From positions 37,259,732 to 37,323,731 of the forward strand of contig CM059572.1 in assembly GCA_030386875.1 (NCBI GenBank): a stretch of DNA of 64,000 bases, given 5' to 3'. Of the stretch, positions 1-64,000 are shown piece after piece (position 1 is the stretch's first letter; each line of letters starts with the position of its first letter). The notes beneath the pieces were generated by a model. It saw nothing but the letters and a program-made list of their open reading frames with translations, was not told the origin of the DNA and did not search any database. Source of the DNA: Morinoia aosen. Its lineage: Eukaryota; Arthropoda; Malacostraca; Amphipoda; Talitridae. The position numbers were made by a program, and so were the translations under genes.

Positions 1-3000
1 AGTCTTGCCTAGGCGTCATGTAAGGATCGCCTACAATAGCAGCCAATTCTTTTTCGATTGTGTCGAGAGGTCTTGAGGAACCAGAGGAGTTAGAGGCGCC
101 AGGTGTAGTTCCAACATTCTGAGGCACGAGATTAGAATTTGATGCGGACTCGAGGGTGCTTTTAGTGGATGAAATTTTTTCGGAAGATTTGTTTGAAGTA
201 CCATGTAAGCTATCGCTGATAGGAACTTCAGGCATGTTAATTTCATCACTAACACAAGAAGTCTGTGAAGCAACTCGTTCTGCTTCTGGCATTTTGTCGG
301 CTAGACACTCAGAAGTGTTGATATTCTTTGACGCACTCATGGATGTTGATTGCCACAAAGATGCTCGCTGATTTTTTAGTTCTGCCTTCAAAGGTAAACT
401 GACTTTTCTCTGAGTCCCAGAAGTACTATTTTGAACGACTGTGGATTCCACTTCATCAGATATTGTCATAGATCGCTGACTGTCTACAGAGTGATCATTT
501 GTTTTCTTGGCTTCAAGCGGCCGTTTCAGACCTTCTTGAGACAAAGTGTAACTAGGGACTTCAATAAGCATTTCAGTCGATGAGGGAGCGAGGGAAGCTT
601 GCACTCTATCTTTTTTAATTATCAATGGAGCCACTTTACCCGGGGAAAACTCAGGGACAGGGACGCTGGTGGCTTCTATAGAGGTATTGTTTAAATCAGG
701 CAAGGTAGTGGAATCTTGCGGTTTGACATGGAGAATATTTTTAGGAATTTTCAAAATTATTTTCCCTTTCATTGCATCGGAAATCATGGTCACAGGATTT
801 GAGTCTTTGTCGCTGATCGCACGAGGAGCATCGGGAAGTTCAGTCGAAGTAGAATTAGGTTGGGAAACATCTTGTGTGCTTGACTGAGAACCTTCTTTTC
901 GACATAAAACGCTTTCTGACGCACTTGTAGAAGCTTGAAGTGATAAAGTCTGGTTCAAATCAATTTGAGAATGCTTTTTCTTCTTCTTTGGCGATTTTCG
1001 AGATTTCTTACCCCCTGGGCCAAGAAAAGGGGCTGGTTTGTTAGCTTTCCTGACGCTCAAAATTTTGTTTTTATTCACAAGATGAATTTTCAAATCTCCT
1101 CCCTGAATTCTTGCAGGAGTTGTGCCAGGACCGTCGTAACTGATTCTATGGAGAGGCGTGTAAATAGGAGTAAAACTTCCATACGCAGATGAGAAGTGAT
1201 TTGGGGTGGCATTAGGTGTGCTCAGGTAACTGTAGCTTGGATCGTGCGCAGGCGTCCGGATGGAACGTTTTACTAATTTCCTTGACATTTGCAAATGATG
1301 CTTATTGGACTTTTTAGCATTCCTAATCCTGTCTGCCACTGACATGTTTTCAACGTCAGTGTCAAAATTGTCATGATTGACACCAGAAAAAGAATAATCA
1401 TCGGCATCATTAATGCCTAATGGGTCCCGTGGATTTGTCGGAAAAATGGGTTGAACATCATTCTGCAAATCTTCAACATTACTTACAACTGGCTTTTTAC
1501 ATTCAACTGGCTTTTTACTTTCAACTGGCTTTTTACTTTCAACTGGCGCGCCAGATATTTTTTGCTTTTTAGCACTCGGTTCTTCATTTGTGAAGCTATA
1601 CTTGACTCGTGAACCTGACAGAGTTCGTTTGATTGTCATTTTAAGTGGTATGTGAACTGGCAGTTTGAAACCTTCATCCATTGGTTCTGGCGTTGAATTC
1701 ACGCTCAAATCATCAGACGCGCATGTGGCAGAGGAAATTTGAGCTACGACATTCGTTAAATTGCCGTCTTCACGGGCACGTTTTGTTGCTTTTAAACTTT
1801 CAGAAGGGCTAGTAACAACAACGGCAGCTGATGCAACAGCCTGATTACTTTCGGCCGCTATAGGAATAGGATTCAATGCGTTTTTCTTAGGCCTTCCTCT
1901 TTTCTTTTTCACAGGTGATGTTGAAGATGTCACGGAGAGTGCAGAAGGCTTTTCTACTACTTGAGAAATAGACAGAGGTTCCTGAGACACCATATACACT
2001 GGAGGACCCGCTGGTGTAGCAGGCTCGTTATCGAAGAATTTTGCGTACGAAACTTTAGCAGCGCCTCTAGTAGAGCGGGTAGTTCGTGGAGTAAGAGGCG
2101 TAGTCACTTTTCGAATCCCCGTTGTTTCCGATTTCCTGGGTTTTCTAGCCTTAGAATTAGGATTCTTCATTTTACGTTTATTGATAGTTGTACTGGTTTT
2201 ACCGGAAATAATTGGCAAATCTTCAGGAAATTCCTTTATGCTGGCTTTTGTTGGAGTTTTCAGAGTCATTTTTAATTCAGGTTTTTGAAATAAGTTACAC
2301 GAACTTGTTTCGTTGTTTCTACTTGTGAGTGGTTCACTGGCAGTCCCACATGTAGAAGGTGTACTTTGTTCAACCATGTCACTATTTTCTTCTTCAGGAG
2401 GTTCAGGGACAGCACAATCAAGGGAAAATGATTTCATCTGTACGGAGGTTTCTGGTACAGTTTCTTTGATGGAAGACATTTCTATTGTTTTGAGAGGACT
2501 TGAATTTTCTGCCCCACAGTCAAAATTACTACCCAAAGGCGAAGGCACTGCGAACATGTTCGGTGGCATACTTACGGTCCTCTCAGACTGAAGATTGCTT
2601 AATGTTGAGGCTGAATGAATCCTTAAGTCTTCACTAGAAGAGATTACCGACTCCTTTACTCCGTTTCCGCAAGTACCACTAGCGGAAAGCGATTCGTTTA
2701 TATGAAGTAAATTAGTTTCTTCGTCAACCTTTTCTTGCAAATGAGAATCAGGAGATTTTGTTCCATCATCGGGCTCATGAGCACAATTGTCGGTATCTCC
2801 TATATCTTTGGGGGACAAAGAAACCTGAGATGTACAGGGAGACGCCGGCCTTGAATCGCACCCTAGCGATTTGCTGCTGTGACTAGAAGTACTATGACGC
2901 CTTCTTCCTAGTATTCGGCTGACCTTGAGATTACATGAAGAATCGACATCACTATCATCATGGGTAAGAATGACATCCTTGGTCAGCATTAATGATAGAG

Positions 3001-6000
3001 ACCCAAGACAAGAATCTTTCTCAAAGTTATTTTGAATTTCAGAGCTGTTCTCCCTTATGTCTGTTTGAGTTGTAGTTAGACGATCTTCGTTGCACTTATG
3101 ACCAAGAAAACCAGTGTCAATCAATGATTCGGGAAAAGTGTCGGATCCTGAATTGTTAGCTGACTCTTTATTTGCAGGACAAGACTTTGAAAAAGGAGGA
3201 ACACCAGAAATTGCAGAAGCATCGATAGATGAAATATCAGAGCTGGGATTCGTTCCAACAACTTGTTCAACTTGCTTTGCAAGTTGAGAATCAGAATTGT
3301 ATGAACTCAGAAAAGTCTGATTTACGGAATTGTAATCTCCACAATCATGGGAGGAAGTTATCACCGAAGAGCATGAAGTGCTTGAAGGAAGCAAAGACAG
3401 TTCGTTTTTGGTCGTCACAGGAAGATGAGGTACACTGATAATTTCACTGGCTGTGGTAACTCCCAACATTGTTTCTTTCGAAGAACCATCGCCAACTATT
3501 TGCTCTTTAGTTCCAGGCATGCAATTAACTGACGACTCAATAGCGAAGTTTTCGCTAATTACACTTCTTTCATTTTGATAGCGAGATAAGGAGTTAATTA
3601 GACTGACCTCGCTATCAACCATCTTAACACCATTTTGATCATTTTCATATGAATTCACAGAAGACGGAACTGGTTTGGAAGATTCACATTGGACTGGAGT
3701 CGAAACTGTAACACTGATAGGTTGCAAGTGAGATTGATTTTCACTCGATTCATTTTCTATACGCAAGTGAGAGGAATCAAACGAGGTAACTGAAAAATCA
3801 TGTCTATCTTGACTGCCTGTATCTTCTGGACTTTTGAAGTACGGAAAATTTTCTTGAAATGACGTGGAATCTGTACAAAAGGACTGGCTTTCAGAACGTT
3901 GCTGATCGACTGATCCTCTCTGATATCGTTTCAAGAATTTTTTCAGTCGGCTTGATTCTTCTGTGTGACCAGGTAACGCTCCTAAACCTTCCTCAGAAAC
4001 AACAGGGCCCAAAACACTATTTTCCAAATTTTTTCCAGGTATTGATGACACTAGAGTAGCGAGTGACTCGGAATTATCTAATTTAGCGTGAGTTAATTGA
4101 GAAACAACTTTCTTTCCCAGCCCTTCCAGGTACGTATTATTCATGGAATTTTCCTTAAGTTTTGGGGACACCAATGGATTTAAGGACGGAATATTGCATT
4201 CAGGATTCGGAAATAGAGGATCCGGTGCATCGTCTACAACATTAATTGGACTATCGTCAGGCGAGACCGATTTATTGAAATTATGACCGACAGAGCCGAA
4301 AGAGCCAGATTCCTTTTCATTCATGACTTGTTTATCCATGATCACAGGAATTTGAAGCCAACTACTACTCGATGGAGGGCACGAAATGACTGATGTACTG
4401 CCACTGTCAGACGAAGGATCTAACTTGCCTGATTGGTTCGGAAGCGATGCATTGAGATTAGAGCCTGAGCTGCTGCTAGTTTGGTTTGATTTTCCGGAGC
4501 TCACACGGTCAAGCTTCTCAAATCCAAGGTCTTTATTAATATTATCCATGAACTGACATGCATCATTAACACTCTGGCGTCGGTTCGCAATACTGCTCTC
4601 ATATGGCACGCTGGAATTAGGCATGAAATTTGCCGAACTGAGATTTTCATTTCGTGGAGACCTAGCATCAGCTTGAGCCGGATGTCGATTAAAAGGTCGA
4701 ACATCTGTTGGTGGTACTAGATGGTCTCTCAAATAAAAGTCTGGCCGAGTAAAATCTGCTGGTGGTTCTGTAGAGTTTTCTGAAGACTTCAACGAGTTGT
4801 AGAATGCGGAATTAATTTCCGAAGAAATGCTGGGAGTTGTTAACTGCTTAGTACCCATCACAAGGGAGAGAGGAGAAGTTTGTGTATTAGTTTCAGGGGA
4901 ACTAGAAACTGGTTTGTTTAAATTACTTTCTGGGAGAACATTCATCTTTCCTGGAATAGCTCCGACAGAACTAACACCAGTTTGAAACGGTAGAGGTGTT
5001 TTTATTGGTCGAGAAATTCCTCCCGGTTTTAAAGCACTAAAATTGGCCATCGCATGGACAGAAACAGGAGGATGATTCGATAAGCTTGGAAAATTTTCAT
5101 TTGGCCTAAAGTTGATTAGATTCTTTTTATAATAAGAAGGATCTTTCCAAGTTGTCTGTGCATCGACGGGGCACGTATTTGTGAACTCTGATTGAGGTAA
5201 AACTTCTCTGCCAATACTCTGGGACAAACAAGAGTTCAAAGGATTTACAGGAAGTTTTGATGACGGATGAGTAACAGCATTTCTTGACAGGGAATCGTCA
5301 ATTGGTCCACGTAAAAGGCGACGTATCGGATGACTGTTTCCATTGTTTGAATTAGTAGGTATCCTTACTTGGGAGGAATGGACCCCAGGCAAACTTGGAC
5401 GGTCAACTGCCAAGATAGGAGTTCCATGTCGACCAGTACTGCTTCCAGGAACATTGGAAAGAGAATGAAATTTTACAGGAGATGGATGGAAATTGTGTCT
5501 CGTAGTAAAAGTACCACTAGTTTGTTTACTTTCAAATCGGAAAGGCGTGTTGCTACCCACTAGTTGGTACGGTTGAGGTATCGCATGGTGTTCGAACACT
5601 TTGTTCACACCCGTCGACTGCATATCTGGTCTTGGAGGATGGCTGAGAATAGGTGTGGACACCCAAGATCGGTTGCCATGCTGCAAAGGTTCTGGAAAGC
5701 CGGGCTGCACAAAAGGCTGTGCTTCATACACGGGATTTGAATAAGTTTTGTGCAGTTCTATCCCAACTTCAAAGCGTTTACGGTCCATATTATTTAATGG
5801 GTGAGGAATACATTCTTGATTCGAGCTACACTGTTCTAGCACAGGCGTAGGAAGCTTTTCAATACACTCGGGACGTAATATTAATTGCTCGTGCCGTGGA
5901 GTGTCTCCTATGTTTTGACACTTAAACGATTCTCTACCATCCTGAATCTGTTTCGTCAAATTTAGTTCATGAAACCCAGACATTCCTAAAGGTGACCGTA

Positions 6001-9000
6001 GATTCGAATTTTCAGGTGATTGCAGATTTAATTCGCGTGACTTGAACATCGCTTCTCTCTGTCTTGCCTCGAATAAACGGCGATGTTCAGCTTCTTGTTG
6101 CATCCGTTGCTCACTTTCGAATCGTTGCCTTTGTTTCTCTTCACTGTTCAGAAATTTTTCTCTTCTCTGCATTTCTTTTCGTCGTTTCTCTAATTCTTCA
6201 AGACGACGCAGCTCCTCACGCTCGTTCTCATGGCGCTGCATCTCAAGTTTCTCCGCTCGTTTTCGTTCTAGAACCGCTTTTTCCTCCAAGAGTTTCTCGT
6301 GCTCGTCTTTTCGTTTTCGTTCTTGTTCAGCTTCAATGGCTCGCTCTCTTAGTAAATTTGCATCGGCTCTCTTCTGTTCAGCAATCCGCTCATTTTCAAG
6401 CATCTGACTACTCTTATGACCTAAATCGAACTCTTCTACTTTTTTCCGTTGTGGAGAAACACCAGTAGTTTTATTTTCAGAAAACACTGGTCGAGGTGAA
6501 CTTTGAACACTTGGCCTCTGACTGGAATGACCCTGAAGAAGAGCGTGCAACTGACTCAAAGGTTGACTTTCATTAGGACTTTGGAAACCTTTACCAGACT
6601 TTCTCTTATCTTCCATATACTTTTTCTCTGCTAACAACAAACGATGAGCTTCTAAACGTTTTAGTTCTTCATCTGACATACCAACAGAATTGGAAGCAGA
6701 CGAAACAACCGGCATCAAATTGGTAACTCCAGTAGCCACTGTAAAATTAGGCGAGCATGAAGGTATTCCAACAAGCTTGTCGTTTGAGGGACCAAAGCCA
6801 TCACGACTGTTCTGAGAAACACCAGCAACTGTGCAAAATGGAGGCCTTAGATATTGGGCATTCACATCGTTCATTCCTGAATTACTTCCAATGGATTTCG
6901 CTATCTCACCAGATTGCAAACAAACACTAGAAACGGCATTCGTAACGCTTCCAACAGGAACTGTTGACACGGCACTGAAAGGTGTAAGAATCCCACTTGA
7001 ATCAGAAGACGAAATGAAAATTTGTTGTGGCAATTTCCCATTCTCATTACCACTGAGAACGTTAGGGGTACTAATTGGAGTAGGCACAGACTTGCACACA
7101 TCAGCGGAAGGAACTTGAGGAGCAAAAATTTCTTCCAGAGTATTATTATGCGAGGTTAAACACACCGCCTCAGTTGGCATGTTTTCGCTCAAACTTGTTG
7201 AATTACTCAATGTGAGAGGAGTGTAAGAAACCGGCTCCGCTGAAATTTTAGGCCTTCTCTGGTGGTTGGTATTCAGTATCGGATCAGGCTTAGGGGCTAG
7301 AAGAGCTTCTTGGAGAAAATTGGTTTTCGGGTGCGTAACAGGAGTCATTTGTTCAAATGGTGCGTTTTGAATAGTAGAAGAAACAGGCGTAAGTTTTGCG
7401 TTCTGCGAATTGGCGGAGATGAATGAATTATTTTCGGGATATCTGATGACGTTTATTTCCAAAGGATTCAAAAATCCTGGTAAAGGATTACCTAAGCCTC
7501 CAATTACAGGAGTACCAACGGAAACACACAAGCCAGGCATGAATTGAGATGTGTTTTTCAGAAAATATTCTGGAGTACCTAAAGGAGGATTTGAAGAATT
7601 ATTAGGTACAGGCGAAGAGATGTTATTGACTACAATGCCTCGGTCATCACATCCGTTGATATTGCTTGTTTGTACGGAAGACCCACATAACAAACGGGAG
7701 CCAGAATCAGTACTTGACACTTGCTGCGAAACTTTTGGTAAATTCACATTAGAATTCGATGTAACCTGTGCTTGTAACACGGTTTCAGGAAGATTAGATG
7801 TGCCAGGAGGCTGAAATTGTACAAATATGGGCTGAGAGCGCGAAATGCAGGGGGCTGAAGGATTGGGATCTACAGAAATTGACACAGGAGCCACGCAAGA
7901 TGAGAGGTCAGGGATTTGTGACTGGCTCAGGAGTACAGATGTTTGTAGCTTAGTTGGTACAGTTTGTACAGCGGCGAGAGAGCCAACAGGTGAATGTGAA
8001 ACTGATAACGGTTGGTGGATCGTATAAGGAGGAATCGCAATCGAGGAACACGGGGCATTTGTACTAGGTGTAACGGAAGATGGCAAAACAAAAGAAGACA
8101 GTGCAACAGCATTTGGGATCACAGAAGAAGGGCACATTGTTTCAGATGGCAGAGAAGAATGATTAAACGAGGGAGCTGATAAACTAAGTGCATTTTCAGT
8201 GGATTGGCGATCCACCCCTGGAGCAACAGGAGAAGTGTTCGAATTGAGTGACAAAGGTGGAGAAGCCTCAACCACAGGAAATGGGTCAGACGGAATTGAA
8301 GGTAAAACAGAACTGATCACTGGAAGAATGGGTGTGACGGAACTAGGAAATGCTGACAGAGTAGTCCTGGACGAAACTGACAGGTTTGTATCAGAAGGTC
8401 CTGATAACTGGTAGTTTGCAGTAAATTCAGTACCCTGGGTACCAACTGAATTATCTGAACTAACGTCAACACCGGTTGAATTTTGCACTGATATTAAATT
8501 TTGTTCGTTGGTAATAACAGTGGCCGAGGTTGGTAAATTACTTAAATCTGGCGTTGCTGGAAGAGAAAATGATGCTCTGGAGTTAGGGGCCGAAGTACTC
8601 TCTAACGAATTCAGAGAAAAACTGGGTACACTGGCTGGTAATTTCATCGATGGATTAATAAAATCAGGTGATGTTTGAACATCAGAAGTAAGACTAACGC
8701 ATGATTCTGATACAGGTAGAGAAAGACATTGAGGTATGTTACTTGAAATAACGCCATCAGGTAAAGAGATGCTCGGGAGAGATATTTGAATCCCATTGGA
8801 GAGTAATTCTACTTTCTCAAGTCCATTATGATGCGGATGATTCTGAGTTTGTGAATCTAAGAAATTCAATGAAGCTGCAGAGTAAACTGACGTTGTAAGA
8901 CCAGTCAACGGCGTTGATCCAGTGGTAGTGTTAATCACAGTCGTAGTGTCCGTAGCACAAGTTTGGCACGAAATTGCTTGAACAGTAGTACGTAAAGAGT

Positions 9001-12000
9001 CATCAGTACCTACAGCTTCAGCATTAGGAGAAGGGGCAATTACGGTTAGAGATTCGGAGTCAAATTCGGAACCATGAAGCCCAGCCGATGCTAACGCTTC
9101 ACTCAGTACAGAAGAAATGGGAGGAGCAGGCGATCTTTCAGATTTTATTTCCGGATCAGATATTTTGGGTTGTTCAGCGTCTAACATGAAATTACCATCA
9201 AGTAGTTCATCAATGCGAGAAAGCGATGAATTATTTTCATTTGGCTCAGTTGGATTGTTCTGATTACCTGAAGCAATCACAACACTGAATTCATTGGGAG
9301 TTTCAGGTGTGTTTGAAACAATAGTCGAATTTGCACAACTAGATGGATTGGAAGTTTCTTTTACCTTCTTCGACTCATCTGTCTCCCACTGATTAAGCTC
9401 ACCACAATTGGAATACGGAGATTCAGCAGGTGGGCTAAATATGGACCTTGTTTTTGTTTCCATTTCCGGAGAGACTTTAGTAACACAAAACTGCGGCATT
9501 TGTAACATGTTTTCTTCTGAAGTAGGCGTGATAGATGCGACAGCAAGAGCAATGCTTTGGGAATTGGGAGATGACGGACGAACTTCGTTAACTTTTGGAG
9601 AACTCGCAGAATCCTTAGGAGGCTGAAATGTCTTGCAGTTGTCACCATCGGCAGTGAGGTGCGCAGGAGTTGAGCCAATTGGACTTACAATACTTTTCGT
9701 GTCCAGGTTAAAAGGTACGATGCAAGAATCTGAACTCCCAGCTTCTGGCTCGTTACGGTTTTTCAAAACTTCTAAATCATACGAATAAAATGGGTTTTTG
9801 ACAGGAGTGGCAGACGTCAGATGAGCAGGAGTTTGCGGAAGAGGGCTCATAATATCGTCCGGGATACACAACCGTTCAGTAAAATCAACTGTACTGAACT
9901 TAGAAGTAACTATCTTACTGTAATCAACTTTAGAATTTTTGTTAGAAATTGAATGAACGGGCGACTTGCCACTGAAGCTTTTAGCCCCCACTGGTCGTAC
10001 TAGTGTTGGAGCAGACGTAGAATTCTCTCTGTCAGGTGTGCTGAAGATTGAATGCATCTCCCTATTAGTTTGAGAAAAGGAACTACTGAGAGAGTTATCT
10101 CGTTTAGGTGTTCGTGGTATAGGACTCATCGGAGTTGGGATAGCGAAATACTGTATGGACGTTTCGGTGTCCACTGACGGCTCAACTGGCATAACTGGAG
10201 CATCACAATCAAACATTGCGTTGGGGGAAGCAGTTGGAGGAACAGGACTAGGGATCTTCAAGTCTCCTACATTTGACTCGGATTCATGAACAGATTTTCT
10301 GCAGCTCAAATGTCGAGGCGTCGCAGGAAAAGGACTCATGAGAGCAGGTACTTCAGTTTGGCTGATGATGCTGGAGCTGATACACTTCTCCTGATATTTA
10401 TAATCCTTTGAGTCAGAACTCAACACGAAATTATTTGCCTCTGACAAATGACTCGGTGTGGGTGGAATAGGACTAAGAAGCTCCGATTTATCTAAGTTTG
10501 TCAGAAAAGTCGAGTAACAATTTTTCCCAGAGGGTAAACGACTCCTAGGAACGTGAGAACTTTTTTCACTACAAACCATTGACTCGTCTCTTAAAGCTGA
10601 AGGAGTTGGAGGTAGAGGACTCATTAAAGAAGAGGTTGATTTACTCAAAAGAAACTTCAAATTTGGCATAGGGTCTTTCTTTGATGTTCGATCAGGTGAC
10701 ATCAATGAATCATATTTTTCACTTGGACTTGTATTATTTTTAACTATTTTTTCATGCGTTGTCGCCGATGTTGAAGTCTTAGTCTTTTTTGTATCTTCTA
10801 AATTATCACTTCGTTGAAAGTCAATGAAAGAAGAACGCCATCTTGAAGCAACATCAACATGAGTTTCTACGTTATCCTGCTCATTAGATTGAGAAATAGA
10901 CTCTTCTTCTCGTAACCTATGAACTGATTCGCCCACATTAGATGTAGTTGTTTGATAGTCAGACTTCCGTTGGACTTTACATTTTTCTTTGCCATCCCTG
11001 TGAGACCGAGTTTCCGTCAATAGTTCATTTCCGATTCGCGAATACGGCTCAGCTTTCTTTAATTTAATGTTCTCAAAGTGCTTCGAATGTTTGAGATTTT
11101 GTTGCTGATATTTGTCATGACCTTTCATTTTTGGGTTATTTCGTTGAGATACTGACTGACGATTTGGTTGTAATAACGGTTCTTTTGGTTCATGTTTTTC
11201 TCTGTGCAGTTCTAATTGTTTTTGTCCAATCACATTTCCGCTAGGCTGTTTAATAAATGACGCTTCTTTCAAATCCTTACCCGATGCTTGTGGTTCTCTT
11301 TGTGTTTTCGTGATGAACTCTTCCGAACCGCGCTTGTGACCATTTTGCGCTCTCTGTGAGTGGCGGTCAGATAATAGGTCATCCGATTCATCAAGCTGAA
11401 AATCTCGGCGATGTGCTTTTTCAGAGCGTTTTCCAACTGAAAAATCATTTTTTTCACTCCGGGCAGCAGGTCGTGCTAATTCAGGTGGCTTGGAAAGTGA
11501 GTTGAATGTCCCACATTTAGAAAATGAATCTTGTCTGCGACAAGGCGCGCGACTTTGTTCCTTACAAGAAGCCCGTAAATTTTCTTCACTTTTGGATTTT
11601 TTATTATGATGGGACACTGAAGGTTTGGAAAGTGCAAAAGAAGATTCGTTACGAGACAACGAGGAAGTGGGCTCTTCGCTATCATCGGACACAAGATCGT
11701 CATCAAAAGATTCACGTTTACTAGATGAAAGCGATGGAGCAACAGATCGTATTTCATGTGAGTCCTTTTCGATTCTTCGATTACGATGTTGAGACACGCT
11801 TTGATCTAGCAACGGTTTCATTGTAGAAGAACTCGAAAACTTTAAGCTCTCATTTCGTTTCGATTCATAGTGTTTGTGCTTTTTCTTAAATTCATTCCTG
11901 TCTAATGTATGATGCACAGATCCATGGGTAGTGCTCACGTCAGGTGAATACTCTTGTGAAAGGTCAGTTACTGTATTTTGAGCTTGGCTAGGTGCATTTG

Positions 12001-13805
12001 ATTTATGTTTCCGGCTGTCACTATTATACTTGATTAATTTCGAACCTTCAGGCTTATCAGGTCTAGAATCAGTGTTATATCTTACTGGCGAATGAGTAAC
12101 CATTGGAAAATTATCCTCTGAATGCTTTGGAGTCCCTTTTTTCTTTCTTTTAGCAATTGAATCAGATTGATTACCTCCATAGTGGTTTCCATCTGACGCA
12201 TGATTTCGATAAGACCTAGGGGAAGACTCTCTCATTGGAGGTTCGTTATTGGATTCCTCGGGAGAAGGGAAAGAATCTCCACCTGGTGTCGTTGGCTTTC
12301 CAAGATCTTCATTAAAGTTTGAGTAAGATAAATCCGGATACAAGGATGATTGCACGACGGGCACGGATGGAGATTCAGGCCTATGAGGAGAAGCTCCCGG
12401 GGTACGCGGTAGTTCGGGAAGATCACTTACATTCGAGTCATTCAGATAACACCTTGAGTCCATTCGTTTGAACGGAGTGCTTGTGTCGTTGCCGAAAGAA
12501 TCTGAGAAGCAATCTAAATTCCTACCTGGAGTTGGAGGCCTGTCTAGATTTGGAAGGTCTACTATTTCTTCAGAAAGCAGTAGTGGCGATCTCTGAGGAG
12601 CTAATGAAGCTTCTGCCAATCCAATGGAATCCGTAACGGAACGAATATTACGACTTGAAGACTCGGGACTACTGTCACTAAAAGATGAAGAGGCGGTATG
12701 AGGAGTAGGAGTACGAGGAACAGTAATACGAGTAGGAGTGCGAGGAGCAGATTTACGAGGAGCAGTAGCCCGCGAAGTAGAAGTGCGCGAAGCAGAACCG
12801 CGTGAAGCAGAAGCCCGCGAAGTAGAAGAGCGCGAAGCAGAACCGCGTGAACTAGAAGCCCGCGAAGCAGAAGTGCGGGGAGCAGTTGTATGAATAGAAG
12901 CAAGAGATGCAGGAAGAACAGGTTCAGAAGTAGCAGAATTGGCATTAATCGTATTTGAAGTAGAGGCAGACGAAGTAGACGTTATTGTAGCAGTATTAGT
13001 AGCAGTAGACGTAGATCCAGGAGCATCAGGGGGAGAATCGTGGCCGAATAATACTTTTATTTTGGCTTTTTGAGCTTCCCTTGCATGTGAAATGTCCTTT
13101 TTACCGTTCCCACCTGCAGTAGGTCTCTGCGCAGCATTGTACTCTCGAGACCTTTCACCACTTGGTCTATTCGCTTCTATTGGGCTATTCCTGCTTGGTC
13201 TATTCGCTTCTACTGGGCTATTCCTGCTTGGTCTATTCACTTCTGAGCTATTCCTGCTTGATCTATTCGTTTCTACTGAGATATTCCTACTTGGTCTATT
13301 CGCTTCTACTGAGCTATTCCTACTTGGTTTATTCACTTCTACTGAGCTATTCCTACTTGGTTTATTCACTTCTACTGAGCTATTCCTACTTGGTCTATTC
13401 ACTTCTACCGAGCTATTCCTACTTGGTCTATTCACTTCTACTGAGCTATTCCTACTTGATCTATTCACTTCTACTAAGCTACTCCCACTTTTTGGTGAAA
13501 TCCTTGGGCCCTTGTTTTTCTTTGTCTCCTTTTCTTTATTCTTATGTTTGCGAGAACGCTTTTTCTTTTTGGAACGTGATGAATTTGAAAGAGATGAACC
13601 CGCTCTATCATCTTGACTACTGATGGAAGCGGGAGATATTGACCTGTCGGCACCATGACACTTGCTCGACCGACTTGTACTCGGAACTGAAAGGGTCGTT
13701 CCACGGCCTCTCTCTGTTCCGGGTGATATGTTAGGGTGCACTTGACTATTACGAATATCTTTGCGAGGGGCTAATCTCAAAACAGAAGACTTCGATGAAT
13801 CAGAC
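1..13805 (-). CDS. REV3L: REV3L exon 12: giant linker exon, open to the left edge
   Basis: Residues 1046 to about 5647. The frame has no stop over 13.8 kb and leaves the window still open. The acceptor is CTCACCTTAG, and its phase completes the codon from exon 11. The composition is Ser/Thr/Pro/Asn/Glu-rich and apparently disordered. Landmarks in protein order: an 11-residue repeat array (about 1153-1261); an Arg-Ala-Ser repeat tract (about 1350-1420); a charged SR/KH region; eight SPxPxTP-type motifs (about 2104-2512); a Val/Ser/Pro-rich tract; a charged helix (about 3500-3640); an AT-hook-like KKKRGRPKK (about 5011); and a Lys cluster SRKSPKKKKKH (about 5310). Human REV3L also has one very large central exon, but of about 4 kb. 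The catalytic core must follow beyond position 1. Confidence 0.92.
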
Positions 13806-16800
13806 CTAAGGTGAGAAAAGCACATATAATAAACTTCAGGAGTCAACAAAAAAGTTCTATCACAACTTTCGAATCCTGATACTCGAGACGTTCATTCTCC
13901 TTCAGAGCATCAGCCCAATGATCAGAAAGGTAAGGGTAATAACCTACGCACTGGCTAGGTTCAAGTCTAACAAACGGCGCATTTGAGAACAAAGATTGAC
14001 TGCTATTCAAGAGTTTCAAGTTAAATGACTTCCTTCATAAAAAAAGCCCTATAAATAAACACAAAAAAAATGAAACAAGATAACATGATTGAGTCAAACA
14101 AACAGGACTAAAACACAGAAAAGGGCAAGGTTATCAAAAACATTATGCGTGGTAGCAGAAGAGGAAAACGTCACCAATTTGAGCTTCTGTCACCAGGATA
14201 AATACCGGTACAGCATTTTGAGTGGAAAATTGTTCCCTGAACAGATACTATTGACAACGACCGATGATGACCGACACCTACATACCATACAATGGCCAGT
14301 ATTGGAACTCAAAAATTTCCTACTGATTGTAAGGAGACTTCAAAGATCCTTTAATTAGGATCAACATATAGAAAAAGTTAGCTGCTGGGAGATGAAGCCA
14401 TTTGTGACTTGAAGTTATACACTAGACTTCTCAATTTCCCAACGTTTTAAAGAAAATTTATCATTGTTCAAATACCTAAGTTCAGTGATTCAGTGTTTAA
14501 TCTGGCTGGCAATCTGTAACCGAACACATGTCCTGCCAGACGCGGATCTAAACTTTGAAAATAGCCCTTAATTTCATTAATAGATATTTCCCATTAAACA
14601 TACAACATACCTTCGATTCGGAGGTTGTGATGGAGAAACGTACAGCTTTGGAGAGTTTTTCTTTGCTGGGGACATCTGGCGCGAGTTGGGGTCAGGGACA
14701 CGCAATTCTTTAACATGACCATTTAAATTGCTATCAGAAGCAGGGGAATCATCTTCGGCTACAACAGTGGAATACGCGGCAACGAAAGATATTTGCTCAG
14801 GGGACTGCTGGAGGTAAACTGAATCGTTCTCATCATCTACATTGTCTATGACAACGTTCGAACTTTCAATGACAGTTTCACTGGCGACAGGAGGAGTCTC
14901 TTCTTCGTGAAAAAACTCGCCAAGATCAGCCATTGACATAGCCTTGCTGACGATATCGGCCGACTGAGAGGCACCCGCTGAAGATTGCGCACTTACGCTA
15001 GGTGCGCAGGTGGGCTTTATTGCAGCATTCATGTCAAAGGATGCGCTGGCATAAGAGATGGGCTTGTTTGACAAGATAGCAGGAACAACAACAGCTTCTC
15101 CCACTCCAGGAATATCCCTTTGTTCTCTCATTTCAGGTACAGGGAGCACATTGATCCTACCAGAAGAATCTTGCAAAGACATACTCGAACTCAGATCACC
15201 AGCAGATCTCACATGATGAGATCCATGGCGGTTTTCATTCCAGTTATGCAAGTGAGTTTCTTGACGTCGTTGAGAATTTTGTTGTGCTGGAGGAGATCGA
15301 GCTTTCATTACTTTGAATATGGGCACTTTATGTTCTATATCGACTTGCTCGTTGTGCGGAGGCTGCTGTGGTTCTTCTCGTCTGTAATTAGGAGACTGCC
15401 GTTGACGAGCCCTGGGCTGACGTTCAGGATAAGGCACATTGTGGTATGAAGGCCTTTGGGGCACAGCGTGAAGATTTATATTTGGATGTCTACCCTGCGG
15501 CATATGTCTGTGACGCATGGGCCTAGGCGGAGCTTGTGAGTGATGGAACTGATTATTACTCCCGCCCAACTGTGCATTATTCGCGTCTGGGCGAGGAGGA
15601 AGATACCCCATCACAACATGGCTCCCGTCCATTGGCGAGTACGGAGGTCCACCCTGGAAGCGACCTCGAGGATGTGGAGGTTGAGGAGGGAAGCGACCAC
15701 GTTGATGTGCACGATGGTCCTTTGGATCACCATCGACCTGGTCAATGCAAAGATCAGAATCCACACTGCTTACATCAGAAAACCCATCCGAACAGTCGCA
15801 ATCAAGCCGGTCACAACAGCTGATGGTTCGATCGTTTTGTGTGGAGTCAGGTGTGACTAGATGATCATCAGTGGACGATGGGAATGCTGTAGCAGTACGT
15901 GATGTTTTTGCTATAGTGTAATGACCTTGTGGGAAGTCACTTTGTGAAAAAGCCTGTTCAGCAGCTAAATCTGGACTAGAATAGATCTCACAACGCGCGT
16001 TTTCTTCAGAACTCAGACTCGGTACTTCTGTACCACATTTTTCCACGGCGCAACACGGACCATCAGCCTGCTGGATCACATCTTCCAGGTCATGAAGCTC
16101 CACATCCCTGGAAATAAAAAGCATTTGAGATAAGTAAACAGCATCTCACTGTAAAAAAAAAAAGAAAAGTAAAGAGCTCGGAACAATTGTTGAGCGAGGG
16201 ATAAGGATTTAAATATCCTAGTCCTACAAATTCAATTGAATCGAAGACGTATAAATCTTTCTATAGAGAAGGTATAAATGAATCACAAAAAAAAGACGTA
16301 AGTACCTTACCATACATAAATATGAGCGACTCCCAATATCGTTATTACAGTCGAATTTTTGCAAGGCTTAATGAAAGAAGAACAAAAGCCTAAGTGAGAT
16401 GGCTGTCTTCTACACAGAAGCCCACACACATCGCTGACTGGTACTCACTGTGGCGGAGGTTCTCCTACACCGTCAGCTCCCGGCTCAGCGCCCTCGGTGA
16501 GCCACACAGGCTGTGACATGATCACGCTCACAGCCTCGTCGCTCTCGTCTTCACTGCCATCGTCAGGCTCCTTTGCGGGCTTGCCATACTCTGCAGCAAA
16601 GGCAACCATACTTCTCATTCACTGCATTATTTAGGTTAGTGTTTTGCAAGTTTATCATTACGTTCAGTGATTACAACCTTGCAAAAGTATTTCTTGCAGT
16701 GGACTTATGCTCAACACCCCTAAACAAAGTCGTGTCAACACACAATAACTTAATTCATTAACGCCAAAAAAGAAACGATGTCCAACAAAGAAAATATCAA

Positions 16801-19800
16801 ATATTTCTTCCAAAAATGAAACGTCTTTGCTTATCCCCACATCATTACTATCAGGTTGTACAGAATATTTTCTGGCTTCTCAATTCGAAAGATAGGGAAT
16901 GGAGTATGGAAAGTATGCTCAGTAAGTTAAGAGTTCCTCCTAACCTTTTCTGCCAGTCTACCATCACCGGAGATTGCGTTCTGGAGAAAATACCGCAGCA
17001 CAACTGGGGTCGAACCAGAGTCTTTCTCGTCTAAAGTTTGATGCCCAACCCCCTGTGTTTCATTTGAGTGAATCACCAACGCGTGGCGTTGACTAGATGT
17101 ACCTAATTCAAAGGTTGTGATATTTTCAACATCTACCATTTAATGACTCTATTGAGACAGCTGAGAGGAGGAAGTTGGATGTGTTTGAGATGAAGTGTTT
17201 GAGGAGCATGTATGGAGTAACTAGAAGAGATAGGATCAGGAATGAGTTGGTTAGGGAGCAGACGGGTGTTATCAAAAAGTTGAGCAGGCGAGTGGATGAA
17301 AGAGTGCTTGGATGGTTTGGGCATGTAGAAAGAATGAATGTTGAGCGGCTGGTGAAAAAGATTTATATGTCGGAAGTGAGTGGTCTTCGAGCGCGAGGTA
17401 GACCACGGATGAGTTGGATGGATGGGGTGCGACGTGCTTTGTATGAGAGGGGTCTGACTGTGGACGTGGCGAGAGGGATGGCTGCGGACAGAAGTGAGTG
17501 GGGGCAGTGTATAAGGAGGTAATTTTATTTTTGACGCGTTACTGGAAGCTGCCCGCGTGTGATGGGGTTGACCTGTCATGTGCGGGGGAGGGGCTGCACT
17601 CAATGAAGCGGTCGGGGTAAACCAGCTGTTGCTGTCGGGCCTGACTGTGGAAGGTGGTTGTGCTGGGCTGCTGCTGATCCTGGCAGTTCAGGTGCGGCCA
17701 GTGCTGCCTCTCTCGCCTCCTAGTGACTAAGTGTGGTGATTGTGGCCTGCTGTCGGCTACCCTCCCATGGGGAGGATAAGCCCGGTATATGTATGTACTT
17801 GAGACATTATTCCCACGCATACAAGACATTCGTTTTTTATTGCTCTACCCGAGGCCTAATTTCCAGCTAAATAAGACATGTGTTTCAAGTCTACGAGGCA
17901 GTCAGCTACATGCATCTCCAACGACTCAGAAGACAAAACCATGGAGAACTGGACTCAGCACTGAACGTCCACGAAGTACCAAACTTGCCTCGACTCCACC
18001 AACACAAACCTGATATGGAAGTGGAGCCTGAAAAAGAAGGAGTCGCGGACGCAAGGTCGTCCAGATGGCCGATCACTGAAATGTCCCCAGGACTCGCTGA
18101 CAAAAGAAGAACGAAGACTTCAGTAGGTATTTTGATGGAAAATGTGATTTCAGTGTATCGAGATTTCAGGGAAAACATCCTAAGCAGATCTGAACCGTTC
18201 CATTATGTTGTGAAGTGACGGTTCGTAAACACATACGAGCCTAGAATGAGTTGAATGTCTGCGATAGCAACAACAAAACATCATGTGAAACCAAAATGAA
18301 GAAAAGGCATTGAATTTATTAGTAAATCAATAGAGATTGCAATGGAGCAAAACCAGAGCTAAGTTTCCAAACTAAATACCATGGTGGAACAGTTGTGAAT
18401 TATGAATTTTGGTGCGCAAGAAAATTCTAATTGAGGAAGTAACTCCATGACCATCGTGGCTTACTGGGTATGAGAGTCAGCATCAATGTAGATGGTTAAA
18501 CGTAACGAAACTCAACAGTAGGAGCCCGACGTTTCTTTCCATTGGGAAGAAGAAAAAATTTAGCTACAATACCCTTCCCAACCCAGCAATTTAAAATGGG
18601 TACTAGCTCGACCGAAGATGGCCGTTTTTTATTCCTGGAGATAGTTGTAAGGCATTTTTAACACCTTTGAATAGGATGGTGTACTTTAACAAGATTCGAA
18701 TGCAGTGTTTGTAAATGACTTGAAAAACCCCCCCCTGTAAATGATTTGAAAACCAGGCTATCTGAATTATTTGCGTGGTATAAGTTTTTAGTTCCAACCT
18801 CACAAACAAATAACCACTGCAAACTGTGGTGTTATCTAGAACCTCATTGAAAGCATGCATTAGTGGCTTGGCAGTGTTAATGCACTTGCATATTATTCAA
18901 ATATTGTTTTGAAAAATTGATTCAGTGCCACCTTGTGAGTTGATGTTCATATGAACGAGTTTCTAATATAATGTATATATAATCGAAAAATTGAAAATTC
19001 ATATGCTACTTCGTTCATTTCTTTATTAGTTCAAATAAATAAACAAACACAGAAGAACAATCACGAAGAGTATTTTGAGCTGTGCTTTCAAGACCCCTGG
19101 AAAAATTTCCATAATTGAAAAATAAAAAATCACAAACTACTTAGTTTATTTTTGATAATTCGTTCAAATAAATAAACAAACACTAGAAAAAACTCCCGTT
19201 AAGTACTTTCAGAGACGCTTTCAAGAAAATCTTTCAACGCAAAACACACAGAGCAACGAGAGCTGCTGCAGTTTGAATCATGCCTCAGCACCAACAAACG
19301 ACACACAGGTTGACAGCTCGGACATGAGCAACAACCCTAACATAACCCCAATAACTCACTTGGCAGAGACGCATCCAGTTGAGAAAATGAAGCCGCGAGA
19401 TCCTCGTCCACCAAATTAGGGTAGGAAGACGCCACTGCAGCCTCCTCTTCCTCCACTTCCTGAAGCTGCTCATGTTCGCTCTGTAGATCAGCTTAGTTTT
19501 AGCATTCCCATTTTAGGAATCTGTATCCTAGATGAAACGTTGTACAGTTAAGGATGATGATGCACATGACAGATCTATGCATTTAGCATTTGCATGAAAC
19601 TTGTAGCTAATATCGGTGAACTTCAAGGAATGCTGGCTAAGCAGGGACTAAATATTACAAAATGTAAAACTAAAACTTATAGGCTTTGAATATTAAAATA
19701 TTACTATGAATACCCTGCTTCAACAACCAGGTATGGAAAAAGACTCAAATGACAAAATCAAGGGTAGAAACGTATCCTGAGTGAGAAAGTGAACATGCTT

Positions 19801-22800
19801 CATGCTCAGGATCGTCATCGGCATGTCATGCCTCACACATACTGCGAGATGCAGAAAGACAGGCAGGCAGTAAGTCACCAGAGGCAGAGAGAGGCAGTGA
19901 ACAAAGGCAGAGAGAGGCAGTGAACAAATGCAGAGAGAAGCAATGAACAAACTCAACAAAGGCAGAGAGAGGCAGTGAACAAACTCAACAAAGGCAGAGA
20001 GAGGCAGTGAACAAATATAGAGAGAGGCAGTGAACAAAGGCAGAGAGAGGCAGTGAACAAATGTAGAGAGAGGCAGTGACCAGAGGCAAAGAGAGAGAGT
20101 GAGGCAGTGACCAGAGGCAGAGAACACAGCACTCACCGCAGCACAAGGAGGCAGGAGCGCGGCAGGCAGTTGCGGCAGCGTGGCCGGGTGCGGTAGTGGC
20201 GCATCAGGAGGTTCGCTGGACGGCCGCACCACGTCTCCATCGTCTCCAGACAGGAACTTGATTTCGTGTTGCCGCCGAGACTGCATAAAGTTTTAAAAAT
20301 TAAACCATTTGTGATTACTACACCTAACACGGACACATTTCTTCTGAACAATGAAGTATTTAAATGGCATTTCTTAAAGCATAGAAAATAAAGAATCGAC
20401 TGATCAAAGGCTTGAAACCATAGCTCCCTTGCAGTAGATCTACCATGGCTTCCTTCCAAATTGCTTGACAAAAATGCCATCCACTGCACAATTCCAAGAA
20501 TGAAAGAACGTGGCAAGTCCCCAGTGAAAAAGCTCGAAAGGGACACGTGATAAAAAATGCCTCGACACCAAAGCCATTACAAATGGTCTCTACCGTATTA
20601 CTTATTGCTTCACCATCCATCGTTCAGCCTTCCAGTGTAAGTGCACTTCCGAAATACCCACATCTCATTCTATCCATTGTAAAGAATTGCCAAAACTTTG
20701 ATTTCAGTGCTAAGTGCCAGTAAACAAACCATCTGCGATTAACTTTTTTACATAGCGAATACGTCAAGTACGCAATGTAGCAAGCAAGCTTGCTCTTTCC
20801 CCAACTTGATATTAGCAAAAAAAATTCGGCAGCCTAACGATAAGACACATACTTAAAGATATGAAAAACCTATGCAAGTAGCCACCACTGCTTTAAGAGA
20901 AAGTACACAGTAATCTAGCCAGTAAAATTGGCGCTTCTGCTGCTAAGCTCATGCGAGAAATACTTGCCAATGTTTTGTAGACTCAAATGATTCACCTGGA
21001 TTACAGCCTTTGCCAACTGCATAAAATATCTTTGTGAGGGCGAGGGTTGCACATTGGGTCGAGGTGGAGAGTCTGGGGGGAGGAGATCTGAAATAGACGA
21101 GGGAAGAGGAGATGAAGGCTCTTGGTCCGCATTTTTCTCTTGACTTTCATCTTGGTCTCCTTGCGGAGGACAATGCCTTTTGATACCTCGCTGCTGACGG
21201 CGCTCTAGTTCGTCTTCCCAGATGTACGAAAGACCTGGGTTACTTGACACTCCTCCTGGAACAACAGTTGCAATCAGTATGACATATCATCCTTTACTAG
21301 GATATTGACTCATAAGAAGACTTTGTTTCCACTTTTTTGAGTTGGGGTTGCTGCCTAGTACCTGAAAGCCTGATCCAAAATAGTAACTGCAAAAAATTCT
21401 TCTATTACTGAAGCGTTGGTTGTAGTCGAATTACAAATTGGCTTCAAAAAGGCAGCTGCATAAACCTCGCTCAACAGCAAGAGCCTATGAATATGGATGT
21501 GTGTTCCAGTTGCTCAAATACAGTAACTACTCTAGCATCAACAGTCGGCCACAAACACAAGAGGAAAGTCGTGTTAGTGTCCCACGTTTATAAGAGATTA
21601 AATTTAAACCTAAAAAATTCCTACGAATTTCACCTTGACCAGAGACTTCTGGCAACACGTCATGACCTTGACATGGAGGCACTCTCATACCATGAAATAT
21701 TTCTGCAGTAGTTTGCAGTAAATAAACTCTAATCTACATGGCTTGAATATAATCTAAAATAACTCCATCATTGATGCTTCTCAGCTTGAGAATGAAAAGC
21801 AAGGCAAAAAAATCGCTACACGTAAAGTCATTTCTATTAAAAATGATCAAATAAAACTGAACGTTTCGGACTGTCCATCTTCAGCAAAAAATCTCTGTAA
21901 AACGAAACCAAAAGAGGAAGAATTAATACACTAAAGTAGTAATTAATTGAATTTAATTAAAACTTAAATTATTTCCAGTAATACGCACAGGAACAATGTT
22001 ACGAAAACAATTCACTGAGTTATACACGAGAATGGAAACACGCATTCAAATGGAGAAAAGGTGTGCGACTTATTTGCAAACGCGGCACACCAAGAGTGTG
22101 GAATTAGTTTCAGATCGTTGTGGTCGCCCTTCAACGGACTAAAGGGAAATCATTCGCTCAGCAGCTAATTCCCCAAGCCATGATCAAAGCTCCATGTATG
22201 TAACAGCAAGTTGCCCATGCAAGGCTCTATGACTTTCTGTAAAACTAAAAATATTGTACTGTTCAAATTGAAATATTAAAATCATAGCCTATGCCTCGCT
22301 TTTAAGCATTTGAAACGTGTTGTATTAAGGCTAGCTAGTAACTACAGCTCTCTTGCATGCGTGGAAACGGGAAATAGACCAATTCCTGTCATCTATGAAC
22401 GTATCGAACGATAAAAGTAATGGCATGAACAATGCAACACTCTGGCAGCAAAAAAATAGGCAACCTCGTTTTTCCGAAGAAAAAGTTTCATGAAAACAGT
22501 AGTTTTTTGTTATTCATAGAATAATGCTTATGAAACACCCCTTTATTCTACGTGATAGTTAAATTTTTCATTAGTTTCAATACTAATTGCTCAACTGGAG
22601 GCAATATAATGTATGAAAAAGAGTGCGCAACTGCAAGGCAGAAGCCAACAGACGAGCTGGCCAGCAACACACGCACCTGCCAGCTGCACAGGGTTGAGTA
22701 TCTCCTCGGCCTGCACGTCCACCTCCAGCTCACAGCTCGCCTGTCGCTGCACAGTCTCCGGCAGGTAGCCCGCCAGCCTCTCTATGCTCTCGGCGTCCCA

Positions 22801-25800
22801 GTACACTGAAGATGCCTGTCGCCAACAGAGCTTAGTTAATGCCACATTGACAATGCCTGTCCCCAACACAGGTTAGTTAATTCCACACTGATGATGTTTG
22901 TGACCAACACAGGTTAGTTAATTCCACACTGATGATGTCTGCCCCAACATTGGTTAGTTAATTCCACACTGATGATGTCTGTGACCAACACAGGTTAGGT
23001 AATTCCACACTGACGATGCCTGTCGCCAACACAGCTTAGTCAATGCCTGTCACTAACACGGGTTAGTTAATCCCACACTGACGATGCCTGTAACCAACAC
23101 AGGTTGATCCCTTAACGTCGGCATTTTTGTCACTCATGTTTCCGCTCTCACAACCACCATCACTAGCTGGCACTAGCATCAGGTTGTCACAGACATCAGA
23201 ATGAGGAAGGAACTGCAACTCAGCAGTGAACTTCACGGAACATATTAGGGAGAAAATGTACAAGAAATGAAATATCTTTGTTACTTAGGCAGAGGACCAT
23301 ACATTTATATAGGACATTAGCTAGTAATATGCAGGTATAGATCCATTGCTGCCAGCACATTTTAGTGTGAGGGTTGTGCACGTGTAGATCAGCTCTAGCC
23401 GTAGATACAGATCTAGTCTGGTAGGAACCTTAGAAGCAACACTTTCATTCTTCATTACCACATATGTAGTGTAAAACACACTCACTATACAGTTAAAAAA
23501 TCAGAGTAAATGCTCGTCGTCACCACAAGCATCGACATTATTACAAGTCGGTATAAGAAAAAATAGTTTGAATCTTATTGAAGATTTCATGTTAACCTCA
23601 GGAGCCATAAACTTGTACTTTCCGTCATCCGTACACAACGTAACAACATACATACTTGAACAAACTCATCCTGCTTGGCGAAGAGCCCTGTTTCCCATCA
23701 ACTGCACCTTTCTCCCAATTGTTCATGATGTCGAGAAAGGTAGGAAAGTATATTCAACATCCAATCAACCGTCACACTTGCTTTGTGATTCACGTTCAGC
23801 AAACATTGGTCTAATACCTAACACACACATTTTTCCTATCATAGCAGGCTTGCCTGTAGCATTGCACAGGATGATGCTCTTCACAACTTTCAGCTTGTTC
23901 ATCAGAACTCGATTTTTTTATAAAATGCCTCCACCTAAACAGCGTCATCAACTGCAACATTCACAGCTACCCATTCACTGAACTTGAAGCATGATGCAAT
24001 CCACTTCGAAATATTCCTTAATATCAGCTTCAACTTCATAGGAGGAATCAAATCGCCGTTCACCCAACGCAGGGTCATCAGAATAGAATCAATCAACAAC
24101 CCCAAACCTCTGGGACTTCACATCGTCAAGATGCTCATTATAGGGCGAGTCGTGTCTCTTCTTCCAGCACTTACGTTCCACACATAATTGTAAGAATTTT
24201 AACTCCTATTACCGTTATTACAACCACGGTCATTAAGACTGGCTCTGGTATCAGGTTGTCAAGGATATCATAATGAGAAAGGAACAAAAACTAACCAGAG
24301 AACTTCAAACTAAACCATAAAATATAAATTCAGCAACAAATATAAGAACATTTTTGAAGTGTCCAGTATAGTTTGTGGTGCAGTTGAGGGTTAAGAAACA
24401 CAGAGATGCTGAATGGCCAGGCCACAAAATTAATTATAGTCGGAGGAGGTAGCTCCTGCTACAGCATACTGCTTACATACACATTATATCATCATTTCAT
24501 TTACGTACACATCATCTCACAGCTCTCAACAACATCCCTATATTCTATGCACACTGAAGACAACTGTGCTAACCCTCATCATATACCAAATGGATAAACA
24601 CACATAAAACCAACACCTTAAAATGAAGCATACACGAGACAGTCTAAATTGTTTCAATATCACAATACTGATGACTCTGAGCCTTTTCAGTTGAATACAC
24701 AGAGAAGAGTGACGGCTTTGTAAAGCCAAGTCAATATTGAGCACACACAGACGTTCAGGTACGGGCACACAAATGCGCCAAGTTCCTCACCTGCTGAGAG
24801 GAGGGTGTAGGGTTCTGGAGTGCACTCTCCAACCATAAATTAGGTTTTGGTTCTTGATCTTCACCTAAATCAGGAACGCCCACAGGTCGGCCTGTCGAAC
24901 ACAGAGAGAGTAAAATCCTAAGCAAATACTAGGGAATTATCGTCGTTTTTCTTCTTCAGGAATGTAAACCCATGCTAAGCCAAATAAACATTCTGCGATG
25001 AAAATAACACAGAAGATGAACTTTATGAAGAGCCTAACTCTTGCATTATTTTATGGCTGAGGCAACATGGAAAACGAAAATGTTTTTTTCAAATTATAAC
25101 CAACATTAGGCATACGTAAAAAGCAGAGTAACTGCAGGCACTTTTTGCTCTACAAGAAGGCACAATCTACTCCGAAAATTTTTGGAATACGTGACAATGA
25201 AAGCCAAAAAAAACTCCTGAACAACCATCCCCTGACAGAAGGAAGGCAGAAAAAGGCAAGAAAACAACAAAGCTATTAAAATATAGCGCTATAACGTTAA
25301 CTGCGGTTGGCTGAACTTTAGTTTAATACTCAATTCGAACAGAGATCAGAATGAGCCATTAATTGATTTTTATTAACTATACGCCAAAACGTAGTGAGCG
25401 ACCACCACCAGTCAGTCACGCCGTGTAATGAAAATCCTTTCAGTGACCCATCCCCTGTACATAACAAACCATTAACTAATCGCCTGTAGGTAACAAACCA
25501 TCAACATGTCAATGAATTAGGAAGCCTACATCACTGAAACAACTCTGCCACACAACACAAAAGCTGCCAGCAGCACCGCAAGTCCCACACAAGGCCCCCA
25601 AGAGCTGCATTTGTCCTACATGATCGCTAGCAACACTCGACAGCCTCACGTACAACTACAGAGGCATCAGAGCGAGGCACTGATCCAAGTCATGAGCCGA
25701 TCACACAAGCAAACACAGCGCATGTCTGCCAACATTTTAAAACTAGTGAAATTAAACTCTATAGCGTAATTTGGCAATGATTCATACAAAAAGATAAAAA

Positions 25801-27067
25801 GATGAAAAGTTGGTGCAATAACAAAATCACGATCATTAAACTGATCAACTTCAGACAGAACTTTTCATGGCATTTTAAAGAGTGTGTGGCAGGAAGACAC
25901 CTTGCAATAAAAGTTTATAAAATGTCAGGAAAAATTGAAAATTAAATCAGATACACATCTACCAAACATCAACAGACATTAATCATACTAGCCAAGCTTC
26001 GTTACCATTGATCAAGAACATGTCATTTCTCGAAGGAAGAACATTTTTGTCGGCAAAACAACACAGCATGAGCCGAGAGGAGAAAAAAAAGATGACAAGC
26101 AGCTGAGTAACTGAAACGCACACCCCAACCAAACTGGCAACAAACCAAGAAGCTGGATCATGAACATACCCTTCCTGAAGCGAGGACTGGATGCATGCAT
26201 CAAATTCATGCCGTGCAGGTTGTAGTCCATCATAAACTTGAGCTTGTAAGGCACATGGCACTCCAGAGGGTGCAAAACTTCTGACAACACACAACCGGCC
26301 TGCACGAGAAAATTCTGTGTTGTAGTAACATCTCAACAGCAAAGCTACATCACTAATGAGTCAACCTTCATCAGAATGAAAAAATATGATGTAATATAAT
26401 ATAATAAAACCAATAAAATACAAGTTGTTGTAATATCTTGGCAGCAAGGCTATTATTCAACATTCATTAAAATTGCAATAATAATGAACCTGCAATAACA
26501 TGGGACCCTTGAAAGCCATTGCACTTCATGAAATATAGGCAGCAATATTAATTTCCTCCATTCCATTCAGGCAAAGAAAATCACTACTCTGAAATGTCAG
26601 TAATTTCTCCCTCATCTGAGAGCTTCCCAAGTTTTATCCTAACTTGTACGTTACTACCAAATTCTGGCAATAATTACATGAATTCATGCAAAAAGCATTG
26701 GCACTGTTATGCTATAAAAAGTACCCCTCAGGAGGATACAACTATTGTATCTATGGGAATTAGCGCTCCCAGGGGAAGCATGTGAGGGCCCGAGCTTAAG
26801 GTTAGGTAGGCTTCCTTTTTGTTGTAATAAAATAGGTTTTTGTTTTGTTACGGACCATCTTTTTTCGGTTCACTGCTGTCCCGTTTTTCAGCACCTACTA
26901 CTTTCTTCTTTAACTTTTTTCTTGTTTCATGGACTTCTTTCCTAGCTTACTGTTTCTGTGCACCTTGTGCATAGATTCCGCGTTCCCTCAACTCCATACT
27001 AAATGGTGCCTTCCTCTTTCCTCTCTTGGAACATCTTTGTCGTGGTTAAGGGAGGCAAAAACTTTCT

Positions 27068-27127
<60 letters not shown>

Positions 27128-30100
27128 CTATAAAAAGTAATACATTAGAAGAAGTGTAGCTTATTAAATCAAAACTAATTTTGATAAAAACTACCATTCC
27201 TCAAAGCAGCCTATCTGACTAATTTCATACAGAAGCCTCTGCAGAATCAGTCACATATTAGGTACAAGAGAGAAAACAGCTTCATTTTATCATGTCGAAA
27301 CAAGTAGAGTTCAAAACCTTCATTAATCGAACTACTGTACCAAAGCTAACTTCATTCATATGCCTCTGCTGAACCTCCCCATTTAATGAACAACTCAGCA
27401 AATTAATAAATATATCGTTACTTTGAGTGCCACCTCAATCTTTATACAGCAAATTACCAGGCCAAGTGAATCAACAAATATGCTCGAGGTAAATTCAATT
27501 CAAATCAACCTCAATATAAAATACAAGGCAAAATTTCCGAACAATTTATACTATTGCAGTGATACAGACAACCCAACTAATTTCTGTTAACTTGGTGCAG
27601 TTTTTCTCTACAAAATATTCAGCTCTTACTCAAAACTTGCCTCACTTTAAGGACTTTGGGCATAAAAAAACCTGCCACCTAACCCAGGCGCTAGAACAAC
27701 TTCGGACTTTTGTACCACTTTGCCAGAGTGAATCACTGGCACGTCTGGTCCAAGAACAACAAAATTTTTCAAAACATTGCTGTCATTATTAGAAGTAGAG
27801 CACAAATTCATTGCACAGTACCCGTAGCAAGTCGACCGCTTTTGTTGCCATGGAAGGGTTGTAGAAAAATATTTTGACGAAATGCTCTTCTTTGCTGTGG
27901 TAGCCATACAGGGGACTGCAAGACAAAGCAACATTAATGGGCAAGAAATAGTGGATTTGTATTTATACCTCATGAGCACAATGAAGACAGAGATGATACA
28001 TTAATAAAAGAGGTATATTTGAAATGATAAAAATGAAAACAGCCAACATAAAAAAAATATATTGATGGTCCATTTTAGTATAGATTCATAAATACTGTGA
28101 TGAACAAAAAATGAAGAACTACCATAAAGAATGAAACAGTGTATCACATTATTATAGGTGTAATCAAGAGAGAAAGGAGGAAGACACAGAAACAGCAAGA
28201 TTGAAATAAGTTTATAAAAGACAAAAATTTATTTAGATGCCATCTCTATTTTATTTTCCCATCAATGCAGATATTTACTATTATTTAGCAATAAATAATT
28301 CGTGGTATTATGAATGGGTTGGATTTCCCAGAGTGAGTCATATTATCCTGGGTAACATACAAATGCTGTAAGACATATATGATGTTTATTCAACCACATG
28401 TCAAAATATTTCCAGCCAACGATTCAAAAATGATAGCAAAAGACATTTTTGGACTGTTGGCTTCATTGCCTAGGAAAAAGATACAATTCACATGAAACCA
28501 CAACATGATGTGATAAAGATACAAAGCTAAATTCAATCAAAGGCTAAATTGGGACGTGAAATTCAAGCCTGAGCAGTCATACATAATACTGGTTCTGCTT
28601 TAGTCAGCAGGACTTGGACACCTTAAAAAAGATTAACTCATAACAGTTCAAATAGCAGTCCGAGAACATGCTCTTGGATGCAAATGCATACCTGCCCGAG
28701 ACGTGTTTGATGGAATAAACGTGCTGTGTAGTGGAATTGGTTCGACCCAGCGATGCGTTGATTGCTTTGTCAAGGCCAAGAGCAATGGCATGAAGGGGAT
28801 GATTTCCTTTGTGTTGCACTAAAATGTAAGGGAAGACTCCATGGACGTGCACACAGCAACTTTGACCTGAGCAAAAAACATCAATAGATTATACAATGTG
28901 TGTATGGACTAATGGAAGAATAACATTCTATAATTATATCAAATCAACAGCTTTAGTGTACACCAATAACTGCAACTGTCTGTATCAGCAACATCCTTAA
29001 ATATTCTGGTCTATGGAAAAAAGTGCAAAATGCTGTCCAGCAATAGCAATATGAATCCACAAAATAAAAAACCTGCCATAAATTTCATACATTAGTCAAG
29101 AGAACAGCTCTTCATCAACTAGAAAACTACACAAAACCCCACACACCAAATAATTCAGACACAACCAGAGCCAAATTTGTAGGAGCCGACTTGCCTGGAT
29201 CAACAAATGCATTGCCTGAGAGTCAGACTTGAGTGAGGCTTGGTACACTTCATCTAAGCTCCAATTTCTATTCCAATTGCCAAAATTACCAGATGAATTG
29301 AGCCTAAATACCTTATTTAATTTAAAGTTGAAACTCTTGAAAATTTAACAAGTATCTGTAGGTATGATAGACTACATTTTAGATGGGTAATATCTTGAGA
29401 ATTGTGATTATGAACATGGTTATTTTTCTCTAGAGGTTTGTACTGCACAAAAAAACAAACCTATGAAAGCAACTGTAATAAAGAATTCACCAAGTGTGTG
29501 TGCAATAATTATTGCAATTTAAATGACTCAACTCAAAAATGTGTATACTTCAATAACCTAACTTGAGAAAAACATCCCTGTACCTAATGAATGCTACAAA
29601 ATATAAAATCAATACAGCTTAATACTGAACATACAGAAATATCTTTTATTTTCAACTTAATTTCCCCATATTGTAGGTCAGTTATTTCAACTAAAAAGCC
29701 ATATGATTATTTCACCATAGCCAACTATCAGAAACACCAGTTTTAAATTTATTGTTGCAACTCCGGTTTAGAAAACCTTTTTCATTGTCAATGACCCAAA
29801 ATCTTTTCCCCATGACAGATGAATTCAGCAACCCTCGTATAAATAGGTCATCGCACAAACATCTCTCCACTGTTGCATAACGTGAAAGTCATAACTTTCA
29901 TATTCAACACTGCATTCACACAAAACAAAGGCTCTGAAAAACTCATAGAATAGCCAAAGTTACATTCTAGAACCCTCAATGATAAGTGAAAGAGTGAAGT
30001 AGAAATGATCCCTTTACTACCTATATATTTTACACTCAAATCAACACACGAAAGATTTTTATAACACCTTTTCTATGCTGTTGAAAACGGTTTCTTCATT

Positions 30101-30964
30101 GTATTCAAAGAACACTAGGAGTATTTTAGATCAAAAAAGTCCATCATGCCAGTGAGTATCACCGTCTTTGCTGATTTTCTGGTATTCGTTTCTTAATCAA
30201 CTTAAAAAATTTTTATTTTACCATGGAAAAAACAAAATGAAGAGTTGACAAAAAGGGTTAGCAGAAAGATACCATAATTCATTCCTTATACGAGTGGCCA
30301 AATATTTGCATAAGATATATTAATCACACATCATAAGGTTACAGAAAAGCAGTTACCATATAAAACCCAGAGCTACAGAACTCCCTTAAACCCTCCCTCT
30401 CCACCACAGCCATGGTACTATATCTAGTAGAAATTCCATACCTACAAATGATGTCACTTGCAAAATGTCCCACAGCAAGCCCCCTTCTGATCATTCAATG
30501 CACCACATTTATCTCACACAGCATTGAATAGCAACTCCTAATTTACTTAACATGAATATGAAGTTACATTCACCCTACACTTGAAGACACCCGAATATGA
30601 GTGGCCGCACACACTCACTTCCCTACTCACCATGAGGAGTGGAACCAAATATTTGAATAATTGGTACTCTGGAGACAGGGCTTCCTCGGAAGGTAGATGT
30701 GGTGGGATCCAAACCCTCCACAGGGAATGCCATGTAGTGCTCCATCTTGACAATGCGAGTGGAAAAGCATTTCTGTTCGCTGGAAGATACCCTCTCCAGC
30801 ATTTTGGGCAACATGCTTGTTATTGCGTTACATGTTTCTGCTTTGGATTTACCAGCTAAATATTTACTGACTCTAGGATTCAATCTAGGAACACATGAGT
30901 CCCAGTTAAAGCTTGGGACGCGTGGCGTCTCATCGGACACGCCTTGTGATGCTGGAGTAGGCAT
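1..30964 (-). CDS. REV3L: REV3L, DNA polymerase zeta catalytic subunit, 5' part (12 exons, 3' end beyond window)
   Basis: Catalytic subunit of the translesion polymerase zeta, which extends primers past lesions in the nucleus together with REV7. Coding exons (high to low coordinate): 30964-30631, 28866-28692, 27915-27822, 26299-26170, 24891-24791, 22815-22677, 21255-20996, 20280-20137, 19480-19360, 16590-16449, 16107-14611, 13805-1. Every intron has GT/AG borders and every junction phase agrees, giving one frame of about 5647 codons. Identification rests on the N-terminal family-B region: FSTRIVKMEHYMAFP, PIIQIFGSTPHGQ, CCVHVHGVFPYILV, STTQHVYSIK, LYGYHSKEEHFVKIFFYNP, VPYKLKFMMDYNLHGMNL, CELEVDVQAEEILN and NPGLSYIWEDE are close counterparts of human REV3L segments in the same order. 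The exonuclease and polymerase domains and the C-terminal Fe-S/POLD-binding domain are not in the window. The length is extreme for the family. No promoter was identified. Confidence 0.95.
1880..1912 (-). other. REV3L: AT-hook-like motif in REV3L linker
   Basis: The giant exon encodes VKKKRGRPKKN, a GRP core flanked by lysines, as in AT-hook minor-groove binders. A run of PVESKK/PVECKK repeats (near 1487-1545) and a Lys cluster (near 970-1015) lie on the C-terminal side. It may help DNA binding or nuclear import. Confidence 0.7.
6040..6445 (-). other. REV3L: Charged helical / coiled-coil segment in REV3L
   Basis: About 135 residues of Glu/Arg/Lys/Gln-rich sequence (for example ERIAEQKRADANLLRERAIE, LRRLEELEKRRKEMQRREKF and MQQEAEHRRLFEARQREAMF), with no proline over long stretches. 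It looks like a single long charged helix or coiled coil inside an otherwise disordered linker. I know of no equivalent in human REV3L. Confidence 0.75.
9410..10632 (-). other. REV3L: Array of eight SPxPxTP-type motifs; six fit the REV7-binding consensus
   Basis: Within the giant exon I read, in protein order: LMSPLPPTP, LLSPIPPTP, LMSPFPATP, KIPSPVPPT, PMSPIPRTP, IMSPLPQTP, IVSPIGSTP and IFSPPAESP. Several are followed by xHL. Human REV3L binds REV7 through two sites of the form two hydrophobics-x-P-x-x-x-(p/a)-P (ILKPLMSPP and IVMPCKCAP). Six of the eight motifs here fit that spacing with Thr or Ser at the eighth position. The same residues form SP and TP sites, so proline-directed phosphorylation is an alternative or additional role. 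Confidence 0.6.
12690..12895 (-). repeat. REV3L: Arg-Ala-Ser-rich degenerate coding repeat in REV3L
   Basis: Degenerate units of about 15 bp encode runs such as SRASSSRGSASRSSTSRASA and then APRKSAPRTPTRITVPRTP. It resembles an SR-type basic tract. Codons for Ser, Ala, Thr and Arg are interleaved, so it is a slippage-prone tract kept in frame. Confidence 0.9.
13161..13487 (-). repeat. REV3L: 33-bp coding minisatellite, 10 units, in REV3L
   Basis: Ten head-to-tail units lie inside the giant exon. Nine are 33 bp and one is 30 bp. Each encodes a version of SRNSSVEVNRP. All length changes are multiples of three, so the frame is kept. Units near the protein N-terminal side are the most alike; those at the other end vary (SPVEANRP, SPIEANRP). 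The opposite strand is also open here, which is a by-product of the repeat. Confidence 0.95.
13806..14610. other. REV3L intron 11
   Basis: 805 bp between two long coding exons. The short open frame at 14089-14358 has no recognisable product. I see no repeat or RNA gene. Confidence 0.8.
14611..16107 (-). CDS. REV3L: REV3L exon 11 (Pro/Arg/Gln-rich disordered segment)
   Basis: Residues 547-1046, about 500 residues without a recognisable fold. It opens with QDVELHDLEDVIQQ. A cysteine cluster (ISCCDRLDCDCSDGFSDVSS) follows, then a long RGRFPP/PRPMRH Pro-, Arg-, His- and Gln-rich tract, and an acidic tail. The acceptor is TTTTTATTTCCAG and the donor CGAAG/GTATGT. The few codons read past the donor before a stop are intron. 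The CxxxxCDC cluster is unusual in an otherwise Cys-poor linker. Confidence 0.9.
16449..16590 (-). CDS. REV3L: REV3L exon 10
   Basis: Residues 500-547. It is acidic, then VSVIMSQPVWLTEGAEPG, resembling human ELSLVMSQRWD. The acceptor is CTTTGCTGCAG and the donor CACA/GTGAGT. The split codon joins exon 11 in frame. Confidence 0.88.
17142..17797 (+). mobile_element. 5'-truncated non-LTR retrotransposon, 3' end (RT C-terminal tail)
   Basis: Lies in REV3L intron 9, antisense to the gene. The frame to the stop at 17520-17522 encodes the family-typical tail: AERRKLDVFEMKCLRSMYGV, TRRDRIRNELVREQTGVI, RVLGWFGHVERMNVERL and RGRPRMSWMDGVRRALYERG. This is the region after the reverse transcriptase in RTE-like and related arthropod LINEs. 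It is followed by about 270 bp of 3' region ending in a short TATGTATGTA-type tail. The endonuclease and RT are absent, as in a usual truncated insertion. Confidence 0.88.
17798..19359. other. Rest of REV3L intron 9
   Basis: About 1.5 kb of AT-rich intron between the LINE fragment and exon 9. Small frames such as 17880-18218 show no family signature. A short C-run lies near 18728. I see nothing else. Confidence 0.7.
19360..19480 (-). CDS. REV3L: REV3L exon 9
   Basis: Residues 460-500, an acidic stretch beginning SEHEQLQEVEEEEAAVASSY and ending SFSQLDASLP. It roughly corresponds to the acidic segment before the MSQRW motif of human REV3L. The acceptor is GATCTACAG and the donor CCAA/GTGAGT. 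Confidence 0.82.
19856..20128 (-). repeat. Intronic minisatellite beside the exon 8 donor
   Basis: Imperfect tandem units of about 23-32 bp (plus strand GGCAGAGAGAGGCAGTGAAC with variable spacers) start within about 10 bp of the exon 8 donor and run into the intron. On the transcribed strand this is a pyrimidine-rich CTGCCTCTCTCTGCC tract. Confidence 0.9.
20137..20280 (-). CDS. REV3L: REV3L exon 8
   Basis: Residues 412-459, beginning SRRQHEIKFLSGDDGDVV and ending Pro/Ala/Leu-rich. The acceptor is CTTTATGCAG and the donor GCTGCG/GTGAGT. It is phase 0 on both sides, so it could be skipped without breaking the frame. An open frame continues about 140 codons past the donor through a GGCAGAGAGA-type repeat; I treat that as read-through. 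Confidence 0.82.
20996..21255 (-). CDS. REV3L: REV3L exon 7
   Basis: Residues 325-411. The opening GGVSSNPGLSYIWEDELERR matches human IGGNPGLQAIWEDEKQRRR. An acidic and Pro-rich stretch follows (SSPLPSSISDLLPPDSPPRP), then SQRYFMQLAKAVIQ. The acceptor is TTGTTCCAG and the donor ATCCAG/GTGAAT. Confidence 0.93.
21747..21828 (+). repeat. Dispersed repeat, copy 1 (shared with 50369-50441)
   Basis: In REV3L intron 6. About 75 bp, from TCTAAAATAACTCCATCATT to AAATCGCTACACG, match 50369-50441 with few changes. It is probably a MITE end; the rest of the element is not clear. Confidence 0.7.
22677..22815 (-). CDS. REV3L: REV3L exon 6
   Basis: Residues 279-325. It contains RQASCELEVDVQAEEILN, matching human STCELEVDAVAADILNRL. 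The acceptor is TGTTGGCGACAG, which has few pyrimidines, and the donor is GCAG/GTGCGT. The acceptor side is the first unit of a 41-bp minisatellite that continues into the intron (22805-23108). Confidence 0.92.
22805..23108 (-). repeat. 41-bp minisatellite spanning the exon 6 acceptor
   Basis: About seven imperfect units of roughly 41 bp (plus-strand core CCAACACAGGTTAGTTAATT, then CCACACTGATGATG). The first unit contains the real splice acceptor and the first bases of exon 6. The intronic units therefore carry acceptor-like relatives of GGCGACAG/GCATC. Confidence 0.9.
23150..24312 (+). repeat. Pair of similar ~85-bp segments in REV3L intron 5
   Basis: 23150-23240 and 24222-24312 share CATCAGGTTGTCA/TATCAGGTTGTCA, then CAGAATGAGGAAGGAAC/CATAATGAGAAAGGAAC, in the same orientation. 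They are probably two decayed copies of one element. Between them I see no exon or RNA gene. Confidence 0.55.
24791..24891 (-). CDS. REV3L: REV3L exon 5
   Basis: Residues 245-278, beginning GRPVGVPDLGEDQEPKPNLW. It is weakly conserved, lying between the DYNLxGMNL block and the CELEVD block. The acceptor is TGTTCGACAG and the donor CAGCAG/GTGAGG. It is supported mainly by matching phases on both sides. Confidence 0.85.
24892..26169. other. REV3L intron 4
   Basis: About 1.3 kb. A segment near 25400-25480 (CAGTCAGTCACGCC, then TGAAAATCCTTTCAGTGACC) resembles one near 53480-53545 (CAGTCACTGCAG, then TGAAAATCCCCTCAGTGACC), so it may be a small dispersed element. I see nothing else. Confidence 0.5.
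26170..26299 (-). CDS. REV3L: REV3L exon 4
   Basis: Residues 202-245, containing HPLECHVPYKLKFMMDYNLH followed by GMNLMHASSPRFRKG. This is one of the most diagnostic REV3 segments (human HIPYLLQLFIDYNLYGMNLINLAAVKFRK). The acceptor is CTCGTGCAG and the donor AAGG/GTATGT. Confidence 0.95.
26725..27065 (+). repeat. Dispersed repeat family R1, copy in REV3L intron 3
   Basis: About 340 bp, near-identical in reverse orientation to 48435-48790. Shared landmarks include the ATACAACTATTGTATCTATG end, TTACGGACCATCTTTTTTCG, CACTGCTGTCCCGTTTTTCA and AAATGGTGCCTTCCTC. No coding capacity was seen. It has no clear terminal inverted repeat, so its class is open. Confidence 0.8.
27070..27126 (+). repeat. 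(TAA)n microsatellite
   Basis: About 19 uninterrupted TAA/AAT units directly after the R1 repeat copy, as expected for an A-rich tail that expanded. Confidence 0.97.
27822..27915 (-). CDS. REV3L: REV3L exon 3
   Basis: Residues 170-201 (SPLYGYHSKEEHFVKIFFYN, then PSMATKAVDLLR), matching the YGYHEKERHFMKIYLYNP region of human REV3L. The acceptor is TTTGTCTTGCAG and the donor CGG/GTACTG. It ends in phase 0. Reading past the donor gives an unrelated tail that should not be annotated. Confidence 0.93.
28692..28866 (-). CDS. REV3L: REV3L exon 2
   Basis: Residues 112-170, encoding GQSCCVHVHGVFPYILV and ALGLDKAINASLG...STTQHVYSIKHVSG. This aligns with the human REV3L stretch around CLHLHGIFPYLYV and the following helix. 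The acceptor is TTTTTTGCTCAG and the donor CAG/GTATGC. The codon split with exon 1 (G + GT) restores the conserved Gly-Gln. Confidence 0.93.
30631..30964 (-). CDS. REV3L: REV3L exon 1 (start codon and N-terminal domain)
   Basis: Residues 1-111. The ATG at 30964 is the first in the frame, with an in-frame TAG a few codons upstream, so I take it as the start. The REV3 signature (CFSTRIVKMEHYMAFPVEG, then VPIIQIFGSTPHG) begins only at about residue 66. Human REV3L starts at the equivalent of this FSxRIV, so about 65 residues are extra. The donor is CATG/GTGAGT. An alternative is that a further upstream 5' exon splices into an AG just before the signature (for example at TCTTCCAG), which would make the extension untranslated. 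A later in-frame Met (MLPKMLERV) is also possible. Confidence 0.85.
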
Positions 30965-31004
30965 TGTGCAGATTTGTAATAAAGTACACTATTTCAATAA
31001 ATAG

Positions 31005-31994
31005 AACAGTAAAATGTAAAATCAATTCAACAGCAACTGTTTTTACAACAATTTTACATTATGTTTTAAAAGCAGATACCTTCAGAAGGTTTGGCTAGTT
31101 CTTAACAGTAACTTTGTACTTTTTCAGGCAAAAAGAGATGCACTTCATTTCACAAGTGATGCAAGGGCATCTTTGTTCCCAATTCTGTTGCACTTCAACG
31201 CTAAGCTTTCAACCACTTCACAAAGTATGGCACAAGGTAGGCACTGAGACATTCAATTGCTAAAGGCAAGTTCATAAAAGTGCAACAAATAAAATTGTGC
31301 AAGTTCAGGTGTCCACTGAAATAACTTCTTCAATAAAATTCAATTGAATATGCAGGCAATTTTGTAGGTCGAATTTTGAAAATATTTGTAAATATCTGGA
31401 ACATAAAAAAATGCATTATCCACATAACTGAAAACAATACATATATTTGTAAACAAATTTAAAATATAAGACACACATGGTAAGTAAGTAAAATACTTGA
31501 GAAACAGTCGATACATTGCCCACAAAATGCCAAATCCCCACGCACAAGCAAAGGCAACAATAGCTCAGAGGACTCTCAAAAAAGTACAACACTACCAGCC
31601 TGATCTCCAAACTCCCACACAGTCAGAAAAACAGAAATATTTCATGCAAAATCCCCACAGTTCTACCTGGTTTACTCTTGTCATGTAGTTGTGCAGTTCC
31701 TCACAGACTAATACTTCTCAACTAATACTTCTCAGAGGCTAGCAGTGAAGCTAGGTTTTGGGCTGCAGCCAATAATTAGGAATTGTCTCCTGACATTCAC
31801 TCCTCCTTAGTCTTCTCCAATGCATGTTCAACTGGACCACCAATGTCTCTCCCAACGCTCATCATACTCCATTTATCCAACATATGCTTGGTCATTGACC
31901 AATGTACATCAACTAAATGAATTTTACAGTGTCATACAAGTCTTATCAGCTACATTGGTCTCAAATCGAGTATGTTACATCATAAAACTCTTGG
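31005..31994. other. Region upstream of the REV3L start codon
   Basis: About 1 kb upstream of the inferred start. It should hold the 5' UTR and perhaps the promoter, but I could not place a TATA box, initiator or non-coding first exon. A 13-bp direct repeat (CTAATACTTCTCA twice) is near 31709. Confidence 0.5.
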
Positions 31995-32225
31995 TGTGTT
32001 AATTTATTGATATATTTATTTGGTCTCTGCATCTTAAGAGGCGCCGTATCTGTGATACAAGTTCCACCAGTACACAAGTACAAGAATATTTCAATCACAG
32101 GTACTATTAGGATGAATACTTTTGTTTGTCATCTACTTCTGGAAGATTCATTTGAGCAAAATATTGAATTTGAAAGTATGTTTTTTTAGATGGGCTGTGC
32201 ATTCTATGTAGTAACAAATAACAAG
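31995..32225 (+). mobile_element. Fragment of the hAT-like element at 36102-38770
   Basis: About 230 bp match the inner part of that element's left arm (36530-36790): GTGATACAAGTTCCACCAGT, then GGTACTATTAGGATGAATAC, then GAAGATTCATTTGAGCAAAA. It has no terminal repeats, so it is a relic. Confidence 0.75.
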
Positions 32226-32676
32226 CTTAGAGCTAAAGATCTAATTGAAAAACCACCTACCATACTCGACAAACTTGCATCCTCATCCCTACACAGCACA
32301 AGCGCATTTATACGCATGAAGAGCAACATTGAAATGTCTGATGCTGATTAAAGACTAACAAGGTCCACACAGGTACTTATAAATTAACTGTAAATGTTTT
32401 TTTTTTTAATTTACAGAATTGTAAATGTGCAAGTGTAATTAGATATGAAAGTAACAGTTAAACTGCATTCCTACATTCTTATTTCTTCAAGAAATCATTT
32501 ATGAAATATAAAACTGTTGCTGAAAACACTAAAGCAACACATTCTCTGTAGGCACCAAATAATTTAGAACCTTGCTGATCCATAGATCACTATTAAAAGC
32601 TCTTGAGATTTACTCCCATTCACACTTGATATACAGGGTCTGACAATAAATAGAACACAACATGTAAATTATATAC

Positions 32677-33616
32677 AGTGGTACCTCAAAATACGAGTTT
32701 AATCCGTTCCAGAACCGAGCTTGTAAGTCAATCAGCTCGTATCTCAATCGAATTTCTGCCATTTAAAATAACTGAATTCAATTTATTTCATTCCAGACCT
32801 ATGAAAATTCCCCAAACAGCAAAATCTTAGATATATGTATCAGCTGCTTTCACATCCGCACTCACAGCTTCGCCATACCTCATCCCTGAATGGATGCCAG
32901 TTCTCTTCTTAAAATTATCAAACCAGCCATAGCTTGCCTTAAATGCTTCTTCTGATGCCTCTTTAGAAGTTGATGCTTCTTTCTTCACTAAATCGGCATA
33001 AATATTCCGTGCCTTCTAGTATATTACCGTCTCCATCACTGTTTCTCCTGCCACCTTCTTCTCTTTCACCCACACGAGAAGTTTCTTCATTTCCTCGTGG
33101 ACATTTGTCCTTAATTGGAAACGAATTGTGGTTCCTTTTGCTAGTGTTGCACTCTTCATGACATCCTTCTGCTTCAATATTGTACAAATTGTCAATGTAC
33201 TACGGTCATAGATTTTTGCGAGTTCAATCACTCGTACGCCATGGTCATGTGTTTCCATTATTTCTTGCTTTAGTTCTATCCACATCGTCCTCTTCTTCCT
33301 GTCACTATTGTCCTTAGCACTCACTTTCTTTGGCCCCATGGTAACACACAAAAAAGTTCAGTAATCACGCAAAAATAAAGCAAAAAATAGTACAGCGCAC
33401 AAGATGCACTTTGACTCAAGCGGTTACCACGTGCGACTGAGCAAGAGATGCTCGACCATGCATGCCAACTGGCGGGACGCTCCGGAAACACTGCTCGTAT
33501 CTCAGATTTAGGCTCGTATCTTGAACGAAAATATGGCCCGAGCTCCGGCTCGTATCTCAAAAAACTCGTATGCTAAGCTACTCGTATGCTAAGCTGCTCA
33601 CATCTCTAGGTACCGC
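32677..33616 (-). mobile_element. Tigger/pogo-like (Tc1/mariner superfamily) element, internally deleted
   Basis: Terminal inverted repeats start CAGTGGTACCTCAAAATACG on the left and CAGCGGTACCTAGAGATGTG when read inward from the right, both flanked by TA. The minus-strand frame from 33336 encodes the N-terminal part of a Tigger-type transposase with a CENP-B-like helix-turn-helix: MGPKKVSAKDNSDRKKRTM, VIELAKIYDRSTLTICTILK, and HEEMKKLLVWVKEKKVAGET. A stop near 33016 is followed in the same frame by ARNIYADLVKKEAS and KASYGWFDNFKKRTGIHSG. The DDE catalytic part is deleted, so it is non-autonomous. Confidence 0.9.
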
Positions 33617-33620
33617 TGTA

Positions 33621-34444
33621 ATTCAAAAACTATTAGCTGCATTTTGGTTTAGTTTCAACCATAATCTTCATTGAGCATTTTCAAAAAATGGTGTATATTT
33701 TGATAAAATATCTTTAAATATTTCTACCAGTATTTACCCAACTCAAGGCCCTTGGAAACATGTTTACCCTGGAAAGTTGTCCAAAAAATTTTCCTTTATT
33801 ACAATTTTAGAAAGATTAGCAACATTGTTGTATATGTGATCCAAATATCAGATGAAGAATGATCATTTTTTTTGGTTCACTGAATTTTTTATTGATTCTG
33901 TCTTTCAATTCTTCTTTTAGAGTGAAGAGCAAGTTTTTTTTTTCTTTTACATCTCTGTGGTAGAGTTAGCCAACAACACACATTAGCAAAGGTGTAGAAA
34001 ATTACTGCAACACATCATAGGTATTTGAACCATTTCATAAGCAACAGTGTTCAGAAATTAAGGTTGGTTAGCTTTGGCCATAAACAAGAAAGCTCAAAAC
34101 CCCAACATTGTGATACTTGGGGCACACTCCGTAGCCTGGTTCTGCACAAGGCAAACACGAGGTATTATCTTGTGTAACAATGCGCTTCACAGAGCACATA
34201 AAAAGTTTATATTTTCATTCATTTCTGGCGATTTTCTAGGGCATCATTAAACCCAACAATTCATTTTTCTTAGTAAGACCATGAGCTTTGAAACTTGACA
34301 TTTTTTTATTATTTCATGATACCCAAGTCTCTTTTTGCATTTTTGCTGCAAGAAGAAAGAAAACACTAAATAATGAAAAATATTTCCAAATGTAAGTTCA
34401 CTTATGGTTTATGACCTCAACAAAATTCTAAGCCACCATTAAAT
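33621..34444. other. AT-rich intergenic stretch
   Basis: No gene, RNA gene or clear repeat seen. Confidence 0.6.
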
Positions 34445-34667
34445 TTAACACATTCCCTGCGAAGGGACCAACCGGTGGTCCCAGGTGATTTTCAAAGTGC
34501 TGCTGACCCTGCTGCAGTCACTAACTTGTTTATAAATACTTAATGAAAGCTAAATAAAAGCCCAATCCAGTTTATGTTTGCTATTTTCAAAGCAGATTAC
34601 TACAATTGAATTTAAATTCAAATTGAATATTGAACTTCAGTTTAACCCATCGCAGTTAACGTGTTAA
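34445..34667 (+). mobile_element. piggyBac-like MITE
   Basis: TTAA duplications at 34445-34448 and 34664-34667 flank imperfect terminal repeats: CACATTCCCTGCGAAGGG on the left, and CACGTTAACTGCGATGGG when the right end is read inward. A CCGGTGGTCCC block lies next to the left end. TTAA target sites and CAC-start ends are typical of piggyBac. There is no transposase. Confidence 0.65.
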
Positions 34668-34779
34668 CATAACGTGTTCTTAATAAGATAAGATAATTCC
34701 GATACTTGAATTTGAAAACATTCAATTGTTTTGTAAAAGAAGCAAGAAAATATGGATTTACACTACAGCAATACAAATG

Positions 34780-35540
34780 GATCAATATTGAATAAGATGT
34801 CGACACTTTTAATAATTTCGTTGCCAGAATTAAGTAATATGGTAGATTTGACGACGATTTACAGGAATGACGTTGTGCTCGTAAATGCTCAGTTTTTGAG
34901 ACATAGCATAAATAACGTTCAGGTAAGAATACCATTAACAGCAGTTCCGATATGGCTCTTCCGGTGTACATATGGCGGATCCAGAACATAAGCTGTCACT
35001 TTGGCGGAAAAAAGCCATCGGTGCTGATATGGTCAAGTTAAGTTATTTTAGGTTTACTTGGGTTAGTTTATTTAACTAATTTAACTTTACCTAATATAAG
35101 TTCAGCTTTTGTTAAGTCAATACTGTATTTCAGCTTATTTATGTGTGTTTGTTCAATTTTATATATGATGTTCCTATTGCTTCAAAGTTAAATATCTCAA
35201 AAACTAAGCATTTGCAAGCACAATGTCATTCATGTTTAATGTCTTGAATGTTTCTAATACCTAAATTTTGTAATGAAATTATAAAAGTTGTTGACAACAT
35301 TCAATTCAATATTACCTTATACAGCGGGAGCCATACCAAAATATTGGTATGCAAAATTGCAAAATAGCAGAACTGCCATTAATGCTATTCTTAACTGAAA
35401 GTTATTTATGCTATATTTTAAAAACTAAGCATTTGTGAGCACAATGTCATTCATGTTTAACGTCTTAAAATATTTCCGATTACCTAAATTTCATAATGAA
35501 ATTATGAAAGTCATTCACAACGTTTAATTCAATATTGACC
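34780..35540 (+). mobile_element. Foldback MITE family F1, copy 1 (761 bp)
   Basis: The ends GATCAATATTGAATAAGATG and (inverted) GGTCAATATTGAATTAAACG are flanked by near-identical 8-bp duplications, TACAAATG and TATAAATG. The right arm is partly duplicated inside (around 35180-35322 and 35400-35540). The centre holds GCAGTTCCGATATGGCTCTT, shared with copy 2. The 8-bp duplication points to the hAT superfamily. Confidence 0.8.
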
Positions 35541-36101
35541 TATAAATGGACCATTTCAAATTATATCTACCAGCATTTCATCTTCGACTGTAACTGGAGC
35601 CTCAGTGGTTCACTGTACAGTTGTGAAAAATTTTGTGGATGTTAGATGTCATATCTGCATCTACTTGTATTAAAAAATATAAAAAATAGACAATTAGGAA
35701 ATAGAGAATACCCTTGAATCATTTGCTTAGAAAACTGACACTACCCAAGAACATCTCTAATAGCATCTAGAGGAACCCATTATGAAGCTCTTATTGTCAA
35801 AAATGCCCTTCTATTCTGCACCACCTCATACTTATCAAAAACTTGGTAAATGTTGAGGAAAAAACCGTAATCGATTTTTCACTTTTCGGTGCCAAAACAT
35901 AGGTAATTAAATCTAAATAAACAATTTTTCTTCTATGCACTTTCGTGGCAAATGAGTATTTAACGAGTTATAGCGGTAAATTACTGACCGCAACTTTAGT
36001 GTTTGCAGCGGAAAGTAATTCATCGAGTGCGTCAGATGGCAACACTGCAATGGACTCTCCCTTCCAAGTCCGACGCTCTTGAATGATTGAGTTGGCACAA
36101 G

Positions 36102-38770
36102 TAGTGATGTACCGATGTATCGGTATTGGGCAGTATCGGTCATTTTTACTGGTATCGGTATCGGCAAAATTCGGCCGATACTTTACCGATTCTTTCCAAT
36201 AATAAGTATTTTATCATGTAAATGAAGGTCATATATCGTGAAAGTAAAAGTATCTATCCTAATAACACCCGTTGTATGTTTATTTACATATTTATTTATG
36301 TATTTGTTTGGTGTCCGCTTCTTGAGAAACATAGGATATCTGAGTGTGCGGTATCGTGGGGACCGAATATCTCCGTGTAACATTGAAAGATGGCCCTTGC
36401 ATGCATTGATATGTCAGGATAGCTTCGGTTAGGATAGGTTAGGACAGGAAAGGTTGAGTAATGTTGACGGAATTTTTTCACGGGCCACCTAGCTTAACGA
36501 TGACATTGTATATAGAATTTCCACGGGTCCTGCTACTGCCTAAAAATACCCTTAGTTTTGTTTGGAGTCCGCTTCTTCCATTTCCCTGCCACGCTCATAA
36601 ATATAGCCATAATGACCGTATATGTGATATGAGTTTCACCAGTGCGCAAGTACAATAATATTTTTTATCATGGGTACTGTTATGATAAATATATTTGCTG
36701 GTCATCCACGTCTGGAAAATTTGTTCAAGAAAGGTATTGAATCCCGTCATTTTTGGCAGGCCGTGCACAATAGTAATCAAATAAAGAGCCTATTCATACC
36801 TAGTAAATTAGTTAGCTAACTGTTCAATTAGAGTGTTTAATCAGGCCCGCTAACTGAATTGACTACTTTTAATTCTCGATGAGTCACGTACGGTCAGTGA
36901 GTGAAAGCTATGTAGCATGAATAGTTAAGCACAGTAAAAACACAGTAGCAACATAAAATTATTATACTTTTACAACTAAAAACCTATATAGTTTGAGAAG
37001 ATTTCTATTACTCAACGAATGGGACAGGCTAAAAAAAAGTAAACCAAATAAATAAAGTTGAAGGTGAATTTTAAAGTTTTTGTAAATTTAGTATAGAAGT
37101 AGCTGAAAATTCTATTATAATTTAGCATGTAAATCATCATACATTACAAATCTGGCATTTTTCTTCTATTTCAAGATGTTTGAAAAATTCAAGAACGATC
37201 TTATAGTTGGTTGCGTATCTGCGGATCTTTTCGGTTTTGGGGCCTACCGAATTTTAATGTTTTCTTTTCGTCAAAATATGTATTTTTATTTAATATGTCT
37301 TTATGTATTTATGCAAAAATATGTATTTTGGTGTGAAAAACACGATAATGATAACCATTTTGTGGAAAAATTATTCATTAAGTGTTACTAACCTAACCTA
37401 ACCAAGAGTATAATTTCAAGCACCTCACTGTTCATCATGGTGAAAACTTTGTTGACCCTGCAACAGGTGCACACACACTCAAATGATTGAGAGTGTATGG
37501 CATAGTCAAAAATGAAAAAAAACGTCAGGGAGGAACTCATGGACAAATGATGGACTCGTATCTGTGTGAATTTGCGTGGCGAAAACGTACCGAGAAACGG
37601 CAGAATTTTCATAAAATAATAATGGGTATAAGCAAATTTCAGGCTTAATAAATAATTTTCCCACAAAATGGTTATCGTTTTCGTGTTTTTCAAACCAAAA
37701 TACACACTTTATCGAAAAGAAAATATTAAAATTCGATAGGCCCCAAACCGAAAAGAGCCGTGTTTGCTTCTGCACACTGTGTGTGTTGGTTCATACGTAC
37801 ACTACTTGCGTTCACGCTGCTATTTCTGAGACTAAATGCTACATTATATTACTAGTTTATGCCTGTAAATGGAGAAAAATATGATTTTTAATTAATTTTG
37901 TCGGATAATAACTTCAGTTGGCAAATAAAAATTGCTAAACAGTGAATACTTGTTTGTTAATACATGCTGATAACAGTATCATACAAAATAAAGTGGAAAG
38001 ATGACGCAATCAAAAAACTTTGTTCCAGAAACAAATCAAACGATATAGTTAACAGAGCATGAGCAGTTTTATCATTCCTCCTAATCGAAAGATTTATCAT
38101 CAATATTGTTATATTATTAGATATATTAATGAATAATTTTATTATAACAAACATGTAGAGCTTATAATGATTTTATTCAAATACTAGTGTGCACAGCCCA
38201 TCAAAATTGATGGGATTCAATACCTTTCTTGAACAAATTTTCTAGATGTGAATGAATTAAAATATTCTTTTCCTCGTGCACTGGTGATCCTCGTATCACC
38301 AACACGGTCATTATAACTGTCCTTATGAGCGTAACAGAGAAATAAAAGAAGCGGACTCCAAACAAATAAGCCAGGGGTATTATTAGGTAGTAGAAGGACC
38401 CGTGGAAATTCCACGGACAATGTCATCATTAAGATAGGTGGACCCGTGAAAAATATCTGTCAACATTACCTAACCTATGCTCGTCAAACCTATCTAGATA
38501 AAATGTCAAAACATATCAATGCATGCAAAAGCCATCATTCAATGTTACACTGAGATATTCGGTATCCATGCTACCGCACACTCAGACATCCTGTGTTTCT
38601 TAAGAAGCGGACACCAAACAGATACATAAACACACGAGTATTATTAGGCTAGATAATTGTGTAAGTATCGGTATCGGTAGTAGTATCGGTATTTTCAAGT
38701 ATCAGAGTATCGGTATTGGCCAAAAAATGGGAATCAGTATTGGCCAAAAAATGGTATCGGTATATCACTA
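36102..38770 (+). mobile_element. hAT-like foldback element with long arms (2.67 kb)
   Basis: It begins TAGTGATGTACCGATGTATC and ends with the inverted GGTATCGGTATATCACTA, rich in TATCGG repeats. It is flanked by 8-bp duplications GGCACAAG (36094-36101) and GGCGCAAG (38771-38778), as for hAT. The arms of about 600-680 bp (36102-36790 and 38160-38770) are inverted copies of each other, both with GTTTGGAGTCCGCTTCTT and TTGTTCAAGAAAGGTATTGA. There is no transposase; it is non-autonomous. Confidence 0.88.
37228..37758 (+). repeat. Inner inverted repeat within the hAT-like element
   Basis: The left arm 37228-37382 and right arm 37643-37758 are inverted copies (shared TTTTCGGTTTTGGGGCCTA / TTTTCGGTTTGGGGCCTA and ATAACCATTTTGTGG). 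The left arm has an extra stretch of about 40 bp. The short frames in both arms encode the same peptide family (for example EKHDNDNHFVEKLFIK and EKHENDNHFVGKLFIK), but I do not recognise it. Confidence 0.82.
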
Positions 38771-38782
38771 GGCGCAAGTGCA

Positions 38783-38899
38783 GACCCCGCGGAGCCTGAA
38801 CCCACTTCTAAGATCTTTTAGTTAATAACTTTGGGCAATAATCTTTATTGTGTTTTTAACTAAGAGATCCCAGAAGTGGGTTCAGGCTCCGCGGGGGTC
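38783..38899 (+). repeat. 117-bp hairpin
   Basis: Arms of about 42 bp begin GACCCCGCGGAGCCTGAACC and end with its inverse, with a loop of about 30 bp. It sits just right of the hAT duplication, in the centre of the F2 element. Confidence 0.9.
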
Positions 38900-39064
38900 A
38901 GCGGAGACAAAAATTAACATACTGCAAAAAATCGTCAAATACTCATTTGCGATGGAAAGTGCATAGAAGAAAAATTGTTTATTTAAATCTAATTAATTAT
39001 GTTTCAGCACCGAAAAGTGGAAAATTGATTATGGTCCTTTCCTTAACATTTGCCAAAAAATTTT

Positions 39065-39616
39065 TGGTAAACCTGAAGGATATGTCAGTTATCGATTTTC
39101 CACTTTTTGGTGCCTGAACCTAAATAATTGAATCAAAATAAACAAGTTTTCTCCTATGCACTTTCCATCTCAAATGAGTATTTTACAATTTATAGCTGTA
39201 GGTTTAGTTTCGTCTTTGATGACGAATGCGCTCGAATAAACAGCTACTCATCGATTTTCGAATTTTTGTTGCTTGAATCATGGTAATAACATCGAAATAA
39301 ACAACTTTTCTTCTATACACTTTTTTTGTCAAATGAGTATTTAACGAGGTATAGCGGTAGGTTTGGTTTCGTCTTTGATGACGATCGCACTGGAAGTGAG
39401 TGCCTATTGCAGTGTTGCTGTCCGACGTGCTCCTTGAATAACTTGCCGCTTCAAACACTGGAGTTGCGATAAGTCTTTTACAGCTATAACTAATAAAATA
39501 CTCATTTGAGACGAAAAGTGCATAGAAGAAAACTTGTTTATTTCGATCTAATTAACTATGCTTAGGCATCAAAATATACAAAATCGATAACTGACATATC
39601 CTTCAGATTTACCAAT
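39065..39616 (+). mobile_element. Foldback element family F2, copy 2 (~550 bp)
   Basis: The ends GGTAAACCTGAAGGATATGT and (inverted) GGTAAATCTGAAGGATATGT are followed by TCGATTTT and arms containing TTTCTTCTATGCACTTT and AAATGAGTATTT. The centre (CAGTGTTGCTGTCCGACGTG) matches the inverse of 36030-36080 in copy 1. It lies immediately next to copy 1. The flanks are T-rich and the target duplication is unclear. Confidence 0.87.
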
Positions 39617-40380
39617 TTTTCTAGGCCAGGCCATAAAATTAATATTAAACATTAAACTGTGCATACATCACAACTCTGCATTGATTTACTATTAAGATAT
39701 AAATTTAATAGCTCTGCTTCTATTGTATTTTATATGTTAGTTTCAGCCTTTTTACCTTCAACAAGAGTGTTCATAAAATAGGACGTGGGAAGGTATCATT
39801 TAAGAAGGATTTAAGAGAACAAGTTTTCAATGCAGAAATTGTGTTCCCTAAAAAATTCCCTATGCATAGAATCACCTAATTAGAAACAATACATATGAAA
39901 AACGCTGAAAGTTGAAAAAGAATTTTTCATCTATTTTGTAAGCTACCAAAACAGTGGTAAGTTAAGCCATAAAAAAATAAGAACTGAACCAAAAAAATAC
40001 ATTTCAACATAAAAAAAGCCTACCCATCCTTCAGGTTAGAGACATATTTTTCTTTTAGGAGAGCTTTTTCAAACATACAATAGTTATATCCTCCTGAGAG
40101 GAGCCACACTGGGTCTGCTCATACTTAACAACACTGCAAAGCTTTTTACCTTTCCTTACTTTATGCTCACATGCATTCATTGCCACTCAATACATACCCT
40201 AGAAATTTGTACTCATACAACATACACATTTTTAATAAAAAAAGAATTAATCCTTAACTTATATCTAAATATTACTAAAATTGGAGTGATTTAATAACAT
40301 TAAAATCTGGTTAGCCATTTCATTGATATTGGTTCAGTAATGATATGATAACCTGATAGCAAATCTTTTAAAGAAAAATT

Positions 40381-40920
40381 GGTCAATATTGAATATAATG
40401 TTGTCAACAAATTTCATAATTTCGTAGGTATAGGTAGGTAATATAGTCGGTTTTAAGACGTTTTTCATCAATGACAATGTGCCCGGAAATGCTTAGTTTT
40501 GGAGATATAGGATAAATAACGCCAGGTAAGAATAGCATTAACGGCAGTTCCGATATGGCTCTTCCGGCGTTTTGCGGACGCGGACCACGCCAAGTTTTTT
40601 GGCGGGAATCATCGGCCTCGGTATGGTTGAGTTAAATTAAGATATTTTAGGCTTACTTAGGTTATGATGCTTAACTAAATTAACTTTACCAAACCTAACC
40701 TTACCTATCGTTACGTCAGAACCGGATTTCTGCTTATTTACCTCTCCGTTTGTTCAATTTTATAAACGACGTCCCTATAACTTCAAAGTTAAATATCTCC
40801 AAAACTAAGCATTTTCGGGCACATTGTCATTCATGTAAAACGTCTTGAAATCGACTATATTATCTATCTATACCTACGAAATTATGAAATTCGTTGACAA
40901 CATTATATTCAATATTGACC
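40381..40920 (+). mobile_element. Foldback MITE family F1, copy 2 (540 bp)
   Basis: Near-perfect inverted ends of more than 60 bp (GGTCAATATTGAATATAATG and its inverse) are flanked by identical 8-bp duplications GAAAAATT at 40373-40380 and 40921-40928. The centre includes GCAGTTCCGATATGGCTCTT. This is the diagnostic hAT target size. No coding capacity. Confidence 0.93.
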
Positions 40921-40928
40921 GAAAAATT

Positions 40929-43639
40929 AATTCAGTTCAAAAGCAAGCATTACCAAGCTTAACTGTGAACAACTTTAGGCCTAAGGTTATGCATACTCCT
41001 CCTACGTAAAATACTCCTCAAAGTAAACCTGAAACATAAAATCACCCAACTGTAAACAACGTTGACCTGAATTTAATTCACATACACAATAAAGTGAAAT
41101 CAAACCACATCATTCAGTAGAATGAACATCATTTAGGGCGGGTATAATGAGCAAACTAACATTTCAATAGGAAAAAAAAGACGGGTATTATCTGCCCAGA
41201 CGTGTTAACATGGAGCAACAAGTGAGATATCACTGGATAAAACACGTAATACAAGAAAAAAATAGTACACCATTAAATACGCTGCTGCATTAAATATGAA
41301 TATAGAATTTAAATAACACACTGAAAGATTTCAACCGTACCATAGAATAAGCTATTCAAGAAGAACAAATTGGAGGAAACGAGGCACCGTGATCTACCTG
41401 TACTCAAGTTTTGTGAAACTTCTGTTGACGAGGGGTACCAACTGCACCTGTGATAGCAAATTTATTTTATAAGAAATATTGAAAATTCACACGCTTCAAA
41501 ACAATTAAAATAGGCAGAATTTTGATCTAATTATCGCAATAATGCACATTTTTTGCATAATATGCTTTGAATTCTAATGTATATTAATTGCGTAGTAAAT
41601 TGGTTGGTATGCCTGATTCGTAGTAAGATCAGCTGGGATAAATCGTGTTTATCCTCATCTTGGACAATATTTTAAAAGGAACTTGTTCATGATTTACTCA
41701 CTTTCAAAGTATTGTATTGGAAAAATTGTATAAAAATTAAATTATTACCGTATTTAGGAAATCTACGAGATAATCATACGTTTTAAAGCGTACTTATATA
41801 TTACTAAATGAAATAGACTCACTCATATATATCGAATGCAAAGTTTTTTTACAATCACACGCACATGAACTTAAAAAAGAGAAAACATGATTTAGTCCCA
41901 CTTAAAATGACGTCAAGGAACGTACCACATCAACCGTTCCTTATCAATGACAAATCTACTACATTTTGAATACCTGCGTGCTGAAGCTTGAGGTAAAGAA
42001 AGTTAATAGGCTCACTGTCAAAATCTAACTCGAAACTGTTTCAAGCAAAAAAATTCGTTTCCTTTCTCAGATATAAATTAAAATAACTTTAGTACACTGA
42101 ACTTAAAGCTCATCCATTGAAATGTTTGGAACCTCAATCTGAAACTAATAACTCGCAACTAAACGAAAATTAGCCAAAAAAATAATTAAAAGCGATCAAT
42201 TCAACCCTTAAACATTTGCTTTATTTTATTTCTTCTTAATCACCGAGTACCTTATATAAACGTATTCTCTGTCTGACCAGTTGTTGCCGAGAGAACGTGC
42301 GCATTTGCTTGACTGTTCGTTTGGGTCACCGAGATCCAGAAAATTTGCTCAATAAACTGGTTAAAAAAATTAAGTACGGTAAACCAACATATTCTAAAAA
42401 CTAAGCTATTTTCTTATATCTCATATTCACGGAAAACAAATTGTATTACAACACTTGCTTCTATTAGCTGCCATCAACTGAAAATAGGAGCACATAACAT
42501 TCAAAAAGGAATTTCCACCGTTCTCGATCCATCATCCTCTATGTACCACATCGGAAGATAAGATAGAGAACATGATAGCAATTAACTGTCAGCCATCCTG
42601 CTGCGTGAGAAGACGCAGTAACCTCGACTGAACGAACAGTAACCGTCTGGCCTCGTGAGAAATACTAGATCGCGTTCCTTCAAAAGTTTCCTGGCTGTGT
42701 AAAGTTTCTACTTTTGATATTGCCATTTGGATTTGAAAATAAGTCAACGGAAACTTTCACACAATGATACATTGGAGTTATTATTCATTTTGTTCTGTAG
42801 TAGCGACTGATTAATAGTTTGAAGTGGCGGCAATTTTAAGTGGTAGTGCCTATCGCATTCACTCACTGATACATGGTCAAATTTAGCTTTTAGCGGGCCG
42901 AAGTTCTAGTACCTTCCAGGTTTAAGTTCAAGTTCAAGTATTTTACGAGTAATGTGAATCAAAATTTCAACACGATTCGCTGCATTTTTCTCTCAATCAT
43001 TTTTGTTTAAACATGTGACAGGTATTACGATACCACGTGTAACAACTAAGAATTAATGTTTATGATATTTTAAAAACAGATGTCTCAAACATTTCATGTT
43101 TCAACTTCATTAGAAATAAACTTTTTCTTTCTTTAATTGATCGCAAAGTTCAATTACACTCATACTTGAATGTGACTATGTGAAGGGTGCATCACTTGCT
43201 GCACGACATAACCGAGAGACAATATTATGAGTTTTCATGATCATTTTTTAATAGAAAGCATGAGAAGTTATTGACATTTTACTTCAACCTAATATTACGC
43301 GGACGTACTGTTAGGAATACAAGAGTTGGTAGAAGGGAGGTAGGAGATAACCCGTTCATTTTCCAAAATAAAGTTGATAAAAAAATTGTAACGAATTGCG
43401 TTGGAATACTTTTGAACACTGGAATCCTAGACTTAGAGAATTGTTGTCCAGTTTACACAGCCACTTGTGTGGTTAAATGAATATTTTAAAATAAAAAATA
43501 TTCCCTAATCTGTAATTAAATTCAAGTGTGGAAGAATTGTGCCGTCGCGTTTTAGATACTGGTGACGGAATCCAATAGCGAAGAATACTCCTAAATAGTC
43601 AAGATTTTATCATACGTTCGTTTCACGCTCTCTAAACAT
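40929..43639. other. Intergenic, no feature recognised
   Basis: About 2.7 kb of AT-rich sequence. The small frame at 43271-43480 has no family signature. I see no RNA gene. Confidence 0.6.
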
Positions 43640-43860
43640 AAAGGTGTTCAAAAAAGGGAAGGTACCACCTAGTGTGGAATCAAGGGAACGAGGAATCTGA
43701 TTCACCTAACACAGAAACTGAAAGAGAACTACACGTTTATGCTACAATATAAAAGAGGTAAAAAATAAGTTTTAAAATGCCAGCCGTTAACCGAAAAAAA
43801 CACGGTCCGTCACAAAAACTATTCTGTCGCAACAGAAAAAGGCAATCTACCCTTAAGTTC
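43640..43860 (-). repeat. Diverged R1 repeat copy
   Basis: Contains GGAAGGTACCACCTAGTGTG, GAATCAAGGGAACGAGGAATC, CCGAAAAAAACACGGTCCGT and AAAGGCAATCTACCCTTAAG, in the same order as 48435-48790 but diverged. Confidence 0.7.
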
Positions 43861-43889
43861 AGACCTTAAATCTACTGTCCGAGTTAGAC

Positions 43890-44095
43890 CAGAGGTTTCC
43901 AAACTTTCCAGCCTAGGGCCACACTGATTACTCCAGTAAGCTCCTAAAGGGCCAAAACCGCTTCAATTTTCCTGCCAATATATATAATTTCTCGAGTAGT
44001 TGCCTCGCCGAGTAGGCGCCATTAACAGTCACGAGCCAGATTGATCACACTGGCGGGCCGGATTTGGCCCGCGGGCTGCAGTTTCGAGACAGCTG
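43890..44095 (+). mobile_element. hAT MITE (Charlie-like ends), 206 bp
   Basis: Ends CAGAGGTTTCCAAACTTTCC and (inverted) CAGCTGTCTCGAAACTGCAG, flanked by 8-bp duplications AGTTAGAC and ATTTAGAC (7 of 8 match). The inner GGGCCGGATTTGGCCCGCGG block is typical of this hAT group. Confidence 0.88.
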
Positions 44096-44329
44096 ATTTA
44101 GACCAATCAACGCAATTCTTGCTTCAAACAACGGCGCCCGGCCACGTCTTCCAGTACTTTATAATTCGTCAACACGCCGCACTGCAGTTCTATAGCCATG
44201 ATTTACTCTCCAAGTAAAGCCGATTTCCAGTGCTCTCCAACAGCATAATTAATTTCAAATATTTTGGCAGAAAAGCGTTAACGAAGCAAGATTCAGTAAT
44301 TTGAATATTGGAGCATGACAAAATGATGA

Positions 44330-44725
44330 AAATAAAGGGAAATATACCGGATATGAGACAAGGCAACTACGAAGTTGGGGTAAGTTTTTACCGTTAAATC
44401 TACCGATTAATTTAATACCAAACAAATGCAGTTATGAACACACGAACTAAATACCTTGTACATATAATAAGGAAATCGGCACTTACGCAAGCACATTAAC
44501 CAGTTGATCACATGTGATGTAAGAACAACACTCATCAAGCACATTCACAAGTTGATCACAAGTGCTGTAAGAACACTCATCAAGCGACTGAGGTCCAACC
44601 ACGGTATCGTGGGTCCAACCGTCCAAATCCAACACCGAAGAGCCGGCGGAGGTCGGGTAGGTTGGGCTACCACGTGGCTGGTCACGCAAGCACGAAATTG
44701 GGAGAAATGGGAAAGTCAAGTTTAA
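44330..44725 (+). repeat. Duplicated locus with 48-bp minisatellite, copy A
   Basis: Begins ATACCGGATATGAGACAAGG, then CAACTACGAAGTTGGGGTAAG, then 2-3 units of a 48-bp repeat (ATTAACCAGTTGATCACATG...), then CATCAAGCGACTGAGGTCCA and GGGCTACCACGTGGCTG. Copy B has the same order. The plus-strand frame through the repeat (44504-44725) is open but not recognised. Confidence 0.82.
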
Positions 44726-45524
44726 TTGGTTGCATTTTCGATATAAATCATCCAGTGATATTCATGCAACCATAATTCGCACTGAATTTCCATCAGGTTT
44801 CTGCCACAAGATGCGTGATGTGTATTTTCTATTTTTTCACCCAAGCCGAGGTAAATTTCATCACAATTTCATTTGCTTATTGGTTATGCATAGCTAAAAG
44901 CGAACTCTTGACAATTTAGCTCCTAATATTCTTTCCCTAAAATCGAACTCATGACAACTTGGTCCTAATCTTCTGTCTTTATAATATCCAAATTTCAATA
45001 CAAAGTATCAATCCCCTGATGCCTCCTCTAGGAGAAAACACTCACCTTCGCGCTAGCGCACCAGGAATTTATTCCACAAAGACCCCAAAAACTGACGGGA
45101 CATTTTTCAACTCTTCCAGCATGTACAAAATCAACGGAGTTGCTGATTTTTTTCCAAAGCATCATGAACACGCGTTTCTTGAAAGCTGAATAAGCAGTCC
45201 ATGTCAGGGCTTTATCGAGGGTGTCGAAGTCGAAAAAAGTAATTATTCATTTTAAAATTTACCACGATATTACCCATCGCAGAGAACTTGAAGCGCTTTG
45301 TGCGTAGAAATACACTAACTGGAAATTCGTTTTCCTCACAACATTTACGAGTAATTTTCTCTATTTCGAAAACTAAACGTCCCCTTGTGTTTCAGGTCAT
45401 GCTATGCTTATAACGTACGGCAAAGCGACGCCAATGAGTTGTGTGCTTCTTTTTTTAGCAGATTTCTCTAAATAAGCCTAACAAGACAGAGGAGTTCGCG
45501 TTGTCCATTCAACATTGAAAACTG

Positions 45525-46000
45525 AAACATACCGGATATGAGCCAAGGCAACTACGAAGTTGGGGTAAGTTTTAACCATTAATTCTAAGTATTAATTTAT
45601 TACAAAACCTATGCAGTTATGAATATAGGATATAAATCCCTTGTGTAGTAAGGAAATCGGCACTTACGCAAGCATATAACAGGCTAATTAAACTTGATGT
45701 AAGAACAGCACTCATCAAGTACATTAACAAGTTGATCCCACGTGTTGTGAGAACAGCACTCATCAAGTACGTAAACAAGTTGATCACACGTGTTGTGAGA
45801 ACAGCACTCATCAAGCACATTAACAAATTGATCACACTTGATGCAAGAACAGCACTAAAGTACACTAACAAGTTGATCACACGTGATGTGAGAACAGCAC
45901 TCATCAAGCGACTGAGGTCCAATTCCAAAAACAAAGAGCCGGCTGAGGTAGGGGAGGTTGGGCTACCACGTGGCTGCGAGATCCCGATGCCGATACGGTT
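45525..46000 (+). repeat. Duplicated locus with 48-bp minisatellite, copy B
   Basis: Same layout as copy A (ATACCGGATATGAGCCAAGG through GGGCTACCACGTGGCTG) but with about five 48-bp units. The open frame 45732-46091 encodes a 16-residue repeat (RTALIKYVNKLITRVV and variants). Most unit changes keep the frame, though one unit has a short deletion. Confidence 0.85.
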
Positions 46001-46574
46001 TAGGCCTACACAAAATGGTAACCATATCCAAAAGGAACAGTTGCGATTCGCATTAGCTTCACCTGCTCCGTCATTACCGACACACAGGTAGGTAGATCGC
46101 GATTTAGATACGCGTCACGCCTTCACTATATCACTTGTCTGACTGTTGCCGTTTTGGCTAGCTTCAACTGTGTCGGTATTTTGAATTTGCTTCATAAAAT
46201 TGGATTGCATGCATAACTGACAATAGTAGACGAATACGAATGTACTATGCAGGAAAATCGTGCAATAAAGGCAGCTTTTTTTTCTTTTCATGAAGGAATA
46301 AGAACTAATCGGTCATTCTCGACGCTTAGATAAATAAAGATAACCACGCACCAGAAATCGCTCATGTAAAACGGAAGGGTATTTTACTAGATATTAGTAT
46401 TTTTATACTATTCTGGGTATTGCCATTTGAATTATGAAATAATTAATTTCTATGAACAGTTTAGGAAGAGCAAGTCGTAAAAAATACGTTCGATCCAAGT
46501 AGCTGTCACATTTTCATTCGCCATTTTTTCGTTTCATTCCTATCCCAATTTAAAGAAGTGATGTACCAGATAGT

Positions 46575-46890
46575 TTGAAGTTTCGTTTCTATTGGAAACG
46601 CATTTTTCCAGAAGAAAAAGATAGGGCCATTAAGTGTGAGCTAAGAAAACGTAATCTAATGAGCAAGATGCGTTCTTACAAAAGATACTCTACGCATAGA
46701 AACAAGTTAGGCAAGAAGAGAAAGAAAAGAAAAAGAAGAAATAGGGAAGACGACATGCAAGCTGAAAGAAATATGGATGCCAAAGATAGGAGTCTAGATG
46801 GCTTATTTACAGTTGAGATAACCTAACAGTAACTCGTCTGGAGAAGCCAATCTTCTGAGCATAGGACAGACAAACCTAATTAACCTAAAT
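46575..46890 (+). repeat. Dispersed repeat related to 54835-55070
   Basis: Shares CTACGCATAGAAAC/GTCGCATAGAAAC, AGTTGAGATAACCTAACAG/AGCTAAGATAACTTAACAG and ACAGACAAACCTAAT/ATAGACAAACCTAAC with 54835-55070. A Lys/Arg-rich frame of 83 codons (46575-46826) crosses a purine-rich stretch. I do not regard it as a gene. Confidence 0.6.
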
Positions 46891-48082
46891 CTATTGTCTA
46901 CTCTATTCCCTCTGAGAGGTCGGTGAAAGCCAAAGAGAGAAGAAACGCTAGTCTGCGAAATAGCCCCATCAGAAAGTATACTTTCTAGTGTAAGAGGATG
47001 TATGCAGAACGCAAAAATACGAGGCGCACATCCGAGAACGATAGGCATTCAATAATGATACAAAGAAAGAGGAACTGAACCTCACAGAAACGTTGAGAAT
47101 GGGTTTCCACGAGATGTGCGATAAAGGTCTAGCGGTCTAGCCTTTAGATTGCCGACGGCTTAATTTCATGTTCAAGAATGGGATGGTTGAATGACGTCCA
47201 TATGTTAAGAGGCCATGACACCTCGTTATTTGTTGGCGGAATCCAAAAGATATCAATGCTCATGCCAGACAGCGTAGCGAGAGCGTCGTATGCGAGGGCT
47301 GGAGTCATGGAAGCGAATGTTAAGGTATCCCCGCAGAAGACGACACGCGAGTGTTGATCTTCGGGCTTTGCAGTGATGTTCATTACTATCAACACAACTG
47401 TGGCTAGGAACCCAATAAACTGATTTGTGGCGGTTTATTAAGCAGATTGACCAGCGGTTGATGAAACACAGAAGAGGGTTTGAGCTTGAATATAGAGCCA
47501 TTGCGGATAGTGCTAATCAGAATCAGGAGAAAATATCGATGGCACGAGAAAGGACTTTCGCAGTAATGCGATAAATGAGGAAGATTCTCGGCGCGTGTAT
47601 AAATAAAGCAGAAACGCGTGCACAAAACGACAAGGGTGAAGATAAAACCAGAAAGGCGCGTGATAGAAGCAAAAGCGCGTGATAGAAGCAAAAATATATT
47701 ATATTAATAGCGCAAACCATTTAATTACCAAACGTATTATCAGTAAAATAATTTAAATCTAATACAATCGATCGGTTGGAACTAAATCTACAGAAACACA
47801 AGCCCGAATAAGTTCAGTGACTTTTTCAAAAAAGTCAACACATTAAATTAGCTTCAACACCGTTTTTCAATAATTGTAAAGAAAGATCCTTAACGGGTAC
47901 TGAAAACATTATCAGTATTATAATCTCCACGTCAATGGTTGAATATAATATTCTGGGTAGAGCATAAAAACTATTCCCTTGATTATCCATGTTTGAAATC
48001 TCAAAACTACCGGTCACGCAAGGAAGACTGTGAATATTGATGTTATTGATTTAAAATGTAATATTTTCTAATTGGAAACCGT
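46891..48082. other. Intergenic, no feature recognised
   Basis: Several short minus-strand frames (47144-47395, 47404-47691) have no recognisable family. GCGCGTGATAGAAGCAAAA occurs twice in tandem near 47655. Confidence 0.5.
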
Positions 48083-48193
48083 TACCCAGTCTAACTTTTT
48101 CACCGGAGCATGCCTGTTTTTCGCCGCCCAAGCGATTAAATCGCCTGGGTGGCGAAAACATGCATGCAAGCGGCGAAAAAGTTAGACTGGGTA
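48083..48193 (+). repeat. 111-bp near-perfect palindrome (miniature element)
   Basis: The outer 19 bp (TACCCAGTCTAACTTTTTC) are perfectly inverted at the other end. The inner arm (GCATGCCTGTTTTTCGCCGC, then CCAAGCGATT) pairs with few mismatches, leaving almost no loop. TA at both ends would fit a TA-duplicating element. Confidence 0.92.
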
Positions 48194-48434
48194 GGTGAGC
48201 GTAGTCGTGAAAAGTTCAAAATTATTCAGCATTTAAATAAAGACTGAGTTTGCCTTCAAATCATTGATAATGCTGACGCACCTGACACAAAAATTGATAA
48301 AGCAATGAACCACGAAGTTGAAAGAACAGAAAATTTTTTGCCATTCAATCAGGAGTACTTATCCCTGATATACACTAGCCTGATTGAACAGATACAGTAC
48401 TTGGGCGAGCGGGAAATGATGAAGTTCATAATAG

Positions 48435-48790
48435 TTTATTAGTTAGTTTAAGCCTCCCTATCCTCAACAATGAGATGTAAAGAGAGGAAGGAAGAAGGCA
48501 CCATTTAGTATGGAGTTAAGGGAACGTGGAATCTATGCAGAAAGGGCACAGAAACAGAAAGCTAAGAAAGAAGTTCATGAAACAAGAAAAAGTTGAAGAA
48601 GAAAGTAGTAGGCGGTGAAAAACAGGACAGCAGTGAACCGAAAAAAGATGGTCCGTAACACAACAAAAACCTATTCTATTTTAACAAAAGAAATCCTACC
48701 TAACCTTTAGCTCGGGCCCTCACATTGTCCCCCTGGGAGCGCTAGTTCCCATAGATACAATAATTGTATCCCCCTGAGGGGTGAAGTTCA
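48435..48790 (-). repeat. Dispersed repeat family R1, copy 2
   Basis: Reverse-orientation match to 26725-27065 over its full length (GAAGGCACCATTTAGTATGG, GAACCGAAAAAAGATGGTCC, CCATAGATACAATAATTGTA). Confidence 0.82.
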
Positions 48791-49769
48791 TAATATTACG
48801 TAATTAATTATAACGAGTACTATATATCATAGAAAAACAAAAGTAAACTTAGTTTAAAGCATTCGGCAAATTATGAGCTATCTTCACAAGAAGAGATCTG
48901 TTTTGACAGCTGGCTATAATACTTGAGCAAAAAACAACATCCAAGCTCATGTTCATTTGCCCAGTAGACAATGTTACGTAGCTTCTACATTACACAAACG
49001 ACACGTGTTCCGATGAGTTCTGTAGCAGAAGCAGCATCGGGCGACATCAGAGTACACAGTACAGAACGCTTACAAAGGAGGCAGGATCCTACTACACAAA
49101 GCTCTCACCGCACCTTTCGAAATTACATGACTCGTGCTCAGTATTTTTATGCGACACGCTATCATTTAAACACTAGAATCGATTAACAATTTAAAATTAA
49201 ATTACCACGACCATCACGTAGAAACCAGCGCACACAAAGAACTATTACACGCAGCTACCGGCTGTGAAGAATGCTCTTCGGAACGACTGAAGTGACCAAA
49301 TGCCGGTTCGAACAGCCGGCTGACCACAGCCATACCAATTCCTTTTCGAAGAAGGTTACCTTCGAAGGACGTTACGTTTTATAAAGACAAAATGGAAACC
49401 TTCCGGATCGAACCGTCTCGAATTCTGTAGCCTTCGGTAGGAAACATTTGCTCCTCCGGCAGGACGTTTCAGTGAATTTTACAAATCGGGAGCATCAACT
49501 GGACATTTGACTTAGGTTGTACATAAACGCCGGTTTTCTCACTCCACGAACCAGGCAGTCGATCATCTTCCCAACTGCGAGAGACTGCTACTCGACACAC
49601 GCTTCAATGAAAGGATCTAACGCTCTTTCTAACATGCGAGAAAATCTACGCATATGTGATATGTGCCCTGACCACAACCCACACGCAAAGAAACAAGTTG
49701 AAAATAAAGTTTAAGAAACAAGATGAAAGTTGATGAAGAGAGTAATAGATATGCTGGAATTGTAATATA
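48791..49769. other. Intergenic, locally GC-richer
   Basis: 49250-49480 is richer in CG and TTCGAA words than its surroundings. I see no element or gene. Confidence 0.5.
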
Positions 49770-50345
49770 GACGCAGTTCAACAAGTTTTTTACAATGACA
49801 TAATAATATGCGGTGACCAATACTACGATTTTTTGAAACTTGAAAGGTGCGAACAAATATCTAATTTCATAAATGTTTTTCAGTCTAAATCTGTCCTTCC
49901 AATCATCACGAAGCCTACACGCGTCTTATCAGAATCTGCTACGATGCTCGATATCTTCTTGATTTATCCAACTGATTTTCTCACAGAAACAATAACTACT
50001 GACGTGTTCATTCCCGTGTTTCTTATTAAGAAAAACGTCTATTACTTCCAAGTCCCAGGCCGAAACTCAAGCCTATCGTTGCGTACATGAATTTATTTTT
50101 AGGTGCAATGGGAACTCTTCTAGAAGAATAAATGCCAACATTGGACATCCATCAACAGGACAATAATGCAATAAACATTGATGAGGAAATACTAAACTCT
50201 AGTGAAATTATAGCGTCTGTATATAACCAATATGTTGTCCGACCATCACTCCTACAACTGCATCGAAAAATAAACAAAATCCCTGGATTACTGAAGACAT
50301 CATCGTGAACAATAAAATGAAACGTCAAGCGGACGTTTCTGCACC
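49770..50345 (+). mobile_element. Decayed non-LTR retrotransposon fragment (endonuclease domain to linker)
   Basis: Translation gives DIIICGDQYYDFLKLE, then QISNFINVFQSKSVLPIITK, PTRVLSESATMLDIFL, and, after frameshifts, NKQNPWITEDIIVNNKMKRQ. ITKPTR-x-SATxxD is the C-terminal half of the LINE-type EEP endonuclease. NPWITxxI is the linker before the reverse transcriptase. Stops and frameshifts make it a pseudogene. Confidence 0.85.
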
Positions 50346-50368
50346 ATCTTGAGGATCAATACAGATTT

Positions 50369-50441
50369 AATCTAAAATAACTCCAGCATTGATGCTTATA
50401 AGCTTGGGAATAAAGAGCAAGGCGAAAATCGCTACACGTGA
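50369..50441 (+). repeat. Dispersed repeat, copy 2 (shared with 21747-21828)
   Basis: Same sequence as in REV3L intron 6. Here it is followed by a short inverted match (CGCTACACGTGATGTGTAGCG), so it may be an element end-to-end junction. Confidence 0.7.
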
Positions 50442-50697
50442 TGTGTAGCGATCTCTTTACGGGTATCAATGCTAATATTCGTGGAGAAAATTCTTACAGA
50501 GCTTTCGAAATAAATCAGGAATACATATTTTATTGGAATATTAATTACATGAGGTAATCAAGTCAAATCTTTTCTGCTACATGACTCATCTTGAGTAATT
50601 CGCAATGATTAATGACATGGATTGTAAGTCTGATCTTAATTCGTTCTAGAATATCCTGTTCACATCAAGCCCATATGAAATTAAGCATCAAATTCAA

Positions 50698-50862
50698 AGC
50701 GAACCAATTCATTGACCAGTCTAGTGTTCAACTAGGTGGGTGAAGTGAGTTAGGTTAAACAATTGTACACCTTAAAAATGCGTTGATTATGACAGGATAT
50801 CCTAGAATTCGCTGAACTTATCCGGGCCCACAAATAGCTATACTCAAATGTGACCATTGTAC
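50698..50862 (+). repeat. Repeat F3, left copy (inverted partner at 54428-54592)
   Basis: GCGAACCAATTCATTGACCA to AGCTATACTCAAATGTG matches the reverse complement of 54428-54592 with moderate divergence. A short third piece is near 47795. Confidence 0.75.
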
Positions 50863-50919
50863 AAGACTAAAGAAACATTCCACAACTATATCGCTTGTTG
50901 GAAATAAATTTTACAAAAC

Positions 50920-51070
50920 CAAGACAGCAGTGGACCGAAAAAATTGGTCAATAACAAAACGAACGACCTCGATTTCAGCAAAAAGGCCTACCTAACTCTC
51001 AGCTCGGGATCTCGCATCTTCTTCTTGGGCGCGCTAATTCTCATACATCTTGCATCTCCATGAAGGGAAC
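50920..51070 (-). repeat. Diverged R1 repeat copy
   Basis: CAGCAGTGGACCGAAAAAATT, AAAAAGGCCTACCTAACTCT and CAGCTCGGGATCTCGC follow the same order as 48600-48720. Confidence 0.65.
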
Positions 51071-51757
51071 GATGTTTGCCAGTCAGTTACCAGTAGAATG
51101 TTTTGAAATCTCCGGAATGTGAAGCGCATGAACTGCATCGCTCTCGCTAGCACTGTGGTTAACAGCCATCTCACAGGCTGGCGTTTTAGCTTCATTTGAC
51201 GATGTTCTTCTTGCTGGCTGTGCTGCCTCCAGTCCAACCTGCTTGGTTGTATTTAATACATCAAGTTCATATTACTTGACCAGCGAAAATAGAAGTAGAG
51301 ACAACAAAATTTCGATGATTACTTGTACCTGTCAATAGGAATTCTCACTTGGGTTAAAAATTGAAACAAAAGGAGTTACAAGACACTAGAAAATAGTGAT
51401 GATTAGATTAGCTATACAAGGTTACTGTCAAGGAGTGAAGCAAGATCTCCAGAATATCTTTTCCTGCTATTTCACTGTATTCAAGCATTTATTTCTCAAG
51501 TCCCTATTTCTTGAATATTGTTTTTCTGCAAAAGCATTCACTGTTATAGCACTCAATTCCAGAAACATCACCTAATTCTTCTTCCTATAAGTTTTTCTTA
51601 GCTTTACTAGACACCACTTAAATTTAGTATCAAATCTAGCTAGTGTGATGCACCAGAGCTGTCTGCCCTGTTTCAATCTCTTGTTATGCCAGTTAAAGTA
51701 AGGCTCCACTCAAACATAGCTTTTTTTCCCAGAGGTATTTAGAGTGGACACAAAAAT

Positions 51758-53032
51758 CTATTATTCCCCTTCTTCGCACTGTACTTGAAACTCAGTAACA
51801 TCACAGGCATGTTTGTCCAACTTTGCAAAACCTCATCCCCCCATTTCCCCCCTACAAGCAATACTATTTAGGCAAAATTTTCATGGTTTTCACCCATCTT
51901 TCAGTTCCTCTAGTGAGGCCCATAAAACAATTCCATCTAGCACCCATAAACCCCCATGGATCCCCTTTACTTTTGCTTAGCACTCCTCACACTCTTTTCC
52001 TTTCTAGAACAAATTGTTCTTTGACCTAAACAACTTTCAGCTACCTTCCTCCCTCATCCCTAGAACTCGTCCAATCTTTGCTCAGTGAAATTTATCAAAA
52101 ACACCTATATGTTCAGGCTTAATTTTTCTCTTTCTAAAAAGAATACCTTAAGAGCCAAGGGACTAACACTTAACCACTGAGATATTCACATCATGAGGTT
52201 TCAACAGCTTTGAAAAATCTCATCCCCTTATCCTGCAACTTAACAATGTTATTATCCAACCTAACTTCTATCCCAGACTTCATTTCTTCATACCCTCCAC
52301 TGTTGGCAATAATGTCCTAACAACATTTACATCCAATACCCAGCAACTCGTATCTCAACCCAAGACCTCAGCCTAACTTCAGTTTAAACCTCCACAGCAA
52401 TCAATCCTCATTTGGCATGTAAGAATGATAGTTTCTGAATATTTTTGTCTTAATTATCTACCAACACCAGTCCTACCTCAATCACAATTACCCTCATGTA
52501 TATCCAATGAACATGGCAATTTGGAATCCCAACAGTGAATTAGTACAAGAACAAATACACACTGTTAAACTGAAGTTGGGTTGAGATATGAGTTGCTGGG
52601 TATTGTATGTAAATGTTGGTAAGATATTATTGCCTACAGTGGTGGGTATGAAGAAATGAAGTCTAGGAATATACAGGCGTTTCTTATAAATTCCATTAAG
52701 CAAAGATTGGACGAGTTCTAGGGATGAGGGAGGAAGGTAGCTGAAAGTTTTGTAGGCCAAAGAACAATTTGTTCTAGAAAGGAAAAGAGTGTGAGGAGTG
52801 CTAAGCAAAAGTAAAGGGGATCCATGGGGGTTTATGGGTGCTAGATGGAATTGTTTTATGGGCCTCACTAGAGGAACTGAAAGATGGGTGAAAACCATGA
52901 AAATTTTGCCTAAATAGTATTGCTTGTAGGGGGGAAATGAAGGGATGAGGCTTTGCAAAGTTAGACAAACATGCCTGTGATGTTACTGAGTTTCAAGTAC
53001 AGTGTGAAGAAGGGGAATAATAGATTTTGCCT
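51758..53032 (+). repeat. Large inverted duplication (arms ~0.5-0.6 kb)
   Basis: The left arm 51758-52392 and right arm 52563-53032 are inverted copies at high identity, with a spacer of about 170 bp. The left arm has an extra segment of about 170 bp (near 52095-52262). The frames 51823-52029 (+) and 52494-52958 (-) are the same reading in the two arms. I do not recognise the peptide (contains HLSVPLVRPIKQFHLAPINP). Confidence 0.9.
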
Positions 53033-54427
53033 GTGATAATGAATGCCAATTTAAACAAACCATTTAATCAATTCTGGTCTACAAACCTGAAAATTACATG
53101 CAGCACTTGCTTGTATAGTTAATTTGAATGCATCGTGTACAATCCTCTTGAGGCAAAATTCTAAGGTAACTGATCATATTATGAAAATCACTTACCTGTT
53201 TTCAGCCTTGGATTTTTCTGAGGTGAAATTATTTCATTAAGATGAAACAGATTACAACTAACATGAGATATGGAAAGGCAATGCCGCACTGGTCATGAGA
53301 ATGAGTCTTAACTAAACAAATTCATAGGTAAAATACATCAAGTGTGGCCAGTTAAACTGAAGTTCAATACGCAACTCAAATTAGAGTACATTTTAGAGAT
53401 CAATTTAAAAAAAAAAAACAACATTAAACAGATTGTTCCTTCATTTAGTTTTCACTTAGCATTTATCAAAATTGAGTCAGTGACTGCAGACCAGTCACTG
53501 CAGTATTATGAAAATCCCCTCAGTGACCACCAGTAGGTCACGTCACACTCAAAATGGTAATTCGGCACTTGTTACATAACAAAGACAAGTTTACTTATGT
53601 TATCCCATAGAACAATTTACAGGTCTTACAGCTAAACCTTGTACAATTCAAAATTATACTAAAACATCTAAGGATACCTAATTCAAAAATGAATGAACAA
53701 AACTTCCTTTCTTCCACTTTTTTGAACAACACGTCACTGTGTTGATAATAGCAAGATATTAGTGAATCACACATCACGCCAACTCGCGAAAGCTTATTGA
53801 CAAGTGCCTAATGCACCTAGGTCCAATAATCAGAAACATTTTTCTCGCACTCTTAACCAACGTGATGCAAAAATTCTTTTCTACGCTTATAATTCTTGAA
53901 AAACTCACAGCCAACTTACAAATAAAAATGATACAAACCAAATAAAACATCAGTCGTCTTAACTCACATCGGATACACGTGTAAACAACTGCGGTATTCG
54001 GGTCGGGAGAGTGTTTTCTTAAGTGTCAGCGAAAGAAAGAGAAGATGAAGAAATTATTGAAAATCAAAAATAGCATCAAGAAAGTAAAACTAAATTTAAA
54101 AATCTATGCTAAAGAGTGTTGCATTTATTTCTTATTCTGATAACATACTTTGCATTTTTTAATAAAATTATCCTATTTTCCAATCAAAATAAATCGTCCG
54201 TAAACTTATAACTCAAATAACTTTTGCTATGGTCGTCGGCTGTCATCTTACCTATTGTATTCAATGCTTGAGCAGGCAGTTGATAGTCTTCATAACATGC
54301 ATAGTAGAGCCTAAGCCCTGGTTTTACTGTCAGTATGGCTCTTAACATTAATGGTTATGATTTATTTTTTAAACAATTTATTTAGATTTACCATAAACCA
54401 TACATCAGCAGGTTGTATCTTAAGACT
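53033..54427. other. Intergenic, no gene recognised
   Basis: It may contain the unplaced 5' end of the RING gene (for example near 54000-54060, a GC-richer stretch with an AAGATGAAG start context), but nothing supports this. Confidence 0.4.
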
Positions 54428-54592
54428 ATTACTATAAGCACATTTGAGTATAGCTACTTGTCAGCCCGAATAAGTTCAGTGACTGCAATGACATCCTTTC
54501 ATCAACGCTATTTTAATGTGAACAACGATGTTTAACTTAATTCACTTAACCTAGTTGCCCTTTCGACTGACAAATGAATTAGTTCGCTTAAG
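54428..54592 (-). repeat. Repeat F3, right copy
   Basis: Inverted partner of 50698-50862. Together they enclose the inverted duplication at 51758-53032. Confidence 0.75.
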
Positions 54593-54789
54593 ATTCGATA
54601 TTTAATTTTGAAACAATAATAAATCTATATCATTAATCATGAAAAAAAGCTTTAACTTATGTACTACAATATTCATTAAACTAAGTATTTTCTCAACATA
54701 AAAAATTGAATTCGGTAGTATTAACTATTCAAGTGCACTTAGGGCTGACTGATGAAATTGTTTTGGTCTTTTTGCATTTTGCCATGACA

Positions 54790-55070
54790 AAAGCGATAAA
54801 TAAGTGAAAAGCAGGGACCATTCAGCATGTAGTCCATAAAACGAGGATTCTATGCTCAAGATGGGCTTCTTTAGAGGATGCCCGTCGCATAGAAACATTA
54901 TGTTGAGAAGGATGAGTAAGAAAAGACAAAGACATCAAAACTGAAAAAACAAAGTGGGTGTGAATGACAGAAATACCGTAGATCCATCAATAGCTAAGAT
55001 AACTTAACAGGATCCTCCCCAGGGTATCAGTCCTCATGGTATACGATAGACAAACCTAACAAACCTGGGG
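54790..55070 (+). repeat. Dispersed repeat related to 46575-46890
   Basis: See the shared landmarks under 46575-46890. It also has ACCATTCAGCATGTAGTCC and ATAAAACGAGGATTCTATGC, similar to the R1 start, suggesting the two families are related. Confidence 0.55.
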
Positions 55071-55290
55071 GTGTGCATTTTGACATTCATGAACTTTTTA
55101 CTTGCGATAAATACTTTGTCTTCAACAGCATTTTTACAGAGATCCAATAAACTGTCACAGGCTGCGATCGTAGAATGACACCAAATGTATAAGGCAAATT
55201 TTTCTGCAATTTTCCAACTTTGTCACATTTTTTATTCGATAAAGGTAAATAAGAGAAACACTAACCGGGATTACACTAATGTGTTTTTTG

Positions 55291-55296
<6 letters not shown>

Positions 55297-55333
<37 letters not shown>

Positions 55334-55335
55334 TA
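55297..55335 (+). repeat. (TA)n microsatellite
   Basis: An alternating TA run of about 34 bp with one CATATA interruption at the right end. Confidence 0.95.
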
Positions 55336-56047
55336 AACGAAAAACTTGGAGGATATATGAAGCCCCTACAGAATTTTTTGACCTTCATTTTGGTACTATT
55401 TTGAAGTCTGTTCCAGTGATAGTTTAGCAATAAGTGTGTCCTCGGTAGTGGTCCGAAAAATGATTCCATGAGTGGTCTCTAGGCAGAACTCCAGGTCAAA
55501 CACAATACAATTTACATGACCAAGAGCGCAGAAAAATATTTCTATCTACTCAAAGCCACAGTTTAGGCTCTTCCCAAAATGAGGCATTTTCCAAATTTCT
55601 TTCAGCAATCTGAAATACTATAAAAATACAAACTAAGGTAAATTTTTTCTAATTTCATGATATTTTTGCGGTAATTCAATGTTTTTTAAGCGTTCTAGCG
55701 TCTTCTAAATGACAAAATAACGCAAAAATTGCTACTGTTAACATTAGTAAAAAACATGTGTATATAATACACACACTTTATTCCTTCTGAAGAATCAAAT
55801 GTCTTATTGTTTTGTCATTCTTAGGGCAAAATATTGATTTTACTAACTTTATAAAGAAGAAGTTCATCAAAAATGGTTCCCAACCATTTATTTACATTCA
55901 AAAAGTGTTTCACACAACACCGTTGAGACTACACACTCCAAAAAGAATAAATTATAAGAGCAAAATTCGTTGAATGATTTCTGTTTTTTTCTATTTAGAA
56001 ACTCGAACATCGAATAGTTTAGTAATGATACATTTTTCTTGTTCCAG

Positions 56048-56176
56048 TTGTCCCTGAACTGCCCCATCTGCTATGAGCCATACAACAACCAGGAGCGGCT
56101 GCCCAAGATGATGAACTGTCTGCATACGACCTGCTTGACGTGCATACATGACATGATAAAGGCCGAAACTCCCGAA
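56048..56176 (+). CDS. RING gene exon a: first six zinc ligands
   Basis: 43 codons, phase 0 at both ends. The acceptor is TTCTTGTTCCAG and the donor CCGAA/GTAAGG. It encodes LSLNCPICYEPYNNQERLPK, then MMNCLHTTCLTCIHDMIK. The sequence is GC-richer than its surroundings, supporting coding. Confidence 0.9.
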
Positions 56177-59100
56177 GTAAGGCAATACTATCGCACCTTA
56201 TTTATTTGCGTTGCTCTCGCATTGCGGGAGCTTAATCGACCAGCTTGCTATTGGGTCACAAGTGGGGAATGACTTCATCACAATTTTTAGGTACAGTGCG
56301 CGACGTTCACGCGTATAAACTGATATGTATAATTATTGTATATAATCAGAAGGGAAGCAAAAGATAAGAAAGTTTGTTCAGTGATATGAGTTCTCTTCAC
56401 CATTACTTTTTGGTTTTCTTGCTTTCTTCACAGCCCATGCCACACTCAAAGACAGCTGGGTAGGAAATCTAATTTTTACTTATTAGGATCAATAACATGC
56501 CAAGTAATCCTGAAGGCTTAAAATCGAAAATGTTGAGTAAAAATTGCAAAACTATAATGATAAAAATAGTGAAGGTAGGATAATGTTTCTTCGGAGTACT
56601 GTGATCTTTTTTGAGGTTACGATTGACCTTTATTCATTAATTATAGTGTCCTTGTCCTCAAAAATCAGTTAGACATGGCAAAAGTTTCCCTGTTCTTTTA
56701 GGAATTGAACGTTTCAAAAATTGAACGCATTCATCGTTTTCGGTAGGCTTATTAAACTTAAAAAGTGCAAAATTCAAATAAATGTAACAATTTCTAGCAC
56801 ATGTGAACGATAGTATTGCAATTTTCTGATGAAAAGAGTGATTCGTGGAATGCGTGACCACCACTCGCGCTCGCACTTAACCTCTTAACACTTCACCTTA
56901 GAACTGGATCTTTAGATAGTCGAATCCCTGCATGGAAAACGACTGAAGAGTTTTAAACCTCTGTCAAATCATGTCATACTGATAATACGTGCACCAGATA
57001 TGTTATATGTACTCCCTCTCCTAATTTTTTCCTAAGTTTACACACAGTTTAACATTTTCTCATTCCATTCATTACATCAAAAAAACAGTCAGCCAGAGTT
57101 ATGTGAGCAGAGTTATCTAGTAAATTCGATCTTCATTGGGGAAGAAGACAGCCGGAAACATATTAAATTTACAAAAGAAGCGAAAAACAAATGTTTTTCA
57201 GGCTTCTGCTGAGGTGAGGCGCGCGGGTACAGTGAGGGGAGCAACGTCAACCCAAGTGAGTGACTTCTTGCATACAAGCTCAGTGTTAAGTAGAAACAAT
57301 TAAAGGTGGAGTAATTTGCAGCTGCAATTACCTACAGAATAGTTTTTTCTGAGGCATCCACACAGACAGACAATTTTGAGGAAGCATCCAAGTCAAAAAT
57401 GTTTGTTTTCCTACTGCAAAGCAGTGGCCATATAGATAAGGAACTACATCTGAGTAATGAAGAAGTTATGCGAAAGAAGTAGATATTTATACACCATGGG
57501 CAATTTGACGATTCTTATTACAACGTCTGACAACCCAAACTATGCATAGACCTACGAAGTTACTAAAGAGGACTGACATTTATTTTAAATAAATATTTTG
57601 TAGATTGTTTTTAACATTCCTGACGGTCCAAACTACGGTGTTTATAAAGCTATAAAGTTTTTCGAAGGAATTACAGTAGAGATTTTATACAGCCTACCCC
57701 AGGGTCGGACAAATTTAAGGAGTGTTCGTCATATTTATGACAGTGCATTGCGGAAGACCAACAATGGCAGGGAAAGGGAACGGTGGTTCAGTTACTATCA
57801 CTCTCCACTGGATCTTCAATCACGAGTTCCAGAAGGACGACTTGATCGTCACTCCTGATGAACTGAAAGAAATCGTAGCCCTATTTTGAAACACCCAGGT
57901 GCATCCGACGTTTGTCCCAAAACCGAGACACGTAGATGCATCATCTATGAGACACCCATGATTAGGATGCATACCAGTGTCTCTTGACCCGATTTAGAGA
58001 TGCTCCTGTGTCTCACTAAAAGTGCTTCAGTGTCTCTTCGATGAGAGACTTGGGCTTCAGTTAGATGTATGTAGAACTTGTTTCTCACATTAAAATCTAC
58101 TAATATTAAGCGAAGCATTGCACTGCCTAGTGTGGTTGACGTCGCCATCGCCTGCAGTGTCACAGAAATTTAGGCACGTTTACGTATTCTCTGGAGAACA
58201 GCGGTATATATGCTGCTGGGAACCCCAGCTGTAGGTGATCCTGATAAAGAGCAGCGCCAGGATCTGCAATAGTCTCCAGCAGTAATAACTTGTCACTTGC
58301 ACTGAATCTTTCCCTCGGCTAAGTACGGTAGAGAATATCTGTAACCGTCAATATAAGTTATTACATTGGAATTACTGGCTACATCCTCATCATAAATTTG
58401 GATTGATACATATTATATTTACTGAACGATTATATGGCTGAAGTCAAATTTGAGGGGGGACTAAGCTATTACATCATCATTGCCAGAGCAGTATTAAGTC
58501 ATGATAGGATACCCTGTTTTACTCGCGAGCTTATTCATCTGTAGCAGTCTCGACAATTGGAAGAAAGGTCTTCTTCCAAATATTTTTGGAGGTTTTCTCG
58601 CAATGTTGAGTATCGTTCTCGCTTTACACCATCGTGTATGCGCTTATGAATCTCTTCTTCCACTTCAACGGTTTAGGAGGGTTTAGTTTTAAGTCTCGTC
58701 TGGCAAAAACTTAACTTGGATTGCAACTTAAGCTGATGATTTTGAGGAAGTACCTAAGTCAAATGCTCCATTTTCTTACAGCAACTCAGTGGGGACAAGT
58801 GTGGTATGTCGTTTGAGCGATTGGAAAGTTAGTGTAAGGTTCCATGCTTTGCACTAAACAACAATTTCCAAGAAGAGAGAAGGTCTTGAGCTTATGCGCA
58901 TAAACAAGATCTCGGAAGCGAGAAACATGAGAAATTCCTCCTTTTGCGAGTACAAAACTTCGTTTTCAAATGGTTGTTGTCTAGTATAGAAGGAAATCCT
59001 GAACGAGCTATTTTCATCTTAGGGATACATTTCACAAGGTGTTGTGCATGAGTTGTGCGGTTTTAAAAGAAACTAATTTTAGCCTTAATAGATCGGTACG

Positions 59101-61999
59101 TCACATTACAATCGTCACTGCTGCTTGATGATTTTTCGAGATTACACTCATATCTGCTCAATAAATGCTGAATTACGCTTGCTTTCCAGACGGATAATCT
59201 ATCTCAGTTGGAGAGGCTCCGTCGACGAGCAGCTTCGACCATTCCTCCACAACTACCGATTCCAAACCTGAGGCCAAGCATGCTCAACACTCCCTCTCCA
59301 CCCGTGCTGGAGCTACCAAACAGCACGACGTTCTCATGTCCCTTGTGCAGGACCCGTATTAACACCAAGAACCTCCAAACCAACAGGTGAAATGGCTGTG
59401 GAAGATCTAGTGCTGGTGATACGCAGTAAGGTGTAAGCTCTTTCGAGGTAGATTCCTAGTAACGATGGGTAAAGTTAAAACGATCGTTCATTCGGATATT
59501 GTACATGCTTCTGTTCTAAGTATTAAACGGATGCTTGGATAATTATTTCGTGAGACCTGAAAGTTTAAACCAAATGAAAAATGGTTAAACATGTTTAGCT
59601 ATTGCCTGTAGTTCCAATGAAGACGCTCATTTAGGTTTTTAAATGTTATTTCTTCTGATTATTTCACAAGAATTGGGCAAAAACCGGGATATTGCTGCAT
59701 TTGGCTTTTTCTCCTGGTGCATTATTTTTTGCGAAAGTGACTACTGCGATCACTTGAATTCTAACACTGTATTTGACTGATTGGGGGATCCACATTGGCT
59801 ACAACCTATTATCATCTAAGGTACATCATCGCTCACATTGAAGACATCAACAAACTGAAGAGGTTATCTGCCAAACAAACTCCAACAATCCAGAGTGCAC
59901 CTAATCCTACCGTCTTGCCGAGAAGTTCGGTGTCGACATCTCCTACCGTCGAAGAATCCTGGTGCGTTCCTTGCGGAGCTTTGGCTAAGGTCATCGTGTG
60001 CACCCATCACGAGAAAGTCTCACTTGACGAAGTGAGTAAAGCTGCACTCGGTTAAAAAAATAATTACCTTCATAAATTTGAAGTATTTTACCACCACATC
60101 TAACACTCCAACACTCATTTTACCACCATCCAAATCTAACACACAGACTTGGCGTTTCAACTTCATCATGTTGTGCGTTATGTTATCACGCAATTTGGAC
60201 GCGGTGAGTCGGCAGGTGGAGTAATATTTAGGATATTTTCTTTTTCTTTTACAGTGGATCAGAACTCAGTCTGCGAAACTGAAAGAGCGCGCGATGATGA
60301 TGGAGATGAACGTTGACAAGCAGGGAGAGAATATGCGAGCTATTGAAGGAGAGCTTCAGACCATCGTGTCCACCACACGCACACTGCTGAGGTGAAAACA
60401 AAGTATACCAACATAGTTCTGCATAGATTGTTAATTACAAAATGACTCAATTCTTTTATTGGTGTATAAGACTAAGATGAATTCTCTGGAATGTCTGTCG
60501 CATACATGAATCCTCAAGACGGAAAATTTCAAGCCAATTAGAAAGAGACACGGTTAGAGGGTGTTTATTCTAATGAGAAAAAAATAAAAATAAATGAAAA
60601 TTTCAATCTACTCCAGCGAATTTAACTCCTATGTTTCCAGGAAAGTGGAGTCTCAGAACAAGGAGTGGAAGCGTATAAAAGGACGTCTGCAGTCTGTCGC
60701 TGCAGGCTGCGAGACCCACAGCAGCCGCAATTTTGTATCTTCCATCTCTGGTGGCCGTATACGAAACGATGCAAACAGAGCCAAGACAGACTTAGCGCTG
60801 AAGATTCAAGAAATGGTAACTAATTGAGGGAATTACAAGATTAGCGAGCTTCAAAATGTCACATCTCTGTTTCGTCCTGTAGCTGAGCCACAGTGTCGGA
60901 AAAAAGCGTCTCAAATGCGGGAATAATTTATAGAATGTTGAAACAAATTGAGTGCCTGTGAATGCCGAGTACACGTTTGTGGCATGTGCATCAACTGCCA
61001 TGTTATGGTGTAGAGCAGTGTTTCTTAACAGGGGGGGAGGGGGGGGGCAGCGTGAGCTTCCGCTGTAAAGCCTGATTTTTCCCAGTAATGTTTTCGACAA
61101 AAGAGTGAACTTTCAGTGTTGAACATGTTTAAGGGCCTATTTACAATATTCTTTGTTGTGAGCTCTTGTTTGAGCCGTAGATTAATGACGCTCCTCTCTA
61201 GAGTTGTTCTTGAGTTGGAAGGTCACAGCAATCTCAGTGCTCATATTAGAGTGAAATGCTGGCTTGTTAGTTTTATTTTGAAGTTTAGGGTTTAAATGTG
61301 TTTTAAAGATTTCGGCTTGAAGGCGAGAAGCCAACAAACCTAGTTTGCTGCTTTAACACAAACTCGATGTCTTAAGCAGCGACTGTCTGTGTTTCAGAAG
61401 GAGCATAGTCCTGGTCTGTTCATTTCTGAGGCTTATCCTCTCACGTTCTTAAATATATTTCTCACACCCCTAATTCATTATGTATGTTGAGTGAAGCCAG
61501 AACGTGCGCATGTGTTGAGTGGCACCATAGAGAGTAAGCCTATCGTTCGTGCATCGAGACGACAGATTAACACTGAAGTAGCAAGACCGTGGTGTTGACA
61601 TACTCAGTTGCTGATCACTGTAGCAGCGAGATTACATATTGCCTAAATTGGAGTTGCGAGACCATGGCCTATAACTGGAGTTGAGTCAGACAAACCAAGT
61701 AGGCCTATTACTTGAAAAATAAATCGCTCTACCGCGAGGAAAATGATTTTTTCAAGAACTTACACTCCTGCGCGTAATCAGTTAGCTCCACATTGCCCAT
61801 TTGCTTCTTTTTATTGACAATGTATTATTTTTTGCAGACAAAGGAGCTGGAGAGAATAAAGAGTGATTCAATCAAGATAGAAAACGCGGGCGTGATGGAG
61901 AACGATTGCCTCATGTGGAGCAGCGACAATAAAATCTACGTAAAGAAGGGTGTTAAGACCTACACCATATCTAGAGAAGATGCTGCATACGCCATGTAA
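56048..61999 (+). CDS. RING-type E3 ubiquitin ligase, TRIM-like (7 exons, 5' end not found)
   Basis: Exons 56048-56176, 57202-57255, 59190-59386, 59821-60031, 60255-60391, 60641-60815 and 61838-61999 join in one frame of 354 residues to a TAA. All junction phases agree. The RING opens with NCPICYEP...CLHTTCLTC (C-x2-C-x15-C-x-H-x2-C-x2-C). The last pair is FSCPLCR in exon 3, so 78 residues separate the sixth and seventh ligands, longer than canonical. Exon 4 has a Cys/His cluster (WCVPCGALAKVIVCTHHEK) like a partial B-box. Exons 5-6 are helical and charged (LKERAMMMEMNVDKQGENMR). RING proteins of this kind transfer ubiquitin from an E2 to a substrate; the substrate is unknown. The start codon must lie in an upstream exon I could not identify. 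Confidence 0.82.
57202..57255 (+). CDS. RING gene exon b (18 codons)
   Basis: Encodes ASAEVRRAGTVRGATSTQ. The acceptor is TGTTTTTCAG and the donor CCCAA/GTGAGT. It is phase 0 at both ends and so could be a cassette exon; skipping it would shorten the RING insertion from 78 to 60 residues. Confidence 0.7.
57737..57889 (+). other. Small open frame in an intron of the RING gene
   Basis: 50 codons from ATG to TGA, ending NHEFQKDDLIVTPDELKEIV-ALF. A second frame is also open across the same stretch. There is no splice site in phase with the RING gene. It is probably a chance frame or a remnant of an unknown element. Confidence 0.3.
59190..59386 (+). CDS. RING gene exon c: Pro-rich insertion and last RING Cys pair
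   Basis: Begins TDNLSQLERLRRRAASTIPP, continues as a Pro-rich stretch and ends TTFSCPLCRTRINTKNLQTN. The acceptor is GCTTTCCAG and the donor CAACAG/GTGAAA. Confidence 0.88.
59821..60031 (+). CDS. RING gene exon d: B-box-like cluster
   Basis: Begins YIIAHIEDINKLKRLSAKQ (after a split Arg codon) and ends WCVPCGALAKVIVCTHHEK, then VSLDE. The acceptor ATCATCTAAG has a weak pyrimidine tract, but phases fit both neighbours. The donor is GACGAA/GTGAGT. Confidence 0.85.
60255..60391 (+). CDS. RING gene exon e: coiled coil
   Basis: WIRTQSAKLKERAMMMEMNV, then DKQGENMRAIEGELQTIVST. The acceptor is TTTTCTTTTACAG and the donor CTGAG/GTGAAA. Confidence 0.88.
60641..60815 (+). CDS. RING gene exon f: coiled coil continued
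   Basis: KVESQNKEWKRIKGRLQSVA, then AAGCETHSSRNFVSSISGGR, ending in a helical TDLALKIQEM. The acceptor is ATGTTTCCAG and the donor ATG/GTAACT. Confidence 0.87.
61838..61999 (+). CDS. RING gene exon g: C-terminal exon and stop
   Basis: TKELERIKSDSIKIENAGVM, then a small domain-like end (CLMWSSDNKIYVKKGVKTYT, then ISREDAAYAM) and TAA at 61997-61999. The acceptor is ATTTTTTGCAG. Confidence 0.88.
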   Translation, partial: TKELERIKSDSIKIENAGVMENDCLMWSSDNKIYVKKGVKTYTISREDAAYAM

Positions 62000-62172
62000 A
62001 GGGTTCTCTTAACTTGATGTTTTTTATGCACGATTTAATGCGTCCATAATCACATGTGTTGTTCGCTTCTTAATTTCTTATTTCCATTGACCAATTATTC
62101 CATGAGTCGAAATCATTGTTTAGAAATAATTTTCAATGATAGATTCATGTGTGGCTATTTTAAAATATGTAT

Positions 62173-62178
62173 AATAAA
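62173..62178 (+). terminator. Candidate poly(A) signal of the RING gene
   Basis: AATAAA about 175 bp after the stop codon, with T-rich sequence downstream. It is the nearest canonical hexamer, though AATAAA words are frequent in this AT-rich DNA. Confidence 0.5.
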
Positions 62179-62463
62179 TGAACTTGTTTATATTTTTTGT
62201 CAGTGCAGCTCAATGCCTCTATTCAGGTATAGGAATATAAATACATTCTCGTTGCATCGAATATTCAATTAATGTAAAGCTAAATGTGTGAAAAATAACA
62301 TTATAAATAAGTTCTTTGGAGGCAGAAAAGACTTACGTTTTTAGCGTGAGCGCTTAGCAACAAGAAAAATAATGAATTGAATAGCAATGATACATAATGC
62401 GTATCACTGAAAAAATGCAGTTAAGTTGAGTCAAGAAATGATTTAGGTGCGAGGTGAAAAAAC

Positions 62464-64000
62464 TTAAATAAATATCTAGAGAAGCCTAGATAAATATCTG
62501 GAGGAACCTAGATAAATATCTGGAGGAACCTAGACAAATATCTGGAGGCACCTAAATAAATATCTGAAGGGAACCTAAATAAATATCTGAAGGGAACCTA
62601 GATAAATATCTGGAGGAGCCTAGAGAAATATCTGGTGGAACCTAGACAAATACCTGGAGGCACCTAAATAAATATCTGAAGGGAACCTAAATAAATATCT
62701 GAAGGGAACCTAGATAAATATCTGGAGGAGCCTAGAGAAATATCTGGTGGAACCTAGACAAATACCTGCAGGCACCTAAATAAATATCTGAAGGGAACCT
62801 AAATAAATATCTGAAGGGAACCTAGATAAATATCTGGAGGAGCCTAGAGAAATATCTGGTGGAACCTAGACAAATATCTGGAGGCACCTAAATAAATATC
62901 TGAAGGGAACCTAAATAAATATCTGAAAGGAACCTAGACAAATATCTGGAGGCCCCTAAATAAATATCTGAAGGGAACCTAAATAAATATCTGAAAGGAA
63001 CCTAGACAAATATCTGGAGGCACCTAAATAAATATCTGAAGGGAACCTAAATAAATATCTGAAAGGAACCTAGACAAATATCTGGAGGCACCTAAATAAA
63101 TATCTGAAGGGAACCTAGATAAATATCTGAAAGGAACCTAGACAAATATCTGGAGGCACCTAAATAAATATCTGAAGGGAACCTAGATAAATATCTGAAA
63201 GGAACCTAGACAAATATCTGGAGGCACCTAAATAAATATCTGAAGGGAACCTAGATAAATATCTGAAAGGAACCTAGACAAATATCTGGAGGCACCTAAA
63301 TAAATATCTGAAGGGAACCTAAATAAATATCTGAAAGGAACCTAGACAAATATCTGGAGGCACCTAAATAAATATCTGAAGGGAACCTAAATAAATATCT
63401 GAAAGGAACCTAGACAAATATCTGGAGGCACCTAAATAAATATCTGAAGGGAACCTAAATAAATATCTGAAAGGAACCTAGACAAATATCTGGAGGCACC
63501 TAAATAAATATCTGGAGGCACCTAAATAAATATCTGAAGGGAACCTAGATAAATATCTGGAGGAGCCTAGAGAAATATCTGGTGGAACCTAGACAAATAT
63601 CTGGAGGCACCTAAATAAATATCTGGAGGCACCTAAATAAATATCTGAAGGGAACCTAGATAAATATCTGGAGGAGCCTAGAGAAATATCTGGTGGAACC
63701 TAGACAAATATCTGGAGGCACCTAAATAAATATCTGGAGGCACCTAAATAAATATCTGAAGGGAACCTAGATAAATATCTGGAGGAGCCTAGAGAAATAT
63801 CTGGTGGAACCTAGACAAATATCTGGAGGCACCTAAATAAATATCTGGAGGCACCTAAATAAATATCTGAAGGGAACCTAAATAAATATCTGAAAGGAAC
63901 CTAGACAAATATCTGGTGGAACCTAGACAAATATCTGAAGGGAACCTAAATAAATATCTGAAGGGAACCTAGACAAATATCTGGTGGAACCTAGACAAAT
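62464..64000 (+). repeat. Minisatellite of 22-23-bp units with higher-order structure
   Basis: About 65-70 tandem units built on AAATAAATATCTGAAGGGAA-CCT and AGACAAATATCTGGAGGCAC-CT, running off the right edge. Unit types are arranged in repeating groups. For example, a three-unit block of about 68 bp recurs from about 62950 to 63500. A longer block with GGAGGAGCC and GGTGGAACC units occurs on both sides of it. Confidence 0.97.

Follow-up and report, generated by a model that had tools for sequence, protein, structure and literature searches.

The minus strand of the window, i.e., of the whole 64,000-nucleotide stretch of Morinoia aosen DNA analysed here, carries eleven exons (E1 to E11) modelled as the N-terminal part of a REV3 gene, followed by a giant exon (exon A) that reaches the left edge. 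Exon E1 (30631..30814), encoding the REV3_N domain, is defined by 48.9% identity over 47 amino acyl residues to REV3L from Limulus and Amia and by its Pfam match, with splice sites placed by eye; its start codon lies either at 30,814 or 12 bases further on. Exons E2 (28692..28866), E3 (27822..27915), and E4 (26170..26299) were obtained by tblastn with the same two REV3L proteins and from the gene model. E5 (22677..22805; 5' border uncertain) and E6 (NPGLSYIWEDEL; 20996..21255) each have an Amia match with an E value of 0.002, supplemented for E6 by an alignment with Penaeus. Between E4 and E5 the model may lack a small exon, as Penaeus is longer there by about 45 residues. E7 (20137..20280), E8 (19360..19480), and E9 (18010..18096) are phase-consistent models of weak similarity, in the case of E7 to Penaeus, and in the modelled E10 (16449..16590) ESDEA..MSQPVW aligns with ESDED..MTQRIW of Penaeus. 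E11 (14611..16107), the first linker exon with 1,497 bp, has a donor in phase 2 that fits exon A and contains a block, DIPGVGEAVVVPAILSNK, common to Penaeus (42% over 33 residues, E 0.001). Within these upstream exons, REV3_N (E 4.5e-16) and POL3_N (E 7.1e-22) are both matched above their curated cut-offs.

The first-pass annotation had described an uninterrupted frame of 4,601 codons that continues in correct phase from conserved REV3 N-terminal exons and runs off the edge of the window, and every part of this description holds. Exon A occupies 1..13805 of the minus strand, is stop-free from its acceptor at 13,805 to position 1, joins E11 in phases 2-2 at 14,611/13,805, and has homologues in two other amphipods. 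It extends leftward to window position -2156 (C17:37,257,575), giving a total of 15,962 bp or 5,321 codons. Under base composition alone the log10 probability of meeting no stop in the full exon is about -139, and the other two frames of the same strand hold 549 and 260 stops. The stop-free frame begins upstream of the acceptor, at 13,891, and comprises 4,630 codons down to position 1. This extension contains an ATG in frame, 20 bases upstream of the acceptor, so that an argument built on exon A being without any start codon was dropped. Residue 449 is the first methionine of the exon itself and falls within a block shared with Penaeus, which argues that the coding frame starts before it.

Several features can be distinguished in the in-window part of exon A, all on the minus strand. 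A 33-bp in-frame tandem array with the unit SRNSSVEVNRP in 10 copies lies at 13160..13490, followed by a block with RPPTPG and LPRTPG (12392..12544), which stands in the same order as in the Penaeus protein with the REV3 N-terminus (40% identity, E 0.001), and by an array of six [MVLI]SPxxxTP motifs (9659..10627). The best-conserved stretch of 60 residues (RSIRTPAHDPSYSYLSTPNATP...; 1088..1267) shows 83% three-way identity among three amphipods, and a 308-residue piece taken from its start matches the genome only once, at itself. Apart from a sub-threshold AT-hook, Pfam gives no match at E<=1 in the in-window part, and DUF4683 is not among its matches there.

Leftward of exon A on the same contig, a small exon C, a second giant exon B (17,018 bp, 5,673 codons), and 20 more exons with a polymerase zeta core complete a 34-exon model that reads as a single open frame on the minus strand and encodes 13,135 residues (about 1.42 MDa); the borders of E5, E7 to E9, and K2 are based on weak similarity or were placed by eye. 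Junction phases agree for A/C (1-1), C/B (2-2), and B/K1 (1-1) as they do for E11/A. The insert between N-terminal and exonuclease domains spans about 11,900 residues (about 325 to 12,244) and is encoded mainly by exons A and B. The earlier impression of a REV3 far larger than known members is supported and was understated, and the more than 5,600 residues it placed before the core are indeed exceeded, by so much that the figure was a large underestimate, as the core part starts near residue 12,245 of the model.

A polymerase had been expected to the left of position 1, and DNA_pol_B exons lie there on the same strand at a distance of about 52-55 kb. The spliced core matches the B-family polymerase domain PF00136 (E 3e-93) and contains DFQSLYPSI at residue 12,581 and YGDTDSMFV at residue 12,746, which we take to be palm motifs A and C. 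Its presumed identity is confirmed by comparison with solved structures, to which it scores 600 bits for yeast polymerase zeta, 290 for delta, and 93 for alpha, and named hits of the catalytic half are mostly DNA polymerase zeta among the matches listed (best 120 of 3,310). The C-terminal cysteine modules CysA/CysB (PF14260, E 2.2e-15) are present and the exonuclease domain PF03104 is matched from profile position 135 onward. REV7 was not found in a HORMA scan, which scored four candidates and gave one exon at E<=0.001, situated on C4 and meiotic-HORMAD-like by eye.

Homologues of exon A are encoded in Trinorchestia longiramus (P0002; 62% identity, 4,700 aligned residues) and Hyalella azteca (P0003; 40% identity over 3,089 residues), and Trinorchestia P0004 is a homologue of the catalytic half. 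These entries are recorded as unrelated fragments, in which exon A is listed as a protein of its own and neither REV3_N nor DNA_pol_B is given. The peptide SLG-QTPNY spanning the A/C junction is present in the Hyalella protein, and Trinorchestia P0002 bears a DUF4371 (PF14291) stretch. In Penaeus chinensis, a 'mucin-4-like' protein (P0124, 2,939 residues) carries REV3_N and POL3_N and then the E11 block, an RPxTPG block, and a SPxxxTP array in the same order as here; its database model does not reach as far as an exon B or a polymerase. Exon A holds six copies of SPxxxTP and the Penaeus protein nine, compared to shuffle means of 0.08 and 0.04, respectively; the maximum in 2,000 shuffles of exon A was two copies, and at least two copies occur in none of the 124 other fetched family hits. 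Pairwise E values of the Penaeus blocks are modest (0.001-0.008), and matches of one repeat to another in that list go as low as 2e-4, so the link to Penaeus rests on block order and motif counts. A profile of exon A from the three amphipods found no convincing hit among 125 fetched proteins, the Penaeus one included (P0044 only, E 0.51), and BLASTP of exon A against the 120 listed matches of the catalytic half (best 120 of 3,310) gave no match.

At E<=0.01, the stretch at the end of exon B with residues 11,601-12,012 matches 110 of the 125 family hits that were fetched, with the best values for lobster (2e-19) and fish (7e-14). Two REV7-binding motifs are expected where the insert of a REV3 protein ends, and within this stretch a relaxed form of the pattern is matched once, by YICYKFSPP at residue 11,679, with Cys at the long-aliphatic place and Y for P. 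Such a Y for P is reported for yeast (PMC11276120). A second site, LATLKSPPS at residue 11,772, has no first proline of the pattern, and the match VVRPSSEPP at residue 341 is probably due to chance. As the relaxed pattern (core PxxxpP) has no match in exon A, neither the exon nor its SPxxxTP array was retained as an array of REV7 sites.

Tandem repeats make up about 8.1 kb of exon B and 589 bp of exon A. All four arrays in exon A and all twelve in exon B have periods divisible by 3 (one with a period of just 3), compared to 11 of 24 in comparison stretches that were non-exonic or mixed. Much of the extra length of exon B probably reflects in-frame tandem-repeat growth where length change is tolerated.

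Judged from its sequence, exon A is probably a coding exon of the amphipod gene for REV3, the catalytic subunit of the error-tolerant repair enzyme DNA polymerase zeta, whose insert would have been enlarged to about 11,900 residues by exons A and B. The gene would be of a known kind in an extreme form. Inclusion of exon A in the transcript is indirectly favoured by its conservation, by repeats that preserve the frame, and by the shrimp protein, in which the short blocks follow one another as they do here. Nonetheless, exons A and B might be genuine and yet mostly skipped or internally spliced, the usual REV3 being of ordinary size and the form of 13,000 residues a minor isoform, which we regard as unlikely. 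Human REV3L has transcript variants, too (PMC4699697), and the donor of exon A is weak, with a score of 3.4 compared to a median of 8.4 for donors of the model. Neither are strong donor-like sites significantly depleted in exon A (4 versus 5.1 expected, with as few in 123 of 300 shuffles) or in exon B (3 versus 6.5 expected, with as few in 30 of 300), for which reason cryptic-donor depletion was abandoned as a proof of exon retention. However, the conservation of exon A across amphipods and the blocks shared with a decapod suggest translation in a useful share of the products, and skipping of the whole exon B would lose both the conserved linker end and its REV7-motif match.

Alternatively, exon A together with exon C could form an independent gene of the same orientation that sits inside a long intron of REV3, with REV3 splicing from E11 to exon B or a later exon. 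The existence of stand-alone proteins in the Hyalella and Trinorchestia models, the in-frame ATG upstream of the acceptor, and the scarcity of Pfam matches agree with such an arrangement. The failure of the exon A profile to find any REV3 protein also makes it slightly more credible, while slightly lowering confidence in exon A as a REV3 exon. In contrast, phases fit on both sides of exon A and the donor of exon C fits exon B. Furthermore, the shrimp protein joins a REV3 N-terminus to exon-A-like blocks and the motif array in the same order, and the first internal methionine lies in a block shared with it. The 3' end of exon A also gives a weak profile match to the vertebrate REV3L linker (DUF4683) over 24 columns (E 0.0044, probability 7.8%), with a score of 32.6 against 30.8 for the best block shuffle and none of 300 shuffles as high. 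With only these 24 columns matched, full DUF4683 homology was rejected, and the match is a lead rather than proof. On balance, a nested gene seems distinctly improbable to us. That the long frames are an artefact, either an assembly error in repeats, where units can be gained or lost as in the repetitive portion of exon B, or a decayed gene copy open by chance, is hard to credit, as open frames of 5,374 and 5,686 codons do not arise by chance, exon A is conserved and poor in repeats, the arrays found keep the frame, polymerase motifs are present, and no other polymerase zeta core was seen among the best 40 of 12,643 candidates.

If exons A and B belong to REV3, the N-terminal domain might fold back onto the core of the polymerase, as its counterpart does in yeast polymerase zeta, in which case the linker would form a disordered tether that loops out. 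Hydrophobic residues are scarce in the linker, and its most likely role is that of a disordered tether, rich in phosphorylation, with REV7 docking at its end. Its SPxxxTP array would probably provide a docking platform under proline-directed kinases and the end of exon B would hold REV7; the linker may also serve as a scaffold for other repair factors. A broader proposal, to which we give even chances, is that a mega-REV3 arose in malacostracan crustaceans, translated here as a single chain of about 13,100 residues with a mass of about 1.4 MDa. In it, the SPxxxTP array would be a platform for multi-site phosphorylation that regulates translesion synthesis or provides a scaffold for it, and a REV7 dock would come next. 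It would have been overlooked as annotation splits the gene into 'mucin-like' and 'uncharacterized' pieces. We know of no larger DNA polymerase catalytic subunit. A giant crustacean REV3 was not found in literature on REV3 or REV3L in crustaceans or amphipods, which deals with 5-fluorouracil toxicity, plastics, and a fungicide, as judged by title, and no literature on REV3 as 'largest DNA polymerase' was found. The three protein surveys covered lengths of about 2,546-8,100, 1,016-3,232 (catalytic half; best 120 of 3,310 hits), and 2,316-7,369 residues, all of which exclude a protein of 13,000 residues, and scored only the best-sharing candidates (1,474, 7,986, and 1,758).

A natural REV3 some four times longer would offer a direct way to probe the purpose of the insert. 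Amid thousands of residues open to loss or duplication, a few shared short blocks are singled out, namely the SPxxxTP array (with shrimp), the linker end (with most REV3 proteins), and the block that amphipods have in common at residue 5,168. Annotation of crustacean REV3 genes as unrelated pieces could also cause false reports of missing or truncated polymerase zeta.

A large insert between the N-terminal and exonuclease domains has been described for REV3 (PMC6895278). In yeast Rev3, with 1,504 residues in total, it comprises residues 282-658 (PMC6895278). The catalytic core resembles that of yeast Rev3 (PDB 7lxd, 6v8p), its best solved relative (E 5e-179). REV3 from Mactra antiquata (P0125; 4,650 residues), annotated as such and the longest of five hits in its survey, reaches about one third of the modelled amphipod length. 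Human REV3L has 3,130 residues (PMC6895278) and its exon 14, with 4,162 bp, encodes 1,386 residues (PMC4699697). The amphipod protein shares with vertebrate REV3L the order of domains, a large insert before the exonuclease domain (inactive in REV3L, presumably so in the amphipod) that derives mainly from one outsized exon in the vertebrate gene, and a linker end matched by exon B. In contrast to human REV3L, the amphipod gene has two outsized exons, and its modelled product is some four times as long, with 13,135 versus 3,130 residues.

On the minus strand, exon A consists of one uninterrupted frame, as the first-pass annotation had claimed for the stretch from position 13,805 to the left edge of the window: a stop-to-stop scan with translation finds no stop between 13,891 and 1 (4,630 codons), and the frame carries on left of the window to -2156 (C17:37,257,575; negative positions lie left of position 1). 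For the full exon A, the probability of encountering no stop, calculated from base composition, is about 10^-139, and the remaining two frames of the same strand contain 549 and 260 stops. Exon E11 of this gene accounts for the only other frame of at least 300 codons in the window (522 codons). The proposed phase fit to the N-terminal exons of REV3, the catalytic subunit of DNA polymerase zeta, holds as well, since E11 ends and exon A starts in phase 2. Upstream of E1, a minus-strand frame of 113 codons (33019-33357; MGPKKVSAKDNSDRKK...) resembles by eye a transposase helix-turn-helix, and a minisatellite of about 1.5 kb with 22/68-bp units (62461-64000) runs past the right window edge.

The 70 kb left of the window were examined on contig C17 of the 1.99-Gb assembly. 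The polymerase postulated left of position 1 is indeed encoded there: in a PF00136 scan, DNA_pol_B exons occur 52-55 kb beyond that position, also on the minus strand. Exon A is followed on the minus strand by exon C (-3820 to -3913, 94 bp), a second giant exon B (-15193 to -32210, 17,018 bp), contained in a frame of 5,686 codons from stop to stop, and 20 further exons, K1-K20. For the introns from B to K20, frame-keeping donor-acceptor pairs were tested against the Trinorchestia longiramus catalytic protein P0004, whereas E1-E11, A, C, and the 5' border of B were delimited by eye; all donors chosen are GT, and junction phases agree (E11/A 2-2, A/C 1-1, C/B 2-2, B/K1 1-1). Splicing the 34 exons yields a single frame that encodes 13,135 residues and terminates in the final exon; the calculated mass of this model is about 1.42 MDa. 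Borders of E5, E7-E9, and K2 are uncertain, and about 45 Penaeus residues between E4 and E5 have no counterpart in the model; our guess is that the modelled length is correct to within a percent or so. Low-complexity open frames on C13, C18, and elsewhere, as long as 2,067 codons, are similar to the ETPISRA repeats of exon K2 (-33725 to -34253). Immediately past the REV3 stop codon, a multi-kb tandem array (about -62644 to -68211) is open over long distances in at least two frames.

The encoded protein is a REV3. Its N-terminal exons match REV3_N and POL3_N, and its last exons match DNA_pol_B_exo1, DNA_pol_B, and zf-C4pol. The best solved-structure match is yeast polymerase zeta with 600 bits, as compared to 290 for polymerase delta, and among the proteins listed the core is matched best by Trinorchestia and krill, followed by vertebrate polymerase zeta proteins. 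A genome search with the catalytic part (best 40 of 12,643 candidates) places polymerase exons at this locus only, the remaining matches falling in the low-complexity stretch of the query (about residues 131-260). In a genome scan with four candidates scored, the sole HORMA-domain exon at E<=0.001 (C4:103924133-103924273) looks by eye like a meiotic HORMAD and not like REV7.

Membership of exon A in this gene is supported by the agreeing phases, by conservation of the exon in two other amphipods, and by a shared block order in a shrimp. Among 1,474 candidates scored, only two proteins match exon A at E<=0.01, from Trinorchestia (5,120 aa; 62% identity over 4,700 aligned residues) and Hyalella azteca (3,391 aa; 40% over 3,089). 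By these identities, Trinorchestia would be the nearer relative of this amphipod and Hyalella the more distant one. The Hyalella protein includes the peptide SLG-QTPNY of the A/C junction. Within the length range searched, the best match to the N-terminal exons is the Penaeus chinensis 'mucin-4-like' protein P0124 (2,939 aa), which displays REV3_N and POL3_N at its start, then E11 blocks and then A blocks in the same order. Three shared blocks pair residues 805-837 with 900-931 (E 0.001), 1409-1459 with 1549-1602 (E 0.001), and 2090-2253 with 2447-2594 (E 0.008). Taken alone, these E-values prove little, because low-complexity repeats of exon B and K2 score as well as 2e-4 against shrimp repeats in the same match list. 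The stronger argument for the Penaeus link is the motif [MVLI]SPxxxTP, present in 6 copies in exon A, 9 in P0124, and one in exon B; in 2,000 shuffles the count never exceeds 2, with averages of 0.08 (exon A) and 0.04 (Penaeus), and no more than one copy is seen in any of the other 124 fetched family proteins, 9 of which have it. The Hyalella protein, which starts downstream of the motif region, has zero copies. Weakly supportive of membership is a likeness of the 3' end of exon A to the vertebrate REV3L linker over 24 columns (YKDTLFTLSYLTPR with YVDVMSKLGYLSER; E 0.0044, probability 7.8%), its score of 32.6 comparing with 30.8 for the best of 300 block shuffles. Counting against membership, a three-amphipod profile of exon A detects no REV3 protein with confidence, the shrimp protein included (best P0044, E 0.51), and BLASTP of exon A against 120 listed family proteins yields nothing at E<=0.01. 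P0124 looks like the N-terminal part of a REV3, and its 'mucin-4-like' label, a mis-annotation, may recur in decapods. The Trinorchestia homologue P0002 runs from exons A/C into a DUF4371 stretch, probably a gene-prediction join with transposon-derived sequence.

It is rather unlikely that alternative products are made, although exon A has a weak donor and strong donor-like sites within it show no significant depletion relative to synonymous shuffles. Less probable still is that exon A represents a separate gene, as an in-frame ATG 20 bases before its acceptor could suggest, together with its database annotation as a stand-alone protein for two amphipods. Exon A is most probably part of the insert of one giant REV3.

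The end of this insert is encoded by exon B. Of 125 fetched family proteins, 121 match the final 412 residues of this exon at E<=10 and 110 at E<=0.01, among them lobster P0042 (2e-19), fish (7e-14), krill P0005 (2e-13), and Amia (2e-8); Tribolium P0032 matches weakly (E 0.042), and among these 125 proteins Limulus P0075 gives no match. P0004 starts within this same region. The sequence YICYKFSPP (residue 11,679) conforms to a relaxed version of the published REV7-binding core, with Y for the first P, a substitution reported for yeast in PMC11276120, but with Cys at the long-aliphatic place. The pattern also occurs in krill (VLIYTPPPP, VLTPLNEPP) and lobster (VLTPVKPPP), and at residue 341 of the model, there probably by chance. 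[DE][FY]xP repeats lie just upstream of the REV7-motif match (about -30600 to -31060), with 5 copies in the last 700 residues of exon B, and also in the N-terminal parts of P0042 (9 in the first 220 residues) and P0005 (7 in the first 320). About 8.1 kb of exon B are tandem repeats, comprising 12 arrays of up to 74 copies, counted after removal of overlapping rows. Array periods are divisible by three in all 12 cases (one being 3 itself) and in 4 of 4 in exon A, as compared to 2/2, 1/5, 4/7, and 4/10 in stretches between or upstream of the giant exons, the E and K stretches including their small exons. The simplest account for the size of exon B is frame-preserving repeat growth.

According to PMC6895278, PMC11276120, and PMC7181697, other REV3 proteins have their N-terminal domain packed against the polymerase core and two REV7 sites in the intervening insert, and the insert contributed by the large human exon is predicted to be disordered in many stretches. 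By extension, the amphipod insert of about 11,900 residues would extend as a loop from the folded enzyme; Ser is abundant in it and hydrophobic residues are scarce (24% in A and 15% in B, versus 37% in the core). Since SPxxxTP, its strongest recurring feature, pairs one Ser-Pro with one Thr-Pro, and since the relaxed REV7 pattern has zero matches in exon A, we favour a model in which the array would undergo multi-site phosphorylation by proline-directed kinases and the end of exon B would provide predicted REV7 docking.

A larger REV3 linker is known in kind, because a review describes a single exon encoding the insert and ties variation of this exon across species to large differences in protein size. 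At 4,650 aa, a clam protein is the longest of five matches in the N-terminal search, the length ranges of the searches ending at about 8,100 aa. Searches of open-licence full texts list no account of a giant crustacean REV3 of this kind. In comparison to human REV3, the amphipod model has about 4.2 times the total length, and whereas the insert of the reviewed REV3 proteins originates from a single exon, the amphipod employs two giant exons.
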